Positions 1 to 64,000 of a stretch of 64,000 bases of DNA are shown here, piece after piece. The position numbers and the translations under genes are program-made. Source of the stretch: Bacteroides sp. 214 (GTDB lineage: Bacteria > Bacteroidota > Bacteroidia > Bacteroidales > Bacteroidaceae); contig NZ_QVML01000002.1 of the NCBI RefSeq assembly GCF_010501015.1, positions 248,001 to 312,000 on the forward strand, read 5' to 3'. The number at the start of each line of letters is the position of its first letter. Position 1 is the first letter of the stretch. Under the pieces are notes generated by a model. It saw nothing but the letters and a program-made list of their open reading frames with translations, was not told the DNA's origin and searched no databases.

Positions 1-246
1 ACGATCATTAGCTGGAGACTTCAGAATGGAGATAAAACTGGATCTTTCATCAACAATAAACATAAACTTCATGCCGGGTGTCCACTCGCAAATGGAGTAG
101 TAGGGGAAGTTATCTTCTACGAGACGTTCCTCGGTAGAGGTAGCTGCGCTACCGGTTTTTGCTGTTTTTACCAAGTAGTCGTTTTGTGCCAGGCAATTGC
201 CCGAAACAGCAAGAAACAATAGTGTGAAAATCGTTATAGCTTTCAT
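1..246 (-). CDS. Secreted protein of unknown function, C-terminus outside the window
   Basis: The reading frame is open from an ATG at 246 to the window edge (82 codons). It begins MKAITIFTLLFLAVSGNCLA, a typical signal peptide with a likely signal peptidase I cut after the LA-Q region. The mature part seen is rich in Ser/Thr and acidic residues and I do not recognise a family. A TAnnTTTG promoter on the minus strand lies at 340-347, so the gene is transcribed divergently from the META lipoprotein gene. Only the N-terminus is visible, so no function is assigned. Confidence 0.7.
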   Translation of the reverse strand, partial: MKAITIFTLLFLAVSGNCLAQNDYLVKTAKTGSAATSTEERLVEDNFPYYSICEWTPGMKFMFIVDERSSFISILKSPANDR

Positions 247-339
247 ATTCAAAATGTTTTGGTTAACTAATTAGCAGGTGTTATCGTAAAATAAATCTTA
301 TTGAACCTTTTAATACCTAAATCTGTTATATTGAAACTA

Positions 340-377
340 CAAAAGTAAAAAACTTTAGTTATAATCAATTATATTTG
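340..377. promoter_or_regulatory. Divergent promoters (-7 elements 340-347 minus, 370-377 plus)
   Basis: caaaagta at 340-347 reads TACTTTTG on the minus strand and serves the secreted-protein gene. tatatttg at 370-377 on the plus strand serves the META lipoprotein gene starting at 412. Both fit the Bacteroidota TAnnTTTG consensus. Confidence 0.6.
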
Positions 378-411
378 TGCGAATTTTAATTTAACAAACA
401 ACTACCTAATT

Positions 412-1209
412 ATGATGAAAAAGGTATTATCTTCATTAGCTATGGCATATATGCTATTAACATTGACATCCTGTGGCGCTGCCAAACAGTTTATAACGCT
501 CTCTGCACTAGAGGGTGAGTGGAATATTATTGAAATTAACGGTTCGAAGGTGCAACCCACAGCCGGACAAAAGGCTCCTTATATCAGCTTTGAAACCACT
601 AGTGGTAAACTTGCCGGAAATAGCGGATGCAACCGTATGATGGGTTCATTCGATATCAATGCGCAACCGGGTTCGCTCGAACTAAGCGAGATTGCCGGCA
701 CACGTATGTTGTGTGGAGACATGACACTGGAAAAGAATGTATTGAACGTGCTCAAGAACGTAAAAGGGTACAAGAAGTTGGATAATGGCAACATGGCGTT
801 GACCAATGCCTCTAATCGCCCTATTGTAGTACTTGAAATGCGTACGAATAACGACCAGGTGAATTTGCTTAACGGCAAATGGTTGGTAGTAGAAGCCAGT
901 GGCGAAGTTATCCCCACAGGTACGGATACAAATCGTCCTTTCATTGAATTTGATGTGGAGAAGAAGAGTATATCGGGCAATGCGGGATGCAATGGCTTTA
1001 ACGGACGTTTTGTTACAAACGAGCAAAACGCACAGGCAATCTCATTCCCTGCTGTTGCCGCAACCATGAAAGCTTGTCTCGACATGACAGTAGAGCGTTT
1101 GGTCTTGAACGGACTCAACGAGGTAGCTTCTTTTGATGCTTCCAACAACAACCGTATCTCTTTCTTGGATAAAGAAGGTAAAACTGTACTGGTACTGGAA
1201 AGGGGATAA
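412..1209 (+). CDS. META-domain lipoprotein, two tandem META repeats
   Basis: The protein has 265 residues. The N-terminus is a lipoprotein signal with lipobox LTSC at about residues 18-21, so the product is probably anchored in the outer membrane. Two META (HslJ-like) domains follow, at about 30-140 and 147-262. Each has the motif GNSGCNRMMGSF or GNAGCNGFNGRF and a later MLCGDM or MKACLDM segment. HslJ-type proteins are linked to stress or novobiocin resistance in E. coli, but the function in Bacteroidota is not established. A second in-frame ATG lies at 415. The serine dehydratase gene begins 8 bp downstream, so the two are probably cotranscribed. Confidence 0.85.
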   Translation: MMKKVLSSLAMAYMLLTLTSCGAAKQFITLSALEGEWNIIEINGSKVQPTAGQKAPYISFETTSGKLAGNSGCNRMMGSFDINAQPGSLELSEIAGTRMLCGDMTLEKNVLNVLKNVKGYKKLDNGNMALTNASNRPIVVLEMRTNNDQVNLLNGKWLVVEASGEVIPTGTDTNRPFIEFDVEKKSISGNAGCNGFNGRFVTNEQNAQAISFPAVAATMKACLDMTVERLVLNGLNEVASFDASNNNRISFLDKEGKTVLVLERG

Positions 1210-1217
1210 GCGAAGAA

Positions 1218-2420
1218 ATGGAGTCAATCAGGAATATTTTTCGCATAGGCAACGGGCCGTCCAGTAGTCATACCATGGCACCACGCCGTGCATCGACAAT
1301 CTTCTTGGAACGCAATCTTCATGCTGCCTCTTTTACGGTTACGCTTTACGGTAGTTTGGCTGCAACAGGCAAAGGGCACATGACGGATGTTGCTATTCTC
1401 GATGTGCTTCAAAAACATGCGCCAACTACAATTGTTTGGAATCCCGAAGTCTATCTACCCTTTCATCCTAACGGAATGAAGTTCGAGGCCTTGAATGCTC
1501 AGGGTGATGTTACAGACCAGTGGGTTGTGTACAGTGTAGGCGGAGGCTCGTTGGGCAGCGAAACCTATAAAGAAGAAGGTACCGGCTCTATCTACGGCAT
1601 GTCTACTATTCGAGAAATAAAAGATTGGTGCGAAAAGACCGGGCATTCTTACTGGGAATATGTAGAGATGTGCGAAGGACCCGAAATTTGGGATTACCTC
1701 AGAGAAGTATGGCAAACCATGTGCAGCGCCATTGAAAGAGGGGTAATAACCGAGGGAATACTTCCCGGAGGATTGGGTATTCGTCGCAAAGCTTCCGACT
1801 ATTTGATACGTGCGCAAGGCTATTCTCTCAATGTGCAAAGTCGCGGAAAGGTATATGCCTACGCCTTGGCTGTGTCCGAAGAAAATGCCTGTGGCGGGAA
1901 GATTGTAACGGCTCCTACATGTGGGTCGTGCGGCATACTTCCGTCGGTGCTTTATCACCTTAAACTAACACGCGAGTTTAATGACTCCCGTATCTTGCGC
2001 TCTTTGGCAACAGCCGGGTTGTTTGGCAATGTTGTAAAGACCAACGCATCTGTTTCCGGAGCCGAAGTGGGTTGCCAAGGTGAAGTAGGAGTGGCGTGTG
2101 CAATGGCTGCCGCTGCTGCTAATCAACTCTTCGGAGGTACACCCGCACAAATAGAATATGCGGCAGAGATGGGATTGGAACATCACTTGGGGCTAACGTG
2201 CGACCCGGTTTGCGGTTTGGTACAAATTCCTTGTATTGAACGAAATGCATTTGCTGCAGCACGCGCGCTCGATGCAAATACATTCTCTACATTCTCTGAC
2301 GGGCGACATCGTGTGAGCTTTGATCAGGTTGTGGAGGTGATGCGGCAAACCGGACATGATTTGCCGAGCTTATACAAAGAAACTTCTACCGGCGGACTGG
2401 CCAAACAGTATGATGAATAA
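1218..2420 (+). CDS. sdaA: L-serine ammonia-lyase, single-chain iron-sulfur type
   Basis: The 400-residue protein should deaminate L-serine to pyruvate and ammonia in the cytoplasm using a [4Fe-4S] cluster. The N-terminal half is the beta domain, starting with the family's IGNGPSSSHTMAPRRA. The C-terminal half holds conserved cysteines in PTCGSCGILPS and CDPVCGLVQIPC, the likely cluster ligands. Both domains lie in one chain, as in E. coli SdaA. It follows the META lipoprotein by 8 bp and is closed by a strong terminator directly after its stop codon. Confidence 0.93.
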   Translation: MESIRNIFRIGNGPSSSHTMAPRRASTIFLERNLHAASFTVTLYGSLAATGKGHMTDVAILDVLQKHAPTTIVWNPEVYLPFHPNGMKFEALNAQGDVTDQWVVYSVGGGSLGSETYKEEGTGSIYGMSTIREIKDWCEKTGHSYWEYVEMCEGPEIWDYLREVWQTMCSAIERGVITEGILPGGLGIRRKASDYLIRAQGYSLNVQSRGKVYAYALAVSEENACGGKIVTAPTCGSCGILPSVLYHLKLTREFNDSRILRSLATAGLFGNVVKTNASVSGAEVGCQGEVGVACAMAAAAANQLFGGTPAQIEYAAEMGLEHHLGLTCDPVCGLVQIPCIERNAFAAARALDANTFSTFSDGRHRVSFDQVVEVMRQTGHDLPSLYKETSTGGLAKQYDE

Positions 2421-2467
2421 AGAAAGAGGGTGTGTCAAAACGAAAAGCTTGACACACCCTCTTTCTT
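2420..2467. terminator. Strong intrinsic terminator, 19-bp perfect stem
   Basis: Arms 2420-2438 and 2449-2467 are exact reverse complements around a 10-nt loop. An A-run and a T-run flank it, so it can end both sdaA and the convergent lipoprotein gene. Confidence 0.85.
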
Positions 2468-2481
2468 AAAATATTATGCTC

Positions 2482-2838
2482 TTATTTTCCCAACTCATTA
2501 AGAAATCCCTCAATTTCCTTTCCGGCTTTCTCTAAAGAACCGTCTATCTCTTTTAGATGTTGTTTGGCTACAACCTTTAAGTAACGGGCTTTTAGCTCTC
2601 CTATTTTTCTAAGCTCATCGGTATTAAGTTCATCCTTAAACTTATTGTAATATGTATTAGTAAACTCTTCAAATCGGGCAGAGGCTTTCTCCAATTCTTT
2701 TTCGCTAAGGCTTTCTTGCTTTTCTAAGTTCTCCAGAAAAGAGTTGAATTGCTTGATGTACGAGTCTTTGCTGCTCATTCCGCACGATGCCAATACAATA
2801 ATAACTACAATGCTTGCTACATAAATTAAATTCTTCAT
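2482..2838 (-). CDS. Small lipoprotein with helical C-terminus
   Basis: The start is taken at the ATG at 2838, because the peptide from there is a clear lipoprotein signal (MKNLIYVASIVVIIVLASCG, lipobox LASC). The in-frame extension upstream overlaps the promoter. The mature part (about 98 residues) is rich in Glu and Lys with a heptad-like pattern, so it probably forms helical hairpins. I do not recognise a named domain. Transcription is divergent from marC through a symmetric double promoter. Confidence 0.75.
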   Translation of the reverse strand: MKNLIYVASIVVIIVLASCGMSSKDSYIKQFNSFLENLEKQESLSEKELEKASARFEEFTNTYYNKFKDELNTDELRKIGELKARYLKVVAKQHLKEIDGSLEKAGKEIEGFLNELGK

Positions 2839-2866
2839 AAGATTTGGTTTTGTGTTAAAAATCGCA

Positions 2867-2893
2867 CAAAGATAATACAAATAGTTATCTTTG
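2867..2893. promoter_or_regulatory. Symmetric divergent promoter pair
   Basis: The 9-bp arms 2867-2875 and 2885-2893 are perfect reverse complements. Each contains the -7 element TATCTTTG, one facing the lipoprotein gene and one facing marC. The two start regions therefore overlap and may compete or share a regulator. Confidence 0.65.
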
Positions 2894-2903
2894 TATTGAA
2901 AAA

Positions 2904-3001
2904 GCAATGAATTATGAACATAATGTATTGAGTTATGTATTTAATGCATTGAGTTATGAGTTTATTGCATTGAGTTATAGGTACTAAAGCATTGAGTTAT
3001 G
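2904..3001 (+). repeat. Five 13-bp repeats at a 21-bp period
   Basis: Copies of GCATTGAGTTATG start at 2904 (degenerate), 2925, 2946, 2967 and 2989. The first four are spaced exactly 21 bp and the last 22 bp. The last copy supplies the ATG of marC. The array lies in the predicted 5' leader downstream of the plus-strand -7 element at 2886-2893. It could be an operator array or an RNA leader signal. Confidence 0.8.
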
Positions 3002-3583
3002 GAATTAAGTATTAGAGAGATAATTAGTGTTTTTATGGTACTCTTTGCTGTAATTGATATTACAGGTTCTACTCCCATTATTATAAATTTGAAGAGTCAG
3101 GGCAACCAGATACAGGCGGGTAAAGCCGCAGTTATTTCGTTGGTGGCTTTGGTGGGATTCCTTTTCGCGGGGAACTCTGTGTTGAATTTGTTTAATATTG
3201 ATGTCTCTTCGTTTGCCGTGGCAGGTGCGTTGGTGCTCTTTGTGTTAGCCATTGAAATGGTATTGGGTGTAGAGATATTTCGCAATGATAGTATGCAAGG
3301 CTCGGCAACGATGGTTCCTATCGTATTTCCGCTGGTAGTAGGGCCGGGTACGTTGACCACTGCCATTTCATTACGCTCGGAATATGGCTTGGAAAATATA
3401 CTCGTCGCCATTGTATTGAATATGGCGCTGGTATATGTTGTACTGAAATATGTACATTGGGTAGAGAAACTTATTGGCAAGGGGGGTGTTTATATCCTTC
3501 GGAAAATATTTGGTGTTATCCTTATGGCAATGGCGGTTAAACTCTTTACAAGTAACTTGGCAGTATTGCTGGCAGGAGGGTAG
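2999..3583 (+). CDS. MarC family integral membrane protein
   Basis: The protein has 194 residues, close to the usual length for UPF0056/MarC. Six hydrophobic segments are spread along the chain. The N-terminal MVLFAVIDITGSTPI and the central FPLVVGPGTLTTAI are family signatures. MarC proteins are inner-membrane proteins of uncertain transport role; an early link to multiple antibiotic resistance was not upheld. The start codon lies inside the last unit of the upstream repeat array, so translation may be affected by whatever binds there. Confidence 0.88.
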   Translation: MELSIREIISVFMVLFAVIDITGSTPIIINLKSQGNQIQAGKAAVISLVALVGFLFAGNSVLNLFNIDVSSFAVAGALVLFVLAIEMVLGVEIFRNDSMQGSATMVPIVFPLVVGPGTLTTAISLRSEYGLENILVAIVLNMALVYVVLKYVHWVEKLIGKGGVYILRKIFGVILMAMAVKLFTSNLAVLLAGG

Positions 3584-3672
3584 AGCAGATTGTCAGAAAA
3601 AGAATAGAGAGCGTTTGATAAAGAAATTATAACAAATTATTAGATTCGTTTGGATAAAGAAAATAAACACTT

Positions 3673-3680
3673 TAACTTTG
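3673..3680 (+). promoter_or_regulatory. -7 element TAACTTTG for the DUF5723-type gene
   Basis: taactttg at 3673-3680 lies 55 bp upstream of the ATG at 3735. It also overlaps the longest possible upstream start, which argues for the later ATG. Confidence 0.6.
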
Positions 3681-3734
3681 CGCGATAAAATAATAATTAA
3701 TCATTTCTCTTCATTTTCCGCACTAATTAGCATT

Positions 3735-5048
3735 ATGAGAAAAATTCTTTTTCTGGGAATTTTGGTTTCCCTTTTTGCACCTTCCATTGTGCAGGCGCAA
3801 TACCTGCGTTCGTCTTATTTTATGGATAGTAACACCCGTATGCTACTAAATCCGGCACTACAGCCGAAGCGTGGCTATATTAACTTGCCTGTTATAGGGT
3901 CGCTTGCTGCCGAGGTATCTACCAACGCTTTGGGTGTTCAAGATGTTATTGATGTTTTCGATTCCAGCGACGACTTTTATAACAACGACAAGTTTTTCAA
4001 TCGTCTGAAAGAGATGAATGAACTAAACGTCAGCGTCAATACCGATATTATCTCTTTCGGGTTCTATAGCGGGAAAGGCTTCTGGTCGTTCAATGTCGGA
4101 GTACGTGCCGATGTAGATGCCACCATTCCTAAAACCATGTTCGATTACCTACGCGCCACAGATGCCGACGATTTCAAATGGAGCGGGCAAAGCTTTGATA
4201 TCCGAGATGAAAAATTGAGACTAAACGCCTATTCGGAAGTGGGAGTGGGTTACTCTCGTGCCATCAACAGCCGTCTGACTATAGGCGGTAAAGCCAAACT
4301 GTTGTTGGGTGCCGGAAATCTAAACCTGAAAATAAATCAGGTGCGCCTAAGTGGGAAAGAGGCCGGAATAGATTCTGAGTTTCAGATAATATCGGACGCG
4401 TACATGGAGGCTTCGGGCAAAGGATTGGAGCTTGAAGAAGAGAATGGCTACATCAACGATTTAGATTATAAAAATTTTGGCATAGGCGGCTACGGAGCTG
4501 GTTTCGATTTAGGTGCAAGCTATCAGGTAACAGAGTGTTTGAACCTTTCCGCTGCGATACTTGATTTAGGTTTTATTGCCTGGAATAAATCATGCTCTCA
4601 GGTGGCCGAATCAAATAAGAATACAACCATCAACAAAGATAACGTGGGTGGATTTTCTGACGACGTGTTGGACTTTGAATTATATGGATTGCAGAAGAAA
4701 GAGAATAAAGCGCGCACCACTTCTTTATTGCCCACAATGGTAGTAGGAGGAGAGTACGGACTGATGAAGAATAAAATTGGCTTAGGATTATTATCCACTA
4801 CTCGCTTCGGACAACTGAAGACTTATTCCGAATTAACCTTCTCGGCCAATTTCCGTCCCAATTCCTCTATAAATGCTACAGTGAGCTACTCTATGTTGCA
4901 AGGTGGAGAAACTTTCGGTATCGCTTTCAAGCTGGGTCCCGTAGTGTTGGGTACTGATTATATGTACTTCGGCAATAACTCCAAGCACGTGAATGCCTTT
5001 ATTGGTCTTTCTGTTCCTTTGGGAAAGAGGAAGATAGCGAACATTTAG
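3735..5048 (+). CDS. DUF5723-like outer-membrane/secreted protein
   Basis: The start is set at the ATG at 3735, where a signal peptide begins (MRKILFLGILVSLFAPSIVQ, cleavage near AQA-Q). The mature chain (about 415 residues) has many alternating Gly/aromatic beta-strand stretches and ends in a short barrel-like strand. The motif RMLLNPALQPKRGYINLP near residue 38 is typical of DUF5723 proteins of Bacteroidota, which are predicted outer-membrane barrels of the PorV/FadL type. The function is unknown. A hairpin terminator follows at 5081. Confidence 0.7.
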   Translation: MRKILFLGILVSLFAPSIVQAQYLRSSYFMDSNTRMLLNPALQPKRGYINLPVIGSLAAEVSTNALGVQDVIDVFDSSDDFYNNDKFFNRLKEMNELNVSVNTDIISFGFYSGKGFWSFNVGVRADVDATIPKTMFDYLRATDADDFKWSGQSFDIRDEKLRLNAYSEVGVGYSRAINSRLTIGGKAKLLLGAGNLNLKINQVRLSGKEAGIDSEFQIISDAYMEASGKGLELEEENGYINDLDYKNFGIGGYGAGFDLGASYQVTECLNLSAAILDLGFIAWNKSCSQVAESNKNTTINKDNVGGFSDDVLDFELYGLQKKENKARTTSLLPTMVVGGEYGLMKNKIGLGLLSTTRFGQLKTYSELTFSANFRPNSSINATVSYSMLQGGETFGIAFKLGPVVLGTDYMYFGNNSKHVNAFIGLSVPLGKRKIANI

Positions 5049-5080
5049 TTCGCTGTTTACAAACCCTTTAAAACGACCAA

Positions 5081-5109
5081 CACTCTGTTTGGCCGCTGCC
5101 AACAGAGTG
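5081..5109 (+). terminator. Hairpin after the DUF5723-like gene
   Basis: Arms 5081-5093 and 5098-5109 pair with a single bulged T and a 4-nt loop. It lies 32 bp past the stop codon at 5048. There is no strong T-run. Confidence 0.5.
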
Positions 5110-5260
5110 CTGTCACAAAAACTAAACTAGACTTAACTAAACTATTCTATTTTAGAGTTTCACAACTCCTATCTGTTCGGTACAAAAGTATATACTATAT
5201 TTTACATACGCAAGAGAAAATGTTTTTTTTTATACATCATTTCTGGAAAATATATAAAAT

Positions 5261-5292
5261 AAAAAAAGCACTTCATTCGAAGTGCTTTTTTT
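5261..5292. terminator. Bidirectional terminator ending the SRP RNA/tRNA-Thr unit
   Basis: An A-run, the arms GCACTTC/GAAGTGC and a T-run form a compact hairpin directly downstream (on the minus strand) of the tRNA 3' end at 5294. Confidence 0.85.
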
Positions 5293-5293
5293 G

Positions 5294-5367
5294 AGCCTCT
5301 TGTCGGATTCGAACCAACGACCCCGAGATTACAAATCACGTGCTCTGGCCAACTGAGCTAAAGAGGC
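5294..5367 (-). tRNA. tRNA-Thr (anticodon TGT)
   Basis: Read on the minus strand, the acceptor stem GCCTCTT/AAGAGGC, the D arm TAGCTCAGTTGG and the T arm with GGTTCGAATCC are all present. The anticodon loop is TTTGTAA, giving anticodon TGT. One T-T mismatch sits in the anticodon stem. CCA is not encoded, which fits the cca gene at 50880. The 5' end touches the last base of the SRP RNA, so both come from one transcript. Confidence 0.9.
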
Positions 5368-5467
5368 GGGTGGGCAAGCTTACTATATCGCGCCGCTACA
5401 ACCAACTACCTTTGCTGCGATCAAGCCCTGGAGGATTCGAAGGGAGCTGGCCGTATAGGACTTACCC
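5368..5467 (-). ncRNA. ffs: Signal recognition particle RNA, small bacterial (4.5S) type
   Basis: The segment is 100 nt. Its 5' end GGGTAAG pairs fully with CTTGCCC near the 3' end to close a long rod. The apical part CAGG-GC-TTGATC-GC-AGCAAAGG matches the Ffh-binding helix 8 layout (CAGG on one side, AGCA on the other). In E. coli a GGAA tetraloop occupies the tip; here it is a different loop. A -7 element TACCTTTG lies at 5473-5480, putting the transcript start near 5467. The RNA should bind Ffh for cotranslational membrane targeting. Confidence 0.75.
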
Positions 5468-5472
5468 GGCTG

Positions 5473-5480
5473 CAAAGGTA
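5473..5480 (-). promoter_or_regulatory. Promoter of the SRP RNA-tRNA-Thr unit
   Basis: The minus strand reads TACCTTTG at 5480-5473, with a TTG element 19 bp upstream. This is the ideal Bacteroidota -33/-7 spacing. Confidence 0.75.
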
Positions 5481-5628
5481 AGTCTTTTTGCGAAACCTGC
5501 AATACCACCCTGCAAAATTTCTTTTCGGAGAAAAAACAACCAACTGCTTTTCAGTAATTTAGCAATGCAAAAAAATATGAATATCGTAGTTTATTGTTCA
5601 ATTTATCGGTTTGTTTTGGTAAAATTAA

Positions 5629-5636
5629 TACCTTTG
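5629..5636 (+). promoter_or_regulatory. -7 element TACCTTTG for the DUF4199 gene
   Basis: It lies 22 bp upstream of the ATG at 5659 and probably drives the run 5659-11050, whose genes are all co-oriented and closely spaced. Confidence 0.6.
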
Positions 5637-5658
5637 CCTTCCATATATTTGATAAAAA

Positions 5659-6189
5659 ATGACGAGCAACAACATAAATAAGTACGCTATGCACTTCGGT
5701 ACATACATGGGCGTGTACTGGATTATAAAATTTGTATTCTTCCCGTTGGGTTTTATGAACTCTTTCTGCATGTTTCTTTTCTTTGCGCTAACGCTTGCTG
5801 TGCCCTATCTGGGCTATCGTTACGCGAAGATGTATCGCGATAGAGCGTGCAACGGAGAAATCTCCTTCTTTCAATCTTTTTTCTTTATGGCCTTTATGTA
5901 TATGTTTGCTGCGCTGTTTACGGCAATGGGGCATTACATCTATTTCCGCTTCATAGACAACAACTTTATCTTTAATTCCTATATGGAAATCATCAATGGT
6001 TTTGCGGCGCAGTTGCCCGGTATGGAAGCACAGATAGATTTGCTGAAAGAGAGTTTGGATTCTGTAGGTAAGATGACAGCTATTGAAATAGCCATGCAGT
6101 TGTTCTCCACGAATGTACTCTATTGTAGTATTATCTCCTTGATAACCTCTCTCTTTGTCATGAAGAAAAACCCATCAACCACCCTTTAG
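5659..6189 (+). CDS. DUF4199 membrane protein
   Basis: The 176-residue protein has about four transmembrane segments (roughly residues 10-30, 32-52, 72-92 and 142-165). The arrangement, with a soluble stretch between the third and fourth helix, fits DUF4199, a family almost restricted to Bacteroidota. It usually sits directly in front of a DPM1-like glycosyltransferase, as here (5 bp gap). The two are probably functionally linked in envelope polysaccharide or lipid-sugar handling, but the role is unproven. Confidence 0.8.
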   Translation: MTSNNINKYAMHFGTYMGVYWIIKFVFFPLGFMNSFCMFLFFALTLAVPYLGYRYAKMYRDRACNGEISFFQSFFFMAFMYMFAALFTAMGHYIYFRFIDNNFIFNSYMEIINGFAAQLPGMEAQIDLLKESLDSVGKMTAIEIAMQLFSTNVLYCSIISLITSLFVMKKNPSTTL

Positions 6190-6194
6190 TAATT

Positions 6195-7145
6195 ATGGAT
6201 ATATCTGTTATTATACCTCTATATAACGAAGAAGAGTCGCTTGTCGAACTTTACGATTGGATAGAACGGGTGATGCAAACCAATGGATACTCGTATGAGG
6301 TAATCTTTGTTAACGATGGCAGCACAGACCGCTCGTGGAATGTAATAGAAACACTGAAACAACGTAGTGATGCTGTGCACGGTATTAAATTTCGTCGTAA
6401 CTACGGCAAATCTGCGGCACTGTTCTGTGGATTTAACAAGGCACAAGGCGATGTAGTTATTACCATGGATGCCGATTTGCAAGATAGCCCCGACGAGATA
6501 CCCGCGCTCTATCGCATGATAAGCGAAGAGAAATATGATTTGGTTTCGGGGTGGAAAAAGAAACGTTACGACCCACTTTCCAAAACATTGCCAACAAAAC
6601 TCTTCAATGCAACAGCACGACGCGTGTCGGGTATTAAGAATCTGCACGACTTTAACTGTGGGCTCAAAGCTTACAATAAAGAGGTTGTGAAAAACATTGA
6701 GGTGTATGGAGAGATGCATCGATATATTCCCTATTTAGCAAAAAGCGCAGGCTTCACCAAGATAGGCGAGCAGGTTGTTCATCATCAAGAGCGCAAATAC
6801 GGCAAAACTAAGTTTGGTGTCGATCGCTTTGTTAATGGCTATTTGGACTTGCTTACGTTGTGGTTCTTTTCGCGTTTTGGCGTTCGCCCTATGCACTTCT
6901 TCGGACTGCTGGGTACGTTAATGTTTATCTTCGGCTTTATAGCTGTAGTAGTGGTGGGGGTAAGTAAACTCTATGCCATGTACAACGGACTTCCATATCG
7001 GTTGGTGACCGACTCTCCGTATTTTTACCTTGCATTGACTGCCATGCTTATGGGTACACAGTTCTTTTTGGCAGGATTCTTGGGCGAACTGGTATCGCGC
7101 AATTCACAAGGTCGCAATGATTATCAAATAGAAAAAATTATCTAA
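6195..7145 (+). CDS. Family 2 glycosyltransferase, DPM1/GtrB type
   Basis: The protein has 316 residues. The N-terminal GT-A domain starts with DISVIIPLYNEEESL. It contains VNDGSTDRSW and the metal-binding DxD region TMDADLQDSP (about residues 92-101). Two C-terminal transmembrane helices (about 232-262 and 275-300) place it in the inner membrane. Such enzymes move a sugar from a nucleotide donor to polyprenyl phosphate on the cytoplasmic face. The donor cannot be told from sequence. It follows DUF4199 by 5 bp. Confidence 0.9.
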   Translation: MDISVIIPLYNEEESLVELYDWIERVMQTNGYSYEVIFVNDGSTDRSWNVIETLKQRSDAVHGIKFRRNYGKSAALFCGFNKAQGDVVITMDADLQDSPDEIPALYRMISEEKYDLVSGWKKKRYDPLSKTLPTKLFNATARRVSGIKNLHDFNCGLKAYNKEVVKNIEVYGEMHRYIPYLAKSAGFTKIGEQVVHHQERKYGKTKFGVDRFVNGYLDLLTLWFFSRFGVRPMHFFGLLGTLMFIFGFIAVVVVGVSKLYAMYNGLPYRLVTDSPYFYLALTAMLMGTQFFLAGFLGELVSRNSQGRNDYQIEKII

Positions 7146-7166
7146 TAGTTTAGGATACAATATAAT

Positions 7167-7658
7167 ATGAAGAATTTGACGAGATTTATGATATACACGC
7201 TATTGCTTTGTACCGTTATCGGCTCTATTGCAGTTGCTTGTACAGACGAAAATGAGTGCTCTACTTTGGGTAGGCGCGAGCTGCATTGTACTATCGACAC
7301 CATTGTGGATGAGAAGGCGGTATCGCATAAATTGGATTTTCTTACCATCACCGTGGCGGTTATTGATTCGGTTATCTTGAATCAGGATACGCAGGTAAGC
7401 ATCATTTCGTTGCCGCTCAACTATACTTCCGAACAATCTGTATTGGTGTTACATTATGATGCCGAAAGTGTGGAAACCGATACGCTTTTCCTTACACATA
7501 CCAATACCGCTTCGTTTATTTCGATGGAGTGCGGTTACGAAATGAAACAAGCACTTACATCCGTGAAGCACACCACACATCGGTTGGACTCAATCTCAGT
7601 TAAAGACTTAAATACCAATATCAATGGGACACAGAATCTTAGCCTTATTTATCGGTAG
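7167..7658 (+). CDS. DUF6452 family lipoprotein-like protein
   Basis: The 163-residue protein has an N-terminal hydrophobic signal ending in the lipobox-like IAVACTDENEC. The rest is beta-rich and small, and fits DUF6452, which in Bacteroidales is normally paired with DUF6048. The last 35 bp overlap the start of the downstream DUF6048 gene in another frame, which suggests translational coupling. Function unknown. Confidence 0.75.
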   Translation: MKNLTRFMIYTLLLCTVIGSIAVACTDENECSTLGRRELHCTIDTIVDEKAVSHKLDFLTITVAVIDSVILNQDTQVSIISLPLNYTSEQSVLVLHYDAESVETDTLFLTHTNTASFISMECGYEMKQALTSVKHTTHRLDSISVKDLNTNINGTQNLSLIYR

Positions 7659-8370
7659 TCTGCTGTTCTTGTTGTTGGTAACACCCTTGTCGGCACAGAC
7701 TTCGGCAGCGGCGAAACAAAAGAAGAAAGAGGAAGAGCCGTGGAAATACGTTCCACTTTATCAAGGTGTAAAGATTGGGGTAGAGGCGTGGGGGCTAATC
7801 AATAATGTGCTTGGAAGTGACTTCCTCAGCTCGGAGATAAGCGCGGAACTCAATCTGAAAAACCGTTACTTCCCTATTGTTGAGTTAGGTTATGCCACAA
7901 CCGATGCATGGGCAGAGAACGGAACAAACTATAAAAGTAGCGCACCTTTTGCCCGAATTGGGCTGAACTACAATACCATGTTCAAGAAAGGTGCCGATAA
8001 TTATTTATACGTAGGTTTTCGCTACGCTTTTACCAGCTTTAAGTATGATATTGCTATGAGTCCCTTAAAAGACCCTGTATGGGGGTCGGAAGGATTGCCA
8101 AATATTATCTGGGATGATGTTTGGGGAGGTGGTGTAACTTATCCGGCTCAAAAAGGTCTGAAGGGCAATATGCAATGGTTTGAACTGTTGGTTGGCGTAC
8201 AAGCCAAAGTCTTTGAAAGTTTTTACATGGGTTGGACGGTTCGTATGAGAAATCGTACCACATATTCGGCAAGCGAACATGGTAATCCGTGGCTCGTACC
8301 AGGTTTTGGACGATTTGATTCCTCCAATCTGAGCATTACATACTCCTTAATCTACAAACTGCCTTTCTGA
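7624..8370 (+). CDS. DUF6048 family outer-membrane barrel-like protein
   Basis: The 248-residue protein has signal peptide MGHRILALFIGSLLFLLLVT and a cut near LSA-Q. A charged linker KQKKKEEE follows. The rest has alternating hydrophobic strands rich in aromatic residues and a final strand SNLSITYSLIYKLPF ending in Phe, typical of outer-membrane barrels. Synteny with DUF6452 supports the DUF6048 call. It overlaps the upstream gene by 35 bp and is followed 2 bp later by the ApbE gene. Confidence 0.75.
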   Translation: MGHRILALFIGSLLFLLLVTPLSAQTSAAAKQKKKEEEPWKYVPLYQGVKIGVEAWGLINNVLGSDFLSSEISAELNLKNRYFPIVELGYATTDAWAENGTNYKSSAPFARIGLNYNTMFKKGADNYLYVGFRYAFTSFKYDIAMSPLKDPVWGSEGLPNIIWDDVWGGGVTYPAQKGLKGNMQWFELLVGVQAKVFESFYMGWTVRMRNRTTYSASEHGNPWLVPGFGRFDSSNLSITYSLIYKLPF

Positions 8371-8372
8371 CA

Positions 8373-9410
8373 ATGGAAAATCTGACTGCGGAAAAGAAGA
8401 AACGTTCGTGGGCGTATTACTTGTGGTTGATACCACTTATCGTGGGAACTATCTACATACTACGTCGTGAAAATATGCCGGCATCCTATCAGCAAATCGA
8501 CGGGATGGTATTCGGAACCATTTACAGGGTAACCTATCAGGGCGAGGAGAATTTGAAATTAGAGATAGATGCTGAACTCAAGCGTGTAGACAATTCTCTT
8601 TCTCCTTTTAACAAAACATCTGTCATCAGTCAGGTAAATCGCAATGAAGAAGTGGTTACGGATTCGTTGTTTCAAAACGTGTTTCGTTGTTCTATGGCTG
8701 TTTCCGATGCTACTAACGGTGCGTTTGATATTACGATTGCTTCCCTGGCCAATGCTTGGGGTTTTGGGTTTAAGGGAGGTGCTTTTCCCGATGAAGCTGC
8801 GGTAGACAGTTTGCTGGAGCTTACCGGTTACAAGAAAGTAATTTTGCAGGATGGAAGAGTCGTTAAGGACGATCCTCGTATCATGTTAAGTTGCAGTGCC
8901 GTTGCCAAAGGCTATGCCGTTGACGTAATAGGTTGGTTGCTCGAGAAGAAAGGAATTACCAATTATATGATTGACATTGGTGGCGAACTTGTGCTTCGTG
9001 GTAAAAACCCAAAAGGAACCGATTGGCGTATTGGAATTAACCAACCGGTGGACGATTCGCTTAGCGTTAATCAAAATACACAGTTGGTGCTGCAACTTAC
9101 TGGCAAAGGAGTAGCAACTTCGGGTAACTATCGTAACTTCTACTACAAAGATGGTAAAAAATATGCCCATACCATTGATCCGCGTACAGGCTATCCTGTG
9201 TTGCATAGCCTGCTTTCGGCTACGGTTGTTGCCACAGATTGCATGAGTGCCGACGCATACGCAACCGCCTTTATGGTTATGGGGCTGGAAGAGACCATTG
9301 CATACGTGCAAAAACATCCCGAAATAGGCGTTTGCCTCATTTATAGTGGCGAGGAAGGAGAGTTTCTAACCTACGTATCGGATAATGTAAAACCATTAAT
9401 AGCTCAATGA
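8373..9410 (+). CDS. apbE: FAD:protein FMN transferase (ApbE family)
   Basis: The 345-residue protein has one N-terminal transmembrane anchor (about residues 13-31), so the catalytic domain lies in the periplasm. Family motifs are NSLSPFNKTSVISQVN, LANAWGFGFKGG, SCSAVAKGYAVD, IDIGGELVLRGKNPKG and the Mg-binding ATDCMSADAYATAFMVMG. ApbE moves FMN from FAD onto a Thr of flavoproteins such as Rnf/Nqr subunits. No such partner gene is in this window. The stop codon overlaps the next gene by 4 bp (ATGA). Confidence 0.92.
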   Translation: MENLTAEKKKRSWAYYLWLIPLIVGTIYILRRENMPASYQQIDGMVFGTIYRVTYQGEENLKLEIDAELKRVDNSLSPFNKTSVISQVNRNEEVVTDSLFQNVFRCSMAVSDATNGAFDITIASLANAWGFGFKGGAFPDEAAVDSLLELTGYKKVILQDGRVVKDDPRIMLSCSAVAKGYAVDVIGWLLEKKGITNYMIDIGGELVLRGKNPKGTDWRIGINQPVDDSLSVNQNTQLVLQLTGKGVATSGNYRNFYYKDGKKYAHTIDPRTGYPVLHSLLSATVVATDCMSADAYATAFMVMGLEETIAYVQKHPEIGVCLIYSGEEGEFLTYVSDNVKPLIAQ

Positions 9411-11050
9411 TGAAGAAAATTGTATTAACAGCCCTTAGTGGCTTGCTTTGCTTTGGCATGATGTCATGTGGGGGCGAGAAAAAAACAACTGAAAAGGACT
9501 CGGTTATGAAACAAAAAGTTGAAGAGTTTGCGTACTACAACCTCGAATCGCCATTGGTTGACAAGTTGTCGGACGCTGAAAAAGCATTACTGCCTATCTT
9601 TGTAGATATTGCAAAGATTATGGATGGCTTGTTCTGGAAACAAACATTTGGCAACAAGTCTGTACTTGATACCATTTCGGATAGCTGGGCGAAAGATTTT
9701 ATTGCCATTAACTATGGCCCATGGGAACGCTTGAAAGACAATAAACCATTTATACCGGGCTATGGCGAAAAACCATTGGGCTGTCAATACTATCCTGCAG
9801 ATATAACTTTGGCGGAATATAATGCTTACTCGGATGCTGATAAAAATAGTCTGTACACTGTAATTCGTCGTAACGAAGATGGCTCTTTGAAGACTGTTTG
9901 GTATCGCGACGAATACAAAGAAGAAATTACTCAAGTGTGTGTCCTGTTAGACAAAGCTATTGCTATTGCCGAAGATGCCGGTTTGAAGAAATATCTCATA
10001 GAACGTAAAAAGGCTTTTGAAACCGACGACTATTTTGCGAGTGATATGGCTTGGATGGACATGAAAGAGAGTAAGATTGATTTTATAGTAGGACCTATCG
10101 AGAATTACGACGATAAGCTGAATGAAGCCAAAGCCTCTTACGAAGCCTTCATCCTGTTGAAGGATGTGGAGCGTAGCGCGGAACTTGCTAAGTTCATCAA
10201 ACTATTGCCCGCTTTGCAAAAAGAACTTCCTTGCGATCCTAAATATAAAACTTTTGTGCCGGGTACTTCTTCTGACTTGAATGTATACGATGCCGTGTAC
10301 TATGCCGGTGATTGTAACTCAGGAAGTAAAACCATTGCTATAAACCTGCCCAATGACGATAGAGTACAAGCTGCCAAAGGCGCGCGTCGTCTTCAACTAC
10401 GCAACAGTATGCAAGCCAAGTTTGACAAAGTATTGTTGCCTATCGGCGAACTTATTGTTTGCAAGGAGCAACAAGCCAATCTTAAATTCGATGCTTTCTT
10501 CTGGAATGTAACATTTCATGAAGTAGCACACGGACTGGGTATCAAAGAAACAATCAACGGTAAGGGTAGTGTGGACGATGCCTTGAAGACTGAAAAAACT
10601 TCATGGGAAGAAGCTAAAGCCGATATCTTAGGATTGTTCCTGACCTGCAAACTTATCGAGATGGGCGAAATTACCAATATATCGCAAGAAGATGCTATTG
10701 TTACCTTTATTGCGGGTATTCCTCGCTCTGTTCGTTTTGGTGCGGCAAGCTCGCACGGCAAGGCAAATATGATGGCTTTCAATTACATGGAGATGGAAGG
10801 CGCCTTTACACGTAATGCCGAAGGTCAGTATGTTGTAGACTTCAAAAAAGCAAAAGAAGCTATTAACACTTGGGGTGAGTTGATTCTGAAAGTACAAGGT
10901 GACGGAGCCTTTGACTTTGCCGAACGCTTCAGAGCCGAGAATGGTGGTATTGGCGAAGCTTTACAAAAAGATTTGGATAAAGTAAACAATGCAGGAATTC
11001 CACGCGATATACGTTTCAATCAAGGATTAGACGTGCTGGGGATAAAATAA
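9407..11050 (+). CDS. M49-like zinc hydrolase lipoprotein
   Basis: The protein has 547 residues. The N-terminus is a lipoprotein signal with lipobox MMSC near residue 20. The C-terminal half has the zinc motif HEVAHG (HEXXH type), followed about 40 residues later by WEEAKADILG, the EExxAD third-ligand motif of the dipeptidyl peptidase III (M49) superfamily. True DPP III has HEXXGH; the standard HEXXH here marks the shorter Bacteroidota relatives, sometimes mis-named dihydrofolate reductase in databases. It probably cleaves peptides in the periplasm or at the outer membrane. It overlaps apbE by 4 bp. Confidence 0.8.
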   Translation: MMKKIVLTALSGLLCFGMMSCGGEKKTTEKDSVMKQKVEEFAYYNLESPLVDKLSDAEKALLPIFVDIAKIMDGLFWKQTFGNKSVLDTISDSWAKDFIAINYGPWERLKDNKPFIPGYGEKPLGCQYYPADITLAEYNAYSDADKNSLYTVIRRNEDGSLKTVWYRDEYKEEITQVCVLLDKAIAIAEDAGLKKYLIERKKAFETDDYFASDMAWMDMKESKIDFIVGPIENYDDKLNEAKASYEAFILLKDVERSAELAKFIKLLPALQKELPCDPKYKTFVPGTSSDLNVYDAVYYAGDCNSGSKTIAINLPNDDRVQAAKGARRLQLRNSMQAKFDKVLLPIGELIVCKEQQANLKFDAFFWNVTFHEVAHGLGIKETINGKGSVDDALKTEKTSWEEAKADILGLFLTCKLIEMGEITNISQEDAIVTFIAGIPRSVRFGAASSHGKANMMAFNYMEMEGAFTRNAEGQYVVDFKKAKEAINTWGELILKVQGDGAFDFAERFRAENGGIGEALQKDLDKVNNAGIPRDIRFNQGLDVLGIK

Positions 11051-11066
11051 AGTTCAAAACAGTTTC

Positions 11067-11816
11067 TTATTTGTGGGGTAGCAGTTCAGTTTGTACATTG
11101 TTCATGCTACCCCACAAACTGTATCGTGCTTCGGGGTTTAACTCTTCCAATTTGTGTAGCACTGCTTTCATGTCGCTGCGATGAGAGTCTGTTTCGTAAG
11201 GACAATTCTTTTTAAGCTTACGATACTCGCGCATTTCGGCTAATTCTTTTAGGTCGGCTTCGTGTACAAGACACATTGGCCGAATAATTGTCATATCAAA
11301 TTTCTTCATGACAAGGCGTGGGGGCATAGTGCTGAATGCGCCCTGAAAAGTAAGATTCATCAAGAGTGTTTCAAGAATATCGTCCATGTGGTGACCGAGT
11401 GCTATCTTGTTGCAGTTGTGCTCTTTAGCAACAGTGAAGAGAGCCTTTCTACGATTCCACGAACAAAGAAAACAAGGCGATTTGCGAGTATCCGTGCTGG
11501 GATCAAAAGAGGTTTCAAGAATAACAAGAGGTACATTATAAGTTTCGCAATGTGCACGCAGATACGCTACATCTACCTGATAAGGGATGTTTGTCATTAC
11601 AACATGCAGTGCCATAACCGAGAATTGCGGTTTATGAATGCGCGAACGTTTGCCAAGCAATTCTACCAGTGCTAAAGAATCCTTTCCTCCCGATAAACCA
11701 ATGAGAATCTTATCGCCATCCTCAATTAAGCCATACTCTACCACACCCTTACTGAATCGCTTGTTAATGCGGCGGTTTAGAAGTTCTTCTGCTGTAAATT
11801 TCGTCATATTAAACAA
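11067..11816 (-). CDS. ttcA: tRNA 2-thiolation protein, TtcA/TtuA family ATP-pyrophosphatase
   Basis: The 249-residue protein carries the PP-loop GLSGGKDSLAL (about residues 39-49) and two CxxC motifs, one in SPCFLCSWNRRKALF. These fit TtcA-family enzymes, which activate a tRNA base with ATP and insert sulfur with a [4Fe-4S] cluster. TtcA acts on cytidine 32. It is convergent with the M49-like gene, 16 bp apart, and divergent from the TPR protein gene. Confidence 0.85.
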   Translation of the reverse strand: MFNMTKFTAEELLNRRINKRFSKGVVEYGLIEDGDKILIGLSGGKDSLALVELLGKRSRIHKPQFSVMALHVVMTNIPYQVDVAYLRAHCETYNVPLVILETSFDPSTDTRKSPCFLCSWNRRKALFTVAKEHNCNKIALGHHMDDILETLLMNLTFQGAFSTMPPRLVMKKFDMTIIRPMCLVHEADLKELAEMREYRKLKKNCPYETDSHRSDMKAVLHKLEELNPEARYSLWGSMNNVQTELLPHK

Positions 11817-11835
11817 TCTCTAACATTCGTGTGAG

Positions 11836-11884
11836 CAAAATTAGCGTATTTAGACGAGGTAGAAAAAGAAAATTGTTACCTTTG
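11836..11884. promoter_or_regulatory. Divergent promoters: 11836-11843 minus, 11877-11884 plus
   Basis: caaaatta reads TAATTTTG on the minus strand, 20 bp from the ttcA start. tacctttg at 11877-11884 lies 35 bp upstream of the TPR protein gene. Confidence 0.6.
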
Positions 11885-11918
11885 TGATTAACGATAGCTT
11901 ATAAACGACGAATTAAAT

Positions 11919-13349
11919 ATGAAATATAGATATACTCTACTCTTCCTTTTAAGCGTTTTGGTTGCCTCGGTTTCGGCGCAGACCTTGGATCAGGCGCGGG
12001 CAATGTTCTTGCGGGGAGAATATGGACCAGCCAAACCTGTATTTGAACGCTTCCTGAAAACGGCTCCCAATAACGCTAATTACAATTATTGGTATGGCGT
12101 ATGCTGTATGAAAACCGGCGAATCCGAGAAATCTATTAAACATCTGGAACTGGCACATAAACGCAAAGTGCAGAATGCTCCATATTTCTTAGGACAAGCC
12201 TATGATGACTGTTATCGCTTTGAAGAGGCTATGACGGTTTACGAAGAATATATCTCAGCACAAACAAAAAAGAAACAAGATACTACCCAGGCGGAGGCTT
12301 TGCTCGAAAAAAGCAAACTTGCCGCACGTATGCTGAAAGGGGTAGAAGAGGTATGTGTTATTGATAGTTTTGTGGTGGAAAAACATGCTTTCCTGAAAGC
12401 TTATAAGATTAGTGAAGAATCGGGCAAGTTGTACATGTATGATGAGTATTTCAAAGATTGGAAGGGTCATGGTGGTACAGTGTATGAAACAGAATTAGGC
12501 AATAAAGTTTATTATGGGCATAAGCAGGAAAATGATACACTCGATATTTATGCCAAAAATAAAATGTTGAATGAGTGGGGTACGGAAAGAGAACTGCCCG
12601 GCAGTATAAACTCCCATGCTAATACCAACTATCCTTTTGTAATGACCGACGGTATAACAATCTATTACGCCTCGGATGGAGCGACTTCTATCGGCGGGTA
12701 TGATATTTTTGTAACACGCTACAACTCGGCTGCGGATACCTATTTATTGCCCGAAAGCGTAGGAATGCCTTTCAACTCGCCAGCCAACGACTATATGTTT
12801 GTTATCGATGAGTTTAATCAACTGGGCTGGTTTGCTACCGATCGTAATCAACCTGCCGACACTGTGTGTGTGTATGTTTTCGTGCCCAATACTACTAAAC
12901 AAACCTACAATTACGAAGCAATGGAACCTGAGAAGATACGTAGTCTTGCTCGATTGAACTCCATTCGCGATACCTGGAAAGACGAAACAGTAGTGACCGA
13001 AGCCAAACAACGCTTGCAGGCAGTGATGAACCTAAAGCCGCGCACAGAGAAGAAAAAAGATTTTGTATTTGTTATCAATGACAATACAACCTACTATACA
13101 TTGGCAGAGTTCAAATCGACTAAAGCCAAAGAACTTTTTAGGAAGTATCAGCAAAAAGAGAAAGATTATGCGCAACAAGTTAAGAAACTTGAGGAAATGC
13201 GTGCGCAGTTTGCCGCGGCTACTCAGGTACAAAAAGATAAACTTGCACCCGCTATTCTCGATCTTGAAAGGAGGGTAGAGCAGATGTATGAGGAGCTAAC
13301 AATATTAGCAATCCATACAAGAAATGAAGAATATAACAACTTAAAATAA
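11919..13349 (+). CDS. Periplasmic TPR protein with PD40-like propeller strands
   Basis: The 476-residue protein has a signal peptide (first about 20 residues, cut near VSA-Q). TPR-like helices follow at about 25-130 with repeated A..YE..Y patterns. The middle part (about 170-330) has WD40/PD40-like blade motifs such as YPFVMTDGITIYYASDGATS and GYDIFVTRY, common in gliding/PorE-like and OmpA-associated Bacteroidota proteins. A coiled coil closes the chain (about 400-465). The OmpA domain of related proteins is absent. It heads a run with nfeD, floA and the nucleoside phosphorylase. Confidence 0.75.
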   Translation: MKYRYTLLFLLSVLVASVSAQTLDQARAMFLRGEYGPAKPVFERFLKTAPNNANYNYWYGVCCMKTGESEKSIKHLELAHKRKVQNAPYFLGQAYDDCYRFEEAMTVYEEYISAQTKKKQDTTQAEALLEKSKLAARMLKGVEEVCVIDSFVVEKHAFLKAYKISEESGKLYMYDEYFKDWKGHGGTVYETELGNKVYYGHKQENDTLDIYAKNKMLNEWGTERELPGSINSHANTNYPFVMTDGITIYYASDGATSIGGYDIFVTRYNSAADTYLLPESVGMPFNSPANDYMFVIDEFNQLGWFATDRNQPADTVCVYVFVPNTTKQTYNYEAMEPEKIRSLARLNSIRDTWKDETVVTEAKQRLQAVMNLKPRTEKKKDFVFVINDNTTYYTLAEFKSTKAKELFRKYQQKEKDYAQQVKKLEEMRAQFAAATQVQKDKLAPAILDLERRVEQMYEELTILAIHTRNEEYNNLK

Positions 13350-13354
13350 CGACT

Positions 13355-13822
13355 ATGGATGCTGTAATTATTATCGCGCTTTTATTAGCGGCTGTTATCC
13401 TTTTTCTAGTAGAACTTTTCTTTATCCCCGGAGTTAGTATAGCCGGTATTGCCGGATTGGGCTGTCTGTTTTATGCCAATTACTATGCTTTTGTGAATAT
13501 TGGTATGACAGCAGGAATTATCACATTGATTGTTTCTATCGTTGCTTGTGTCGCTTCGTTGTTCTTCTTCATGCGCTCCAAAACATTGGATAAACTGGCA
13601 CTGAATAAAAATATCACTTCTAAGGTAGACCGAGAAGCCGAGCAAAGTATTAAAGTGGGTGATGTTGGAACATGTGTAACACGTTTGGCGCTTATCGGAC
13701 AGGCCGAAATAAACGAAAAATTGGTAGAAGTGCGTTCGGCAGATGGCTTTCTGGATGAGAAGACACCTATTGTTGTAACCCGCATCGCTGCCGGAACCAT
13801 CTTTGTAGAGAAACAAAAATAG
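13355..13822 (+). CDS. NfeD-like membrane protein
   Basis: The 155-residue protein has two or three N-terminal transmembrane segments (about 4-22, 27-45 and 50-72) and a C-terminal OB-fold-like domain (about 95-153) containing GDVGTCVTRLALIGQAEINEK. This is the short NfeD type, which in Bacillus and others is cotranscribed with a flotillin. The flotillin gene floA follows 30 bp downstream. The pair is expected to organise membrane microdomains. Confidence 0.87.
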   Translation: MDAVIIIALLLAAVILFLVELFFIPGVSIAGIAGLGCLFYANYYAFVNIGMTAGIITLIVSIVACVASLFFFMRSKTLDKLALNKNITSKVDREAEQSIKVGDVGTCVTRLALIGQAEINEKLVEVRSADGFLDEKTPIVVTRIAAGTIFVEKQK

Positions 13823-13852
13823 CTATTATTTATTCATAAAAAATCAAATTAC

Positions 13853-14842
13853 ATGGAACCAACGTATCTAACGCTTATTCTGATTGCCGGAGGGATTATC
13901 CTATTGGCTATCTTTTTCCATTACGTACCGTTTTTCTTGTGGTTGTCTGCTAAGGTATCTGGTGTACGGATTTCCTTGATTCAACTCTTTTTGATGCGCA
14001 TTCGTAATGTGCCTCCTTATATTATAGTACCAGCCATGATTGAAGCGCACAAAGCCGGACTGGCAGATATTACACGCGATGAACTCGAAGCGCATTTCCT
14101 TGCGGGAGGTAATGTAGAGAAGGTAGTGCATGCTTTGGTGTCGGCATCAAAAGCGAATATTGAATTAAATTTCCAAATGGCAACGGCTATCGACTTGGCA
14201 GGCCGTGATGTGTTTCAAGCTGTGCAAATGTCGGTAAATCCTAAAGTTATTGATACACCACCTGTAGCTGCCGTTTCTAAAGATGGTATTCAGCTTATAG
14301 CAAAAGCACGTGTGACCGTTCGTGCTAACATCCGCCAATTGGTGGGTGGGGCAGGAGAGGACACCATTTTGGCACGTGTGGGCGAAGGTATTGTGTCTTC
14401 CATCGGTTCGTCAGAAAGTCATAAAAGCGTATTGGAAAATCCTGATACAATCTCCAAATTAGTGCTTCGTAAAGGTTTGGATGCCGGTACAGCATTTGAA
14501 ATCCTATCCATTGATATCGCCGATATTGATATAGGTAAGAATATTGGAGCTGAGTTGCAGATGGACCAAGCTAATGCTGATAAGAATATTGCACAAGCCA
14601 AGGCGGAAGAGCGTCGCGCTATGGCAGTAGCTCTCGAACAGGAAATGAAAGCAAAAGCACAAGAGGCTCGCGCTAAGGTTATTGAAGCCGAAGCCGAAGT
14701 GCCTAAAGCTATGGCTGAAGCTTTTCGTAGCGGAAACCTCGGCATTATGGATTACTACCGCATGAAGAATATCGAAGCCGATACTTCCATGCGCGAAACT
14801 ATTGCTAAACCAACAGGTGCGAATACGCAAAAACCAATCTAA
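13853..14842 (+). CDS. floA: Flotillin-like protein FloA
   Basis: The 329-residue protein has one N-terminal membrane-inserted segment (about 6-30). An SPFH/PHB domain covers about 40-230 ([21 protein letters not shown]), and an Ala/Glu-rich coiled coil covers about 235-290 ([20 protein letters not shown]). Length and layout match FloA (former UPF0365). It scaffolds membrane microdomains on the cytoplasmic side. It lies next to nfeD, the usual partner. Confidence 0.93.
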
Positions 14843-14849
14843 AGAATCA

Positions 14850-15728
14850 ATGAGAAAAGTATTTCCCCCTTCCGAGTTGATTATTAATGATGACAACTCG
14901 GTATTTCACTTGCACGTAAAACCCGAGCAACTTGCCGATAAGATAATACTTGTGGGTGATCCGGGACGTGTGGCATTGGTGGCTTCACACTTCGAAAGCA
15001 AAGAATTTGAAGTAGAGAGCCGTGAGTTCAAAACCTGTACAGGGATGTACAAGGGTAAGCGTATAACTGTATTGTCTACAGGTATTGGTTGTGACAATAT
15101 AGATATAGTAGTAAATGAACTGGATGCATTGGCGAATATAAATTTCGCTACCCGCGAAGAAAATGAAACATTCAGGCAGTTGGAAATGGTACGTATTGGT
15201 ACCTGTGGCGGCTTACAGCCTTATACCCCTGTAGGTACGTTTATCTGCTCGCAGAAATCAATGGGATTTGACGGATTGCTTAATTTCTATGCCGGTCGTA
15301 ATGATGTGTGCGATTTGGCGTTGGAGAAAGCATTTCTTGCACACATGGGTTGGACGGGCAATATGTGTCAACCTGCCCCTTATGTAGTTGATGCCAACGA
15401 AGAACTTGTCAACCGCATAGCCAGCGATGATATGGTACGCGGTGTGACAATTGCTGCCGGAGGTTTTTTTGGTCCGCAGGGCCGTGAGCTTCGTGTGCCA
15501 CTTGCCGATCCAAATCAAAATGAGAAGATCGAAAACTTTGAGTACAACGGATACCGTATAACCAACTTTGAGATGGAAAGCTCTGCGCTTGCCGGTTTAA
15601 GTAAGTTGATGGGGCACAAAGCTACTACGGTATGTATGGTTATTGCCAATCGTTTAATTAAAGAAGCTAATACAGGTTACAAAAATACGATTGACGTACT
15701 CATAAAAACTGTGCTCGATAGAATTTGA
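14850..15728 (+). CDS. Nucleoside (uridine) phosphorylase family protein
   Basis: The start is set at the ATG at 14850; a longer frame would overlap floA. The 292-residue protein has the PNP/UDP family motifs KIILVGDPGRVALVASHF, VLSTGIGCDNIDIVVNEL, RIGTCGGLQPYTPVGTF and NFEMESSALAGLSKLMGHK. It should split pyrimidine or purine nucleosides with phosphate. It is longer than E. coli Udp (253 residues), so the exact substrate is not assigned. It is 7 bp after floA and 18 bp before mnmE. Confidence 0.87.
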   Translation: MRKVFPPSELIINDDNSVFHLHVKPEQLADKIILVGDPGRVALVASHFESKEFEVESREFKTCTGMYKGKRITVLSTGIGCDNIDIVVNELDALANINFATREENETFRQLEMVRIGTCGGLQPYTPVGTFICSQKSMGFDGLLNFYAGRNDVCDLALEKAFLAHMGWTGNMCQPAPYVVDANEELVNRIASDDMVRGVTIAAGGFFGPQGRELRVPLADPNQNEKIENFEYNGYRITNFEMESSALAGLSKLMGHKATTVCMVIANRLIKEANTGYKNTIDVLIKTVLDRI

Positions 15729-15746
15729 TAAATAGATTCACGCATA

Positions 15747-17135
15747 ATGAATAATGATACCATTTGCGCCATAGCCACCGCTCAGGGCGGGGCTATAGGC
15801 GTTATTCGTGTGTCCGGAAAACAATCCATTGCCATAACGGACTCCATCTTTCGACCCGTAAAAACAGGAAAAACTCTTAAGAGCACTAAGCCTTACACGC
15901 TTACTTTCGGACATATATATGATAAGGAAGAGTTGGTAGATGAGGTAATGGTCAGTCTCTTCTGTTCGCCCCATTCTTACACAGGCGAAGATTCTACCGA
16001 AATTAGCTGTCACGGATCGCCCTATATCCTTCAGAAAGTGATGCAGTTGCTTTTGCAACAAGGCTGTCGCATGGCACAGCCCGGAGAGTTTACGCAGCGT
16101 GCTTTCCTCAATGGTAAAATGGACCTGAGCCAAGCCGAAGCAGTAGCCGATTTGATAGCCTCAACATCGGTGGCTACGCATCGACTTGCAGTCAGTCAAA
16201 TGCGTGGCGGGTTTAGTCGCGAACTAACCGAACTGCGCAGTCAGCTATTGCATTTTACAGCTCTTGTAGAGTTGGAACTCGATTTTAGCGAGGAAGATGT
16301 AGAATTTGCCGATCGCTCGCAACTCCACACCTTAGCCAGTCATATTGAGACAGTAATTTCGCGTCTTGCAAACTCCTTTAGCGTTGGTAATGTGATAAAA
16401 AATGGTGTACCCGTTGCCATTATTGGCGAAACCAATGCCGGAAAATCCACTTTGCTCAACCTCTTGCTTAATGAAGAGAAAGCTATTGTTAGCGACATTC
16501 ATGGTACCACCCGCGATGTTATTGAAGATACAGTGAATATCGGTGGTGTTACTTTCCGCTTTATTGATACCGCTGGCATTCGCGAAACAACCGATGCCAT
16601 TGAAACTCTTGGTATTGAACGTACCTTTCAAAAGATAGATCAAGCTGAAATTATACTTTGGGTTATCGATGCTGTTGATGCTCAAAAACAATTGGAGAGT
16701 TTATCGGCAAAGATACTCCCGCTTACTAAAGGCAAGCAGCTCTTGCTTGTTATTAACAAAAAAGATTTACTAACTGAAGAAGCTTATACCACTCTCTCTA
16801 GTTCTTTGGCAGAAAGTGGAAATCATTATATCCTCATCTCTGCCAAGCAACATATTCATACCACTGAGCTTCAGCAAAAACTTGTCGAAGCCGCACATTT
16901 GCCCAATATAGCCCAAAGCGATGTTATTGTTACCAACGTTCGCCATTACGAGGCGCTAACACAAGCGTTAGAGTCTATCCACCGTGTTCAGCAAGGATTA
17001 GGGATGAATATCTCTGGCGATTTCCTTTCACAAGATATTAGAGAATGTATCTTTTTCTTGAATAGTATTGTTGGGGAAGTTACTACGGATCAAGTGCTGG
17101 GGGAGATATTTGAGGGGTTTTGTATCGGGAAGTAG
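15747..17135 (+). CDS. mnmE: tRNA modification GTPase MnmE (TrmE)
   Basis: The 462-residue protein has the N-terminal tetrahydrofolate-binding domain (IATAQGGAIGVIRVSG, about 5-120), a helical domain, and an inserted G domain (about 220-380). G-domain motifs are GETNAGKSTLLN, DTAGIR and NKKD. It ends with the conserved FCIGK, whose Cys is needed for modification. With MnmG it installs cmnm5U34 in tRNAs. The gene is intact although a mobile island starts directly after its stop codon. The last 15 bp are a candidate attachment core. Confidence 0.96.
   Translation: MNNDTICAIATAQGGAIGVIRVSGKQSIAITDSIFRPVKTGKTLKSTKPYTLTFGHIYDKEELVDEVMVSLFCSPHSYTGEDSTEISCHGSPYILQKVMQLLLQQGCRMAQPGEFTQRAFLNGKMDLSQAEAVADLIASTSVATHRLAVSQMRGGFSRELTELRSQLLHFTALVELELDFSEEDVEFADRSQLHTLASHIETVISRLANSFSVGNVIKNGVPVAIIGETNAGKSTLLNLLLNEEKAIVSDIHGTTRDVIEDTVNIGGVTFRFIDTAGIRETTDAIETLGIERTFQKIDQAEIILWVIDAVDAQKQLESLSAKILPLTKGKQLLLVINKKDLLTEEAYTTLSSSLAESGNHYILISAKQHIHTTELQQKLVEAAHLPNIAQSDVIVTNVRHYEALTQALESIHRVQQGLGMNISGDFLSQDIRECIFFLNSIVGEVTTDQVLGEIFEGFCIGK
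17121..17135 (+). other. Candidate attachment core (left), last 15 bp of mnmE
   Basis: TGTATCGGGAAGTAG encodes Cys-Ile-Gly-Lys-stop. Related copies lie at 30137 (12/15 identical) and 46169 (13/15 identical). The 3' end of mnmE/thdF is a known integration site, for example of SGI1-type islands. Confidence 0.55.
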
Positions 17136-17248
17136 GCATAGAAATCAAAGGAAAATATCATCCTATCAAAAGAAAGTAACTATTTGATTATCTGTGTAAT
17201 TTCAAATTTAATTATTCTTTTCCTTGTTGTTGTTTAGATAATTATTTC

Positions 17249-17315
17249 TATTTTTGTCCATCGAAAGTACACCTTTTGTTTCAATATTCGATTTGAGGTG
17301 TACCAATTTACACCT
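17249..17315 (+). promoter_or_regulatory. Integrase promoter and arm-like repeats
   Basis: tatttttg at 17249-17256 is a TAnnTTTG element with a TTG 19 bp upstream. Between it and the integrase ATG are gtacacc (about 17267) and the dyad aggtgta/tacacct (about 17295-17314). Similar gtacaccc and tacaccc motifs occur near the right end at about 30075, as expected for integrase arm sites. Confidence 0.45.
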
Positions 17316-17334
17316 TGCATAAATAGAAACGAAT

Positions 17335-18477
17335 ATGAAGATAACACTAAAGAAGAAAAAGCTAACGACTGGAAAACTCTCCTTGTATATTGAGTATTAT
17401 AAAGGAAAAATTGTAGATGCCGAAGGAAAGGTCAAGCATAATCGAGATTTCGAGTATCTAAAACTGTATCTACACGAGAATCCACAAAACCCAAAGGAAA
17501 AACAAGAAAACAAAGACACTCAAAAATTAGCAGAAGATATTCTGGCTATTCGTCAAGCTGAATATGTGCAAGGCAAGTATAGCATCCGAGATCATAATAA
17601 ACCTAAAGAGCTATTCTTGGATTACTATGAAAAGAAAAAACAAGAACGCTATCAGTCTGATCAAAACTATGACAACTGGCATGCTGCACAAAAACACCTA
17701 CTTAAATACTGCCCGAAAAACTTAACCATAGAAGAAGTTACGCCAGACTTCATAAGAGGATTCAAAAAGTATTTAGATACAGAGGCAACCACAAGCGCAG
17801 GAATAGGATTAAGTCAAAACTCCAAATACACTTATTACAATAAGTTCAAGGCTTGTATAAATGCAGCTTTTGATGAAGGATACTTTTCTTCTAACCCATT
17901 AAGAGGTATCAAGGGTTTTGAGATGGGAGAAAGCCAAAGGGAATACTTGACTTTTAACGAATTACAATCGCTATATAGAGCAGAATGCAAATATCCAATG
18001 CTAAAAACAGCTTTTCTATTTTCCTGCCTAACAGGGTTACGTTGGAGTGATGTCAATAAGCTAATCTGGGGCGAAATCCGAGAAGAAACGGATAATGAAG
18101 GTAAACCCTATTGCAAAATCATATTTCGACAGGAGAAAACAGACGGATTGGAGTATTTATATATATCCGACCAAGCACGTTCTTTGCTTGGGGAAAGGAA
18201 AAATGAAAGCGACAGAGTTTTCCGAGGGTTGAAGTATAGTTCTACTAATAATGCAGAAATCGTTAATTGGAGCAATCGAGCCGGCATAACTAAGCACATT
18301 ACGTTTCATTGCTCGCGCCACACTTGCGCAGTCCTTATGCTTGAAAATGGAGCGGATCTATATACAGTTTCTAAATTTTTAGGGCATAGAGAATTGAGAA
18401 CTACACAGATTTATGCTAAGATCGTTGATAGCAAGATGAAAGAAGCGGCTAATATTATTCCCGAATTAAAATTATAA
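17335..18477 (+). CDS. Tyrosine-type integrase of island 1
   Basis: The 380-residue protein has a Bacteroidota-type arm-binding N-terminus, a SAM-like core-binding domain (about 90-190) and a catalytic domain. Catalytic residues are the Arg in TGLRWSD, HxxR in HCSRHT, a later His in LGHREL and the Tyr in TTQIYAK. It catalyses site-specific integration and excision. Its position directly after mnmE, reading inward, is typical for the element's left end. The next gene starts 3 bp downstream. Confidence 0.93.
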   Translation: MKITLKKKKLTTGKLSLYIEYYKGKIVDAEGKVKHNRDFEYLKLYLHENPQNPKEKQENKDTQKLAEDILAIRQAEYVQGKYSIRDHNKPKELFLDYYEKKKQERYQSDQNYDNWHAAQKHLLKYCPKNLTIEEVTPDFIRGFKKYLDTEATTSAGIGLSQNSKYTYYNKFKACINAAFDEGYFSSNPLRGIKGFEMGESQREYLTFNELQSLYRAECKYPMLKTAFLFSCLTGLRWSDVNKLIWGEIREETDNEGKPYCKIIFRQEKTDGLEYLYISDQARSLLGERKNESDRVFRGLKYSSTNNAEIVNWSNRAGITKHITFHCSRHTCAVLMLENGADLYTVSKFLGHRELRTTQIYAKIVDSKMKEAANIIPELKL

Positions 18478-18480
18478 GAC

Positions 18481-19497
18481 ATGTCTATCTCTACAAATAG
18501 TTTATCAAAGTTCTATGATGCGCTTCAATATGTAAGTATTGAATATTACGCTCGAGAAGAGAATCTTTCAATAGAAGGTGTTTCTGGTGAAGGAGCTTGT
18601 TTTAAAGGATGCCGACAAAAAGGTAATGTTACTCCAGGTACTTTATCAGCAATCCTTTCCCTATCTATAAGTTCCGACGATATTTTGGAAATAGAAAAGT
18701 TAAATCCCTCTCGATTTCACGAACTATTAAATGACGCTAAGAGTGAACTAACTTCAAACTTGTATCAAATAGAGCCATCAGATAGGAGTACATTCATAGA
18801 ATCGCTTAAAAAAGACTTTTACGGCATCTGCTTGAATATAGATCAATTCTATTGGGCATACTATATTCAGAATAAGATACAATTCAAAACAGGAGATGGA
18901 GAAGTATTAACATCTCCAATAGTTTTGTATGACAAATATATTCTTGCTCTATCGTACACCGCTTCCCAATGGGCGTACACATTAAAAGCGGACGGTTTGT
19001 CTATTACAAATACAAGAGGGGGTATTTGGAAAAAACCATTAAGATCAACTACTATTCATAAAATATTGTTTGATACTGAAGAGGACGATGAAAATTTACT
19101 ATTGGAAAGCCCAGAAAGGGATAATGTTAATATTGAAGCGTATTTCAAAGAAAAACATTACATCACCTTTTCGGATGGAGCTCTAAACAAGTTTGTAAAC
19201 GGAGATACACTTAAAAATGATGAGTTTATTGACTGGAAGTACAGGGGATATAAAAAAGCAAACAAAACACCATCACAAAAAGATCTTGCGTTATTTTGTC
19301 TGGTCACTATATCTGCCAGAAAGCTAAAGGATCTATCTAAAGATCAAAACATATTAGAGTATATTACTTCATGCATAACTCTAGATGGTAATTTTATATC
19401 CCCAAACGATAAATCTACAATATCCAAAGCAAGAGGTATACAAAACGCATACAAAATAATTACTATAGAGGATTTGATTAAGCATTTAGAGCATTGA
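18481..19497 (+). CDS. Unknown protein cotranscribed with the integrase
   Basis: The 338-residue protein is acidic, without signal peptide or membrane segments. It starts 3 bp after the integrase stop. I recognise no domain. Part of the chain (about 125-170, with WAYYIQNKIQFKT and WAYTLKADG) is aromatic-rich, and the C-terminal third is helical and Lys-rich. Proteins of this size often follow the integrase in Bacteroidota integrative elements, so a role in element control is possible but not shown. Confidence 0.6.
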   Translation: MSISTNSLSKFYDALQYVSIEYYAREENLSIEGVSGEGACFKGCRQKGNVTPGTLSAILSLSISSDDILEIEKLNPSRFHELLNDAKSELTSNLYQIEPSDRSTFIESLKKDFYGICLNIDQFYWAYYIQNKIQFKTGDGEVLTSPIVLYDKYILALSYTASQWAYTLKADGLSITNTRGGIWKKPLRSTTIHKILFDTEEDDENLLLESPERDNVNIEAYFKEKHYITFSDGALNKFVNGDTLKNDEFIDWKYRGYKKANKTPSQKDLALFCLVTISARKLKDLSKDQNILEYITSCITLDGNFISPNDKSTISKARGIQNAYKIITIEDLIKHLEH

Positions 19498-19603
19498 CCG
19501 ATGCCCTATTGTGTTGCTTATTGCCTTTGTTTTCCTTTGTGTTATCAATTGAAACAAAAGGCAAATGCATTTGCTCATTTATTAATTTCAAAACGTAATA
19601 GAA

Positions 19604-19891
19604 ATGAGCACTATTGAACTTGACAATCGCTTAGAGCGTATTGAAAAGCTGTTGTTGGGCAGCAAAAAAGTCCTAACATTCGATGAAGCATGTGATTATA
19701 CGGGTATTTCACGAAGCTACATGTACAAATTAACTTCTTCTGCAAACATTCCGTTCAGCAAGCCTAATGGGAAAATCATCTTCTTTAGTCGAGAAAAATT
19801 GGATAACTGGATGCTCGAAAATGAGCATAAGACAAACCGAGAGATAGAAGAAAGAGCATCTCGCTATACAAGCAAAAAAGCATGGAGATGA
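19604..19891 (+). CDS. Excisionase-like HTH DNA-binding protein
   Basis: The 95-residue protein has a MerR/excisionase-type winged helix (about 23-70) with LTFDEACDYTGISRSYMYKLTSS and IIFFSREKLDNWM, the common helix_turn_helix_17 layout. A short coiled N-terminus precedes it. Such proteins in Bacteroidota elements direct excision or control replication genes. It lies directly upstream of the helicase gene. Confidence 0.85.
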   Translation: MSTIELDNRLERIEKLLLGSKKVLTFDEACDYTGISRSYMYKLTSSANIPFSKPNGKIIFFSREKLDNWMLENEHKTNREIEERASRYTSKKAWR

Positions 19892-19973
19892 CCGCTTCCA
19901 TGCTTCCTACCATTATTCACTAAAATGTACAATCTGTATATTTCATAGCAAATATACGCAAACTGTTTGATAT

Positions 19974-21176
19974 ATGAAAGAAGAAATCCCATATATAAGG
20001 GTTGCCGTATCCTATTACAAAATAGTTAAACGACCTCTCACCTCTGGCGATTCAACAATAATTCTTGTGCCTTGGAACAAAGAAACAATAATAGCTGATC
20101 ATGGAAAAGATTATTTGGCTCAGATTCCTCAATATGATGGTTTTTGCTGTATTCCATCTCACTTGGAGTATCAGTTGAAGGTCGGAACGTTTTACAACCA
20201 ATATCATGAGTTGGAACATCATCCAAAACAAGGAGATTGCAGTACTATTTTATATTTTCTGCAACATATATTCCGAGAACAATATGAGTTAGGATTGGAT
20301 TACATTAAAATCTTATACGAAAAGCCACTACAGATCCTCCCTATCCTCTGCTTAGTCAGCACCGAAAGAGGTACTGGAAAAACAACCTTTCTGAATCTTT
20401 TAAAATTGATTTTTGACAAAAATATGACTCTGAATACGAATGATGATTTCCGATCACAGTTTAATTCCGACTGGTCTAACAAAATTATTATTGCAGTAGA
20501 TGAAGTATTGCTGGATAAACGAGAGGATTCCGAAAGAATTAAAAATCTCTCAACAGCACGACTTTTTAAATCCGAAGCTAAGGGCAAAGATCGACAAGAG
20601 ATAGAGTTCTTTGGCAAATTTATACTTTGCTCTAATAACGAAACAAGTTTCATTCATATAGATAAGGAAGAGATCCGATATTGGGTCATTAAGGTATTCC
20701 CTTTTTCCAATACTCTAAATTGCTCTTCGGAACAATTTTTCGAAAAGCTCAAATTGGAAGTGCCTGCATTTCTTTATTTTTTACTTAACAGATCCTTTCA
20801 TACAAAAAATGACTCAAGAATGTGGTTTACCCCTAAACAGATTGAAACGGAAGCACTTATTAAGTTAAAGAGGAATTATAAATCTACGCTCGAAAAAGAA
20901 ATGTTGGATATTTTGCAGACTATTTTTGAAGATCAAGATCTGGAACAACTTTGTTTCCAAATAAATGATGTTATATGCTCATTGAGTAATCTGAATAGAA
21001 AAGCATATTCATTGCACAAAATTCGGGATATTTTAGTCTCTTCATGGGGACTTTCTGCCACCAACTCTTCCTACGTGCGATACATCATTTTTGCAGATGG
21101 AACAATCTCTAAAAATCAACACAAAGGGCGGTATTATGAGCTGACGAAAAAACGGTTTGATGAAATTTACTGTTGA
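19974..21176 (+). CDS. SF3-like primase-helicase (DUF5906/P4 type)
   Basis: The 400-residue protein has an ATPase core at about 120-260. Walker A is TERGTGKTTFLN, Walker B is KIIIAVDEV and the sensor is GKFILCSNNETSF, as in phage P4/D5-type helicases. A winged-helix-like C-terminus follows. It probably unwinds the element's origin. The iteron-like field starts at its stop codon and a primase gene follows, which supports an autonomous replication module. Confidence 0.82.
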   Translation: MKEEIPYIRVAVSYYKIVKRPLTSGDSTIILVPWNKETIIADHGKDYLAQIPQYDGFCCIPSHLEYQLKVGTFYNQYHELEHHPKQGDCSTILYFLQHIFREQYELGLDYIKILYEKPLQILPILCLVSTERGTGKTTFLNLLKLIFDKNMTLNTNDDFRSQFNSDWSNKIIIAVDEVLLDKREDSERIKNLSTARLFKSEAKGKDRQEIEFFGKFILCSNNETSFIHIDKEEIRYWVIKVFPFSNTLNCSSEQFFEKLKLEVPAFLYFLLNRSFHTKNDSRMWFTPKQIETEALIKLKRNYKSTLEKEMLDILQTIFEDQDLEQLCFQINDVICSLSNLNRKAYSLHKIRDILVSSWGLSATNSSYVRYIIFADGTISKNQHKGRYYELTKKRFDEIYC

Positions 21177-21370
21177 TTTGTTGACTTTACTATATATCTA
21201 TATGATATTCAATATATTACAAGTCAACAGTAGAGTCAACACTAGTCAACAGTTCAACAGCCAGAAAAAAAACTACTGTTGAATTTCTCCAACTGTTGAC
21301 ACCACTGTTGACGGTAACTGTCTGATTGATAGAGCCTGTCAACAAATCAACAGTATCAACAGTGTTTTTG
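21165..21370. repeat. Iteron-like field, about eleven GTCAACAG/CTGTTGAC copies
   Basis: The stretch between the helicase and primase genes carries dense copies of the octamer GTCAACAG and its complement, including near copies, in both orientations. Examples are at about 21222, 21233, 21243, 21251, 21274, 21289, 21302, 21337, 21347 and 21356. Position and repeat type fit a replication origin or regulator binding array of the element. Confidence 0.75.
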
Positions 21371-21411
21371 CTACCTCCAGAGAAGATACTCCAATTAAAA
21401 GAAAAAAAGCA

Positions 21412-22290
21412 ATGAATTTAGATCAAATAAAGACAATAAGTATACATGAGTATTTGGCAAAAAAAGGATTCCATCCACAAAGAAGAAATGAAGTACGAGG
21501 TATTTATATTTCTCCAATACGCAAAGACAATAATGCAAGTTTTAGCGTAGATTTCCAGAAAAATCTATGGTATGATCATGGTATGGGAAAAGGTGGAAGT
21601 ATAATAGATCTTGTATCAGAAATGGAGAATTGTAGCATTTCAGATGCGATAAAGAAACTCGAATCCGATTCTTTTTCTTTTCATCGGGAATCAGCAATTT
21701 ATAATGAAAAACAAGAGCACCCCGAGCAATTATTCACAATTTTGAAGGTGAAGAAACTTGGAAATTTTGCTTTAATTGACTACCTGAATGAACGCTGTAT
21801 AGATATAGATATTGCAGAGAAACATTGTTGTGAGGTTTATTACTCTATCAACAACAAACGATATTTTGCAATAGGATTTGCGAACAATTCTCCAAACAGT
21901 TATGAACTGCGAAACAAATATTTCAAATCTTGTATTGGCAAAAAGGATTTTACACACATAAACAATGGGGCAAAAAGAACGGTTCTTTTTGAAGGATTCA
22001 TGGACTATCTATCGTTTCTATCAATGCAAGAAAATCGCCATCTTTCTACTGATGCTATCATTCTGAACAGTACAGCGAATTCCAAAAGGGCATTAGATCT
22101 TCTCTGCAAGTATGATGAAATCCATTCATACTTGGATAATGATCAGGCTGGAAACAAATGTTCTCTTTTTGTTCAAAGTTATTATCCAGATTCTTTTGTA
22201 GATTGTCGGAAGGAGTATTCAAATTTCAAAGATTTGAATGAATTTTTATGTTGGAAAAACAATGAAGAAAAACTGGGCTATTTGCGATGA
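21412..22290 (+). CDS. DnaG-like primase (CHC2 zinc finger plus Toprim)
   Basis: The 292-residue protein has an N-terminal CHC2-like region (about 1-75) with FSVDFQKNLWYDHGMGKGGSI and loss of some zinc ligands. A Toprim domain follows, with VLFEGFMDYLSFL (catalytic Glu) and SYLDNDQAGNK (DxD-like). It should make primers for element replication. It forms a module with the helicase and the iteron field. Mobilisation genes usually follow such primases in Bacteroidota elements; here unknown cargo follows instead. Confidence 0.85.
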   Translation: MNLDQIKTISIHEYLAKKGFHPQRRNEVRGIYISPIRKDNNASFSVDFQKNLWYDHGMGKGGSIIDLVSEMENCSISDAIKKLESDSFSFHRESAIYNEKQEHPEQLFTILKVKKLGNFALIDYLNERCIDIDIAEKHCCEVYYSINNKRYFAIGFANNSPNSYELRNKYFKSCIGKKDFTHINNGAKRTVLFEGFMDYLSFLSMQENRHLSTDAIILNSTANSKRALDLLCKYDEIHSYLDNDQAGNKCSLFVQSYYPDSFVDCRKEYSNFKDLNEFLCWKNNEEKLGYLR

Positions 22291-22334
22291 AAAAGACAAT
22301 AAAAAACCCCTGTTTTTTTTGTAGGGCAAGATGT

Positions 22335-22356
22335 GGTTTTTGTGTACACAAAAACC
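22335..22356. repeat. Perfect 22-bp palindrome
   Basis: The 11-bp half GGTTTTTGTGT is followed by its exact complement with no spacer. It lies 45 bp past the primase stop codon, where a transfer origin and relaxase gene would be expected in related elements. It may be a leftover oriT part, a binding site or a terminator. Confidence 0.6.
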
Positions 22357-22533
22357 GCTCGCATTTTCCGTCGAAAATGAATTAAAAAAAGCTCGGAACT
22401 CTCTTTTTATTTCCATCTATTTCTATAAAAAGCAACAATGTAGAAAATGTTTATTTTATTCATATTACAGAATTCGTCAGAGCGAATATTTCTGCTCTGA
22501 CGAGTGGACGTTCTCAAAACAATGGATGTTTAA

Positions 22534-23091
22534 CTACTTCCCTCTTATGAATTCATGAATACTTTCTCCATCAGGCGAAAAGATAAAAGTAGCATCCAAC
22601 TCTTGTCGGGTTGTTAGCTTAGGATTCTGAAAAGATAATTTGCATTTTACGCTTTTGGCTAGAACTTCATTTTTATCTGTATCTGTATAACGATCTAAGT
22701 AATCAGGTCGCCATGATTTAATTTCCTCCAAAGTTGATTTGGCGTTATCAAGCTTTTCTGTAGATTCAGCCAGAAGCATTTTGTGAACAAGATCACTTTT
22801 CTTCTTTTCGTGTTTATCAATAGATTGCTGCCAATGGTCAATGCTCTTTTGCGCAGATTCCAGTTTTTTTTCAAATTCTTTTTGATACTGTTTTTCAAGA
22901 ATGGTAATACTGTCAGAAACCAGAATGTCGGAAATCTTCATTTCAATAAATTTGATTTGAAGATCTGTTCGGATTCCTGATTTTGAATCCGTTTCCAGAT
23001 AATCAATAATGGTTTTTTCTAAAACCGAGTTTTGTGAATGACATCCATTTAGCGCGAAAATGGAAAAGATAAATAGAGCGATCTTTCTCAT
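22534..23091 (-). CDS. Lipoprotein with coiled-coil, unknown
   Basis: The 185-residue protein starts with MRKIALFIFSIFALNGCHSQ, a lipoprotein signal with lipobox LNGC. The central part (about 60-130) is a charged coiled coil (EKKLESAQKSIDHWQQSIDK). The C-terminal 50 residues form beta strands ending in PDGESIHEF. No family is recognised. It reads opposite to the replication module and is 12 bp downstream of the next gene, so the two probably form a cargo operon. Confidence 0.65.
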   Translation of the reverse strand: MRKIALFIFSIFALNGCHSQNSVLEKTIIDYLETDSKSGIRTDLQIKFIEMKISDILVSDSITILEKQYQKEFEKKLESAQKSIDHWQQSIDKHEKKKSDLVHKMLLAESTEKLDNAKSTLEEIKSWRPDYLDRYTDTDKNEVLAKSVKCKLSFQNPKLTTRQELDATFIFSPDGESIHEFIRGK

Positions 23092-23103
23092 GTGATTTTT
23101 GTT

Positions 23104-23502
23104 TTATGTTGTTTGTAATTGATTTGATAAATGTATAATATCCTCTGCAATGGTTATCTGCTCTTTGTTGTAGTTATCAAAATCAAAGATTCTGATTTCT
23201 TCCTTTTCGATACCTGGAAGAGGTATTGTCCTGAGCGAATCTTCCATTTGAAGAAAAACTTGGAAATCGCGAAATAAGCTCCATAGCTTTATTCCTAAAG
23301 AAGACACATCAGTAGTTTCTTCTTTATCAGCTTTATATGCGTAGTATATACTGATAAAGTGATGATAGGGTATATCGATTTGTTCATCAGCTTTGACTAG
23401 CCAAAGATCCAGAAAGTGATTAGGGATAGAATCTAATATTGCATCAAGATTTAGCCTTACATAGTCGTAAGTTTCCTGATAGATGGGGTTCTCAAATTTC
23501 AT
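23104..23502 (-). CDS. Small cytosolic protein, unknown cargo
   Basis: The start is placed at the ATG at 23502 (MKFENPIYQETYDY). The in-frame upstream extension runs through the structured region at 23562-23675 and looks non-coding. The 132-residue protein is acidic and helical with no signal peptide. I recognise no family. With the lipoprotein gene it forms a two-gene leftward unit between the primase and the restriction genes. Confidence 0.6.
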   Translation of the reverse strand: MKFENPIYQETYDYVRLNLDAILDSIPNHFLDLWLVKADEQIDIPYHHFISIYYAYKADKEETTDVSSLGIKLWSLFRDFQVFLQMEDSLRTIPLPGIEKEEIRIFDFDNYNKEQITIAEDIIHLSNQLQTT

Positions 23503-23561
23503 TTTTGTCAGTTTTGTACATTCACAAAACCACAAAAAGAAGACGTGGTACTCACCAAGTC

Positions 23562-23675
23562 CGCAATAGAGGTACTGGTATACCCGCAAACGAAACAAGG
23601 CAAGCCCACGCCTATACGGCATGAGCATTGCACAATGTCCTCGTTTGCATTGAAAGTTACCAGTTTCCTATTGCG
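23562..23675. repeat. Large imperfect stem-loop between divergent cargo units
   Basis: The outer arms 23562-23580 and 23658-23675 pair with few mismatches, and the inner arms 23585-23593 and 23641-23649 (gcaaacga/tcgtttgc) pair fully. Small hairpins (GCC-TATAC-GGC, CATTG-CA-CAATG) fill the loop. No ORF explains it. It may be a structured RNA, an oriT or an integration scar. Confidence 0.5.
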
Positions 23676-23830
23676 AGGTTTATGTGAACGCTATGTTAAT
23701 ATGTCTTTGCGGAATAATCCGCTTGTTTTCTGGGAACAAAGATAGCTAAAAAATATAATCTCCTGATTACTTTAGCTCTAAGAAAACAAAAAGCTTGCAT
23801 CTATCCAACTGAAATTCTCTACAAATTTAC

Positions 23831-23838
23831 TACCTTTG
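23831..23838 (+). promoter_or_regulatory. -7 element TACCTTTG of the restriction-modification operon
   Basis: It lies 26 bp upstream of the chosen ATG at 23865. It overlaps the longer possible GTG start at 23838, which argues for the ATG. Confidence 0.6.
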
Positions 23839-23864
23839 TGCGTTGTCTGAAAATCTATATTTTG

Positions 23865-25556
23865 ATGGATAAGTTGACTAAAGAGCAGCGAAGAAGAAAC
23901 ATGCAGGCAGTTAAAGCTACCGGCACCAAAGCAGAAGTTGCTTTATCTAAGTTGTTGTTCAAAAAAGGTTTTCGCTATCGTAAAAACGATCCAAATGTAT
24001 TCGGAAAGCCAGATTTGACATTTCGTAAAATTAAGCTGGCAGTTTTTGTCGATGGCGAATTTTGGCATGGAAAGGACTGGGAAATACGAAAAAACGATCA
24101 TAAGTCCAATAAAGATTTTTGGATAAAGAAAATAGAACGAAATATAGAACGAGACAAGGAAGTTACTCAGGAACTAGAAGATGCAGGATGGACTGTGTTG
24201 AGGTTCTGGAGTAAAGAGGTTCTCAAAAATACATCATTCTGTTCTTCCATTATAGAAGAGAAAATTAATATGCTAAAAATGAATTTTAAAGAAAAAATTT
24301 CCATAACGGAGATCTCAGGTACAAAATATAGAATTCGCATTGTTGAACCAGACAACAATAAAGAGGCTGCCTTGACTCATTATTTACACAATAAAGGAAA
24401 TGCTCCTGCTGAATTTTATCGGACTGAAGCTATTGAATATACAAAAGAAATTCTTCAGTATAGATATCCTAATGAAGATATCACATTGAAAGTAGCAGAG
24501 GATGCATTACAATATTCAATATTTAGTGATTTTGACATCCCCTTTAAACCTATTAGCAATCCTTCTTTTACATTTATTGATCTGTTTGCCGGCATAGGCG
24601 GTTTTAGATTAGCTCTACAAAATTTAGGAGGTAAATGTGTCTTTACTAGCGAATGGGATAAAGAAGCCCAGAAAACATATAAAGCAAATTTTGGAGAAAT
24701 GCCATTTGGCGATATAACAAAGGAAGAAACAAAATCATTTATCCCTGATGGTTTTGATATTTTATGCGCAGGATTTCCCTGTCAGGCTTTCTCTATTGCA
24801 GGAAAACGAGGTGGGTTTGAGGATACAAGGGGAACTTTATTTTTTGATGTAGCAGAAATTATTAGAAGAAAAAGACCACGAGCCATTTTCTTAGAGAACG
24901 TAAAAGGACTCTTAAATCATAATGGAGGTAAAACTTTAGAAACAATTCTAAATGTATTGAGAAATGATCTAGGTTATTTTGTACCGGATCCCCAGATTAT
25001 CAATGCCCGACTTTATGGCGTACCTCAAAATCGAGAACGTATTTATATCGTTGGTTTTAGAGAAGATCAAAATATACAGGATTTTACCTATCCAGCTCCG
25101 ACAGATGACACAAAAGTATTTTCTGATGTTATGGAAGAAACGCCGGTCCCTACAAAATACTATTTATCAACCCAATATTTACAAACGCTTAAAGAGCATA
25201 AAGCTAGACATGAAAGTAAGGGGAATGGTTTTGGATACAATATTGTGCCTAACAATGGGGTTGCAAATGCGATTGTTGTTGGAGGTATGGGAAGAGAACG
25301 TAATCTTGTCATAGATGATAGAATTACTGACTTCAAACCAACTACAAGAATAAAAGGAGAAGTAAATCGAGAAGGGATCCGAAAAATGACTCCACGTGAG
25401 TGGGCTAGATTGCAGGGATTCCCGGATGATTTTGTCATTCCGGTAGCAGATGCATCAGCATACAAACAATTTGGAAATTCAGTAGCAGTTCCTGCTATAC
25501 AAGCAACAGCAAGTGAAATATTATTAAACATAGGAATCGATGTTAACAGGGAATAA
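23865..25556 (+). CDS. Vsr endonuclease fused to C5-cytosine DNA methyltransferase
   Basis: The protein has 563 residues from the ATG at 23865. Residues about 1-130 are a very-short-patch repair nuclease: KLTKEQRRRNMQAVKATGTK, then GKPDLTF with the catalytic Asp and FVDGEFWHGKDW. A linker of about 100 residues follows. From about 230 the C5-methylase has motif I FIDLFAGIGGFRLAL, the catalytic GFPCQAFSIAG, the ENV motif and the final QFGNSVAVP. The methylase should protect the site cut by the downstream HpaII-like enzyme (CCGG), and Vsr should repair T:G mismatches arising from 5mC deamination. In the HpaII system these are separate proteins; here they are one chain. Confidence 0.92.
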   Translation: MDKLTKEQRRRNMQAVKATGTKAEVALSKLLFKKGFRYRKNDPNVFGKPDLTFRKIKLAVFVDGEFWHGKDWEIRKNDHKSNKDFWIKKIERNIERDKEVTQELEDAGWTVLRFWSKEVLKNTSFCSSIIEEKINMLKMNFKEKISITEISGTKYRIRIVEPDNNKEAALTHYLHNKGNAPAEFYRTEAIEYTKEILQYRYPNEDITLKVAEDALQYSIFSDFDIPFKPISNPSFTFIDLFAGIGGFRLALQNLGGKCVFTSEWDKEAQKTYKANFGEMPFGDITKEETKSFIPDGFDILCAGFPCQAFSIAGKRGGFEDTRGTLFFDVAEIIRRKRPRAIFLENVKGLLNHNGGKTLETILNVLRNDLGYFVPDPQIINARLYGVPQNRERIYIVGFREDQNIQDFTYPAPTDDTKVFSDVMEETPVPTKYYLSTQYLQTLKEHKARHESKGNGFGYNIVPNNGVANAIVVGGMGRERNLVIDDRITDFKPTTRIKGEVNREGIRKMTPREWARLQGFPDDFVIPVADASAYKQFGNSVAVPAIQATASEILLNIGIDVNRE

Positions 25557-26607
25557 AGGTGAATGGAGTGAGATATATGCTCTCTTCAAAGTATTAGGAG
25601 ATAAAGAACTACAACCGGGTGATAAAGATCTAAATAAAATAAAGGATTTAGTTTACCCTGTTTTGAAAGTTTTACGATGTGAATCTGGTCATAACTTTGA
25701 ATATGGGATAGAGGATGACTTTGTTATCGTTTCTGGCGATGAAGAAGTGCTTCGGATTTCTGTTGATGATTTTAAATCAAATGCCCAAGTCTTACTTCGT
25801 CAAATTAAGAGTAGTAACGGAACATTCTCTATTCCCGAGATAGAAGAGTTTATGAAAACTATAAACTGCCTATCATTGAAAGCTTCTTCTTCTGTAAAGA
25901 CCGATATCACCATTGTAATACACGACCAAAGGACAGGATTGCAACCAACTTTAGGATTTAGTATTAAATCTCAGTTAGGTGGAGCTTCTACTCTTCTGAA
26001 TGCAGGGAAAACAACAAATTTCATATTCAAAATAAGCGATCTAACCTTATCTAAAGAACAAATAGATGAAATAAATGCAAAGCCTAAAATCAAAGAACGT
26101 ATAGACGAAATTACAACTTTGAAAGGGAAATTAGTTTTTTCAAAGGTTGAAAGTTCGATATTTGAGAATAACATGGTGCTAATAGACAGTTCTTTGCCTG
26201 AGCTTATTGCTGAATGCACTTACCTCTATTACACATCTTCAAAGTCAACTATATCTGACATTATATCAGAAATAGCTGAGATCAATCCTCTCTCCTATAA
26301 TACAGAGACAGGACATCCTTTTTATAGCTATAAAATGAAGCATTTTCTGACTGATATAGCTTTGGGTATGATGCCTTCTAAGGTGTGGACAGGACAATTA
26401 GATGCCACAGGGGGATATTTAGTTATTAAAGAAGATGGAGATGTATTGTGTTATCATATTTACAATAGAAATGAATTTGAGGACTACCTGTTGAATAATA
26501 CTAAATTTGAAACAGCGAGTACTTCAAGGCATGAATTTGGAACCATATACAAGGAAGGAGATGATTTATTTATAAATCTTAATTTGCAAATAAGGTTTAT
26601 TAAGTAG
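25540..26607 (+). CDS. HpaII-like type II restriction endonuclease
   Basis: The 355-residue protein begins MLTGNKGEWSEIYALFK and contains FSIKSQLGGASTLLNAGKTTNF, both typical of the HpaII restriction enzyme family. The length fits R.HpaII (about 358 residues). It overlaps the methylase gene by 17 bp, so synthesis is probably coupled. The expected target is CCGG, inferred from the family and from the Vsr/C5-methylase partner. The specificity is not proven by sequence alone. Confidence 0.87.
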   Translation: MLTGNKGEWSEIYALFKVLGDKELQPGDKDLNKIKDLVYPVLKVLRCESGHNFEYGIEDDFVIVSGDEEVLRISVDDFKSNAQVLLRQIKSSNGTFSIPEIEEFMKTINCLSLKASSSVKTDITIVIHDQRTGLQPTLGFSIKSQLGGASTLLNAGKTTNFIFKISDLTLSKEQIDEINAKPKIKERIDEITTLKGKLVFSKVESSIFENNMVLIDSSLPELIAECTYLYYTSSKSTISDIISEIAEINPLSYNTETGHPFYSYKMKHFLTDIALGMMPSKVWTGQLDATGGYLVIKEDGDVLCYHIYNRNEFEDYLLNNTKFETASTSRHEFGTIYKEGDDLFINLNLQIRFIK

Positions 26608-26751
26608 CTCATGAAAATATTAAACCACTTATTTTTTTGTTAATATAATCTTATTTATCGTAACACGGAATTTTAGGTATTGCAACTGCGAAAAATTCAA
26701 TTACAGATAGCATGAGAAAAATAGACTTTATATCTATAATGACACTTCATT

Positions 26752-27483
26752 ATGCCCCTACAACGATTAGATCAATTATATCAAAACATTGACACCTTAC
26801 AAACAGAAAAGAGTGCCGATTTATATTATTATATAATACAAATCAAGCATTCACATACAACCTTGCGGAATCATAAAAACTCTATATATGTAGATATTAA
26901 AAATTTCATTGAGTGCTATATACGATCAATTGAGAAAAGGGATTTTGGATATGACGTATTAAATATTAATAAGATAATTACTGCAATTAATAATACGCCG
27001 AATAACAAGGAGCAATTATCCCTACTAATGCATGCGTATAAAATTTTGAAGAATAATCATTTTGAGGTTGAAGCTGAAAGCGTAATTACTCTTATCCGAA
27101 ACACAAAACTGCAAATATTAAAATCAGAGAAATCATATAAAAAACATTTTAAAATATTATTCCATCTAATATCTTACAATCTTATTGCTGTTTTTCTAGT
27201 ATTATTACTAATACTACTCGTTAGTTACATAATTTTCTTGCCAGCGCCATTGGACAGTTTAGTTTCATTAGAATTTAAATATGATAATTATAACGAAAAT
27301 TTTTACATAAATCATCTACTGAATATTATATGCTATTTTTTCGACATGTCTGATTCCGTTCAGATAAAACCGATCAATAGCAATGGAGTCTTGCTTATAC
27401 TCATAATGAAATCGTTCTACATTGTGTGTATCGCGAACTATCTATATCAAATAATACTAGAGCGATTAAAACTAAATAAATAA
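26752..27483 (+). CDS. Two-helix membrane protein upstream of a kinase-like gene
   Basis: The 243-residue protein has a helical cytosolic N-terminus (about 1-135) and two hydrophobic segments (about 140-165 and 205-230). The short loop between them contains APLDSLVSLEF and NFYINHLLNI. The hairpin with a re-entrant-looking loop could form a pore, but that is inference. I do not recognise a family. It is 3 bp before the kinase-like gene, so the three genes to 29539 form an operon. Confidence 0.7.
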   Translation: MPLQRLDQLYQNIDTLQTEKSADLYYYIIQIKHSHTTLRNHKNSIYVDIKNFIECYIRSIEKRDFGYDVLNINKIITAINNTPNNKEQLSLLMHAYKILKNNHFEVEAESVITLIRNTKLQILKSEKSYKKHFKILFHLISYNLIAVFLVLLLILLVSYIIFLPAPLDSLVSLEFKYDNYNENFYINHLLNIICYFFDMSDSVQIKPINSNGVLLILIMKSFYIVCIANYLYQIILERLKLNK

Positions 27484-27486
27484 GCC

Positions 27487-29190
27487 ATGCCAGCGTTAAT
27501 CATAGAAAAAAGACAGAGATTAATAATCTCAATTTTATTTCGAATTATTATCATAGGGTATTCAATATTTCTATTATTCCAATCTCCTACTAAGTTTCCA
27601 TGGGGTTATCAAATCCTCGCATTTTCTATATATTCAGGAGTGTATATAGCCTTGCATGGTAAAGAAAAAATATTCTCTTTTCTAAGGCTATTCAATGATT
27701 ATTTTTTCATTTTCTTTATAGTTTACCAATATCGAACACTAGATTTATACTCCTTTTCTCTTCTGTTTTTTCCAATACTAAATGCACAAAACCATTCAGG
27801 AGAAAAAAGATCGATATTAGTCTACATACTACCTTGGGCTGTCGTTTGTTACTTGCATAAAGACTTTATATTATTATCTTTAATCCCGTTCTTATTTTTT
27901 CTAATTATTAATTCTTTTGAAAGCCAAAGAACTAAATATATAAAATTTCACGAGAGTCTTAATTCTGTAATAGATAACTTTTTTACACAAAATACAGAGA
28001 CGCAACGGCCATACAAAATATACAAAGAATGTATTCCATTATTAAACAGTAAACCATTCAATCTTGAGGTTGATGATATATTTTGTTTTAAATATGATTT
28101 ACTAAAATCAACCCTAAATGTAGTTAATGGCTCCAGATTTATTTGGAACTTTAATATTAAAATAGATAAAAGCACAATCACTAAAAACTTAAGTGATAAT
28201 GACAATGTTAAAAGTCTTAAAAATATACATTTTACAATAAACAAGAAGGATATAAACGAGAACATTGTTTTTATTTGTAAAATTGGAACAGGTCAATACT
28301 ATATATTTATATTAACAATGAGTGCCTATAAAGCAAGTCTATATAACATACTAGGGATACAGAATAAATTATTATTCCCTTTATTCTCAAGGCTATCTAA
28401 AGTATTCGATGCAGACCTAAAACAAAAAATGTTAGAATCGACAAAGATGTTAGAACTTGGCGAAAAAATGAATTATGTCAATAGTGCCGTTAAAGCGATG
28501 CACTTTATAAGAAACAAATTAGGGCCAGTCAAGAATTATATGTCTATGGAAGATGATTATTATAATTCAGATGAAGACAAAAAAAGAAAAATTGAACCTT
28601 TCCTAAATAAAGAAAGGTCAAAAGTTGAATCGTCTTTAAGTTTAGTTCTTGATAGAGCAAACTTTATCTTGGAAAAATCTAATAATCCTTTTGTTGTTAG
28701 TTCTTTGAGCAAATATGGAATTCAACAATTTTTCTCAGAAGTGAGACGGATTTGGGAAGAATATGGATTAACGGAAAATTTTGAAATTCAGATAGACACA
28801 AGCAAACCTATTGACAATAAAATTGAACGAAAATACGTTTATTATAATAGAATAGGCATGGATCTCGTTCTAACTAATTGGATTTCTAATATTTACAAAT
28901 ACAATTCCGGAAATTATGGCCTGAAAATTGAAGAAAAGGGAGAGACATATACGGTTAAATTCTATAACTCTATCAAAGGTTCTCAGCCAGAGGATATCTT
29001 CTTTATAGAACAATTCTCGTCACTAGATCGTTTAGAAATAGAAAAAAGAAAATCTCATGGGTTATCAGAGTTAAAAGAATTTTTAACCCAAATGAATATT
29101 CAATCATCAATGTATTTATGTGATAAATGCGTAGTTTTAGAAATTGTATTAATAAAAACATTTGAATATGAAGAAAGTCTTGATATTTGA
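27487..29190 (+). CDS. Histidine-kinase-like membrane protein
   Basis: The 567-residue protein has about six N-terminal transmembrane segments (within 1-150) and no periplasmic sensor domain. A cytosolic region (about 165-310) follows. A DHp-like helix pair around VKAMHFIRNKLGPVKNYM supplies a candidate phospho-His at about residue 338. The ATPase domain has an N-box NWISNIYKYNSG and a late G-box-like KSHGLSELKEFL; the usual D-x-G box is weak. Its gene overlaps that of a stand-alone receiver by 23 bp. A role in defence signalling is possible given the island context. Confidence 0.7.
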   Translation: MPALIIEKRQRLIISILFRIIIIGYSIFLLFQSPTKFPWGYQILAFSIYSGVYIALHGKEKIFSFLRLFNDYFFIFFIVYQYRTLDLYSFSLLFFPILNAQNHSGEKRSILVYILPWAVVCYLHKDFILLSLIPFLFFLIINSFESQRTKYIKFHESLNSVIDNFFTQNTETQRPYKIYKECIPLLNSKPFNLEVDDIFCFKYDLLKSTLNVVNGSRFIWNFNIKIDKSTITKNLSDNDNVKSLKNIHFTINKKDINENIVFICKIGTGQYYIFILTMSAYKASLYNILGIQNKLLFPLFSRLSKVFDADLKQKMLESTKMLELGEKMNYVNSAVKAMHFIRNKLGPVKNYMSMEDDYYNSDEDKKRKIEPFLNKERSKVESSLSLVLDRANFILEKSNNPFVVSSLSKYGIQQFFSEVRRIWEEYGLTENFEIQIDTSKPIDNKIERKYVYYNRIGMDLVLTNWISNIYKYNSGNYGLKIEEKGETYTVKFYNSIKGSQPEDIFFIEQFSSLDRLEIEKRKSHGLSELKEFLTQMNIQSSMYLCDKCVVLEIVLIKTFEYEESLDI

Positions 29191-29539
29191 GAATGAATAC
29201 CCATACGTACAGGCTGCTTTTGAATATGTTAGAGACATCTATTTCGAGGGGCAAATAGAATACACGGTCTTAGCTAATTCTCAGGACCTTAAGCCTTTTT
29301 CTAAAATAGAAGAATTTGACTATGTTTTTGTAGACATATCATTAGGGCAATATAGCAGCATGGATGGATTTGGTATTCTAAAAAAAATTGAATCAGACAA
29401 TTTAGAGGTAAAAACAGTTGTGATATTGACTGGCAATCACTTAATAGAACAGGTACTAATAGAGAGAGGTATTAAAAATAGTTATCCTATACTATCTAAG
29501 CCTATTGACTTTAAAGATTTACTACGTCTATTTCGTTGA
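29168..29539 (+). CDS. Stand-alone response-regulator receiver
   Basis: The start is taken at the ATG at 29168 (MKKVLIFENEYPY). The 123-residue protein is a single receiver domain: an acidic pair near the N-terminus (FENE), the phospho-acceptor Asp in YVFVDISLG (about residue 57), the Thr in VVILTGNH and the Lys in ILSKPIDF. There is no DNA-binding or enzymatic output domain. It should be phosphorylated by the upstream kinase-like protein and act through protein contacts. Confidence 0.8.
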   Translation: MKKVLIFENEYPYVQAAFEYVRDIYFEGQIEYTVLANSQDLKPFSKIEEFDYVFVDISLGQYSSMDGFGILKKIESDNLEVKTVVILTGNHLIEQVLIERGIKNSYPILSKPIDFKDLLRLFR

Positions 29540-30136
29540 TTAGAGAATAATTACATCAGATCATTTGATAAAAAAGATAGAAAATACAAAGTTGTAGAAT
29601 AAGGCTCCTATTTATTAAACTCGAACCTATGAAAATAGAGCTTTTTTATCCTATCGAAAAGTATAGATAAGTGCAGAAAGGGTGGAGTTGAAAAGCATTA
29701 AATCCAAGATCAACAATAAATTACAAGATGGTTCTTCTTTTCGAGGTGGAATTGGAACGAAAAAAGGGTGGAGTTGCCAAGTATATAGCAAAATAATATG
29801 ATGTTAGTTGACTTGAAAAAAACGTGGAAAGAATTCTCTGAAATCCCTATAAGTAGTGATGATGAAATCGAACAAGATTTCTACTTTTGGGAGAAAGGAA
29901 CGTGTCGCTTTGATATTTGGCATTGGTTTGATGAAAAATTACCAGATGGAATAGCGGGGTGGATTGCATTATAGTATTATATTGGTGAGATCATATATAG
30001 TTTAAGCGAAATAACAGGCGAAATTATAACGTATACCAACAAAGGCATTTCCTCTTCTGATTACAAAAACAAATAGTACACCCATAATACACCCAATTAA
30101 ATGTAAACACCTGATAATCACAAGTGTTTTACATAA
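29540..30136. other. Gene-poor right end of island 1
   Basis: This stretch carries one small gene (29798-29974), two copies of AAAGGGTGGAGTTG (about 29678 and 29764) and, near 30070-30110, the gtacaccc/tacaccc motifs that resemble integrase arm sites. Nothing else is seen. Confidence 0.5.
29798..29974 (+). CDS. Small acidic protein with DIWHWFDE motif
   Basis: The frame encodes 58 residues, with a second ATG at 29801. The sequence FSEIPIS, an acidic stretch, then GTCRFDIWHWFDEKLPDG is a pattern I recall from small Bacteroidota proteins carried on mobile elements. The function is not known to me. It is acidic and Trp-rich. It is the only likely gene in the 860 bp between the receiver gene and the start of island 2. 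Confidence 0.6.
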   Translation: MMLVDLKKTWKEFSEIPISSDDEIEQDFYFWEKGTCRFDIWHWFDEKLPDGIAGWIAL

Positions 30137-30151
30137 TGTATAGGGAAATAA
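30137..30151 (+). other. Candidate attachment core (middle)
   Basis: TGTATAGGGAAATAA matches the mnmE 3' end at 12 of 15 positions and also encodes Cys-Ile-Gly-Lys-stop. It lies at the junction between islands 1 and 2. Nucleotide identity alone could arise by chance, so the call rests on position and coding match. Confidence 0.45.
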
Positions 30152-30404
30152 CGCCTTAGAATTAACTGTAAACAACGGTAATCAACCAGAAATAAGTCTC
30201 TCATTTTGAGGGACTTTCTTCGTTTTAACACTTGCCCATCACTTTTTGTTAGTACCCGTTTTTCACCCTATTTTCGTACCGTATTTCTACCGCGAAACAA
30301 TTTTGCGGTAAAGCCCGATGTCACACTGAGGCATTAGTTGACATGTGTTGACAATGGTTTACGTATGGTGACAGAAAGTAGGCGAAATTAAAACAAATAA
30401 TGGT
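30152..30404. other. Leader of island 2
   Basis: No gene. Besides the hairpin at 30194, it holds direct repeats of gttgaca at about 30338 and 30347 and a variant at about 30367, related to the GTTGAC motif of the island 1 iteron field. Confidence 0.4.
30194..30216 (+). terminator. Hairpin at the island junction
   Basis: Arms 30194-30203 and 30207-30216 pair with one mismatch and a very short loop, followed by a T-rich tract. It would insulate the two islands. Confidence 0.5.
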
Positions 30405-31277
30405 ATGGAAGTAAAGCGAACTTGCCAATGGTGTGGTAAAGTATTTATTGCCCAAAAGACGACAACGAAGTATTGTGGTCTTCAATGTGCACAGCGTAGT
30501 TATAAACAACGTGTACGTGAGAAAAGAGACGAACTAAAAAACAGTCAGGAACTCTTACGTCCTATTGTTGCTTTGGAGGGTCAGGATTACTTGACCTTTT
30601 CCAAAGTGGCAAGTCTGATGGGTACAAGCCGACAGTATATCTATAAGTTAGTAAAACAAGGCAAGCTACGCGCATCCAGATTGAGCGAAAGAATGTCCTT
30701 TATCCGCAGAGCAGATATTGAGCTAATGCTAAAATCTAAACCATACGAGCGCATTATACCCAAAGAAGAGATAAATATAGCAGAATATTACACCGCCGAA
30801 GAGATTGCAGAAAAATATAAAGTCAACACCAAATGGGTATGGACTTTTACCCGGCAAAACAAAATTCCCAAAACACGTATTCGAAAGTTCAATTATTATA
30901 GTAGAAAACATATTGATGCTGCTTTTGCCAAATATGAAGTTGATACAGAGTTATCCGAATGGTATACGCCCGAAGACATAGTAGAGAAATACGATATGAC
31001 TCGCAGTGCTATCCGAAGTCAAGTTTACCGGAACAATATCCCCTCCAAAAAAGAACATGGAAAGATATTTTACTCTAAATACCATTTCGACCTATCAAAA
31101 TCAGAAAGTCTATGTAAAGAGGAGTATTACTATACTGTGCAAGAAGCTATGGCAGAATTCCATTTAACAAGGGATGCCGTTTATGGAGTCCTGCGGTTTC
31201 ACAATATTGAAAGAATAAAAGCCGGCAGGTTCGTGAAGTTCCTCAAAATTGAATTTGATAAGGTAATGAGAACTTAG
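30405..31277 (+). CDS. Multi-HTH DNA-binding protein with N-terminal zinc finger
   Basis: The 290-residue protein starts with a treble-clef-like finger CQWCGKVFIAQKTTTKYC plus a following Cys. Three or four helix-turn-helix units follow: SKVASLMGTSRQYIYKLVKQG, AEEIAEKYKVNTKWVWTF, PEDIVEKYDMTRSAIRSQ and VQEAMAEFHLTRDAVYGV. Such proteins sit directly upstream of integrases in Bacteroidota elements and may act as recombination directionality factors or repressors. It reads toward the integrase, 121 bp away. Confidence 0.8.
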   Translation: MEVKRTCQWCGKVFIAQKTTTKYCGLQCAQRSYKQRVREKRDELKNSQELLRPIVALEGQDYLTFSKVASLMGTSRQYIYKLVKQGKLRASRLSERMSFIRRADIELMLKSKPYERIIPKEEINIAEYYTAEEIAEKYKVNTKWVWTFTRQNKIPKTRIRKFNYYSRKHIDAAFAKYEVDTELSEWYTPEDIVEKYDMTRSAIRSQVYRNNIPSKKEHGKIFYSKYHFDLSKSESLCKEEYYYTVQEAMAEFHLTRDAVYGVLRFHNIERIKAGRFVKFLKIEFDKVMRT

Positions 31278-31398
31278 AAAGGATAATAATATCTCTTTAA
31301 ATGATATAGAACTTATTCCCAAATGATAATTCTCAGCAAAACATCATTCAAGACCTTTACAACAACAATCAAGTATTAATTATAAAAAACAAGAAACT

Positions 31399-32514
31399 AT
31401 GTTCGAATGTAAAACTGTAACACTTAGAACTCGCCCCATCAAACATGGGCAATTATCTTTCTATCTGGACTATTATCCAGGCTATAGAGACAAAGAAACA
31501 ATGAAAGTAATCCGTCATGAGTCTTTAGGCATCTACATCTATGAGAAACCCAAAAACCGAAGGGAACGTGAATTTAACGAGCAAATGACCGAAAAGGCAG
31601 AAGCTATTCGTTGCCGCCGGTTCGATGCAATAGTTAACGAACGATATGACTTCCTCGACAAGAGTAAACTTAAAGGTGACTTTTTAGAATATTATCGCCG
31701 TCAGCTACGCAAGCATGACCAGAAATGGAAATTCGTCTATATCCACTTCAGTAATTTTGTAGGAGGTAAATGTATCTTTGAGGAAATAGACATCGACCTT
31801 TGTAATAGATTTAGAGAATACTTACTAACAGCCAAAAAGCTAAAGAGCAAAAAAGACACCATCTCTCAAAATTCTGCTGCCGGTTATTGGTCCACATTCC
31901 GGGGATTTCTCCAAGACCTGTATCACGCCAAGCTGATACGTAACAATATTAACGACTTCTTGGATAAAATCGAAACGGAAGATATTGACAAAGATTTCCT
32001 TACCCAACAAGAACTGTGCAAATTAGCAGAAACGCCATGCGATATACCCGTTTTGAAAACAGCTTCGCTATTTGCGTGTCTTACCAGTTTGCGTATCAGT
32101 GATATTTTGGCTTTACGATGGGAAAATATTCAGGACTACTACGATGGAGGCAAGTATGTAAAGATTATCACACAGAAAACGAAATCCATTGACACTATCC
32201 CTATCAGCAAGGAAGCATTGGAACTTATAGGTAATACTGGCGAGGGAATTATATTCAAAGGACTCAAACGTAGCATGACACAAGCACCAATGAAGAAATG
32301 GATAAAATCTGCTGGAATAACTAAAAACATCACATTCCATAGCTACCGTAGAACCTTTGCAACTTTGCAAGCAGCAGCCGGAACGGATATTATCACCATA
32401 GCCAGTATTATGACGCACAGAAGCATTTCTACCACTCAGCTCTATACAAAAACCGTTGATGCTAACAAGCGTAAAGCCTCTTCGAAGATCACGCTTAAAC
32501 GACAAGAAGAGTAA
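31399..32514 (+). CDS. Tyrosine-type integrase of island 2
   Basis: The 371-residue protein shares the architecture of the island 1 integrase but is clearly different in sequence. Catalytic residues are the Arg in TSLRISDI, HxxR in HSYRRT, a His in MTHRS and the Tyr in TTQLYTK. It should integrate and excise island 2. If both islands use the mnmE end, the two integrases converge on related cores. Confidence 0.92.
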   Translation: MFECKTVTLRTRPIKHGQLSFYLDYYPGYRDKETMKVIRHESLGIYIYEKPKNRREREFNEQMTEKAEAIRCRRFDAIVNERYDFLDKSKLKGDFLEYYRRQLRKHDQKWKFVYIHFSNFVGGKCIFEEIDIDLCNRFREYLLTAKKLKSKKDTISQNSAAGYWSTFRGFLQDLYHAKLIRNNINDFLDKIETEDIDKDFLTQQELCKLAETPCDIPVLKTASLFACLTSLRISDILALRWENIQDYYDGGKYVKIITQKTKSIDTIPISKEALELIGNTGEGIIFKGLKRSMTQAPMKKWIKSAGITKNITFHSYRRTFATLQAAAGTDIITIASIMTHRSISTTQLYTKTVDANKRKASSKITLKRQEE

Positions 32515-32683
32515 CAGGCACAAACAAATCAAAACAGATATCCTGAGTATGATTATGGGTATGATTTAGATGGGAACCATTTAATTAGTGTAAAGATTCT
32601 GTTGTTATTGAGAAGCAATAAGCATTAATTGGAACTATGCAGATAATTTTGTCTGACTATTTTAAATCCAATTACTTACAGTT

Positions 32684-33505
32684 ATGACTATCAAGGCAAC
32701 AGAATTTACACTATTTTGGCTTATGCCGAGTATTGCTTTTGGGAGTATCGCTTTATTAGCATCTTATGAAATTGGCACCGATTTCAATCACCATTGGCTA
32801 ATTGAATCTGGTGTCTTTCTTATTGTACTTTTTTTATTGCTAACCATTTATTGGCTACTACAAACAACATTTTCAGATATTTTCTTTTCGAAAGCAAGCC
32901 TCACTCTTCTTTCTCCTTCAACAGACAATGTGTCATCGAATCTTCAAGACATTAAAATACAGAAAAATACAAACGCTATTTCTGACACAAACTCCCCTAT
33001 TGATAATATTGTCAGCACTTGTCTGCATAAATCAATCTTGATAGAAAGTGAGAAACGCCAAAAAGCTAAATTGGATAAACAGAGAAGAACACTAATTCTT
33101 GTGGAATATACCAATGCAGTCCTGACCAACCACATGAAAAAGATTCATTTGGAAATCATTCTAAAAAATGTCAATCTGTTTGCCACATCACCCGAAGCCA
33201 ATTTTATTCCTATTGAGACGGATGGTTCTCTTAGCACGGCCGACCTTCGTCACTTCGCATGGAACATCGGTAAGAGATTGGGCTATGAGCGAATGATACA
33301 AGCTAAATTCATCAAACAATGTTTTCCTAAGGAATTTATGAACTGCGAACTGCCTACTATCATTCGCAATCTTTCGGATGAAGTCTCATCCATTATAAAA
33401 ATAGACAAACCCGATAAAGGAAGCTATGACTTTCATTGGGAAACAATAGGGCTTATCAACCCATTAGATATATCTTCTGACAATCCTCCAATGGAGGTAA
33501 CCTAA
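32684..33505 (+). CDS. Membrane protein of unknown function in the element backbone
   Basis: The 273-residue protein has two N-terminal transmembrane helices (about 8-28 and 42-62). A Ser/Asn-rich linker and a cytosolic helical domain (about 120-270) with ESEKRQKAKLDKQRRTLI follow. I recognise no named family. Proteins of this kind are seen in the backbone of Bacteroidota integrative elements between the integrase and the HTH/RepA pair. No function is claimed. Confidence 0.65.
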   Translation: MTIKATEFTLFWLMPSIAFGSIALLASYEIGTDFNHHWLIESGVFLIVLFLLLTIYWLLQTTFSDIFFSKASLTLLSPSTDNVSSNLQDIKIQKNTNAISDTNSPIDNIVSTCLHKSILIESEKRQKAKLDKQRRTLILVEYTNAVLTNHMKKIHLEIILKNVNLFATSPEANFIPIETDGSLSTADLRHFAWNIGKRLGYERMIQAKFIKQCFPKEFMNCELPTIIRNLSDEVSSIIKIDKPDKGSYDFHWETIGLINPLDISSDNPPMEVT

Positions 33506-33599
33506 ACTTATTTGGAAATGATTCCATGCTTATTCTAATCTTTGTATATCAGCATAAGGTCATTGAATTCCTTTACAGCGTTTACAAAAATAAATTATA

Positions 33600-33974
33600 A
33601 TGAAGAACGAATTAACATTCAACGACCTTCCAATGGTTGTAAAGGAACTCTGCAACAAGGTTGAGAGTTTAGAAGAGACGCTGTTAAAACAAGTAACAAA
33701 TCGGCCTGCTCCTATGTATGAAAATCGCCACACTCCAATGACTTCGGAAGAAGCTCGCGAGTATCTAAAGATGCCAAAATCAACTTTTTACTTCAAAGTA
33801 GGTAATGGTGAAATACCAGCCGTTAAGCAGGGTAAACGTTACTACCTTTACAAAGACGAACTGGAACAATGGTTGGAAACCGGAAGGAAAAATGCTCCTG
33901 CACTCTCTGCCGAAGAAATGAATGCTGCAACCTTGGCTTCTCACAAACGAAAACCTAACACTACAAACTATTGA
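33600..33974 (+). CDS. Excisionase-like HTH protein
   Basis: The 124-residue protein has a coiled N-terminus (about 10-35) and a MerR-like winged helix (about 43-90) with MTSEEAREYLKMPKSTFYFKV and RYYLYKDELEQWLETGRK. It belongs to the helix_turn_helix_17 type that directs excision or controls replication. The following ATPase gene starts within a few bases of its stop, so the pair is coupled. Confidence 0.85.
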   Translation: MKNELTFNDLPMVVKELCNKVESLEETLLKQVTNRPAPMYENRHTPMTSEEAREYLKMPKSTFYFKVGNGEIPAVKQGKRYYLYKDELEQWLETGRKNAPALSAEEMNAATLASHKRKPNTTNY

Positions 33975-33979
33975 AGTAT

Positions 33980-35056
33980 ATGGAATACGGAAGGGAAAGA
34001 AAGCCAATGAAACAAGAAGACGTCTGGAAACTATGGCAACAGTCAATTCTTAGCATTACTAGTAATTATGAAAAGGCTCCGGAAGTATTAAAAATAGACG
34101 ATATAGTAATCGGCACATTAGGTAATTTCAGCGCATCTATTGGTAAAGCCAAAAGCAAAAAAACATTCAATGTATCTGCAATTGTAGCTGCCGCCTTAAA
34201 AAACGGTATGGCATTGAATTATTCAGCCTCGTTTCCTGCCGATAAGTCGAATGTCATCTATATAGATACAGAACAAAGTCCCTATCATTGTTTAAAGGTA
34301 ATGAAGCGAATACTTCGACTGGCAGGTCTTTCTACAGAAGACAACCATCCTTATTTGCAATTTCTGGCATTACGCAAAAACACACCGGAAGAAAGAATAG
34401 CCATCATTGACGAAGCAATTTATAAAACAAACAATGTAGGATTAGTTGTCATTGACGGCATTAGAGATTTGGTTTACGACATTAATAGCCCTAGTGAATC
34501 GACCTATATCATTTCCAAACTTATGCAATGGACTGATGAGAAACAAATTCACCTTCATACCATCCTCCATCAGAATAAAGGAGATGAGAATGCAAGAGGA
34601 CATATCGGTACAGAACTAAGCAATAAGGCAGAGACCATTCTCCAAGTTGAAAAGGATAAGGCAGACTCAAACATCAGCAAAGTCGAAGCTGTTCACATTC
34701 GAGCAATGGACTTCAAACCGTTTGCTTTTCGTATCAACGAACAGGCATTACCTGAAATTGTAGAGAATTATGTAGTGGAGAAAACAAAAGTGGGTCGCCC
34801 GTCCAAAGATCCATTCGATCCATATAAGGAAATTAGGATAGAGCAGCATGAAAGGGCTTTAATATCTGTATTTGCGAGTAAGGAAGTTTATGGCTATGAA
34901 GAATTGCAGGAGGCACTGGTTGAAGCATACAATGATGCGGACTATCCTATCGGGCGTAATAAAGTCACTAAGGTTATCACATTCCTCAGGAATAAGCGAA
35001 TAATTCTGCAAGAAAATGGTAAGAAGTATTCACTCAACCCGAACAGGCATTACTAA
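33980..35056 (+). CDS. RepA-like AAA ATPase
   Basis: The start is placed at the ATG at 33980; a TTG at 33971 and an ATG at 34007 are alternatives. The RecA/RepA-type core has an unusual Walker A (GKAKSKKTF), the Walker B-like VGLVVIDGIRDLV and the DTEQSP motif. A winged-helix C-terminus follows the AT-hook-like VGRPSKDP. Related ATPases lie next to HTH proteins in Bacteroidota mobilisable elements and probably act as replicative helicases. A hairpin cluster follows, as expected for an origin. Confidence 0.75.
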   Translation: MEYGRERKPMKQEDVWKLWQQSILSITSNYEKAPEVLKIDDIVIGTLGNFSASIGKAKSKKTFNVSAIVAAALKNGMALNYSASFPADKSNVIYIDTEQSPYHCLKVMKRILRLAGLSTEDNHPYLQFLALRKNTPEERIAIIDEAIYKTNNVGLVVIDGIRDLVYDINSPSESTYIISKLMQWTDEKQIHLHTILHQNKGDENARGHIGTELSNKAETILQVEKDKADSNISKVEAVHIRAMDFKPFAFRINEQALPEIVENYVVEKTKVGRPSKDPFDPYKEIRIEQHERALISVFASKEVYGYEELQEALVEAYNDADYPIGRNKVTKVITFLRNKRIILQENGKKYSLNPNRHY

Positions 35057-35402
35057 GCCTAAACACTTTACTTTATTCCCTGTGCCTATATATTAAGATT
35101 AGCTAAAGCACTATCTTTAAATATGGATGGAGTTCCCAATTTGAGAGCTCCATTCATACACTTTTCACGTCAACTATACACGCAGCTTGCTGCCACTTTA
35201 GTGCCCTTTCCCATTGCAAATTTTGCAAATGGGGTATTAGGCTACCCCACTGATAAATCAGTGTGATATTGGGCAAGCCTCAATATGTTTCACTTGACCT
35301 ATTGAAATGTCATTCCCCATTGCACTACTTAATACGATAATTGTACCTTAAAGCCTTTTTTATAAATGGTATATTAATATAATTCTAAAAATAAATGATA
35401 AT
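35057..35402. other. Gene-free stretch between the RepA-like gene and the recombinase
   Basis: It contains an atggag/ctccat hairpin at about 35124-35151 and the hairpin cluster at 35211-35286. No coding frame of note is seen. A promoter for the recombinase is expected in the AT-rich last 60 bp, but no clear TAnnTTTG is visible. Confidence 0.5.
35211..35286. repeat. Cluster of four back-to-back hairpins
   Basis: Hairpins: 35211-35232 (CCATTGCAAA and its near complement), 35231-35248 (ggggta/tacccc), 35248-35263 (CACTGAT-AA-ATCAGTG, perfect) and 35266-35286 (atattgggc/gcctcaatat with one bulge). Such dense folding next to a RepA-like gene suggests an origin of replication or transfer. Confidence 0.6.
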
Positions 35403-36014
35403 ATGATCTACGGGTACATTAGAGTAAGTAGCGACAAACAAACTGTCGAGAATCAACGTTTTGAAATTAATAACTTTTGCGAACGTGAGAATATGAATAT
35501 TGATGGTTGGATAGAAGAAACCATTAGTGGCACCAAATCGTACAATAAACGAGAACTTGGCAGACTACTTAATAAAGTACAGAAGGACGACCTAATCATC
35601 TGTGCCGAACTTTCGCGTCTTGGGCGTAATCTCTTCATGATTATGGAGATCCTTAACATTTGCATGACCAAAGAGTGTCGTGTATGGACTATAAAGGATA
35701 ACTATCGATTGGGAGAAGACATTCAAAGTAAAGTTTTAGCTTTTGCCTTTGGTTTATCAGCAGAGATAGAGCGTAATCTTATCAGTCAAAGAACAAAAGA
35801 AGCTTTAGCAAGAAAAAAAGCAAATGGCATTGTATTAGGAAGACCAAAAGGAAAAAGAACTTCACCTGAAAAACATAAACTATTCCCCAAAAAGACACTC
35901 ATTATCGGACTGCTTAAAGAAAAAATATCTAAGCGGCAAATTGCTAAAATCTGTAAGGTAAACAGAAACACACTAGCACGCTATATCGCAGAAGTAATTG
36001 AAGTCGAAAAATGA
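35403..36014 (+). CDS. Hin-type serine recombinase (DNA invertase) of the methylase switch
   Basis: The 203-residue protein has the resolvase/invertase fold. Catalytic Ser is in YIRVSSDKQ; the family motifs ELSRLGRN and GLSAEIERNLISQRTKEAL are present. The C-terminal HTH is about 165-200 (ISKRQIAKICKVNRNTLARYI). It resembles the small invertases that flip promoters or gene segments in Bacteroides. Its TGA stop forms the first bases of the left 19-bp inverted repeat (36012-36030), so its own reading frame is unchanged by inversion. The silent recognition domain begins at the overlapping ATG (ATGA). Confidence 0.9.
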   Translation: MIYGYIRVSSDKQTVENQRFEINNFCERENMNIDGWIEETISGTKSYNKRELGRLLNKVQKDDLIICAELSRLGRNLFMIMEILNICMTKECRVWTIKDNYRLGEDIQSKVLAFAFGLSAEIERNLISQRTKEALARKKANGIVLGRPKGKRTSPEKHKLFPKKTLIIGLLKEKISKRQIAKICKVNRNTLARYIAEVIEVEK

Positions 36015-36895
36015 GCGTTTTTGTGGAGCAGCACTATTCTGTTTGTGACTTTTCAGAAGGTGCATCTTGGACCATTCTTTCGCCCATCGAACAAAGTATA
36101 AAGCGAAAAATTGAATCCGTAGGCACACCACTTAAAGATTGGGACATTAACATTTATCGTGGTGTACTCACAGGCTATAATGAGGCTTTTATTATTTCGA
36201 CAGAGAAAAGAGACGAAATACTAGCCAATTGCCAAACAGAAGATGAAAAAATGAGAACTGCTGAAATTATACGACCAATTTTGAGAGGCAGAGATATAAG
36301 GAGATATGGCTATAACTGGGCAAACCTTTGGCTTATCAATACACACAATGGGACAAAGGAAAAGTTTCCTCGTATCCTTATAGAGGATTATCCTGCTCTA
36401 AAGGCTCATTTAGACCAGTATTTGGACAAAATTTCGAAACGTGCAGATCAAGGGGATACTCCTTATAATCTGCGTAACTGCGCTTATTTGGAGGATTTTG
36501 ATAAGCCAAAAATTATATATCCAAATATGACTAAATATATGCCATTTGTTTATGATGAGGACAAATTTGTAACAAACCAGAAGTGCTTTATTATAACAGG
36601 TCAAAATATGGCATATCTTACAGCATTCTTTAATTCATCCATATTCAAATTCTGTTTCCGAGACTCATTTCCAGAACTACAAGGCGGAACAAGAGAATTG
36701 AGTAAAATATTCTTTGATAAGATTCCTGTTAAAAAAATTTCAGGTGAATCAGATGAGCTTTTTAAGACTGCTATTAATCGGTTGCAATCAGATTATACAA
36801 AAGAGCAAACAATAGTTATTGACAACATGTTATTTGATTTGTATGACTTGACTGTAGAGGAACGCAAAGTTATTGGAAACATTGAGATTAAATAA
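36011..36895 (+). CDS. Silent alternative target-recognition domain of the Eco57I-type methylase
   Basis: The 294-residue frame has no methylase catalytic motifs and no ribosome site of its own. It matches residues 796 onward of the active methylase: SWTILSPIEQSIKRKIESVG, then ILANCQTEDEKMRTAEIIRP and ILRGRDIRRYGYNWA are shared almost fully. The remaining 190 residues differ strongly, apart from the TaqI_C-like frame (CFIITGQNMAYLTAFFNSS, KIPVKK). This is the pattern of a stored specificity cassette. After inversion the methylase would be about 1088 residues with this domain. As it stands it overlaps the recombinase stop (ATGA) and may be untranslated. Confidence 0.88.
   Translation: MSVFVEQHYSVCDFSEGASWTILSPIEQSIKRKIESVGTPLKDWDINIYRGVLTGYNEAFIISTEKRDEILANCQTEDEKMRTAEIIRPILRGRDIRRYGYNWANLWLINTHNGTKEKFPRILIEDYPALKAHLDQYLDKISKRADQGDTPYNLRNCAYLEDFDKPKIIYPNMTKYMPFVYDEDKFVTNQKCFIITGQNMAYLTAFFNSSIFKFCFRDSFPELQGGTRELSKIFFDKIPVKKISGESDELFKTAINRLQSDYTKEQTIVIDNMLFDLYDLTVEERKVIGNIEIK
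36012..36030 (+). repeat. Left inverted repeat of the methylase switch
   Basis: The 19-bp repeat overlaps the recombinase stop codon and the silent domain's ATG. Its exact inverted copy is at 38226-38244. Confidence 0.9.
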
Positions 36896-36899
36896 GTGA

Positions 36900-37257
36900 A
36901 ATTTTCTTCAATCTATTTTCTTCATGGGATAAGTTGTATAGGTCGAAAACTTGCAACTTATCTTGTTTTCATTTTTTATTGAACTACGATAAACCAATTC
37001 TGTTAGATCCTTTTCAAATTCTAAGTTCCGCTTATTGGTTATTATAGGTATTTTAAAAGGTCTAACAGTTTACACAATTATTAGTAAATCGCCTCTTCCC
37101 ATTCTATATGCATCTTTAAGAAGGTAATGCCCCATAAAAGAATTTAGTTGCACGCAAAAGACTAGTTTTATATTGTTACCTATTGCAAAACATTTGCAGT
37201 CAAACTCTAATACCTCATTGTTATTATAACAAAATCGAAGAATAAAATCTTTTTGAG
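36900..37257 (-). pseudogene. Decayed third target-recognition domain
   Basis: Read on the minus strand from about 37257, the frame gives KDFILRFCYNNNEVLEFDCK, CFAIGNNIKLVF, QLNSFMGHYLLKDAYRMGRG and DLLIIV. A stop follows (about 37077), then the frame continues TVRPFKIPIITNKRNLEFEK. This has the order of TaqI_C-type recognition domains (CFxI...LNSxxxxYYLK...GrGdLl...fkIPi). It lacks its N-terminal half and is interrupted by a stop. It suggests that the cassette once held another specificity module. Confidence 0.55.
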
Positions 37258-37280
37258 CTTAGAGAAATCCTTATATATCC

Positions 37281-37321
37281 ATTGTTCGACAAACATTGCA
37301 ACACAACACTTATCGAACAAT
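37281..37321 (-). terminator. Hairpin downstream of the methylase gene
   Basis: Arms attgttcga at 37281-37289 and tcgaacaat at 37313-37321 are perfect complements with a 23-nt loop. It lies just past the methylase stop codon, inside the invertible segment. Confidence 0.45.
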
Positions 37322-37330
37322 GATATTCAT

Positions 37331-40300
37331 TTATAAGTTCTGTCGATTCAGATAATCGATTTCGTCTTTTGTAAATTCAAATATGTCATATATTATACGT
37401 TGTAATTCTTCCATTTTTTCTTTCGTAAAGGTTTTTAGCAATTCTCCTGCCGCGTCTGACACAATATTATATTGGGGGCTGGGTTTTGGTATGGGGAATA
37501 TAATAATATTTTGAGCCCCAACCTGAGCATCTCCAACTCCAGTTTTATTCATATTGGTAATTTCACTATACCATATAAGAGGAGAAGAGTTTAGAAAAGC
37601 CAGAATATGGTTCAAGTAATCTCCTGTCATTAAGTAGCACGCATTATTGACAACATGCCCTTTTGTCTCTACAGTAAAAGCAAGTTTACTTCCAATGATT
37701 TTCCATATGAGTTTTGGCTTATCAAAATCCTCCCAATAACTGATACTATCCTGAGTTTCAAACCACTTGTTGTTAGTTTTTTTACGAGCCTTCACTTTCT
37801 CACCATTAACGATATGAGTCTTGCCAGTTTGCTCTAGCCTTTCAATACCAAAAGTCAAGAGGTAGTTTTTTACTGCAGGATATTGTTCTATATCGTAATG
37901 ACGAGAAGGATATGTTGCAATCAGATACTTCTCAGCCCAGTTATAGCCATATCTCTTTATATCTCTGCCTCTCAAAATTGGTCGTATAATTTCAGCAGTT
38001 CTCATTTTTTCATCTTCTGTTTGGCAGTTAGCGAGTATTTTTTCTCTTTTATTTGTATCAATAATGAAAGCATCATTAAAACCAGTCTTTATACCATAGT
38101 TGATTTTGATATCCCAATTTTTCAATGGTACACCTACAGCTTCTATCTTACATTTAATACTTTGTTCAATAGGTGATAGAATTACCCATGAATTTGAACT
38201 ATCAAAACGGCAAGAGTTACCACATTGCTCCACAAAAACGCTCAAATGTTTTATGCTATCTTTAGCTTGTTTATTCGTTACTGCGCAAACCGTTTTGTAT
38301 CTATTTTTTGATTTGCAAAACAATAATATATTGGTATCTACAGTTGCGCTCTCAAAAATTTTCACACCAGCAAAATCTATCAGTAATTTGGGATCTGTTT
38401 TTTTTGCAAAAAAGGTACGAGTCTTTTCTCCGTATCCAGCACGCATCCATTTATTAGAAGTAATATAACACAAATGCCCATTTGGTTTCAACAGTTGCCA
38501 ACCGCGCTCGTAAAAAAGGCAATAAATATCACCAGTACGAGCAAACACCTCAAAGTTGCTGTTTTCATAAAGAGCTGCAATCTCGCCTCCATTGTTCTGT
38601 AACTGTATATACGGCGGATTACCAATGACAATATCAAAACCATTACAACCATTCTGCTGATTAAAAACATCACTAAAATAAGTATGCCAGAGAAAGAATT
38701 TATCATTAGGTATATCAAGATTATCAACAGCTTCAACAACAGACGGAATATAGCCTGAACAAATCTTTATATGCTCTTTTACAGCACATTCAATATTCTT
38801 TCTAATCTCTGCTTTTACAGAATGATTGCTTTCACTGAAATATTGCTTTAAGTAAATTTGAATATTTCTTTTTGTATCAGTTTCATCAAACATTAGTGAT
38901 ACTTGCCCTCTATTTTTCTTTGCAATAGTTTGCACACTTTCCGTCAATGTAGAAAGATCGTAACCCATAAAGCTTTCAAGCAAAGAATTCCCCTGCATAA
39001 TCTTATAATCCAGATTTGGCAATGAGTGTGGTGTTTCTTCTTCCACTATCAGCGACAGCCAAAAGCGTAGACGCGCTATGTCTACTGCACCTCGCTCTAT
39101 ATCTACACCATATATATTGTGCTGAATGATATGACGTTTTATGTCTGCTGCATCACTAAAACATTCTATTGCACCACGACACAAGAACAACTCTTTGAGC
39201 AAGCCCATGGGGAATGCACCTGAGCCAATGGCCGGGTCGCATATCTTCACATCTTTCAACCTATTATCCAACATCATAGCTAGTTCAGAATCAGCTCCAC
39301 CAATTTCTGCTACATCGTATGTATTCACAAATTTGTCGACAGCAGTCTTAGTTTGTTCATCCGTTATATCTGTTTGTAGATAAGCTATGAGCGATTGACG
39401 ACACATATACTGTACAATCTCTTTCGGCGTGTAGAAAGCCCCTTTATCTTTGTTGTCCTCTAATAAGTTCTCAAAGATACGCCCCAGCATCTCTGGGTCT
39501 ACACCCACTTGCGCGTCATTAGGGTCATTTTCGTCTATAGTAAAATTATACTGATAGAAAAACTCAAATAAATCTGCAAAATACTTTGCTGGAAATTGTG
39601 ATGCAGGCTCATCAAGCAAATCACGTTCGAACAGACCACCATTGAGGTAAGGTATCTTCACTACTGAACTATGTTCAAGAGCGACACCTGTATCAAACAA
39701 GTATTCGCTACCTTTACGGTCACTATCAAGTGCACCAGTAAAAAGAGGCTCCAAGACTTCGTCAAGAAAATTTGCCTTTTGTTCACTGGTAGACCTTTCA
39801 AACAGATGTTTCATGAAGTTGGTATCACCCTCACCCCACTGTTTATCTTTAGGTACACCCATCCAACCTTTCTTTTGTAAGAAATGCAAGAATACAATGC
39901 GTCCTAGTAGTTTTTTCACATAGTCACGAATAGGCTTTTCCTCACGATCTCTGATAGTTTCGTCAGTCATTCCGCTTTTGTCGAAAGAAGTATCAATAAA
40001 GTCCTTACGCATTCCGTTCGACTCGTCACACATATAGTCTACAAAACGTCGATAATGTTGCTTGTATTTTCCAAAGAATTCCTTAGATAGAGCCTCCACA
40101 TCAAATGCAGCCTCTATATCTTTCAATTCTATGTCGCCATGCTTTTGCAGAAGTTTTCCGAAATTCTCTGACGCAGTGCGACATGATTGATTAGGGCCAA
40201 GCAAGAACGTATAACGTTTAGAATCAGTAATTTCATCATTGCTTCCACGTTTACTGCAAAATGTAAAACGCCAGTCCCAACTCAGTGTATCTTCATAATG

Positions 40301-40627
40301 AAATATCATAAATGCACTAGAATAAGTGTTCATTATACGTCGCACCAACTGCTGAATAGCTACACGATTACGCACCATTTGCACATGATCAGTAACGGTT
40401 ATATCATAAATATCTATAGGGTTAAACTCCACCTGTATAGTACCTACACGGCATACTGATGTTATCCCCGTACTTGCTGCTACAGCTGCCAACTCCGGGT
40501 TCTCTTCGAGCAATGAAGCATTGAAGCCGTCATCGAAGTTATCTTGTCCAAAAATAGGAAACACCACTTCTTGCAGAAATGATTCACCACCTTGATATGG
40601 CTTCTGAAAATATTCTTTGAATTCCAT
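37331..40627 (-). CDS. Eco57I-type N6-adenine DNA methyltransferase with switchable C-terminus
   Basis: The 1098-residue protein has a long N-terminal region (about 1-390) without a recognised nuclease motif. The methylase core then has GAFYTPKEIVQYM (397), motif I DPAIGSGAFP (464) and the catalytic NPPY (670-673). The C-terminal recognition region starts near 780 and contains SPIEQSIKCKIEAVG and RPILRGRDIKRYGYNWA. It should methylate adenine in a target set by the C-terminus. Codons 795-801 hold the right inverted repeat, so everything from Ser796 onward is exchangeable. The gene follows the helicase gene by 17 bp. It resembles the class I methylases of DISARM and PglX-like proteins of BREX, but their other partner genes are absent here. 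Confidence 0.9.
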   Translation of the reverse strand: MEFKEYFQKPYQGGESFLQEVVFPIFGQDNFDDGFNASLLEENPELAAVAASTGITSVCRVGTIQVEFNPIDIYDITVTDHVQMVRNRVAIQQLVRRIMNTYSSAFMIFHYEDTLSWDWRFTFCSKRGSNDEITDSKRYTFLLGPNQSCRTASENFGKLLQKHGDIELKDIEAAFDVEALSKEFFGKYKQHYRRFVDYMCDESNGMRKDFIDTSFDKSGMTDETIRDREEKPIRDYVKKLLGRIVFLHFLQKKGWMGVPKDKQWGEGDTNFMKHLFERSTSEQKANFLDEVLEPLFTGALDSDRKGSEYLFDTGVALEHSSVVKIPYLNGGLFERDLLDEPASQFPAKYFADLFEFFYQYNFTIDENDPNDAQVGVDPEMLGRIFENLLEDNKDKGAFYTPKEIVQYMCRQSLIAYLQTDITDEQTKTAVDKFVNTYDVAEIGGADSELAMMLDNRLKDVKICDPAIGSGAFPMGLLKELFLCRGAIECFSDAADIKRHIIQHNIYGVDIERGAVDIARLRFWLSLIVEEETPHSLPNLDYKIMQGNSLLESFMGYDLSTLTESVQTIAKKNRGQVSLMFDETDTKRNIQIYLKQYFSESNHSVKAEIRKNIECAVKEHIKICSGYIPSVVEAVDNLDIPNDKFFLWHTYFSDVFNQQNGCNGFDIVIGNPPYIQLQNNGGEIAALYENSNFEVFARTGDIYCLFYERGWQLLKPNGHLCYITSNKWMRAGYGEKTRTFFAKKTDPKLLIDFAGVKIFESATVDTNILLFCKSKNRYKTVCAVTNKQAKDSIKHLSVFVEQCGNSCRFDSSNSWVILSPIEQSIKCKIEAVGVPLKNWDIKINYGIKTGFNDAFIIDTNKREKILANCQTEDEKMRTAEIIRPILRGRDIKRYGYNWAEKYLIATYPSRHYDIEQYPAVKNYLLTFGIERLEQTGKTHIVNGEKVKARKKTNNKWFETQDSISYWEDFDKPKLIWKIIGSKLAFTVETKGHVVNNACYLMTGDYLNHILAFLNSSPLIWYSEITNMNKTGVGDAQVGAQNIIIFPIPKPSPQYNIVSDAAGELLKTFTKEKMEELQRIIYDIFEFTKDEIDYLNRQNL
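37935..38025 (-). repeat. 91-bp near-identical inverted repeat with 36231-36321
   Basis: The active methylase (37935-38025, minus) and the silent domain (36231-36321, plus) share 90 of 91 bases, covering the residues around CQTEDEKMRTAEIIRPILRG. The flanking parts of the two domains are far less alike. Confidence 0.85.
38226..38244 (-). repeat. Right inverted repeat of the methylase switch
   Basis: An exact inverted copy of 36012-36030, located inside the methylase coding region at codons 795-801. Confidence 0.9.
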
Positions 40628-40644
40628 AGTTGATATTATTTTTA

Positions 40645-43600
40645 TTATTTACTCAGTGCCATATATGTTATGGCTTTACCATAACGCATCTGTACATTTG
40701 CTACTATTTTTTGTATTTCTTGATTCAATACAGTGTCAAATTCTTCTTGGCTAAGTTCAAAGAGTGTGCCGCCGCTTTGAGTGCGAATATCATCAAGTGC
40801 AATTATCTTTTTGATGATGTCATAATTCCCTTTATTCACTAACATGAATGCAGATGATAAAAGGCTGCGCGACTCCTTAGACATTGAGATAGTGTCTTTC
40901 ATCTTTATGATTATCTCTTTAGCTTTTGTGGCTTTTTTCGAATTCTTTGCGTGAATATTCATTTTAGCAAGTGCTTGATTTACAAATAATTCGGCTTTTA
41001 ATTTACATTTTTCCCAATCTGCCGGAAGGGTATCCGAAGGTACATCATCATCAGTGCGGAATGCTTTGTAAGCGTCAATACTGGAAAGAATACTACTTTT
41101 TAGTTCAGCATCTACTTTTACAAATAGCCCGGAAGTCTGCTTATTGCGAACAAGAAAATAGCTACTTCCATCTGTTGGTGCAATTGCTAATTCCAGTCCA
41201 TCTTCCATTGCCACTATTTGTTCAAAGCGTTCAGGGTGAGTACGTTTATATTCTTTCAGTTCAAACACGTATTTTTCCATTGGAGACTCCTCACCATTTA
41301 TCTGCTTATTTAGGTCATATTGCATTACTTCCTCATTTTCTGTGAATACCTGGTTATCTTCGCCAAACAAAGTATGGAATGATTGTAGCTTGGTATAAGC
41401 TTTCTGTACAAGCTTTATTTGTTCATCTCCTTGCAAACTTGGCATAAAATTATAAACATACACATACGACGCGATAGAACCAATGCGGTTCACGCGCCCT
41501 ATACGCTGCATCAGCCGAGTGGAGTTCCAAGGAGTATCATAGTTCAATACACAATTGGCGCGGTGTAAATTTACACCTTCTGCCAACACCTCAGTAGTCA
41601 CGATTACCTGATAATCATTACGCCATTCACCCTTATAGTTGGCATCGAAGTTCTCAGCAATAATCTTTGTGTTCTCATCTCTATTTTTTGCAGTTATTAC
41701 AAGTACCTTCAGAGAGTTATCAGTGGTTTCTATAGCAAGTTTTATAGCCTTCACTGTATCTATCGCCTCACTAAATATAACCAATTTTTGTGCTATATTC
41801 TGTTGTTTATCAAAGAGTGTACTTCGTAATTTCTTTTTAAATTCTTCTAATTTCGGATCGTTGCTGTAAGCATTCCACCGTTTACAAAGGAATTCTATTA
41901 GCTGTAAATCTTTGCGCAACAATTCTATATACTCTTGCATAAAATCATCACGAGTAAGTTCACGGTTACGTTCCTTCTCATTTTTACCTTTTTTGTTAAG
42001 TTTCTCTATACGGGAGCGTATATCATTGGCGCATTCGGAAAATGTATACAACTTGCCAGTACGTTCGTAGTCCTTTTCTCGGTCAAGTTCCTCATTTACG
42101 TTAATGTCAGGACACACAAAAATGGTATTATGTTCCCACATATCGATCATATTCTGAGTATAGCGACGTAAATTCTCAAGTGAAGATTTGAATGCTGAGA
42201 AACTGCTTTCTATTCTTTTCACCAAATTAATTTGCATAATCTTAGCCAACTGTTGTGAGAAACGGTCCGCATCCATATTTTTCCCCTTATACAGAGCCTT
42301 CACTTCGGGAGATTTAATGAATTCTATAGCACGATAACGGTAGTAACATAGAAAATTACTGTTATCGAAGCGAAAATCTTCGGTAGGTGCTATCAGGTTC
42401 ATTGTATCAGCAAAAAGTTTTGCTAATCCACTTTCCATCTGATATTCAATAGAGTGAGGTCCACTAATCTTTGGAAAAACAATTTTTTGCCTACCGACGT
42501 CATCCTTGTAATATTTCTCCACATCAGTACGTGTACGACGCACTAAAATATCTTGAAGAACACAGTCACGTATCTCACCTGACAAACGTTTAAGCTCCAT
42601 TCTGCGCTCTTCAGAAGTCATATCATTAGGCATATTACCATCATTCATTTGTCCAGAAGATTTTATCACTTGCCCAAATCGACGGTTAATGTCGGAAAAG
42701 AAGCCTTCAAGGTTTCCGCCATTAGCCTTTTTCAAGGTGCTGTCGGCATGGTTGCGCTCAAACAAATATATCTGGTTTTGTATATCAGATGGACGGTTAT
42801 TTTGTGGCGTAGCTGAGAGCAATCCTATATATGGATAAGCACCTGTACTAGCTCCTATCTGTGTTATCAAATCATCCAGTGCTTTATACATTGAAGTACT
42901 ACTATTACGAAACTTATGACTTTCATCTATGATGATCAAACCATAATCTTTATACTCGAAATCAGAAGAAAAAACACAGGAATCAATCTCGTCAAAATCA
43001 GCTTCATCCATATCATCAACAAGCTTACCTATACTTCCTGTCGTAATATAATCGATAGCCGAATCCATTTTATCTACATTGTCTGCATCAAACAGTTTTA
43101 CGGTTTCTTTCCATCCTGACTGAATGGCAGGAGGAGTTACAACAAGTACTTTACGCTCACGACCATCATCATCAGGCATTCTTAGAAAGTGTTTCATTAT
43201 AAGTGTTCCTACAATGGTTTTGCCTAACCCCACAACATCTGCCAACATAAAGCCACCGTGTTCTCTCATAATGGAAAAACACTGTTTTACTGCCTCTATC
43301 TGATACGCCAACGGATCAAAGCTTTTTGGAAGATAACTCTCTATCAACTGCTGCTGGTTCATATCAACAATGCTACCGAACTTATATTGTAGGAGCTTAA
43401 TGTACAATTCATAAGGTGTCAACTTTACGACCACTTTTGCATCCTCTTCTGCTTTCACTCTTACAGGTGCGCCTCTCAATATTTCTTCAAGGAATGTTTT
43501 ATTCCAAGGTATTGATAAATTCCATTTCTCATCAAACCAACAGTTATGTCCTTTTGTATATGAATACTCATTTGGTACAGCTGTGACTCGACTTGTATCT

Positions 43601-44133
43601 GTTTCCAAATAATTCAATTCCGAATTGCCTTCTAATCCCTTTTGAGTAAAATTACTACTGCCAATAATACCAACAGCATAATTTTGTCCGCAAAAAACAT
43701 AACATTTTGCATGAAAGAATTGAGCATCACCATCTTCATTCTTTTTGTAAATACGGATTTGAAATCTGCTTTCATCCTCTTTTTCCTTACAATATTCTAG
43801 AAGCAAGCGCACAACCTCTACATATTTATCAATCACTTCAAGTTGTTGTATATCCCTCTTGATATAATCTTGTGGGAACTTCGCATCTTTACAAATAGGA
43901 TTAGCTAATTGATTTTGACGTACAATTGGATCAGCCCCTATCAGTAGCTGAAGAGTTGTTCCCTCTTTTTTTAGAAATTCTTTCAACTCATTATAAACCA
44001 AAAAAGTGCCAGGAATATCCCAATATCCTGTTGCTATTTTTATAGTCTTACAATTGGCATTGGTTATACACTCTTTAATAGTGTTGACTAACCTCAAGCA
44101 TTCATCTGAATTATCAATAAGAGTATTCGTCAT
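40645..44133 (-). CDS. PLD-nuclease/SNF2-helicase fusion protein
   Basis: The 1162-residue protein has an N-terminal phospholipase-D-type domain (about 1-180) with FHAKCYVF (His141, Lys143) and IGSSNFTQKG followed by NSELN. The SNF2/HepA helicase part has Walker A VGLGKT (302-307), DESH (403-406), SATPQNN (440-446) and motif VI QRIGRVNRIG (876-885). It is expected to translocate on DNA and may cut it through the single PLD domain, which could act as a dimer. It is 33 bp downstream of the AbiEii-like gene and 17 bp upstream of the methylase, so it is probably the restriction component of the system. Confidence 0.88.
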   Translation of the reverse strand: MTNTLIDNSDECLRLVNTIKECITNANCKTIKIATGYWDIPGTFLVYNELKEFLKKEGTTLQLLIGADPIVRQNQLANPICKDAKFPQDYIKRDIQQLEVIDKYVEVVRLLLEYCKEKEDESRFQIRIYKKNEDGDAQFFHAKCYVFCGQNYAVGIIGSSNFTQKGLEGNSELNYLETDTSRVTAVPNEYSYTKGHNCWFDEKWNLSIPWNKTFLEEILRGAPVRVKAEEDAKVVVKLTPYELYIKLLQYKFGSIVDMNQQQLIESYLPKSFDPLAYQIEAVKQCFSIMREHGGFMLADVVGLGKTIVGTLIMKHFLRMPDDDGRERKVLVVTPPAIQSGWKETVKLFDADNVDKMDSAIDYITTGSIGKLVDDMDEADFDEIDSCVFSSDFEYKDYGLIIIDESHKFRNSSTSMYKALDDLITQIGASTGAYPYIGLLSATPQNNRPSDIQNQIYLFERNHADSTLKKANGGNLEGFFSDINRRFGQVIKSSGQMNDGNMPNDMTSEERRMELKRLSGEIRDCVLQDILVRRTRTDVEKYYKDDVGRQKIVFPKISGPHSIEYQMESGLAKLFADTMNLIAPTEDFRFDNSNFLCYYRYRAIEFIKSPEVKALYKGKNMDADRFSQQLAKIMQINLVKRIESSFSAFKSSLENLRRYTQNMIDMWEHNTIFVCPDINVNEELDREKDYERTGKLYTFSECANDIRSRIEKLNKKGKNEKERNRELTRDDFMQEYIELLRKDLQLIEFLCKRWNAYSNDPKLEEFKKKLRSTLFDKQQNIAQKLVIFSEAIDTVKAIKLAIETTDNSLKVLVITAKNRDENTKIIAENFDANYKGEWRNDYQVIVTTEVLAEGVNLHRANCVLNYDTPWNSTRLMQRIGRVNRIGSIASYVYVYNFMPSLQGDEQIKLVQKAYTKLQSFHTLFGEDNQVFTENEEVMQYDLNKQINGEESPMEKYVFELKEYKRTHPERFEQIVAMEDGLELAIAPTDGSSYFLVRNKQTSGLFVKVDAELKSSILSSIDAYKAFRTDDDVPSDTLPADWEKCKLKAELFVNQALAKMNIHAKNSKKATKAKEIIIKMKDTISMSKESRSLLSSAFMLVNKGNYDIIKKIIALDDIRTQSGGTLFELSQEEFDTVLNQEIQKIVANVQMRYGKAITYMALSK

Positions 44134-44166
44134 AACATTTTCGTTTCGTTAGATTTTACATATTCA

Positions 44167-45171
44167 CTAAGAATGAAACATTCTTTCAAGTTCCTTCATT
44201 TGCGTTATGAGAGATTCAAACGTAGGAGCTTCTCCATAAATCATCGCCAGACGCATATCGTTATAGTCTTGTTCCCAAATATCCATCAAGGATTTGTGTG
44301 GAACAAGACAGATACGCCTACGGATGTCAGGAGTATAATCAACGCCATTCACATGAGTAAAACATTCACGGTGATGATGGATAGTCGTCCATAATTCATT
44401 ATTAGAAACAGCATTCAATGCTATCTCTGTTTTCATCATCATTGCCAAGTCATAAAGATGACGCGACTTTCTATTCGCATCACTCATAGAGGTTACTGAA
44501 AACAACTCATGCAACAAGAAAGCCTTTTCCAAAAATGTCTTTTCGGCAAGAGCCGTCGGTATGGCAACTGTCTGAATGGTTGTTTCAATTGGAAGGTATT
44601 GCTCTACAATACTCTTCACTTCTGCTTTAGAGGTAGGTTCCAATAAAGAACGAGAACCAATCTCCAATTTGACTTCTGAATGCAAGTACGGTAGTTCAGT
44701 ATCGAATAAAGAATAGTAACGAATATGTATGACACGTGGTTCCGGGTAGGTATTGTCACCCTCTCCATCAGGATCAGCCTCTATTGACAACCATTTATCC
44801 AAATCATTTTCCACAACTGCCGATTTCAAAGATTGGCACAATTCATCACGGACAAATACAGATGAACACTTTCTGAGACGTTTGATTTGCTTCTTTGTCA
44901 AATCACCTTCAAATCCCCAGATAGACGGATCTATAGCCAAATCTATATCTTCAGAAAAGCGTTGAATAATGTTCCACACTTTACTCAAAGAAGTGCCGCC
45001 TTTAAACACCAAATGTTTTGCTATTGGCAAAGAGAATACGATTTGAAGCATCGTTGTTACCCACAAGTCTTTTTCAATGGCTTGAACCGGAAGCCCGGTT
45101 TTATTGGCAGCTTGCGTAATGACCATTATTTGCTGATCGGTGGTAAGCAAGAAGTAGTTATTCATAGGCAT
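44167..45171 (-). CDS. AbiEii/AbiGii-type nucleotidyltransferase toxin
   Basis: The 334-residue protein has the DNA polymerase-beta-like motif VFKGGTSLSKVW (residues 55-66) and the metal-binding RFSEDIDLAI (71-80), which define AbiEii. Type IV toxins of this family add nucleotides to RNA such as tRNA acceptor ends and stop growth on phage infection. Its start overlaps the upstream antitoxin gene by 14 bp. It is the second gene of the four-gene defence operon. A second start (Met3) is possible. Confidence 0.88.
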   Translation of the reverse strand: MPMNNYFLLTTDQQIMVITQAANKTGLPVQAIEKDLWVTTMLQIVFSLPIAKHLVFKGGTSLSKVWNIIQRFSEDIDLAIDPSIWGFEGDLTKKQIKRLRKCSSVFVRDELCQSLKSAVVENDLDKWLSIEADPDGEGDNTYPEPRVIHIRYYSLFDTELPYLHSEVKLEIGSRSLLEPTSKAEVKSIVEQYLPIETTIQTVAIPTALAEKTFLEKAFLLHELFSVTSMSDANRKSRHLYDLAMMMKTEIALNAVSNNELWTTIHHHRECFTHVNGVDYTPDIRRRICLVPHKSLMDIWEQDYNDMRLAMIYGEAPTFESLITQMKELERMFHS

Positions 45172-45763
45172 TTTTTATAATCGTTCTTATCCAAGCAGGC
45201 ATCAATGACGCATCCGCCATCACTTTTTCTTTTGATTCTTTCTCTAATATCTGTTTAAGTTGGGCTATCTGCGACTCTGTTATCTTATCTTGTCCCAGTT
45301 CTTTTAAGGCAAAGGTAACAAGCATCGCCAATTTATTTGTAAAAGCTAAATTCTTGGGCGATGTAAATCGGAATTGAATAGATTTACCATTTCCAAGATT
45401 GATTTTCCGCCTTGTTCCATCAGTCAGATAAACAAAGTTCATGGGAATTTGAGTAGAGAGTCCCAACTTATTGAGCGCATGAATTCCCGTAGGCACTATT
45501 CTCGCCTTATCACGCCGGGCAATACTATCGGCTATTTCTTCAATGGAAGGATAGAGCACCCCCAGTCCCATTATCTTATCTTGCTTAGGATAACAATAGA
45601 TACCTCTTGCTAATCGAAGAATCTGATTCTTTTCTGTTAGCCGTTCCAGAGCTTTACCTATGCTCTTAGGTTCGCCAAAGTCAATAAAATCATTGGGGAA
45701 AAAGATAGCTCCTTCTCCTTTTGCTCTTATCACTTCTATTATCTTATCTTCGATACTCATCAT
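45158..45763 (-). CDS. AbiEi-like antitoxin (DUF6088-type)
   Basis: The start is taken at the ATG at 45763; 45760 is an alternative. A longer frame to 45808 would run through the promoter. The roughly 200-residue protein begins with a winged helix (IEDKIIEVIRAKGEGAIFFP, then KALERLTEKNQILRLARGIY), the DNA-binding domain of AbiEi/DUF6088 antitoxins. The C-terminal domain contains PTGIHALNKLGLSTQIPMNF. It should neutralise AbiEii and repress its own promoter, thereby also controlling the helicase and methylase genes. Confidence 0.85.
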   Translation of the reverse strand: MMSIEDKIIEVIRAKGEGAIFFPNDFIDFGEPKSIGKALERLTEKNQILRLARGIYCYPKQDKIMGLGVLYPSIEEIADSIARRDKARIVPTGIHALNKLGLSTQIPMNFVYLTDGTRRKINLGNGKSIQFRFTSPKNLAFTNKLAMLVTFALKELGQDKITESQIAQLKQILEKESKEKVMADASLMPAWIRTIIKNAYE

Positions 45764-45779
45764 ACAACTCGCTTTGTCG

Positions 45780-45787
45780 CAAAAGTA
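45780..45787 (-). promoter_or_regulatory. Promoter of the four-gene defence operon
   Basis: The minus strand reads TACTTTTG at 45787-45780. The start of transcription would lie only about ten bases before the ATG at 45763, giving a very short leader. Confidence 0.6.
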
Positions 45788-45917
45788 ACACATTTTTTCG
45801 ACAAACAAGTTGAAATTGTCATTTCATTCTATTTTATGGGTTGGGTCTCTGACTCTCTATTCTAATAAATCGACTTTACTTTATTGTCGCACTCTATATA
45901 TACGATATATTAAAATA

Positions 45918-45960
45918 AAGGTAGGGAAGAAAGATAAAGAATAGTTTTCTTCCCTACCTT
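45918..45960. terminator. Strong hairpin upstream of the defence operon
   Basis: Arms 45918-45932 and 45946-45960 are perfect 15-bp complements (AAGGTAGGGAAGAAA and its complement) with a 13-nt loop. Confidence 0.65.
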
Positions 45961-46196
45961 CAAAACCAGAAATTTGTAAAGCATACACGTAATATCATCC
46001 ACTACCTAAGCGATATTAGTGGAGAAATCTCTACCCTCAGAGAGATCGATTCGTTAATGAAAAATAAAAACGTTAAAAGTGAGCGTTTTAACACACAGGA
46101 ACAAGGAAATTTTCTAACTTTCTACCTTTTAAAGACCAATACAATGAATGCCAACAAGTTATATATGCTGTATCGGCAAATAGATACTGATTAACA
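45945..46196 (+). pseudogene. Fragment of an unknown gene at the island edge
   Basis: An open frame runs through the region and ends at a TAA at about 46194-46196. It includes KHTRNIIHYLSDISGE, ISTLREIDSLMKNKNVKSER and FLTFYLLKTNTMNANKLYML. An internal ATG at 46056 gives 46 residues. The composition looks protein-like but no family is recognised. It overlaps the attachment-like core in another frame, so it may be the truncated end of a gene broken by insertion. Confidence 0.35.
46169..46183 (+). other. Candidate attachment core (right)
   Basis: TGTATCGGCAAATAG matches the mnmE 3' end at 13 of 15 positions and encodes Cys-Ile-Gly-Lys-stop. By rough count such a match is expected about 0.05 times by chance in a 30-kb stretch on both strands. 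Confidence 0.5.
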
Positions 46197-46224
46197 ACGA
46201 TTATAAAACATATACTATTGATTA

Positions 46225-46251
46225 AATCGGCTGATTATCAGTCGATTTTTT
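46225..46251 (+). terminator. Intrinsic terminator after the right core
   Basis: Arms 46225-46234 and 46238-46247 pair with one mismatch, with a T-run at 46246-46251. It could once have ended mnmE transcription. Confidence 0.6.
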
Positions 46252-46471
46252 CTTCTCTATATTCTCGTTAATCATTTTTATTTTGGTTAGAATGGTCAAC
46301 CTTATTTTGGAGCAAGGGGTCAAAATCGTTTGGTCTACAGGGGTAATCAGAACAAGATTTTCCAATATTTTCTGAAGACAAATATACGAATGATTTAAGA
46401 CCTATGTTGATGAATGCTTCTTGAAAGTGCAAAAAGCAATCTAAAATGCACTATCGCAGTGCAAAAATAAT

Positions 46472-46479
46472 TATCTTTG
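46472..46479 (+). promoter_or_regulatory. -7 element TATCTTTG of the ATPase gene
   Basis: It lies 17 bp before the ATG at 46497. A Shine-Dalgarno-like aaaggaag precedes that ATG. Confidence 0.6.
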
Positions 46480-46496
46480 CAAAAAAAGGAAGAAAT

Positions 46497-47663
46497 ATGG
46501 ATAAGTTATTTGAATATTCCAATAGGCTGATAAAAGAAACTGATACGAAGTTTCTTCGATATGTGTACGATGAAATAAATTGGAAAAGCAGGATGATAGG
46601 TCTTATCGGACCTCGTGGTGTTGGTAAGACAACATTAGTCTTGCAATATATCAAGCAAAATCTCAATCCTGCCGAAACGCTTTATGTAACGGCAGAAGAT
46701 TTTTATTTTGTTGATAACCGATTTGTTGATTTGGCTGATACTTTTGTTAAGCATGGCGGTAAGTACCTGTTTATAGACGAAATCCATAAATACAAAGATT
46801 GGTCAAAGGAATTAAAGTTGATTTACGATTATCACAAAGATTTGAATGTCGTATTTACTGGTTCTTCTGTTTTGGATATAAAAAAGGGAGCTTCTGATTT
46901 AAGTCGTAGGGCTGTTATATACAATATGCAGGGTTTGTCTTTTCGAGAGTATTTGCAATTGTTTCATGGTATTTCCGCAAGAACCTACTCACTAGAGGAA
47001 ATATTGCAGCACAAAGTTGAATTGCCTGTACAACATCCACTACCTCTTTTCTCTGACTATTTAAAAACTGGGTATTATCCGTTTGCCATAGAAGAAGATT
47101 TCGGATTACGTTTAGGGCAAATTATCAACCAAACTTTAGAAAATGATATTCCGATGTACGCTGATATGAATGTAGCGACCGGGCGAAAACTAAAACAATT
47201 ACTTGCCATTATTTCTAAAAGCGCACCATTCAAGCCAAATATGAGTAAGATAGCAGAAATGCTTTCTGCAAGTCGGAACAATATAGCAGACTATTGCCTA
47301 TATATTGAAGAAGCGGGCATGATTGCCCAATTAAGAGATAATACTGGCGGTGTTCGAGGCTTAGGTAAAGTCGATAAAATATATTTGGACAATACTAATC
47401 TTATTTACAATCTTGCCGAAGATACATCCAATATCGGAAATATTAGGGAAACATTTTTTATCAACCAAATGCGAGTAAAATATGACGTATTCGCATCGCC
47501 TGTTGCTGACTTCTTGATAGATAATAAAATCTTTGAAGTTGGAGGCAAGAACAAGGGACAGAAGCAAATCAAGGAGGTTGAGAATGGATATATTGTAAAA
47601 GACGATATAGAGAGCGGATATTTGAATATTGTACCATTGTGGCAATTGGGGATGACGTATTGA
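46497..47663 (+). CDS. AAA ATPase with DUF4143 C-terminal domain
   Basis: The start is set at the ATG at 46497, after the promoter. The 388-residue protein has Walker A GPRGVGKTTL (about residues 36-45), Walker B KYLFIDEIHK and sensor VVFTGSS. The C-terminal DUF4143-like half contains DYLKTGYYPF, ASRNNIADYCLYIEEAGMI and VKYDVFASPVADFLID. These ATPases are common in Bacteroidota variable regions; their role is not well defined. It stands alone and is closed by a hairpin at 47697. Confidence 0.87.
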   Translation: MDKLFEYSNRLIKETDTKFLRYVYDEINWKSRMIGLIGPRGVGKTTLVLQYIKQNLNPAETLYVTAEDFYFVDNRFVDLADTFVKHGGKYLFIDEIHKYKDWSKELKLIYDYHKDLNVVFTGSSVLDIKKGASDLSRRAVIYNMQGLSFREYLQLFHGISARTYSLEEILQHKVELPVQHPLPLFSDYLKTGYYPFAIEEDFGLRLGQIINQTLENDIPMYADMNVATGRKLKQLLAIISKSAPFKPNMSKIAEMLSASRNNIADYCLYIEEAGMIAQLRDNTGGVRGLGKVDKIYLDNTNLIYNLAEDTSNIGNIRETFFINQMRVKYDVFASPVADFLIDNKIFEVGGKNKGQKQIKEVENGYIVKDDIESGYLNIVPLWQLGMTY

Positions 47664-47696
47664 ATTTTATTACTACTCTAAAAGATGAGTTGAGAT

Positions 47697-47739
47697 ATAA
47701 ATTCCAGTTGTCGCAAAATCTACGACAACTGGAATTTAT
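47697..47739 (+). terminator. Perfect 17-bp hairpin after the ATPase gene
   Basis: Arms 47697-47713 and 47723-47739 are exact complements with a 9-nt loop, 34 bp past the stop codon. A second perfect dyad (9-bp arms, 47746-47767) follows at once. Confidence 0.7.
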
Positions 47740-47859
47740 CGTATAATATCTACATATTTGTAGATATCCCAATATATAAACATGGTATATAAGATAGGAA
47801 GTATCCGTCTCATATCGCAATTTGTGCAAAGAGATAGAAACTTATAAGAGTTCGCAAGA

Positions 47860-48075
47860 ATTTGATCCGTTAAAAACGACAAGTGAACATCAAGAACCCC
47901 AAGATGAACCTCAAGAGAAAAAATAGAACAGATCATACTTGAAGAGATTTGAAAAAACAACAAAATCACAAGAGAAGAGTTGGCTGGAATCACTTATGCT
48001 AGTTTAAGCACTATTAAGCGTAGATTGAAAGGAATGAGTGATAAATTCGTCTATGATTTTAAGGCATATAGGTAA
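47860..48075 (+). pseudogene. Remnant of an AlbA_2/AAA_4-type regulator C-terminus
   Basis: In shifting frames the region reads FDPLKTTSEHQEPQDEPQEK, then IEQIILEEI, a stop, KNNKITREELAGITYASLST and IKRRLKGMSDKFVYDF. This looks like the winged-helix C-terminus of divergent AAA_4 (Schlafen-like) transcriptional regulators, with a frameshift and a stop. The N-terminal ATP-binding part is missing. Confidence 0.5.
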
Positions 48076-48466
48076 TATTTATAAATCAGAAGAATTGGAT
48101 GATAGTTCAACTTGTGCAAATCTTGCACAAGTTGAAAAGGGAAGTGAAAGAAAGAATTCTCGTACCATCTTAAGATATCAGGTTAACTTGTCAGGCATAG
48201 CTTTGTGCTCCGTCAGCCTATGGATCATGGTTGCTCAGCCATAGGCAAACACAGACCCAATGCTATTCATTGTTTTTTCCAATACTTTATTGCGATAACT
48301 TATTGAGTTATATCCATAACTTATTGGCTTATTGTGTGTTATTTGCTTAAAGGACTATCGGAAGAATTACATAGCTATAGAACAATGGTGATTAAGGAAA
48401 TGAGGACCTAGGAGAATGTAGCTTTCTCACCGTGTCCTCTTCCTAACAGCATCAGAATTGCCCTTG
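48076..48466. other. Non-coding stretch
   Basis: No convincing gene. Around 48288-48330 is a repeat of ataacttattg (two copies about 22 bp apart) with a small ataact/agttat dyad. Nothing else stands out. Confidence 0.4.
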
Positions 48467-48763
48467 TCAAGGACGTTTTTCTAGATTTTCCAATACAGCA
48501 AAACGGATAATACACAAAGTTTCTCGTTTGTACTCTCTGCGATTATACCTCGTGCCTTTACACATCCAGCAACTACACGGAGTTCCTGTTTTTTTGTAAC
48601 CCTGCGCCCATTTTTCTCTAGCCAGTTCAAACCAATGAGGGTGTTCATCGCAGTTGCCATCTTCGCGAATGATGCAATGTCCATAAGCTGCATAAAGAAT
48701 CATGCGCGCTTTGAATAATCGATTTTGTTGGTTACGTCTCCAAAGTTTGTTTCTTTTGTCCAT
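48467..48763 (-). CDS. Small Cys-rich hypothetical protein
   Basis: The 98-residue protein is basic at the N-terminus. The motif TPCSCWMCKGTRYNRREYKR (about residues 63-82) has three closely spaced Cys and may bind a metal. This type of small protein is seen repeatedly in Bacteroides genomes but I know no function. It stands alone between the remnant region and the FKBP gene. Confidence 0.6.
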   Translation of the reverse strand: MDKRNKLWRRNQQNRLFKARMILYAAYGHCIIREDGNCDEHPHWFELAREKWAQGYKKTGTPCSCWMCKGTRYNRREYKRETLCIIRFAVLENLEKRP

Positions 48764-48987
48764 CGTCTCTTTGTTTTAAAATTAGAATGGACAAAGAGGT
48801 TATTTTCTTTATGTTTGAAATATCCATAACATTTGATTTTAGATTGTTGATATGGAAGTATATACAAAGGTTGTGCCAAAATATTTATCGTGTGTTGTTG
48901 GTCTTATGTGGAATAATTCGTTTGTTCTCTAGGACTGGATCCATGAGAAACCGAAAGGGATAGTTCTGTTTATAGCAAAAAACTCTC

Positions 48988-48995
48988 TATATTTG
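48988..48995 (+). promoter_or_regulatory. -7 element TATATTTG of the FKBP gene
   Basis: It lies 74 bp before the ATG at 49070, in the 306-bp gap that is otherwise featureless. Confidence 0.5.
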
Positions 48996-49069
48996 TGAAA
49001 AATGGAATATGCTCCATAGAAAAACAAGCTGAAGCACAAGGTAGTCAAAACAATTATTGATAAACCATT

Positions 49070-49468
49070 ATGAACAAACAAGATTACATACAAGCCAATA
49101 AGGATTGGCTGGAAACAAAAGCAAAGGAAGTGGGCGTCAAGGCTCTTCCCAAAGGGATATATTATAAAGTGATAAGTGAAGGAAAGAATGATGGCAAACA
49201 TCCGATGCCACGCAGTATAGTTACTGCTCACTACACAGGCTGGACTATAAACGGAAAGAAATTCGACAGTAGCCGTAGCGGTGCACCGATAGCATTCCGC
49301 TTGAACGAGCTGATTGAAGGTTGGATTATCGCAATGCAGCAGATGTGTATCGGTGACAAATGGGAGATATACATTCCTGCCGAATTGGGATATGGCAAGT
49401 TCTCACAACCGGGTATTCCCGGTGGCTCAACGCTCATTTTTGAAATAGAACTGTTGGGTATTGCGTAG
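49070..49468 (+). CDS. FKBP-type peptidyl-prolyl cis-trans isomerase
   Basis: The 132-residue protein has no signal peptide, so it is cytosolic. The FKBP core (about 25-131) has VTAHYTGWTINGKKFDSSRS, GWIIAMQQMCIGDKWEIYIP, AELGYG and GSTLIFEIELLGI. It speeds proline isomerisation during folding. The 3' end overlaps the convergent GNAT gene by 42 bp. Confidence 0.92.
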   Translation: MNKQDYIQANKDWLETKAKEVGVKALPKGIYYKVISEGKNDGKHPMPRSIVTAHYTGWTINGKKFDSSRSGAPIAFRLNELIEGWIIAMQQMCIGDKWEIYIPAELGYGKFSQPGIPGGSTLIFEIELLGIA

Positions 49469-49960
49469 TGTCTTCTGATAAAACACCACATCCAGTTCCT
49501 TTCCGAACTTTTGCGCTACCTGCTTAATGCATCCGCACTGCTCGAATCCGCAATTTTCGAAGAAACGAAGACTGGCTTTGTTTGCTCCGTCTATCACAGC
49601 TAGAATGTTTTTGATTCCCTTTTCACGGATAATTATTTCCAACAACTCCATTGCTTTGTAACCATAGCCCTTACCTGTGTGTTCGGGCTTGAAATAGATG
49701 GTTGCTTCTGTGGTAATGTCGTATGCTTCGCGTGGCTTGAAACGGGCGCAGTAGCAAAATCCTACGGGGATGTTGCTCTCTTCCTCAATAATAAGGTAGG
49801 AGGGGTATTGGGAGATACCGATGGGGATAAAGCTTTTCAGCGTCTCTATAGAAATTGGTTCGGTGAAGTAAACCACCGTGGTGTGGAGTATGTAGTAATC
49901 GTATATTTCTTTTACAAAGAGAAGGTCTTCCTCTTGCAACTCTTTCAGGTAAACAGACAT
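49427..49960 (-). CDS. GNAT family N-acetyltransferase
   Basis: The 177-residue protein has GNAT motif A EHTGKGYGYKAMELL (acetyl-CoA loop) and the C-terminal ANKASLRFFENCGFEQCG. It resembles phosphinothricin-acetyltransferase-like enzymes (VYFTEPIS, CYCARFKPREAY). The substrate is unknown. It lies 9 bp downstream of the lipoprotein gene and is probably cotranscribed with it. Confidence 0.87.
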   Translation of the reverse strand: MSVYLKELQEEDLLFVKEIYDYYILHTTVVYFTEPISIETLKSFIPIGISQYPSYLIIEEESNIPVGFCYCARFKPREAYDITTEATIYFKPEHTGKGYGYKAMELLEIIIREKGIKNILAVIDGANKASLRFFENCGFEQCGCIKQVAQKFGKELDVVFYQKTLRNTQQFYFKNER

Positions 49961-49969
49961 GGCGGATTG

Positions 49970-50788
49970 TTATTCGTTTTTCGACATGCGTTCTTCAATA
50001 AATCGTATTTTCAGCAGGGCTTCCTTTTGCTCTGTTTTTATTTGTTCTATGGCAGAGAGAAATTGTGCCAGTTCGTAGATATTTACCAAAGCCTCTTTGT
50101 CCGCCTTGGTCATGTTAGTATTGAATTTTTTATCACCAAGATACTCTACACGAATATTTTTATCGTTATTGAGATATATAAAACCCATTACGTTGCCATC
50201 TTCTCCTATGGGATAGTCAGCCTTTTCAATCTTTTCGTCGAGGTCGGTAGTTTCGTATATATCTTTGGATGGGGGAGTTTCGGCGAAAGTGCCGTCGGCA
50301 ATGCTAACCTTTACTGCCGTGTGGTGAATACTGTTTTTGCCACAATAGATAGAGGTCATAAGCATCTTGCCAAGTTCGTTTACCTGAAAACGCAGGTAGG
50401 CGCGATGCAGATTCTTTTCTACGATTTGCGTAGGCCAGAAATAATTGCCTACTTCCTGATATTCTTCGTTTTTCTCTAGTGTGAACTTACCTTTGATTGC
50501 TTCAAACCCGGCTTGTTTCTCGGTAAGCATACTGTCGAGATAGGCGAGGCTTTGCTGCTGCTCTTTTAACTCTACCTGTTGTAATAGTTTGATACCTTCC
50601 TTACGGGCATTAATAGCTTTGGGATAAAGTATTTTGATACTGTCTATCTGTATTTTAGCTTCGTTGAAGTTATTGGCGGCAAATGCTTCGGCAGCCAGTT
50701 GTAACTTGGAGGAAGCCTTCTCTTCCACGTTTTCTCCGCAAGCGCTAAAGATGGTCGCGACAAGAAGAAGGGTAAGTAATTTTTTCAT
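49970..50788 (-). CDS. Lipoprotein with N-terminal TPR-like helices
   Basis: The 272-residue protein has the lipoprotein signal MKKLLTLLLVATIFSACGEN (lipobox FSAC). A helical repeat-like part (about 25-100, AAEAFAANNFNEAKIQIDSI) and a beta-rich middle (about 110-210) follow. No named family is recognised with certainty. It is divergent from cca, with promoters back to back. Confidence 0.75.
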   Translation of the reverse strand: MKKLLTLLLVATIFSACGENVEEKASSKLQLAAEAFAANNFNEAKIQIDSIKILYPKAINARKEGIKLLQQVELKEQQQSLAYLDSMLTEKQAGFEAIKGKFTLEKNEEYQEVGNYFWPTQIVEKNLHRAYLRFQVNELGKMLMTSIYCGKNSIHHTAVKVSIADGTFAETPPSKDIYETTDLDEKIEKADYPIGEDGNVMGFIYLNNDKNIRVEYLGDKKFNTNMTKADKEALVNIYELAQFLSAIEQIKTEQKEALLKIRFIEERMSKNE

Positions 50789-50810
50789 AATGAAGTGCTT
50801 TAATGAAAAA

Positions 50811-50846
50811 CAAAAGTACGAATAAACTGATTAATTTGTACTTTTG
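50811..50846. promoter_or_regulatory. Divergent promoters: 50811-50818 minus, 50839-50846 plus
   Basis: Both read TACTTTTG on their strand, the first for the lipoprotein gene and the second for cca. They are 20 bp apart. Confidence 0.65.
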
Positions 50847-50879
50847 TAGGATGAAACTGTTATAAGAAACGTAAAAGGG

Positions 50880-52316
50880 ATGATTGAGCTTACCACCGAA
50901 GATTTGAAACATTGCTTCTCGGGCAAAGTATTTGAAACAATTTCTGCCACTGCCGACGAGCTGGGATTGGAATGTTACGTTGTGGGTGGTTATGTACGCG
51001 ACCTCTTCCTGGAACGCCCCTCCAAAGATATTGATGTAGTCGTTGTGGGGAGTGGTATCGCTATGGCAGAAGCGTTCGGGAAAAAGATAGGGCGCTCGGC
51101 ACAAGTAACCGTATTCAAAAACTTCGGTACGGCACAAGTGCGCTACAAAGGCATGGAAGTGGAGTTTGTAGGTGCTCGTAAGGAATCTTACCAACGCGAT
51201 TCGCGCAAGCCCATCGTAGAAAATGGCACTTTGCAGGACGACCAAAATCGTCGCGACTTTACCATCAACGCATTGGCAGTCTGCCTGAATAAAGCGCGTT
51301 TTGGCGAACTCGTCGATTCTTTCGGTGGCGTTAATGACTTGAAAGAAAGGACTATCCGCACTCCGCTCAATCCGGATATAACCTTCAGTGACGACCCGCT
51401 ACGAATGATGCGTTGCATTCGTTTTGCTGCCCAGCTCAACTTCTATATTGACGATGACACTTTCGAGTCGCTTACACGCAACTGTAACCGCATTGAGATT
51501 ATCTCCAAAGAACGTATTGCCGACGAATTGAACAAAATAGTTCTTTCGCCCATTCCATCCAAAGGTTTTATAGATTTGGAACGCAGCGGATTGTTGGAAC
51601 AGATTTTTCCGGAGCTACATCGTTTGCAAGGTGTCGAAGTGCGTAGTGGGAGAGGGCATAAAGACAATTTCTATCATACACTCGAAGTTCTTGATAATAT
51701 AAGCAAGCATACCAATAACCTTTGGCTGCGTTGGGCTGCTATCCTTCATGATATAGCCAAACCCGCTACCAAACGTTGGGAGCCTCCTGTGGGTTGGACG
51801 TTTCATAACCACAACTTTATAGGAGCCAAAATGATACCCACCATCTTCCGCAACATGAAACTGCCGATGAATGAGAAGATGAAATACGTACAGAAAATGG
51901 TTACGTTGCACATGCGCCCCATTGCCATTGCCGACGAAGAAGTAACCGATTCGGCGGTCAGGCGCTTACTTTTCGAAGCGGGTGATGATATCGACGATTT
52001 GATGATGCTTTGCGAAGCGGATATAACCTCCAAGAATGAAGAACGCAAATCGCGCTTCCTCAATAACTTCAAGTTAGTGCGGCAAAAACTGAAAGATATT
52101 GAAGAGAAGGATCGCATACGTAATTTTCAACCACCTATTAGTGGTGAAGAGATTATGAGACTTTTTAATTTGCAACCTTGTCAGGAAGTGGGCTCGTTGA
52201 AGAGTTCTATAAAAGATGCTATCTTGGATGGAATAATTCCGAATGAGTACGATGCAGCCTACGAATTTATGCTGAAAAAGGCGGGCGAAATGGGGCTAAA
52301 GTTAGTTGTTTCGTGA
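50880..52316 (+). CDS. cca: CCA tRNA nucleotidyltransferase with HD domain
   Basis: The 478-residue protein has the class II nucleotidyltransferase head with VVGGYVRDLFLERPSKDIDV (metal Asps), RRDFTINALA and DDPLRMMRCIRFAAQLNF. An HD phosphohydrolase domain (about 270-380) contains RWAAILHDIAKP. It adds or repairs the 3' CCA of tRNAs, which is needed because the tRNA-Thr at 5294 has no encoded CCA. Confidence 0.95.
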   Translation: MIELTTEDLKHCFSGKVFETISATADELGLECYVVGGYVRDLFLERPSKDIDVVVVGSGIAMAEAFGKKIGRSAQVTVFKNFGTAQVRYKGMEVEFVGARKESYQRDSRKPIVENGTLQDDQNRRDFTINALAVCLNKARFGELVDSFGGVNDLKERTIRTPLNPDITFSDDPLRMMRCIRFAAQLNFYIDDDTFESLTRNCNRIEIISKERIADELNKIVLSPIPSKGFIDLERSGLLEQIFPELHRLQGVEVRSGRGHKDNFYHTLEVLDNISKHTNNLWLRWAAILHDIAKPATKRWEPPVGWTFHNHNFIGAKMIPTIFRNMKLPMNEKMKYVQKMVTLHMRPIAIADEEVTDSAVRRLLFEAGDDIDDLMMLCEADITSKNEERKSRFLNNFKLVRQKLKDIEEKDRIRNFQPPISGEEIMRLFNLQPCQEVGSLKSSIKDAILDGIIPNEYDAAYEFMLKKAGEMGLKLVVS

Positions 52317-52317
52317 G

Positions 52318-52413
52318 CCTATGGCATTTGCCTCTTGAGACTATGGCTCGCGGGTCAAATGCTTATGGCTCAGAGGTCAAATACCATAAGCATTTGACCT
52401 CTGAGCCATAAGC
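52318..52413. repeat. Nested dyads between the convergent cca and Xaa-Pro peptidase genes
   Basis: A perfect 22-bp inverted repeat (52361-52382 and 52392-52413, 9-nt loop) is preceded by two partial copies of the same blocks (TATGGCTC and GTCAAATG types) from 52318. It lies between two stop codons and can act as a terminator for both genes, but is larger and more repetitive than needed. Confidence 0.75.
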
Positions 52414-52435
52414 TCTAAAACGCGTAGAACGGGTC

Positions 52436-53596
52436 TTATGCCAGTTCTATTATCTCTTCCGGACAGTGTGTTAATTTCTCGGCATTTTCTTTTGTTACTA
52501 ACCATGAATTCTCGACACCTACAGGACCTACACCCGGCAGTACAATTTTGGGCTCTATGGCAATTACCATACCCGGCTCTAGCTCTGTTCTTACACGCGA
52601 AGCTAATACAGGCAATTCATTGATTTGTAGTCCAATGCCGTGACCCACGAATTTTGCTTGTTGTTCCAGACCCATAAAATAGTTACCAAAACCACTTTTG
52701 TTGGCTATGTCTAGTGCGGTTTTGTACAAATCTTCGCACACAATACCCGGTTTACACATTGTTGCAAGCGCCTCTTGAATTTCCAGGCACACTTGATGCC
52801 CGGCATAAGCTTGCTCTGTGGTTTTTCCAATAGAGAACACGCGGCTCATATCGCTCATGTACCCGTTGAAGTTGCCACCGTAATCTACCATAACAGTAGT
52901 TCCCGGAGTCAGCAACGTGCCATTTGCGCTGATAGGTAACGCGGGGTTGCCTGCTCCACCCAAAGCGAAGTCAAAAGGAGAAGGTGCGGTGGCATTGTCT
53001 CCAGCCAAGATGCTTCCCATAAATATCTCCATAGAGTGACCGAAAGTGCGGAAAAGACCCAAACACCCTTCCAAACGCATCAACCGTTCTATTTCGATGG
53101 AGAATTCAATATCTGTCATGCCGGCTCTATATACTGATGGTATTTTGTTGTAAGCACTTGTATGTGCCGCGCCTGCTCGACGGAAAAGCTCTATTTCTAA
53201 ATCTGTCTTTATGCTTCTCGCTTCTCGCAGCAGTGGTGTGCCGTTTACCACAGTTGCTTCGGGGAATAGGGAAGCCAAACGGGTATATTCAGTATAGGGC
53301 AGTTCGTCTCCTTCCAACATCAGGGTTTGCGGCATAGGAATTCCATGCTCTTGCAGTAGCTCCACAATTTGCTCGGGCTTGCGGATGCTATCGACAAATT
53401 CTCCCGTGATATTATTGGGACGTTTTACAAAGATGCGGGCAGGCTGATGCAGTGGTAGGTAAAGATAACCGCTGATAATTTGTCCGTATGTGTACAATAG
53501 GTTTACATTGGTTGAGATGAGGGCGGCGTCAATATTATTCTTCGCCATTAATGAGCGTATTTTATCTCTACGCATTTTTAATTCAGGTAATACCAT
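52436..53596 (-). CDS. Xaa-Pro peptidase family (M24B) metallopeptidase
   Basis: The start is set at the ATG at 53596 (MVLPELKMRRDKIR); the upstream frame crosses the promoter. The 386-residue protein has an N-terminal creatinase-like domain and a C-terminal pita-bread domain. Metal ligands are in VMVDYGGNFNGYMSDMSRVF (two Asps), FVGHGIGLQINELP (His) and IAIEPKI plus VGVENSWLV (two Glu). It should release residues before proline in the cytoplasm. Confidence 0.9.
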   Translation of the reverse strand: MVLPELKMRRDKIRSLMAKNNIDAALISTNVNLLYTYGQIISGYLYLPLHQPARIFVKRPNNITGEFVDSIRKPEQIVELLQEHGIPMPQTLMLEGDELPYTEYTRLASLFPEATVVNGTPLLREARSIKTDLEIELFRRAGAAHTSAYNKIPSVYRAGMTDIEFSIEIERLMRLEGCLGLFRTFGHSMEIFMGSILAGDNATAPSPFDFALGGAGNPALPISANGTLLTPGTTVMVDYGGNFNGYMSDMSRVFSIGKTTEQAYAGHQVCLEIQEALATMCKPGIVCEDLYKTALDIANKSGFGNYFMGLEQQAKFVGHGIGLQINELPVLASRVRTELEPGMVIAIEPKIVLPGVGPVGVENSWLVTKENAEKLTHCPEEIIELA

Positions 53597-53645
53597 AAAC
53601 AATTTTTTACTTAGAGTTATAATCCACCTTTGTGGTAGTGGGCTA

Positions 53646-53653
53646 CAAATGTA
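53646..53653 (-). promoter_or_regulatory. -7 element TACATTTG of the Xaa-Pro peptidase gene
   Basis: caaatgta on the plus strand reads TACATTTG on the minus strand, 50 bp before the ATG at 53596. Confidence 0.55.
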
Positions 53654-53782
53654 AGTCTTTCTTTCTAAAAAGAACAATGCCACCTATCTTCTTTTCAGTA
53701 AAGACGGTGGCATTGTAGCTCAAATACTTATAATGTGAAACGTTTTTCTCGTATAGAATCAGTAGAATTAGGGTTTATTTTG

Positions 53783-55120
53783 TTAGATAATACCTTGCCC
53801 CATCATAGCATGCGCTACTTTCATAAAGCCTGCGATGTTGGCGCCTTTGAGGTAATTTATGTATCCGTCTGCTTCTGTTCCGTATTTTACACATTGTTGA
53901 TGAATGCCGTGCATAATGCTCTTCAGTTTTTCATCAACTTCGGCTTCGCTCCAATTAATGTGCATAGCATTTTGTGTCATTTCTAAACCGCTGGTTGCTA
54001 CACCACCTGCATTAACAGCCTTGCCTGGTCCATAAGGTATGCGTGCTTCGATGAATGCGTCAATTGCTTCGGGAGTACAACCCATGTTGGATATTTCGCC
54101 AACAAACTGTACACCATTCTTTACAAGATTAGCTGCATCGTCTCCATTCAACTCGTTTTGAGTAGCGCAAGGAAGTGCAATGTCTACTTTTACTTCCCAA
54201 GGACGTTTGCCGGCAACAAAGGTAGAGCCGGGGAATTTTGCTGCGTAAGGTTCAACAATATCATTACCACTAGCACGAAGCTCCAACATATAGTCAATTT
54301 TCTCGCCACTGATTCCGTTCGGGTCATAGATATACCCGTCGGGACCAGATATGGTAACAACTTTAGCTCCCAGTTCATTAGCTTTTAGGGCAGCACCCCA
54401 TGCCACGTTTCCGAAGCCCGATAAAGAAATAGTCTTACCGTTGAAATCCAATCCCTTACTCTTTAGCATGTCATGAACAAAGTAAAGACCGCCAAATCCT
54501 GTGGCTTCGGGACGAATTAATGAACCACCAAACTCCAATCCTTTACCTGTAAAGGTACCGGTGTGTTCGCGGGTTAATTTTTTGTACATGCCAAACATAT
54601 AGCCTACTTCACGTCCACCTACACCAATGTCACCTGCTGGTACATCCATGTCGGGACCTAAATGACGCCACAGTTCGAGCATGTATGCTTGGCAGAAACG
54701 CATGATTTCGGCATTGCTCTTACCACGTGGAGAGAAGTCCGAACCACCTTTACCACCACCCATAGGAAGTGTAGTAAGTGCATTCTTAAATGTTTGTTCA
54801 AATCCTAAGAATTTCAGGATAGAGAGGGTAACGGACGCGTGAAAGCGTATGCCACCTTTATAAGGTCCTATTGCATTGTTAAATTGTACGCGGTAGCCAA
54901 GGTTAGTTTGTACTTCGCCTTTGTCATCTACCCATGTTACTCTGAACGTAAAGATACGATCGGGTTCCACTAAACGCTCGATAATCTTGTTTTTCTCAAA
55001 TTCGGGATGCTGGTTGTAAATGTCTTCAATGGAAATCAATACTTCTTTTACTGCTTGAAGATACTCTGATTCTCCCGGGTGCTTTGCCTCTAGCGAGGAC
55101 ATGATTCGTTCAATGTTCAT
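53783..55120 (-). CDS. gdhB: Glutamate dehydrogenase, first paralogue
   Basis: The 445-residue hexameric-type enzyme has the substrate-binding PMGGGKGGSDF (catalytic Lys), PAGDIGVGGREVGYMFG (catalytic Asp) and the Rossmann segment SGFGNVAWGAALKANELG. It interconverts 2-oxoglutarate plus ammonia and glutamate. The residues after the second strand (TISGPDGYIYD) differ from those of the paralogue at 62164 (TLSDSDGYIYD), so the two may differ in NAD(H)/NADP(H) use. The symbol follows the two-enzyme naming used in Bacteroides and is tentative. Confidence 0.88.
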   Translation of the reverse strand: MNIERIMSSLEAKHPGESEYLQAVKEVLISIEDIYNQHPEFEKNKIIERLVEPDRIFTFRVTWVDDKGEVQTNLGYRVQFNNAIGPYKGGIRFHASVTLSILKFLGFEQTFKNALTTLPMGGGKGGSDFSPRGKSNAEIMRFCQAYMLELWRHLGPDMDVPAGDIGVGGREVGYMFGMYKKLTREHTGTFTGKGLEFGGSLIRPEATGFGGLYFVHDMLKSKGLDFNGKTISLSGFGNVAWGAALKANELGAKVVTISGPDGYIYDPNGISGEKIDYMLELRASGNDIVEPYAAKFPGSTFVAGKRPWEVKVDIALPCATQNELNGDDAANLVKNGVQFVGEISNMGCTPEAIDAFIEARIPYGPGKAVNAGGVATSGLEMTQNAMHINWSEAEVDEKLKSIMHGIHQQCVKYGTEADGYINYLKGANIAGFMKVAHAMMGQGII

Positions 55121-55169
55121 GATATTCTGTTTTTAAGGTAAACTATCAAAATGATATGTATTTATACTG

Positions 55170-55177
55170 CAAATATA
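55170..55177 (-). promoter_or_regulatory. -7 element TATATTTG of the first gdh gene
   Basis: caaatata on the plus strand lies 50 bp before the start codon at 55120. Confidence 0.6.
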
Positions 55178-55301
55178 GACTTTATTTCTTATTGGCAAAT
55201 AGAAACGTGTATAATTTTGGTTAATTGCTGATAAAATGATATTGAGGAAGAGGGGCGGAATAATATTCCGCCTTGTTCTCCTTTATGCTTTTTAGTTTGT
55301 T

Positions 55302-57413
55302 TTATTGGAATTTTGGATTCATTTCAAGATTATACATGATAAATCCATAAATATCCGCTTGTTCTTCTAACACTTTGCTCATTGGTTTGCCTGCACCGTG
55401 TCCGGACTTGGTATCAATACGGATTAATGTAGGATTTGTTCCATCATTGGCTACTTGTAGTTGCGCGGCATACTTAAAGGAGTGCGCAGGCACTACGCGG
55501 TCATCATGATCGGCAGTTGTTACCATCGTTGCGGGATAGGTGGTTCCTTGTTTCAGATTATGAAGCGGTGAGTAAGCATAGAGATATTTGAACATCTCTT
55601 CGCTCTCTTCGCTGGTACCATAGTCGGGTGCCCAGTTCCAGCCAATGGTGAATTTGTGATAACGCAACATATCCATAACACCAACTTGTGGTATGGCAAC
55701 GGCAAACAGGTCGGGACGTTGGTTCATACACGCGCCTACCAAAAGTCCACCGTTTGAACCGCCAACGATAGCAATTTTCTTATTGTTGGTATATTTATCT
55801 GCGATTAAATATTCGGCAGCGGCGATGAAATCATCAAAAACATTTTGCTTATTCAGCTTGGTGCCGGCTACGTGCCATGCTTCGCCATACTCGCTTCCAC
55901 CACGCAGATTAACCTGTACGTATATACCTCCGTTTTCCAGGAATGGAATGCGTGTTGTACTGAATCCGAGGGTCAAACTCACATTGAATCCACCATATCC
56001 ATATAGAAATACAGGGTTGTTTCCATCTTTCACTAAACCTTTTTTATAGGTAAGGAACATGGGGATTTTTGTACCATCCTTGCTGGCAAAGAATATTTGT
56101 TCGGTGGTATAATCTGCCGGTACAAATTTCACTTCGGGTGCGCGGAATATCGCATAGGTATTTGCTTTGATATCATATTTAAAGATAGTAGCAGGGTAGG
56201 TAAACGAGCTGAACGACATAAAACACTCACTGTCATCTTTGTCGCCACTGAAATACGCCGAACCAATAGTGGGCAAAGCTACTTCGTGAATTAATTTTCC
56301 ATTAAGGTCGTAAACGTATGGATGGCTCGATGCGTCTTGGTTATAAACAGCAATTAATTTTCCGTCGATAACGCTGGCGCTGGACAGTACGGCATCAGCT
56401 TCGGGCAACACAACATCTGCGGTAGCCAACTGGGGTTTGTTCAGTGTTACTTTTACAACCTTGTTTTTCGGAGCATCGGTATTGGTAAACAAATAGATAA
56501 CATTGCCTATGGTGTTTAGTGGCGAGGTGCGGAATTCATCATTACCATCAATCAGTTCGAAAGAGGCATTCTTCTTTGCTAGATCTTTCACAAAGAGTCT
56601 GTTTCCTCTGTTAGCTCCGGATTCGGTTAAGAAAAGCATGTTTTCTTCTTGTGGGCAATATACGGAATAGAAACGTTTTGGATATGCTTTATTTTCGTAA
56701 ATCAGTTTATCTTCACTTTGTGGGGTGCCGATGGTGTGATAGTACACCTTGTGGTATTCGTTTACGCTGGAATATTCCTGTCCTTCAGGGGTGTCGTAGG
56801 CACTATAATAGAAACCATCTCCTTGCCAGGATGCTCCCGAGAACTTCGCCCATTTAATGTGGTCATCCAGTTGTTTGCCTGTCTTCATGTCAATAACATA
56901 GATTTCTCTCCAGTCTGATCCGCTACGCGAAATCACATATGCGGCATACTTCCCATTGTTAGAGAAATATACGCCCGAAAGAGCTACCGTGCCATCGTCC
57001 GACAATTTATTGGGATCAAGAAACACACGCGGTTCTCCATCTAAAGCATCTTGTACGTAGAGTACACTTTGGTTTTGCAAACCATCATTTTTATAGAAAT
57101 AGTACTTGCCTTGCTCTTTGAAGGGTGTTCCGTATTTTTCATAATCGGTCAGTTCGGTGAGCCTGTTCAGCAATTCTTGACGGAAAGGGATACGCTTCAG
57201 GTAATCATAGGTAACTTTGTTTTGTGCTTCTACCCAAGCGGCAGTAGCTACCGAAGTGTCGTTCTCCAACCAGCGATAAGGATCACTAACTACTGTACCG
57301 AAGTACTCGTCGGTAACATCTTCTTTCATTGTTTCGGGATACGTAATTTTCTTTTGTTGTGCACAAGATGCAAGCATAAGCATTGTCATTAAGAAAAGAG
57401 ATAAGTGTTTCAT
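55302..57413 (-). CDS. Prolyl oligopeptidase family (S9A) lipoprotein
   Basis: The 703-residue protein has a lipoprotein signal (MKHLSLFLMTMLMLASCAQQ). A seven-bladed propeller (about 80-430) and an alpha/beta hydrolase domain follow. The catalytic triad is the Ser in GGSNGGLLVG, the Asp in TADHDDRVVPAHS and the His in KSGHGAGKP. It should cut short peptides after proline in the periplasm. It is next to the glutamate dehydrogenase and Xaa-Pro peptidase genes, so the stretch looks geared to peptide and amino-acid use. Confidence 0.93.
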   Translation of the reverse strand: MKHLSLFLMTMLMLASCAQQKKITYPETMKEDVTDEYFGTVVSDPYRWLENDTSVATAAWVEAQNKVTYDYLKRIPFRQELLNRLTELTDYEKYGTPFKEQGKYYFYKNDGLQNQSVLYVQDALDGEPRVFLDPNKLSDDGTVALSGVYFSNNGKYAAYVISRSGSDWREIYVIDMKTGKQLDDHIKWAKFSGASWQGDGFYYSAYDTPEGQEYSSVNEYHKVYYHTIGTPQSEDKLIYENKAYPKRFYSVYCPQEENMLFLTESGANRGNRLFVKDLAKKNASFELIDGNDEFRTSPLNTIGNVIYLFTNTDAPKNKVVKVTLNKPQLATADVVLPEADAVLSSASVIDGKLIAVYNQDASSHPYVYDLNGKLIHEVALPTIGSAYFSGDKDDSECFMSFSSFTYPATIFKYDIKANTYAIFRAPEVKFVPADYTTEQIFFASKDGTKIPMFLTYKKGLVKDGNNPVFLYGYGGFNVSLTLGFSTTRIPFLENGGIYVQVNLRGGSEYGEAWHVAGTKLNKQNVFDDFIAAAEYLIADKYTNNKKIAIVGGSNGGLLVGACMNQRPDLFAVAIPQVGVMDMLRYHKFTIGWNWAPDYGTSEESEEMFKYLYAYSPLHNLKQGTTYPATMVTTADHDDRVVPAHSFKYAAQLQVANDGTNPTLIRIDTKSGHGAGKPMSKVLEEQADIYGFIMYNLEMNPKFQ

Positions 57414-57443
57414 AAATAATGATATTTAAGATTATGTGAAAGA

Positions 57444-57451
57444 CAAAGTTA
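57444..57451 (-). promoter_or_regulatory. -7 element TAACTTTG of the prolyl oligopeptidase gene
   Basis: caaagtta on the plus strand lies 31 bp before the start codon at 57413. Confidence 0.6.
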
Positions 57452-57615
57452 GCGAAAGGGTTTTATTTGCAAGTTTTTTTGCGAGTATTTTTCAATAGTA
57501 AGAAATAGTTCTGAATTTGCTCGTTTTTTTTTATTTGATACTATTTGGCGCTGTTTGTTTTCTTTTTAAGGTAATAATAGTACGGGATGCACAAATAAAA
57601 CTTTACACATCGGAA

Positions 57616-57720
57616 ATATGCAGCGAACCTCTACTTCCAAATGCAGCATTTCACTCAAGCGAAATGCTGCATTTCGATTAAGTGGTTTGCTGCATTTCGG
57701 AGTCATCAAATGCTGCATTT
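57616..57720. repeat. Five 13-bp motifs at an exact 23-bp period
   Basis: AAATGCWGCATTT-type units start at 57616 (degenerate, atgcagc core only), 57639, 57662, 57685 and 57708, exactly 23 bp apart. The motif is itself nearly palindromic. Copies at 57639 and 57662 also form a 14-bp stem. The array lies in the 475-bp gap between two divergent genes and has no coding explanation, since 23 is not a multiple of 3. Confidence 0.85.
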
Positions 57721-57845
57721 GTAAAAACCGGTTCACAGTACCTTGTAGCTGTGCTTTTCTGTAAACAATTCGCACTTTTGAGGAACTCGTTCAATGACTT
57801 TTGTTAAGATAATATTTTACATTTCTTTTTATCAATAAATTCTCT

Positions 57846-57853
57846 TACTTTTG
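57846..57853 (+). promoter_or_regulatory. -7 element TACTTTTG of the receiver/PEP-synthase-like gene
   Basis: It lies 36 bp before the ATG at 57889. The 23-bp repeat array ends 126 bp upstream of it. Confidence 0.6.
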
Positions 57854-57888
57854 TAAAAGCAACCCCACGCGGATAAACAATCAAGAAT

Positions 57889-60855
57889 ATGCTTAGCAAA
57901 TTAAAACTGAATCAACTCTACCTTAAAGATACGCAGTTTGCCAATCTGATGACCAAACGCATCTTTAACGTACTTCTTATAGCTAATCCTTACGATGCCT
58001 TTATGCTCGAGGACGATGGGCGTATTGATGAAAAGTTGTTCAATGAATATACTTCGTTATCACTTCGTTATCCACCACGTTTCTCGCAGGTAAGTACTGA
58101 AGAAGAGGCCTTTGCTTTGTTGGAGCAAATTCCATTCGACCTCATTATCTGTATGCCCGGCACGAGCGACAATGATAGTTTTGATATTGGTAGGCGCATT
58201 AAATCCATCTATCCGCATATTCCTATCGTAGTGCTTACTCCGTTTAGCCATGGTATTACCAAACGTATTGAGAATGAAGATCTCAGCGCATTTGAATATG
58301 TATTCTGTTGGTTGGGAAATACGGATTTGTTGCTTTCTATCATCAAACTGATAGAAGACAAAATGAATTTAGAACACGATGTGGCAGAGGTCGGCGTGCA
58401 GCTTATACTCTTGGTGGAAGATAGTATTCGCTTTTACTCATCAGTGCTTCCTAACCTCTATAAATTTGTGTTGAAACAAAGTCAGGAATTCTCTACCGAG
58501 GCACTCAATGCGCATCAACGTATGCTTCGTATGCGCGGTCGCCCTAAAATAGTCCTAACCCGTACCTACGAGGAGGCAATGGAACTCTACGATAAGTATT
58601 ATAATAATGTACTGGGGGTTATTACAGATGTTCGCTTTCCCAACCATGGCGTGATAGATTCTATGGCAGGCATCAAACTCTGCGATGCTGTACGTAAGAA
58701 AGACCCCTTTGTGCCACTTATCATTCAGTCGTCCGAAACAGACAATACGGCCTATGCCAGTAAGTTTGGCGCCAGTTTTATTGATAAAAACTCCAAAAAA
58801 ATGGATGTGGATTTGCGGCGTATCGTGTCTGATAACTTTGGTTTCGGCGATTTTATCTTTCGTAATCCCAACACCAACGAAGAGATCGCTCGTGTAAAGA
58901 ACCTTAAAGAGTTACAAAACATCCTGTTTGCACTTCCTGCCGAGTCATTTTTATACCACATCAGTCGCAATCACGTTTCGCGTTGGCTCTACTCGCGCGC
59001 GGTGTTCCCAGTGGCAGAGTTCCTTAAGCCCATAACATGGGAGAGTCTGCAAGACTTGGATGCACATCGAAAAATCATCCTTGAAGCCATAGTGAAATAC
59101 CGCAAAATGAAGAATCAGGGTGTAGTTGCTATCTATGAGCGAAACCGCTACGATAGTTATTCCAATTTTGCTCGTATAGGCGATGGGTCGCTGGGAGGTA
59201 AAGGACGTGGCTTGGCATTTATAGATAACATGCTTAAGCATCATCCCGAGTTCAATGAATTTGAGAATGCTCGTGTGGCAATACCCAAGACAGTGGTGCT
59301 CTGTACCGACATCTTCGATGAATTTATGGAGATGAATAATCTTTATCAGGTAGCACTCTCGGATGCCGATGACGCTGTTATTTTGAAATACTTTCTTAAA
59401 AGTAAACTCCCCGACCGATTTATCGAAGACTTCTTTGCTTTCTTTGAAGTCGTAAAGTCGCCCATAGCCGTACGCTCTTCCAGTCTACTCGAAGACGCAC
59501 ATTACCAACCTTTCGCGGGAATTTATAATACGTATATGATTCCGTATTTGGACGACCGCTACGAGATGCTTCGGATGTTGTCCGATGCAATCAAAGGGGT
59601 GTATGCTTCGGTTTTCTTCAGAGATAGCAAGGCGTATATGCAGGCTACTTCCAACGTTATAGACCAAGAGAAAATGGCGGTTATTTTGCAAGAAGTGGTT
59701 GGTAACCAGTATGGAGATCGTTTTTATCCTTCTATGTCGGGAGTTGCCCGTTCGCTTAATTATTATCCTATTGGCGACGAAAAAGCAGAAGAGGGTACGG
59801 TGAATCTTGCACTTGGATTAGGGAAATATATTGTGGATGGCGGACTAACACTTCGTTTTTCGCCTTATCATCCCAATCAGGTACTGCAAACCAGTGAAAT
59901 GGAAATTGCTCTCAAAGAGACACAAACCAGCTTCTATGCGCTCGATATGAAGAATGCTGCCGAAGAATTCTCTATTGACGATGGGTTTAATCTTCTCAAA
60001 CTTCACGTAAAAGAGGCGGAGAAAGATGGCGCACTTCAATATATCGCCTCTACTTACGACCCGTACGATATGATAATCCGTGATGGACTTTATCCGGGTG
60101 GGCGTAAGGTGATAACCTTTGCTAATATTCTTCAACACGACGTGTTCCCGTTGGCGAAGATACTCCAGCTGGTACTTAAATATAGTAATGAAGATATTCG
60201 CCGACCAGTAGAAGTTGAGTTTGCTGCTACTATGAGCAAAGATATTGATAAAAGCGGTACTTTCTACTTGTTACAAATACGCCCCATTGTGGAATCGCGT
60301 GAAATGTTGGAGGAAAATCTCTCTATTATTCCCGAAGAAAACGTTATTCTTCGCTCGGAGAATAGCCTTGGGCATGGTATTGCCGACGATGTGTATGATG
60401 TACTCTACGTAAAAACCGAAGGTTACAGTGCTTCCAATAATCAAGCTATTGCTTATGAAATTGAAAAAATAAATAGCCAGTTTCTTAACGCCGACAAAAA
60501 CTATGTGCTTGTAGGGCCCGGACGTTGGGGAAGTAGTGACACATGGCTTGGTATTCCAGTGAAATGGCCGCATATATCCGCAGCTAAAGTAATTGTGGAG
60601 GCAGGGCTTACCAACTATCGCGTAGATCCCAGTCAGGGTACACATTTCTTTCAGAATCTTACCTCGTTTGGTGTAGGATATTTTACGATCAATGCCTTTA
60701 TCAACGATGGCGTTTACGACCAAGAATTTCTTAATGCGCAACCGGCTGTAGAAGAAACAAAATATCTGCGGCATGTGCGATTTAAAAAACCAATTGTGAT
60801 AAAGATGGATGGAAAGAAGAAACTGGGAGTGGTATTGAAACCGACTGAAGAGTAG
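57889..60855 (+). CDS. Two receiver-like domains fused to a PEP-synthase-type ATP-binding domain
   Basis: The 988-residue protein has a receiver-like domain at about 25-160 (FDLIICMPGTSDNDSFDIGR) and a second, better one at about 170-330 (LLVEDS, GVITDVRFPNHG, ASFIDKNSKK). From about 420 a PPDK_N/PEP-synthase ATP-grasp domain follows (IGDGSLGGKGRGLAFIDNML, SPIAVRSSSLLEDAHYQPFAG, LLQIRPIVES). The swivelling phospho-His domain and the PEP-binding barrel of true PEP synthase are not seen. The last 150 residues (VLVGPGRWGSSDTWLG) are a Bacteroidota-specific extension. It may be a signalling phosphotransferase rather than PEP synthase. Confidence 0.82.
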   Translation: MLSKLKLNQLYLKDTQFANLMTKRIFNVLLIANPYDAFMLEDDGRIDEKLFNEYTSLSLRYPPRFSQVSTEEEAFALLEQIPFDLIICMPGTSDNDSFDIGRRIKSIYPHIPIVVLTPFSHGITKRIENEDLSAFEYVFCWLGNTDLLLSIIKLIEDKMNLEHDVAEVGVQLILLVEDSIRFYSSVLPNLYKFVLKQSQEFSTEALNAHQRMLRMRGRPKIVLTRTYEEAMELYDKYYNNVLGVITDVRFPNHGVIDSMAGIKLCDAVRKKDPFVPLIIQSSETDNTAYASKFGASFIDKNSKKMDVDLRRIVSDNFGFGDFIFRNPNTNEEIARVKNLKELQNILFALPAESFLYHISRNHVSRWLYSRAVFPVAEFLKPITWESLQDLDAHRKIILEAIVKYRKMKNQGVVAIYERNRYDSYSNFARIGDGSLGGKGRGLAFIDNMLKHHPEFNEFENARVAIPKTVVLCTDIFDEFMEMNNLYQVALSDADDAVILKYFLKSKLPDRFIEDFFAFFEVVKSPIAVRSSSLLEDAHYQPFAGIYNTYMIPYLDDRYEMLRMLSDAIKGVYASVFFRDSKAYMQATSNVIDQEKMAVILQEVVGNQYGDRFYPSMSGVARSLNYYPIGDEKAEEGTVNLALGLGKYIVDGGLTLRFSPYHPNQVLQTSEMEIALKETQTSFYALDMKNAAEEFSIDDGFNLLKLHVKEAEKDGALQYIASTYDPYDMIIRDGLYPGGRKVITFANILQHDVFPLAKILQLVLKYSNEDIRRPVEVEFAATMSKDIDKSGTFYLLQIRPIVESREMLEENLSIIPEENVILRSENSLGHGIADDVYDVLYVKTEGYSASNNQAIAYEIEKINSQFLNADKNYVLVGPGRWGSSDTWLGIPVKWPHISAAKVIVEAGLTNYRVDPSQGTHFFQNLTSFGVGYFTINAFINDGVYDQEFLNAQPAVEETKYLRHVRFKKPIVIKMDGKKKLGVVLKPTEE

Positions 60856-60938
60856 CAAAAATAAAGTTGAAAGATGCAGTAATTAGATGTATTCATCGTT
60901 TATCTATTAAATTTTGAAACATCTTATTACAAAAACAC

Positions 60939-61598
60939 ATGAAACATCATCAACTTGCCACTACGTTGGCTATTGTTACTTTGTGTCTGTTTTTGAAACC
61001 AACAACAGCTTTGGCGGCAGACCCATCGTACAAGAAAAATCTATTCAGTCTTCACGCGGGCTATGGAAACATGGCTTGGGGAACAAGTGCACTAACAACG
61101 GCTTCGAATTCGTATGAAAACAAACTATGCTCCGGTTTTACTTTAAACTTGGAGTACGATCGCAGGCTTATTCCGCAACTTTCTCTGGGTATTGTGGCTT
61201 CTATGTACAATGCCAGTGGTAGCCATGCCGAAGGTAAAGACCATGTATACACTACCTTTATTGGTCCGCAATTAAGTGTTTACTTCTTGCCAACTACACC
61301 ATGGATTGTGCGACTTTCTGCAGGTTTAGGTTATCTTGATTATAAGAACAACAGCAAAGTATTTGGCAAAAACCGAAAGGTAAACGGTGGCACAGGTGCA
61401 GCTATCTGTGGTCTACGTTTGGGCTATACATTCGCGTCTCATTGGAGTGTACATGCAGATGCCGGTTTGCTGTTTGGTGACTTGGATTCGTATAAAGTAA
61501 AGTATCACGGCGAGAAAGTAAAAGTATTACCTAAGGATGGCGATGAGGTGAATTTATCGCGCTATAACCTTTTAGTTGGCGTTTCTTATCATTTTTAA
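60939..61598 (+). CDS. Outer-membrane beta-barrel protein
   Basis: The 219-residue protein has a signal peptide (first about 28 residues, cut near ALA-A). The mature part has eight or so amphipathic strands (LFSLHAGYGNMAWG, FTLNLEYDRRL, VYTTFIGPQLSVYF, AICGLRLGYTF, SRYNLLVGVSYHF) and ends in Phe, as in OmpX/OmpW-size barrels. The function is unknown. A lipoprotein gene follows 17 bp later and is probably cotranscribed. Confidence 0.82.
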   Translation: MKHHQLATTLAIVTLCLFLKPTTALAADPSYKKNLFSLHAGYGNMAWGTSALTTASNSYENKLCSGFTLNLEYDRRLIPQLSLGIVASMYNASGSHAEGKDHVYTTFIGPQLSVYFLPTTPWIVRLSAGLGYLDYKNNSKVFGKNRKVNGGTGAAICGLRLGYTFASHWSVHADAGLLFGDLDSYKVKYHGEKVKVLPKDGDEVNLSRYNLLVGVSYHF

Positions 61599-61615
61599 CT
61601 AAATAAGCATTTACG

Positions 61616-62086
61616 ATGAAAAAATATATAATCTTGTTGTTGGTTGTTATAGCCATATTCAATTTAGCGAGTTGCGACGAAGATAAATCAGTTGACCCTA
61701 CTATTATGCCTGAGGTTACAACCGAAGGTAAACAAACCTTTGGCTGTCTGATAGATGGTTGGGTATATGTGGGTGGCAGATATTACTCAATCTTTTCACC
61801 AAAAAGAGATTCTTTTCAGTTTTGCTACAATCTGGAAGAGGATTGGATAGAAGTTTCTGTGTTAGTTTCGAGAGAGGAATACTTGTCTTTTATTATTCTG
61901 AACCCTCGCGAGGGTGAGACTGTTAATTATATTAATACAGCTTTTGGTATTGTTCCTTATCCCGATGGTCAAGTGCATATATCTCGCTTTGATAGAGAGT
62001 TGAGAATTATAAGTGGAACTTTTGGAGATGGAGAGCGGATAACTCATGGGCGGTTTGATATGGTCTATAATTTAGATAATGAGTAA
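61616..62086 (+). CDS. Small lipoprotein, unknown
   Basis: The 156-residue protein has the lipoprotein signal MKKYIILLLVVIAIFNLASC (lipobox LASC) followed by Asp/Glu residues, which in Bacteroidota can favour outer-membrane or surface export. The rest is beta-rich (DGWVYVGGRYYSIF) with no recognised domain. It follows the barrel gene by 17 bp and is closed by a strong terminator. Confidence 0.75.
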   Translation: MKKYIILLLVVIAIFNLASCDEDKSVDPTIMPEVTTEGKQTFGCLIDGWVYVGGRYYSIFSPKRDSFQFCYNLEEDWIEVSVLVSREEYLSFIILNPREGETVNYINTAFGIVPYPDGQVHISRFDRELRIISGTFGDGERITHGRFDMVYNLDNE

Positions 62087-62098
62087 TAGATATAAATA

Positions 62099-62137
62099 AG
62101 AAAGTGCCACCTGGATTACTCCTGAGTGGCACTTTCT
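62099..62137. terminator. Terminator between convergent lipoprotein and gdh genes
   Basis: Arms 62099-62110 and 62126-62137 (AGAAAGTGCCAC and its exact complement) enclose a 15-nt loop. It serves both directions. Confidence 0.8.
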
Positions 62138-62163
62138 GAACTATGACTAATTATACCTATTGA

Positions 62164-63498
62164 TTATAAAACACCTTGTGCCATTACTGCATTGGCAATC
62201 TTCATAAATCCTGCAATGTTTGCGCCTTTTACATAGTTTACATATCCGTCTTCTTCTGTTCCGTACTGTACACAGGCAGCGTGAATATTTTGCATGATTG
62301 ACTTCAATTTAGCATCAACTTCTTCGCGGCTCCAACTCAAACGATATGAATTTTGTGTCATTTCCAATCCACTGGTTGCTACACCACCTGCATTGGCAGC
62401 TTTGCCCGGAGCGTAGAGAATCTTCGCATCTTGGAATACTTTGATTGCTTCGGGGGTAGAAGGCATGTTGGCTCCTTCGGCAACTGCGATACAACCGTTG
62501 GCGATAAGTGCTTTAGCATGGTCGCCATTAAGTTCGTTTTGAGTTGCACATGGCAACGCTACATCACACTTTTCACCCCAAGGCTTAGCACCTTCTACAT
62601 ATTTGCAACCGTATGTTTCGGCATATTCGCGAATACGACCACGGTAGAGGTTTTTCAATTCCATTACATAAGCCAGCTTTTCGCTGTCGATTCCTGCAGG
62701 GTCGTAGATGTAACCGTCAGAGTCTGACAATGTAACTACTTTACCACCCAGTTCTATTACTTTCTCAGCAGCGTACTGTGCTACGTTACCCGAACCCGAA
62801 ATACATATTTCTTTGCCTTTCAGGTCTTGACCTTTGCGTTTAAGCATTTCCATAAGGAAGTAAAGAGTTCCGTACCCAGTAGCTTCAGGGCGAATCAAAG
62901 AACCACCAAATTCACGTCCTTTACCTGTAAAGGTACCCGTAAATTCGTGTGTTAGCTTTTTGTACATACCATACATGAAACCGATTTCACGTCCGCCAAC
63001 ACCAATATCGCCTGCGGGTACGTCAGTATCAGGACCGATGTGTTTCCACAATTCGAGCATGAATGCCTGGGTAAAGCGCATTACTTCACCGGCACTCTTT
63101 CCGCGTGGGTGAAAATCAGAACCTCCTTTACCACCACCCATAGGAAGTGTGGTAAGCGAGTTCTTGAATACTTGTTCGAATGCAAGGAATTTCAAAATCC
63201 CAAGGTTTACAGATGAGTGAAAGCGCAATCCTCCTTTGTATGGTCCGATGGCATTGTTGTGTTGCACGCGATAACCCATGTTGATTTGTACATTTCCATT
63301 GTCGTCTACCCATGTTACACGGAATTGATAAATTCTGTCTGGAATACAAAGACGTTCAATGAGGTTTGCTTTGTCAAACTCAGGATGTTTGTTGTATTCT
63401 TCTTCAATCGTGGCAAGAACTTCTTCTACTGCTTGATGATACTCCGGCTCATTGGGAAACCTTCTTTTCAAATCTTCTAATACCTTAACTGCATTCAT
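62164..63498 (-). CDS. gdhA: NADP-type glutamate dehydrogenase, second paralogue
   Basis: The 444-residue enzyme is colinear with the paralogue at 53783. It has PMGGGKGGSDFHPRGKS (catalytic Lys), PAGDIGVGGREIGFMYG and the Rossmann segment SGSGNVAQYAAEKVIELG. The last is close to E. coli GdhA (SGSGNVAQYA), so NADPH-dependent ammonia assimilation is likely. It stands alone, with its own promoter at 63563-63570. Two such enzymes 8 kb apart fit the known pair of glutamate dehydrogenases in Bacteroides. Confidence 0.93.
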   Translation of the reverse strand: MNAVKVLEDLKRRFPNEPEYHQAVEEVLATIEEEYNKHPEFDKANLIERLCIPDRIYQFRVTWVDDNGNVQINMGYRVQHNNAIGPYKGGLRFHSSVNLGILKFLAFEQVFKNSLTTLPMGGGKGGSDFHPRGKSAGEVMRFTQAFMLELWKHIGPDTDVPAGDIGVGGREIGFMYGMYKKLTHEFTGTFTGKGREFGGSLIRPEATGYGTLYFLMEMLKRKGQDLKGKEICISGSGNVAQYAAEKVIELGGKVVTLSDSDGYIYDPAGIDSEKLAYVMELKNLYRGRIREYAETYGCKYVEGAKPWGEKCDVALPCATQNELNGDHAKALIANGCIAVAEGANMPSTPEAIKVFQDAKILYAPGKAANAGGVATSGLEMTQNSYRLSWSREEVDAKLKSIMQNIHAACVQYGTEEDGYVNYVKGANIAGFMKIANAVMAQGVL

Positions 63499-63562
63499 TT
63501 CTTTTTTCCTTTAAATGGTTCGTTTATATAACTATTTTCTTGTCTTTTTTTGTTTGACGTTG

Positions 63563-63570
63563 CAAAAGTA
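63563..63570 (-). promoter_or_regulatory. -7 element TACTTTTG of gdhA
   Basis: caaaagta on the plus strand lies 65 bp before the start codon at 63498. Confidence 0.6.
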
Positions 63571-63652
63571 CAACAAAAAAACATTTGAACAAACAAAATA
63601 TGATAAAAATGATTGTATTTGCATCTTTTTGTTTATTGTTATTGAATAATTA

Positions 63653-63660
63653 TACTTTTG
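63653..63660 (+). promoter_or_regulatory. Candidate promoter of the right-edge gene
   Basis: tacttttg at 63653-63660 would give a leader of about 165 bases to the ATG at 63832. The rest of the gap is AT-rich and featureless. Confidence 0.4.
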
Positions 63661-63831
63661 TGATAGGAAACTAAGGTTTTTGATGAATAATTGCTTGTTT
63701 AATCTATAGAAATCCGAAAAATAGAATCCAGTGTCTCTATATTCATCATTTTATGTAAAATACTTTGTTAAGTATGTTTTTTTTGTAAATTTGACGAAAT
63801 AAGATTTTTAATACCAACAAAACTACAAAAT

Positions 63832-64000
63832 ATGAAAAAACTATTTTTTATTACTCTCTCCCTGTTTTTTGCGACGATATTGTCTGCTAAAGAATTTGTT
63901 GTTAATAATCCTGTATTCGAATTTACCACCTCGGGCATCGAGAGTGTAACCAAAATAGAATTCAGAAAAAATGAAACGCGTGTGCATATTCGCACTGATT
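63832..64000 (+). CDS. Secreted protein, N-terminus only
   Basis: The frame is open from the ATG at 63832 to the window edge (56 codons). MKKLFFITLSLFFATILSAK is a signal peptide. The mature start EFVVNNPVFEF, then SGIESVTKIEFRKNETRVHI, resembles the N-terminal extension of some thioredoxin-like secreted Bacteroidota proteins. Too little is visible to be sure. Confidence 0.6.
   Translation, partial: MKKLFFITLSLFFATILSAKEFVVNNPVFEFTTSGIESVTKIEFRKNETRVHIRTD

Follow-up and report, generated by a model that had tools for sequence, protein, structure and literature searches.

The window, a stretch of 64,000 nucleotides from Bacteroides sp. 214, contains an island that encodes a tyrosine integrase, a serine recombinase, an adenine methylase with two alternative recognition modules, a helicase-type partner protein and an AbiE pair (Table 1). 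The island carrying the locus is mobile, and a search of plasmid records for a near-identical island segment gave no match. With its N6 methylase and a C-terminal TRD on one chain, the methylase resembles a Type IIG enzyme in that respect; Pfam calls no nuclease domain in that chain, and the HKD domain sits in the partner protein.

Table 1. Positions of the locus and its island within the window.
Feature	Position	Strand	Evidence or remark
Island common to Bacteroides sp. GM023 and B. reticulotermitis	30137..46184		identity to GM023 97.2% (30137-36074) and 98.6% (38226-46184)
Tyrosine integrase in the island	31399-32514		
Serine recombinase of the Mpi family, 203 aa; the left arm begins with the three bases of its TGA stop	35403..36014	+	NF009949 6.7e-102; Resolvase PF00239 5.4e-34
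TRD-B, unfused alternative recognition module, 294 aa	36011..36895	+	TaqI_C PF12950 8.4e-15; homology to methylase C-terminus
Left arm of 19-bp inverted repeat, likely crossover site	36012..36030	+	repeat search
Likely invertible segment, 2233 bp	36012..38244		arms; in-silico inversion; 2277-bp database contig with both modules
Inner inverted repeat, exact, 70 bp, TRD-B copy	36230..36299	+	partner 37957-38026
Inner inverted repeat, exact, 22 bp, TRD-B copy	36490..36511	+	partner 37712-37733
TRD-A, recognition module currently methylase-fused (residues 796-1098)	37331..38242	-	TaqI_C PF12950 2.8e-08
Eco57I-type N6-adenine methylase, 1098 aa; core residues 1-795, NPPY at 670-673	37331..40627	-	PF07669 1.8e-41; PADLOC REase_MTase_IIG 1.7e-180
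Right arm of 19-bp inverted repeat, inside methylase gene at residue 795	38226..38244	-	repeat search
Partner protein, PLD/HKD domain and SNF2-type helicase, 1162 aa, likely restriction subunit	40645..44133	-	PF13091, PF00176, PF00271; PADLOC C3a139 HKD+Snf2
AbiE pair in the island	44167-45808		

The two 19-bp arms are 100% complementary and spaced 2195 nt apart, linking the recombinase stop codon to methylase residue 795. They are the sole matches to the site in the whole window when up to 3 mismatches are allowed (0.02 expected from shuffles). The length of the repeat is by itself only modestly unusual: over 60 simulated Markov sequences of 10 kb, the longest inverted repeat had a mean length of 14.3 and a maximum of 18. 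The case for the repeat is made by its placement and its recurrence in relatives. When 36012-38244 is inverted in silico, the 1098-aa methylase becomes one of 1088 aa that ends in TRD-B, the 203-aa recombinase is unchanged and every frame is kept. In having repeats that sit within reading frames and an inversion that preserves those frames, the locus is like known programmed gene-altering inversions.

Between the arms TRD-A and TRD-B are arranged convergently, and TRD-B is homologous to the methylase C-terminus (41% identity over 306 columns, E 1e-64). The similarity is uneven, with 73% identity across TRD-A residues 1-105 and 24% and 21% beyond. In both orientations the ATG at the start of the unfused module shares bases with the stop codon of the recombinase (ATGA). 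The first-pass annotation had deduced the perfect repeat, a second recognition domain in opposite orientation and in the frame for fusion, the replacement of 303 residues by 293 behind a constant 795, and an intact recombinase frame, and our analysis bears out all of these. It had overlooked the overlapping ATG of the unfused module and the two inner repeats (70 bp and 22 bp), both of which are longer than the outer 19-bp repeat.

The same annotation took the recombinase to be of the Hin type. A serine recombinase it is, but simply Hin-type it is not, since it scores 339.4 bits against the NCBIfam model for Mpi (NF009949), above the cut-off of 272. The Mpi of B. fragilis, a recombinase of the same family, is described in a passage of one report as inverting at least thirteen scattered genomic regions (PMC5903667). 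That enzyme acts genome-wide, whereas here the site is confined to one segment: the 3.39-Mb assembly, scanned for this 19-bp sequence at up to 2 mismatches, contains the two arms and no third copy, and not the many dispersed sites that would mark a master invertase.

Taken together with the relatives described below, the sequence features make it very probable that the serine recombinase inverts the segment and swaps the module fused to the methylase, with a predicted change of the methylated motif. The 2233-bp segment, with its perfect 19-bp arms, stores two recognition modules as alternatives for a single adenine methylase. According to the proposed mechanism the adjoining Mpi-family recombinase would recognise the repeat, and inversion would take place in this strain, exchanging which of TRD-A and TRD-B is fused to the methylase. 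The two modules would read different motifs, and the HKD/SNF2 partner would cut unmethylated DNA, so that a flip would alter phage restriction. One could object that this strain keeps a cassette which inverted in the past and has since become locked, given that the window's own assembly has a single orientation, that most of the segment is deleted from a copy in B. reticulotermitis, and that two Lactococcus plasmids have close methylase and helicase relatives with no annotated recombinase or spare module adjoining. We consider such a fossil unlikely, as the arms are perfect and all frames are intact either way round.

Sequence comparison places the locus in a widespread family that combines an HKD/SNF2 helicase, a methylase and a recombinase. 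The arrangement recurs in loci of Bacteroidota, Treponema, Akkermansia and Lactococcus, and is not peculiar to this strain. Two lines of evidence from this family indicate that both orientations occur in nature. First, the 359 listed proteins comprised 112 stand-alone TRDs and 127 methylase-fused TRDs, and among the stand-alone TRDs listed 7/112 had a 100% identical fused twin and 15/112 a twin at 99% identity or more. The fused and unfused twins fall in 6 clusters at 90% and differ exactly at the seam (M/MK-S.FV.Q versus NL-S.FV.Q). Secondly, a related locus with swapped modules is present on two complete Lactococcus plasmids, pJM1F and pUCCL629A, whose recombinases have the same accession. 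The module that is active on one plasmid lies reversed on the other (99.2% over 496 nt, and 85% over 535 nt for the reciprocal comparison), and the match begins at the seam repeat. The first-pass annotation had proposed to look for the opposite orientation in relatives, among which both states are indeed found. The twins should be interpreted with some caution since they come from different assemblies, and speak for both states in nature rather than for switching inside one clone. Swapped positions scored across species by TRD similarity gave pairs at only 56-66% and were set aside as too distant to add to the twin comparison.

Contig ends point in the same direction. The GM023 core contig stops at the final base of the 19-bp repeat, and its recombinase contig has the orientation of the window. 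Nine core/recombinase contig pairs were compared, and in four of them the terminal sequence of the core contig (19, 41, 99 and 30 nt) is found again at the recombinase; three of these four have both contigs ending on the same base. The other five pairs have no such shared end, one of them sharing 14 nt. Of 24 loci, at least 10, the window among them, have an exact seam repeat (13-134 bp) that begins no more than 31 nt from the core end; the second seam type was covered, in most of these 24 loci, by a follow-up scan. With relatives in both states and contigs ending on repeated sequence, specificity switching by recombinase-driven inversion, as originally put forward, is the best reading of the locus.

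What the present analysis adds is that each module consists of two half-modules, which recombine independently over evolution. A total of 659 protein pairs are alike in one half-module (at least 97%) yet not in the other (below 50%), and one protein, P0099, combines two parental sequences in an exact mosaic whose crossovers fall in the inner blocks (B 2-104, A 82-178, B 172-305). Such patterns also suit a different explanation, namely RecA-type homologous recombination or gene conversion between the 70-bp and 22-bp inner repeats, which are longer than the outer one and could swap modules without the recombinase; the 19-bp repeat would then merely be a conserved coding seam. Inner crossovers would not yield twins whose identity extends all the way to the seam, however, and this explanation also has against it the break of the GM023 core contig at the end of the repeat and the fact that the seam is abutted by 27 of 97 distinct related recombinases. 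We regard it as highly improbable.

That count of 27 leaves out the decayed locus L006 as well as nine loci in which a same-strand TRD match lies just downstream of the recombinase with no pattern-defined seam, and includes recombinase matches from phage and IMG/VR. An in-frame ATG overlaps or directly follows the recombinase stop at 19 of the 27 abutting seams; among the eight without an ATG before the seam there are three TTG, one CTG and four others, one with an in-frame GTG further up. Early counts (8/8 and 12/13-14) had suggested a conserved seam ATG, a claim that we dropped because the wider set gave 19/27. Met starts in 110 of 112 predicted stand-alone TRD proteins were likewise rejected as evidence, because gene callers pick starts. 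The frame offset is constant in all 27 seams, probably through inheritance. The frequent ATG could mean that the unfused module is produced as a protein of its own, its translation being coupled to that of the recombinase, and acts in trans as a competitor or specificity subunit. The eight exceptions show that it is not universal, the ATG may be a by-product of stop codons beside TGAGC, and TRD-B modelled alone has residues 1-59 under pLDDT 50; there is, in our judgement, little probability that such a protein acts in trans. Somewhat less unlikely, but still doubtful, is a nested engine in which the recombinase would flip whole modules at the 19-bp seam, inner repeats would let the fused and the spare module exchange halves, giving at least four specificities per locus, and the spare module would be translated behind the recombinase.

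Restriction-modification systems whose specificity is switched by programmed inversion are known, and SpnIII has nested inverted repeats. The survey of gene-altering programmed inversions by Milman, Yelin and Kishony (2023), which concerns the same general kind of event as at this locus, reportedly lists Type II restriction-modification systems among its new targets. A literature search not extending to that survey found no description of the present arrangement. Structure models were of moderate confidence (pLDDT 67 and 63), and the best fold match of the methylase model was 8c45 (BREX PglX/BrxX). Phase-variable pglX loci exist. Membership in BREX was rejected, with PglX at 89.7 bits against an NCBIfam cut-off of 500 and no PglZ or BrxC among the 12 proteins scanned (30405 to 47663). 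DISARM was rejected as well, with DrmD at 132.8 bits against 610 and no DrmA/DrmB identified; the helicase gave only weak matches to the DrmA/DrmD models. The locus has an HKD-SNF2 helicase and an N6 methylase in common with Type-2 BREX-related systems, which are described as including DUF499 and DUF3780 in a report whose available text contains neither "invert" nor "recombinase" (PMC12839542). The 12 scanned proteins include neither of these DUFs.

The inverting Type I hsdS loci (SpnIII of pneumococcus, Mycoplasma, Bacteroides) resemble our locus in the recombinase-linked inversion of specificity modules, which alters the methylome, but in the available passages they combine a separate S subunit with a tyrosine recombinase, whereas here a single-chain methylase is paired with a serine recombinase (PMC4948785, PMC4190663, PMC11096450, PMC11892184). 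If our reading is true, a mobile defence island gives clonal bacteria subpopulations that differ in DNA methylation and phage barriers, and these would arise through a serine recombinase and a single-chain methylase rather than a Type I S subunit. The exchange of half-modules would moreover provide natural chimeras for studying how such recognition domains read DNA.

The recombinase gene, the methylase gene and the spare recognition module TRD-B form a unit around a 2233-bp segment that is likely to be invertible. A perfect 19-bp inverted repeat had been claimed for the recombinase end and the methylase gene, and both arms were located where expected; the stop codon of the recombinase, TGA, is the first triplet of the left arm. 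When the segment was inverted in a script, the methylase became 1088 aa long and carried TRD-B at its end, in line with the first-pass annotation's claim that residues 1-795 (the core) are kept and 293 others gained. The recombinase remained at 203 aa, unchanged, as had been predicted from the TGA lying within the repeat. TRD-A, the module presently fused to the methylase, turned into an unfused frame of 304 aa, again starting at an ATG that overlaps the recombinase stop.

Features of the switch locus and its surroundings (window positions)
Feature	Position	Strand	Remarks
Small SRP RNA, Bacteroidales type	5293-5474	-	adjoins tRNA-Thr gene
HpaII-type restriction-modification pair	23838-26607		near island; 572-aa Vsr-C5 methylase fusion, then HpaII endonuclease
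Island	30137-46184		mobile region with tyrosine integrase
Recombinase gene	35403-36014	+	Mpi family, NF009949 339.4 bits (cut-off 272)
TRD-B	36011-36895		within segment; homologous to TRD-A
Segment	36012-38244		2233 bp
Left 19-bp arm	from recombinase TGA
Right 19-bp arm	38226-38244		inside methylase gene
Methylase gene	37331-40627	-	Eco57I-type N6 methylase core, TaqI-like recognition domain
PLD/HKD and SNF2 helicase protein	directly upstream of methylase	as methylase

Among solved structures the top match of the recombinase was a DNA invertase (residues 1-191 of 203). We infer that the enzyme acts at the 19-bp site. The methylase was typed as Type IIG by PADLOC. Its fold model (pLDDT 67, pTM 0.59) matched BrxX/PglX and CamA best, with M.BseCI, MmeI, BpuSI and DrdV also among the matches, all with low TM-scores; membership of BREX or DISARM was ruled out by family profile scores. 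The catalytic motif NPPY occupies residues 670-673, and the junction between core and module (the seam, residue 795) consequently falls well downstream of it. TRD-A and TRD-B are 73% identical in their first 105 residues and 21-24% identical beyond, and would give two methylation motifs. The host belongs to the same genus as G002, which has modules identical to the ones in Bacteroides pyogenes DSM 19673.

In 60 Markov simulations of 10 kb the longest inverted repeat reached 18 bp at most (mean 14.3), such that the observed repeat exceeds all of them, though only modestly. Chance is excluded by three other observations: one arm coincides with an invertase stop codon and the other with the seam between two homologous modules, the site has no further copy in the assembly at up to two mismatches, and the same arrangement recurs in relatives. 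When the best 80 of at least 579 genome loci with a related methylase core were examined, 23 had a recombinase of at least 50% identity in the flanking sequence examined (one a fragment; a 32% match at L075 was left out). At least 10 of 24 loci, among them that of the window, have an exact inverted repeat of 13-134 bp at the seam, its start no more than 31 nt away from the core end; this is a lower bound, since only the four longest exact inverted repeats per locus were considered.

The first-pass annotation had suggested looking in related genomes for the opposite orientation, and both states were found, in Lactococcus plasmids and in twin proteins. Three protein searches (two with mostly stand-alone modules, one with methylases; best 120 of each) gave 359 distinct proteins, which the seam motif divided into 112 stand-alone, 127 fused and 120 unclassed. 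Among the matches listed, 7 stand-alone modules had a fused twin identical across all 288-309 residues, 15 had one at ≥99% (falling into 6 clusters) and 57 at ≥90%. Examples are P0136 and P0285 (longest contigs 39,575 and 213,944 bases) and P0200 and P0305 (49,523 and 138,666 bases). Twins differ at the seam, where M or MK of the stand-alone form is replaced by NL in the fused one. The complete plasmids pJM1F and pUCCL629A, relatives of the system and not of the source strain, have one recombinase accession in common and exact seam repeats of 22 and 12 bp, respectively. From the seam repeat onward, the active module of pJM1F equals the reversed module of pUCCL629A (99.2% over 496 nt); the reciprocal comparison gave 85% over 535 nt.

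The genome of Bacteroides sp. GM023, which shares the island, holds a second, diverged copy of the switch with its own 25-bp seam repeat (L148, contig C2). In Prevotella nigrescens (NZ_CP082843.1), two short Eco57I-domain genes and a gene for an ATP-binding protein lie between recombinase and methylase, an order resembling a multi-cassette shuffler. The B. reticulotermitis locus (L006, 12383-13245) is decayed, with a truncated methylase and everything missing from about module residue 84 to the recombinase end, which may instead be an assembly error. Lactococcus plasmids pUCCL635A and pLLUC147A carry a methylase and helicase close to the other Lactococcus ones, with no annotated adjoining recombinase or spare module, and are possibly locked forms.

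A fork in an assembly is the product expected from mixed orientations, and is read here from assembled contigs. The GM023 island is nearly identical to that of the window (97.2% and 98.6%). Its core contig stops at the final base of the 19-bp repeat, and its recombinase contig runs 44 nt beyond the repeat, ending in TRD-B. A 2277-bp contig encodes TRD-A (P0121) and also TRD-B (P0003), whose frame runs from the repeat and lacks a start codon; 2277 is 2233 + 44, the size that a contig of the segment should have if it overlaps by 63 bases, and this contig probably derives from GM023 and begins at the repeat. The recombinase was sought in 16 genomes, mostly picked because a contig ended soon past the core, and nine contig pairs were compared. 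Four pairs had the core-contig end repeated at the recombinase: GM023 (19 nt), Porphyromonas bennonis (41), L071/L150 (99) and L023/L151 (30; second seam type, see below), both contigs stopping at the same base in the last three. The repeat was not found there in 5 of the 9 pairs, one of which shares 14 nt. By inference the segment would switch in the source strain. The island as a whole is shared with GM023 at 97-99% and, for most of its length, with B. reticulotermitis at 86-91%, and the ends nearly coincide; the flanks 29701-30400 and 45901-46700 have no exact direct repeat of ≥12 bp in common.

On the evolutionary scale, exchange is not confined to whole modules. Exact inverted repeats of 70 and 22 bp lie inside TRD-A and TRD-B, one copy in each. 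Both crossovers of P0099, an exact mosaic, fall within these inner blocks, although P0099 could be an assembly chimera. Splitting at the inner blocks was possible for 302 of the 359 proteins; 11 of 21 first-half clusters were combined with at least two different second-half clusters, and 659 pairs agreed in one half (≥97%) but not in the other (<50%), many being the same event repeated among close relatives. The pJM1F/pUCCL629A identity likewise stops at the second inner block. Taken together, these sequence comparisons show that half-modules have been exchanged in the course of evolution.

Among 97 distinct recombinases, 27 abut the seam (decayed L006 left out); in 19 of these the stop is overlapped or immediately followed by an in-frame ATG, which is not the case in the other 8. 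The unfused module may be made as a free protein, a reading on which we do not lean; the model of TRD-B alone was poor in residues 1-59. At ten other loci (L011, L013, L015, L016, L017, L021, L033, L045, L050 and L068), a methylase-core match lies downstream of the recombinase on the same strand, starting -73 to +38 nt from its stop. The sequence there is GFDI, adjoining NPPY, in the six loci where the DNA examined spans it. Exact repeats between this place and the core measured 18-57 nt in five of the ten, with the L021 partner located beyond the matched core; those of the other five measured 10-14 nt, the chance level. Judged from sequence, a second seam is likely to lie inside the catalytic domain near GFDIVIGNPP at these loci and at L023/L151; if so, the exchanged cassette would hold the NPPY motif besides the recognition domain.

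The locus would work like inverting Type I hsdS loci, but its recombinase is of the serine type and its methylase is a single chain. No description of its arrangement was found in the literature searched. Milman et al. 2023 reportedly name Type II restriction-modification systems in their abstract as predicted inversion targets, and we regard the locus as a variant of a known inversion type, not as a new type. Restriction would presumably be performed by the helicase partner, and the switch may affect phages as well as gene expression.
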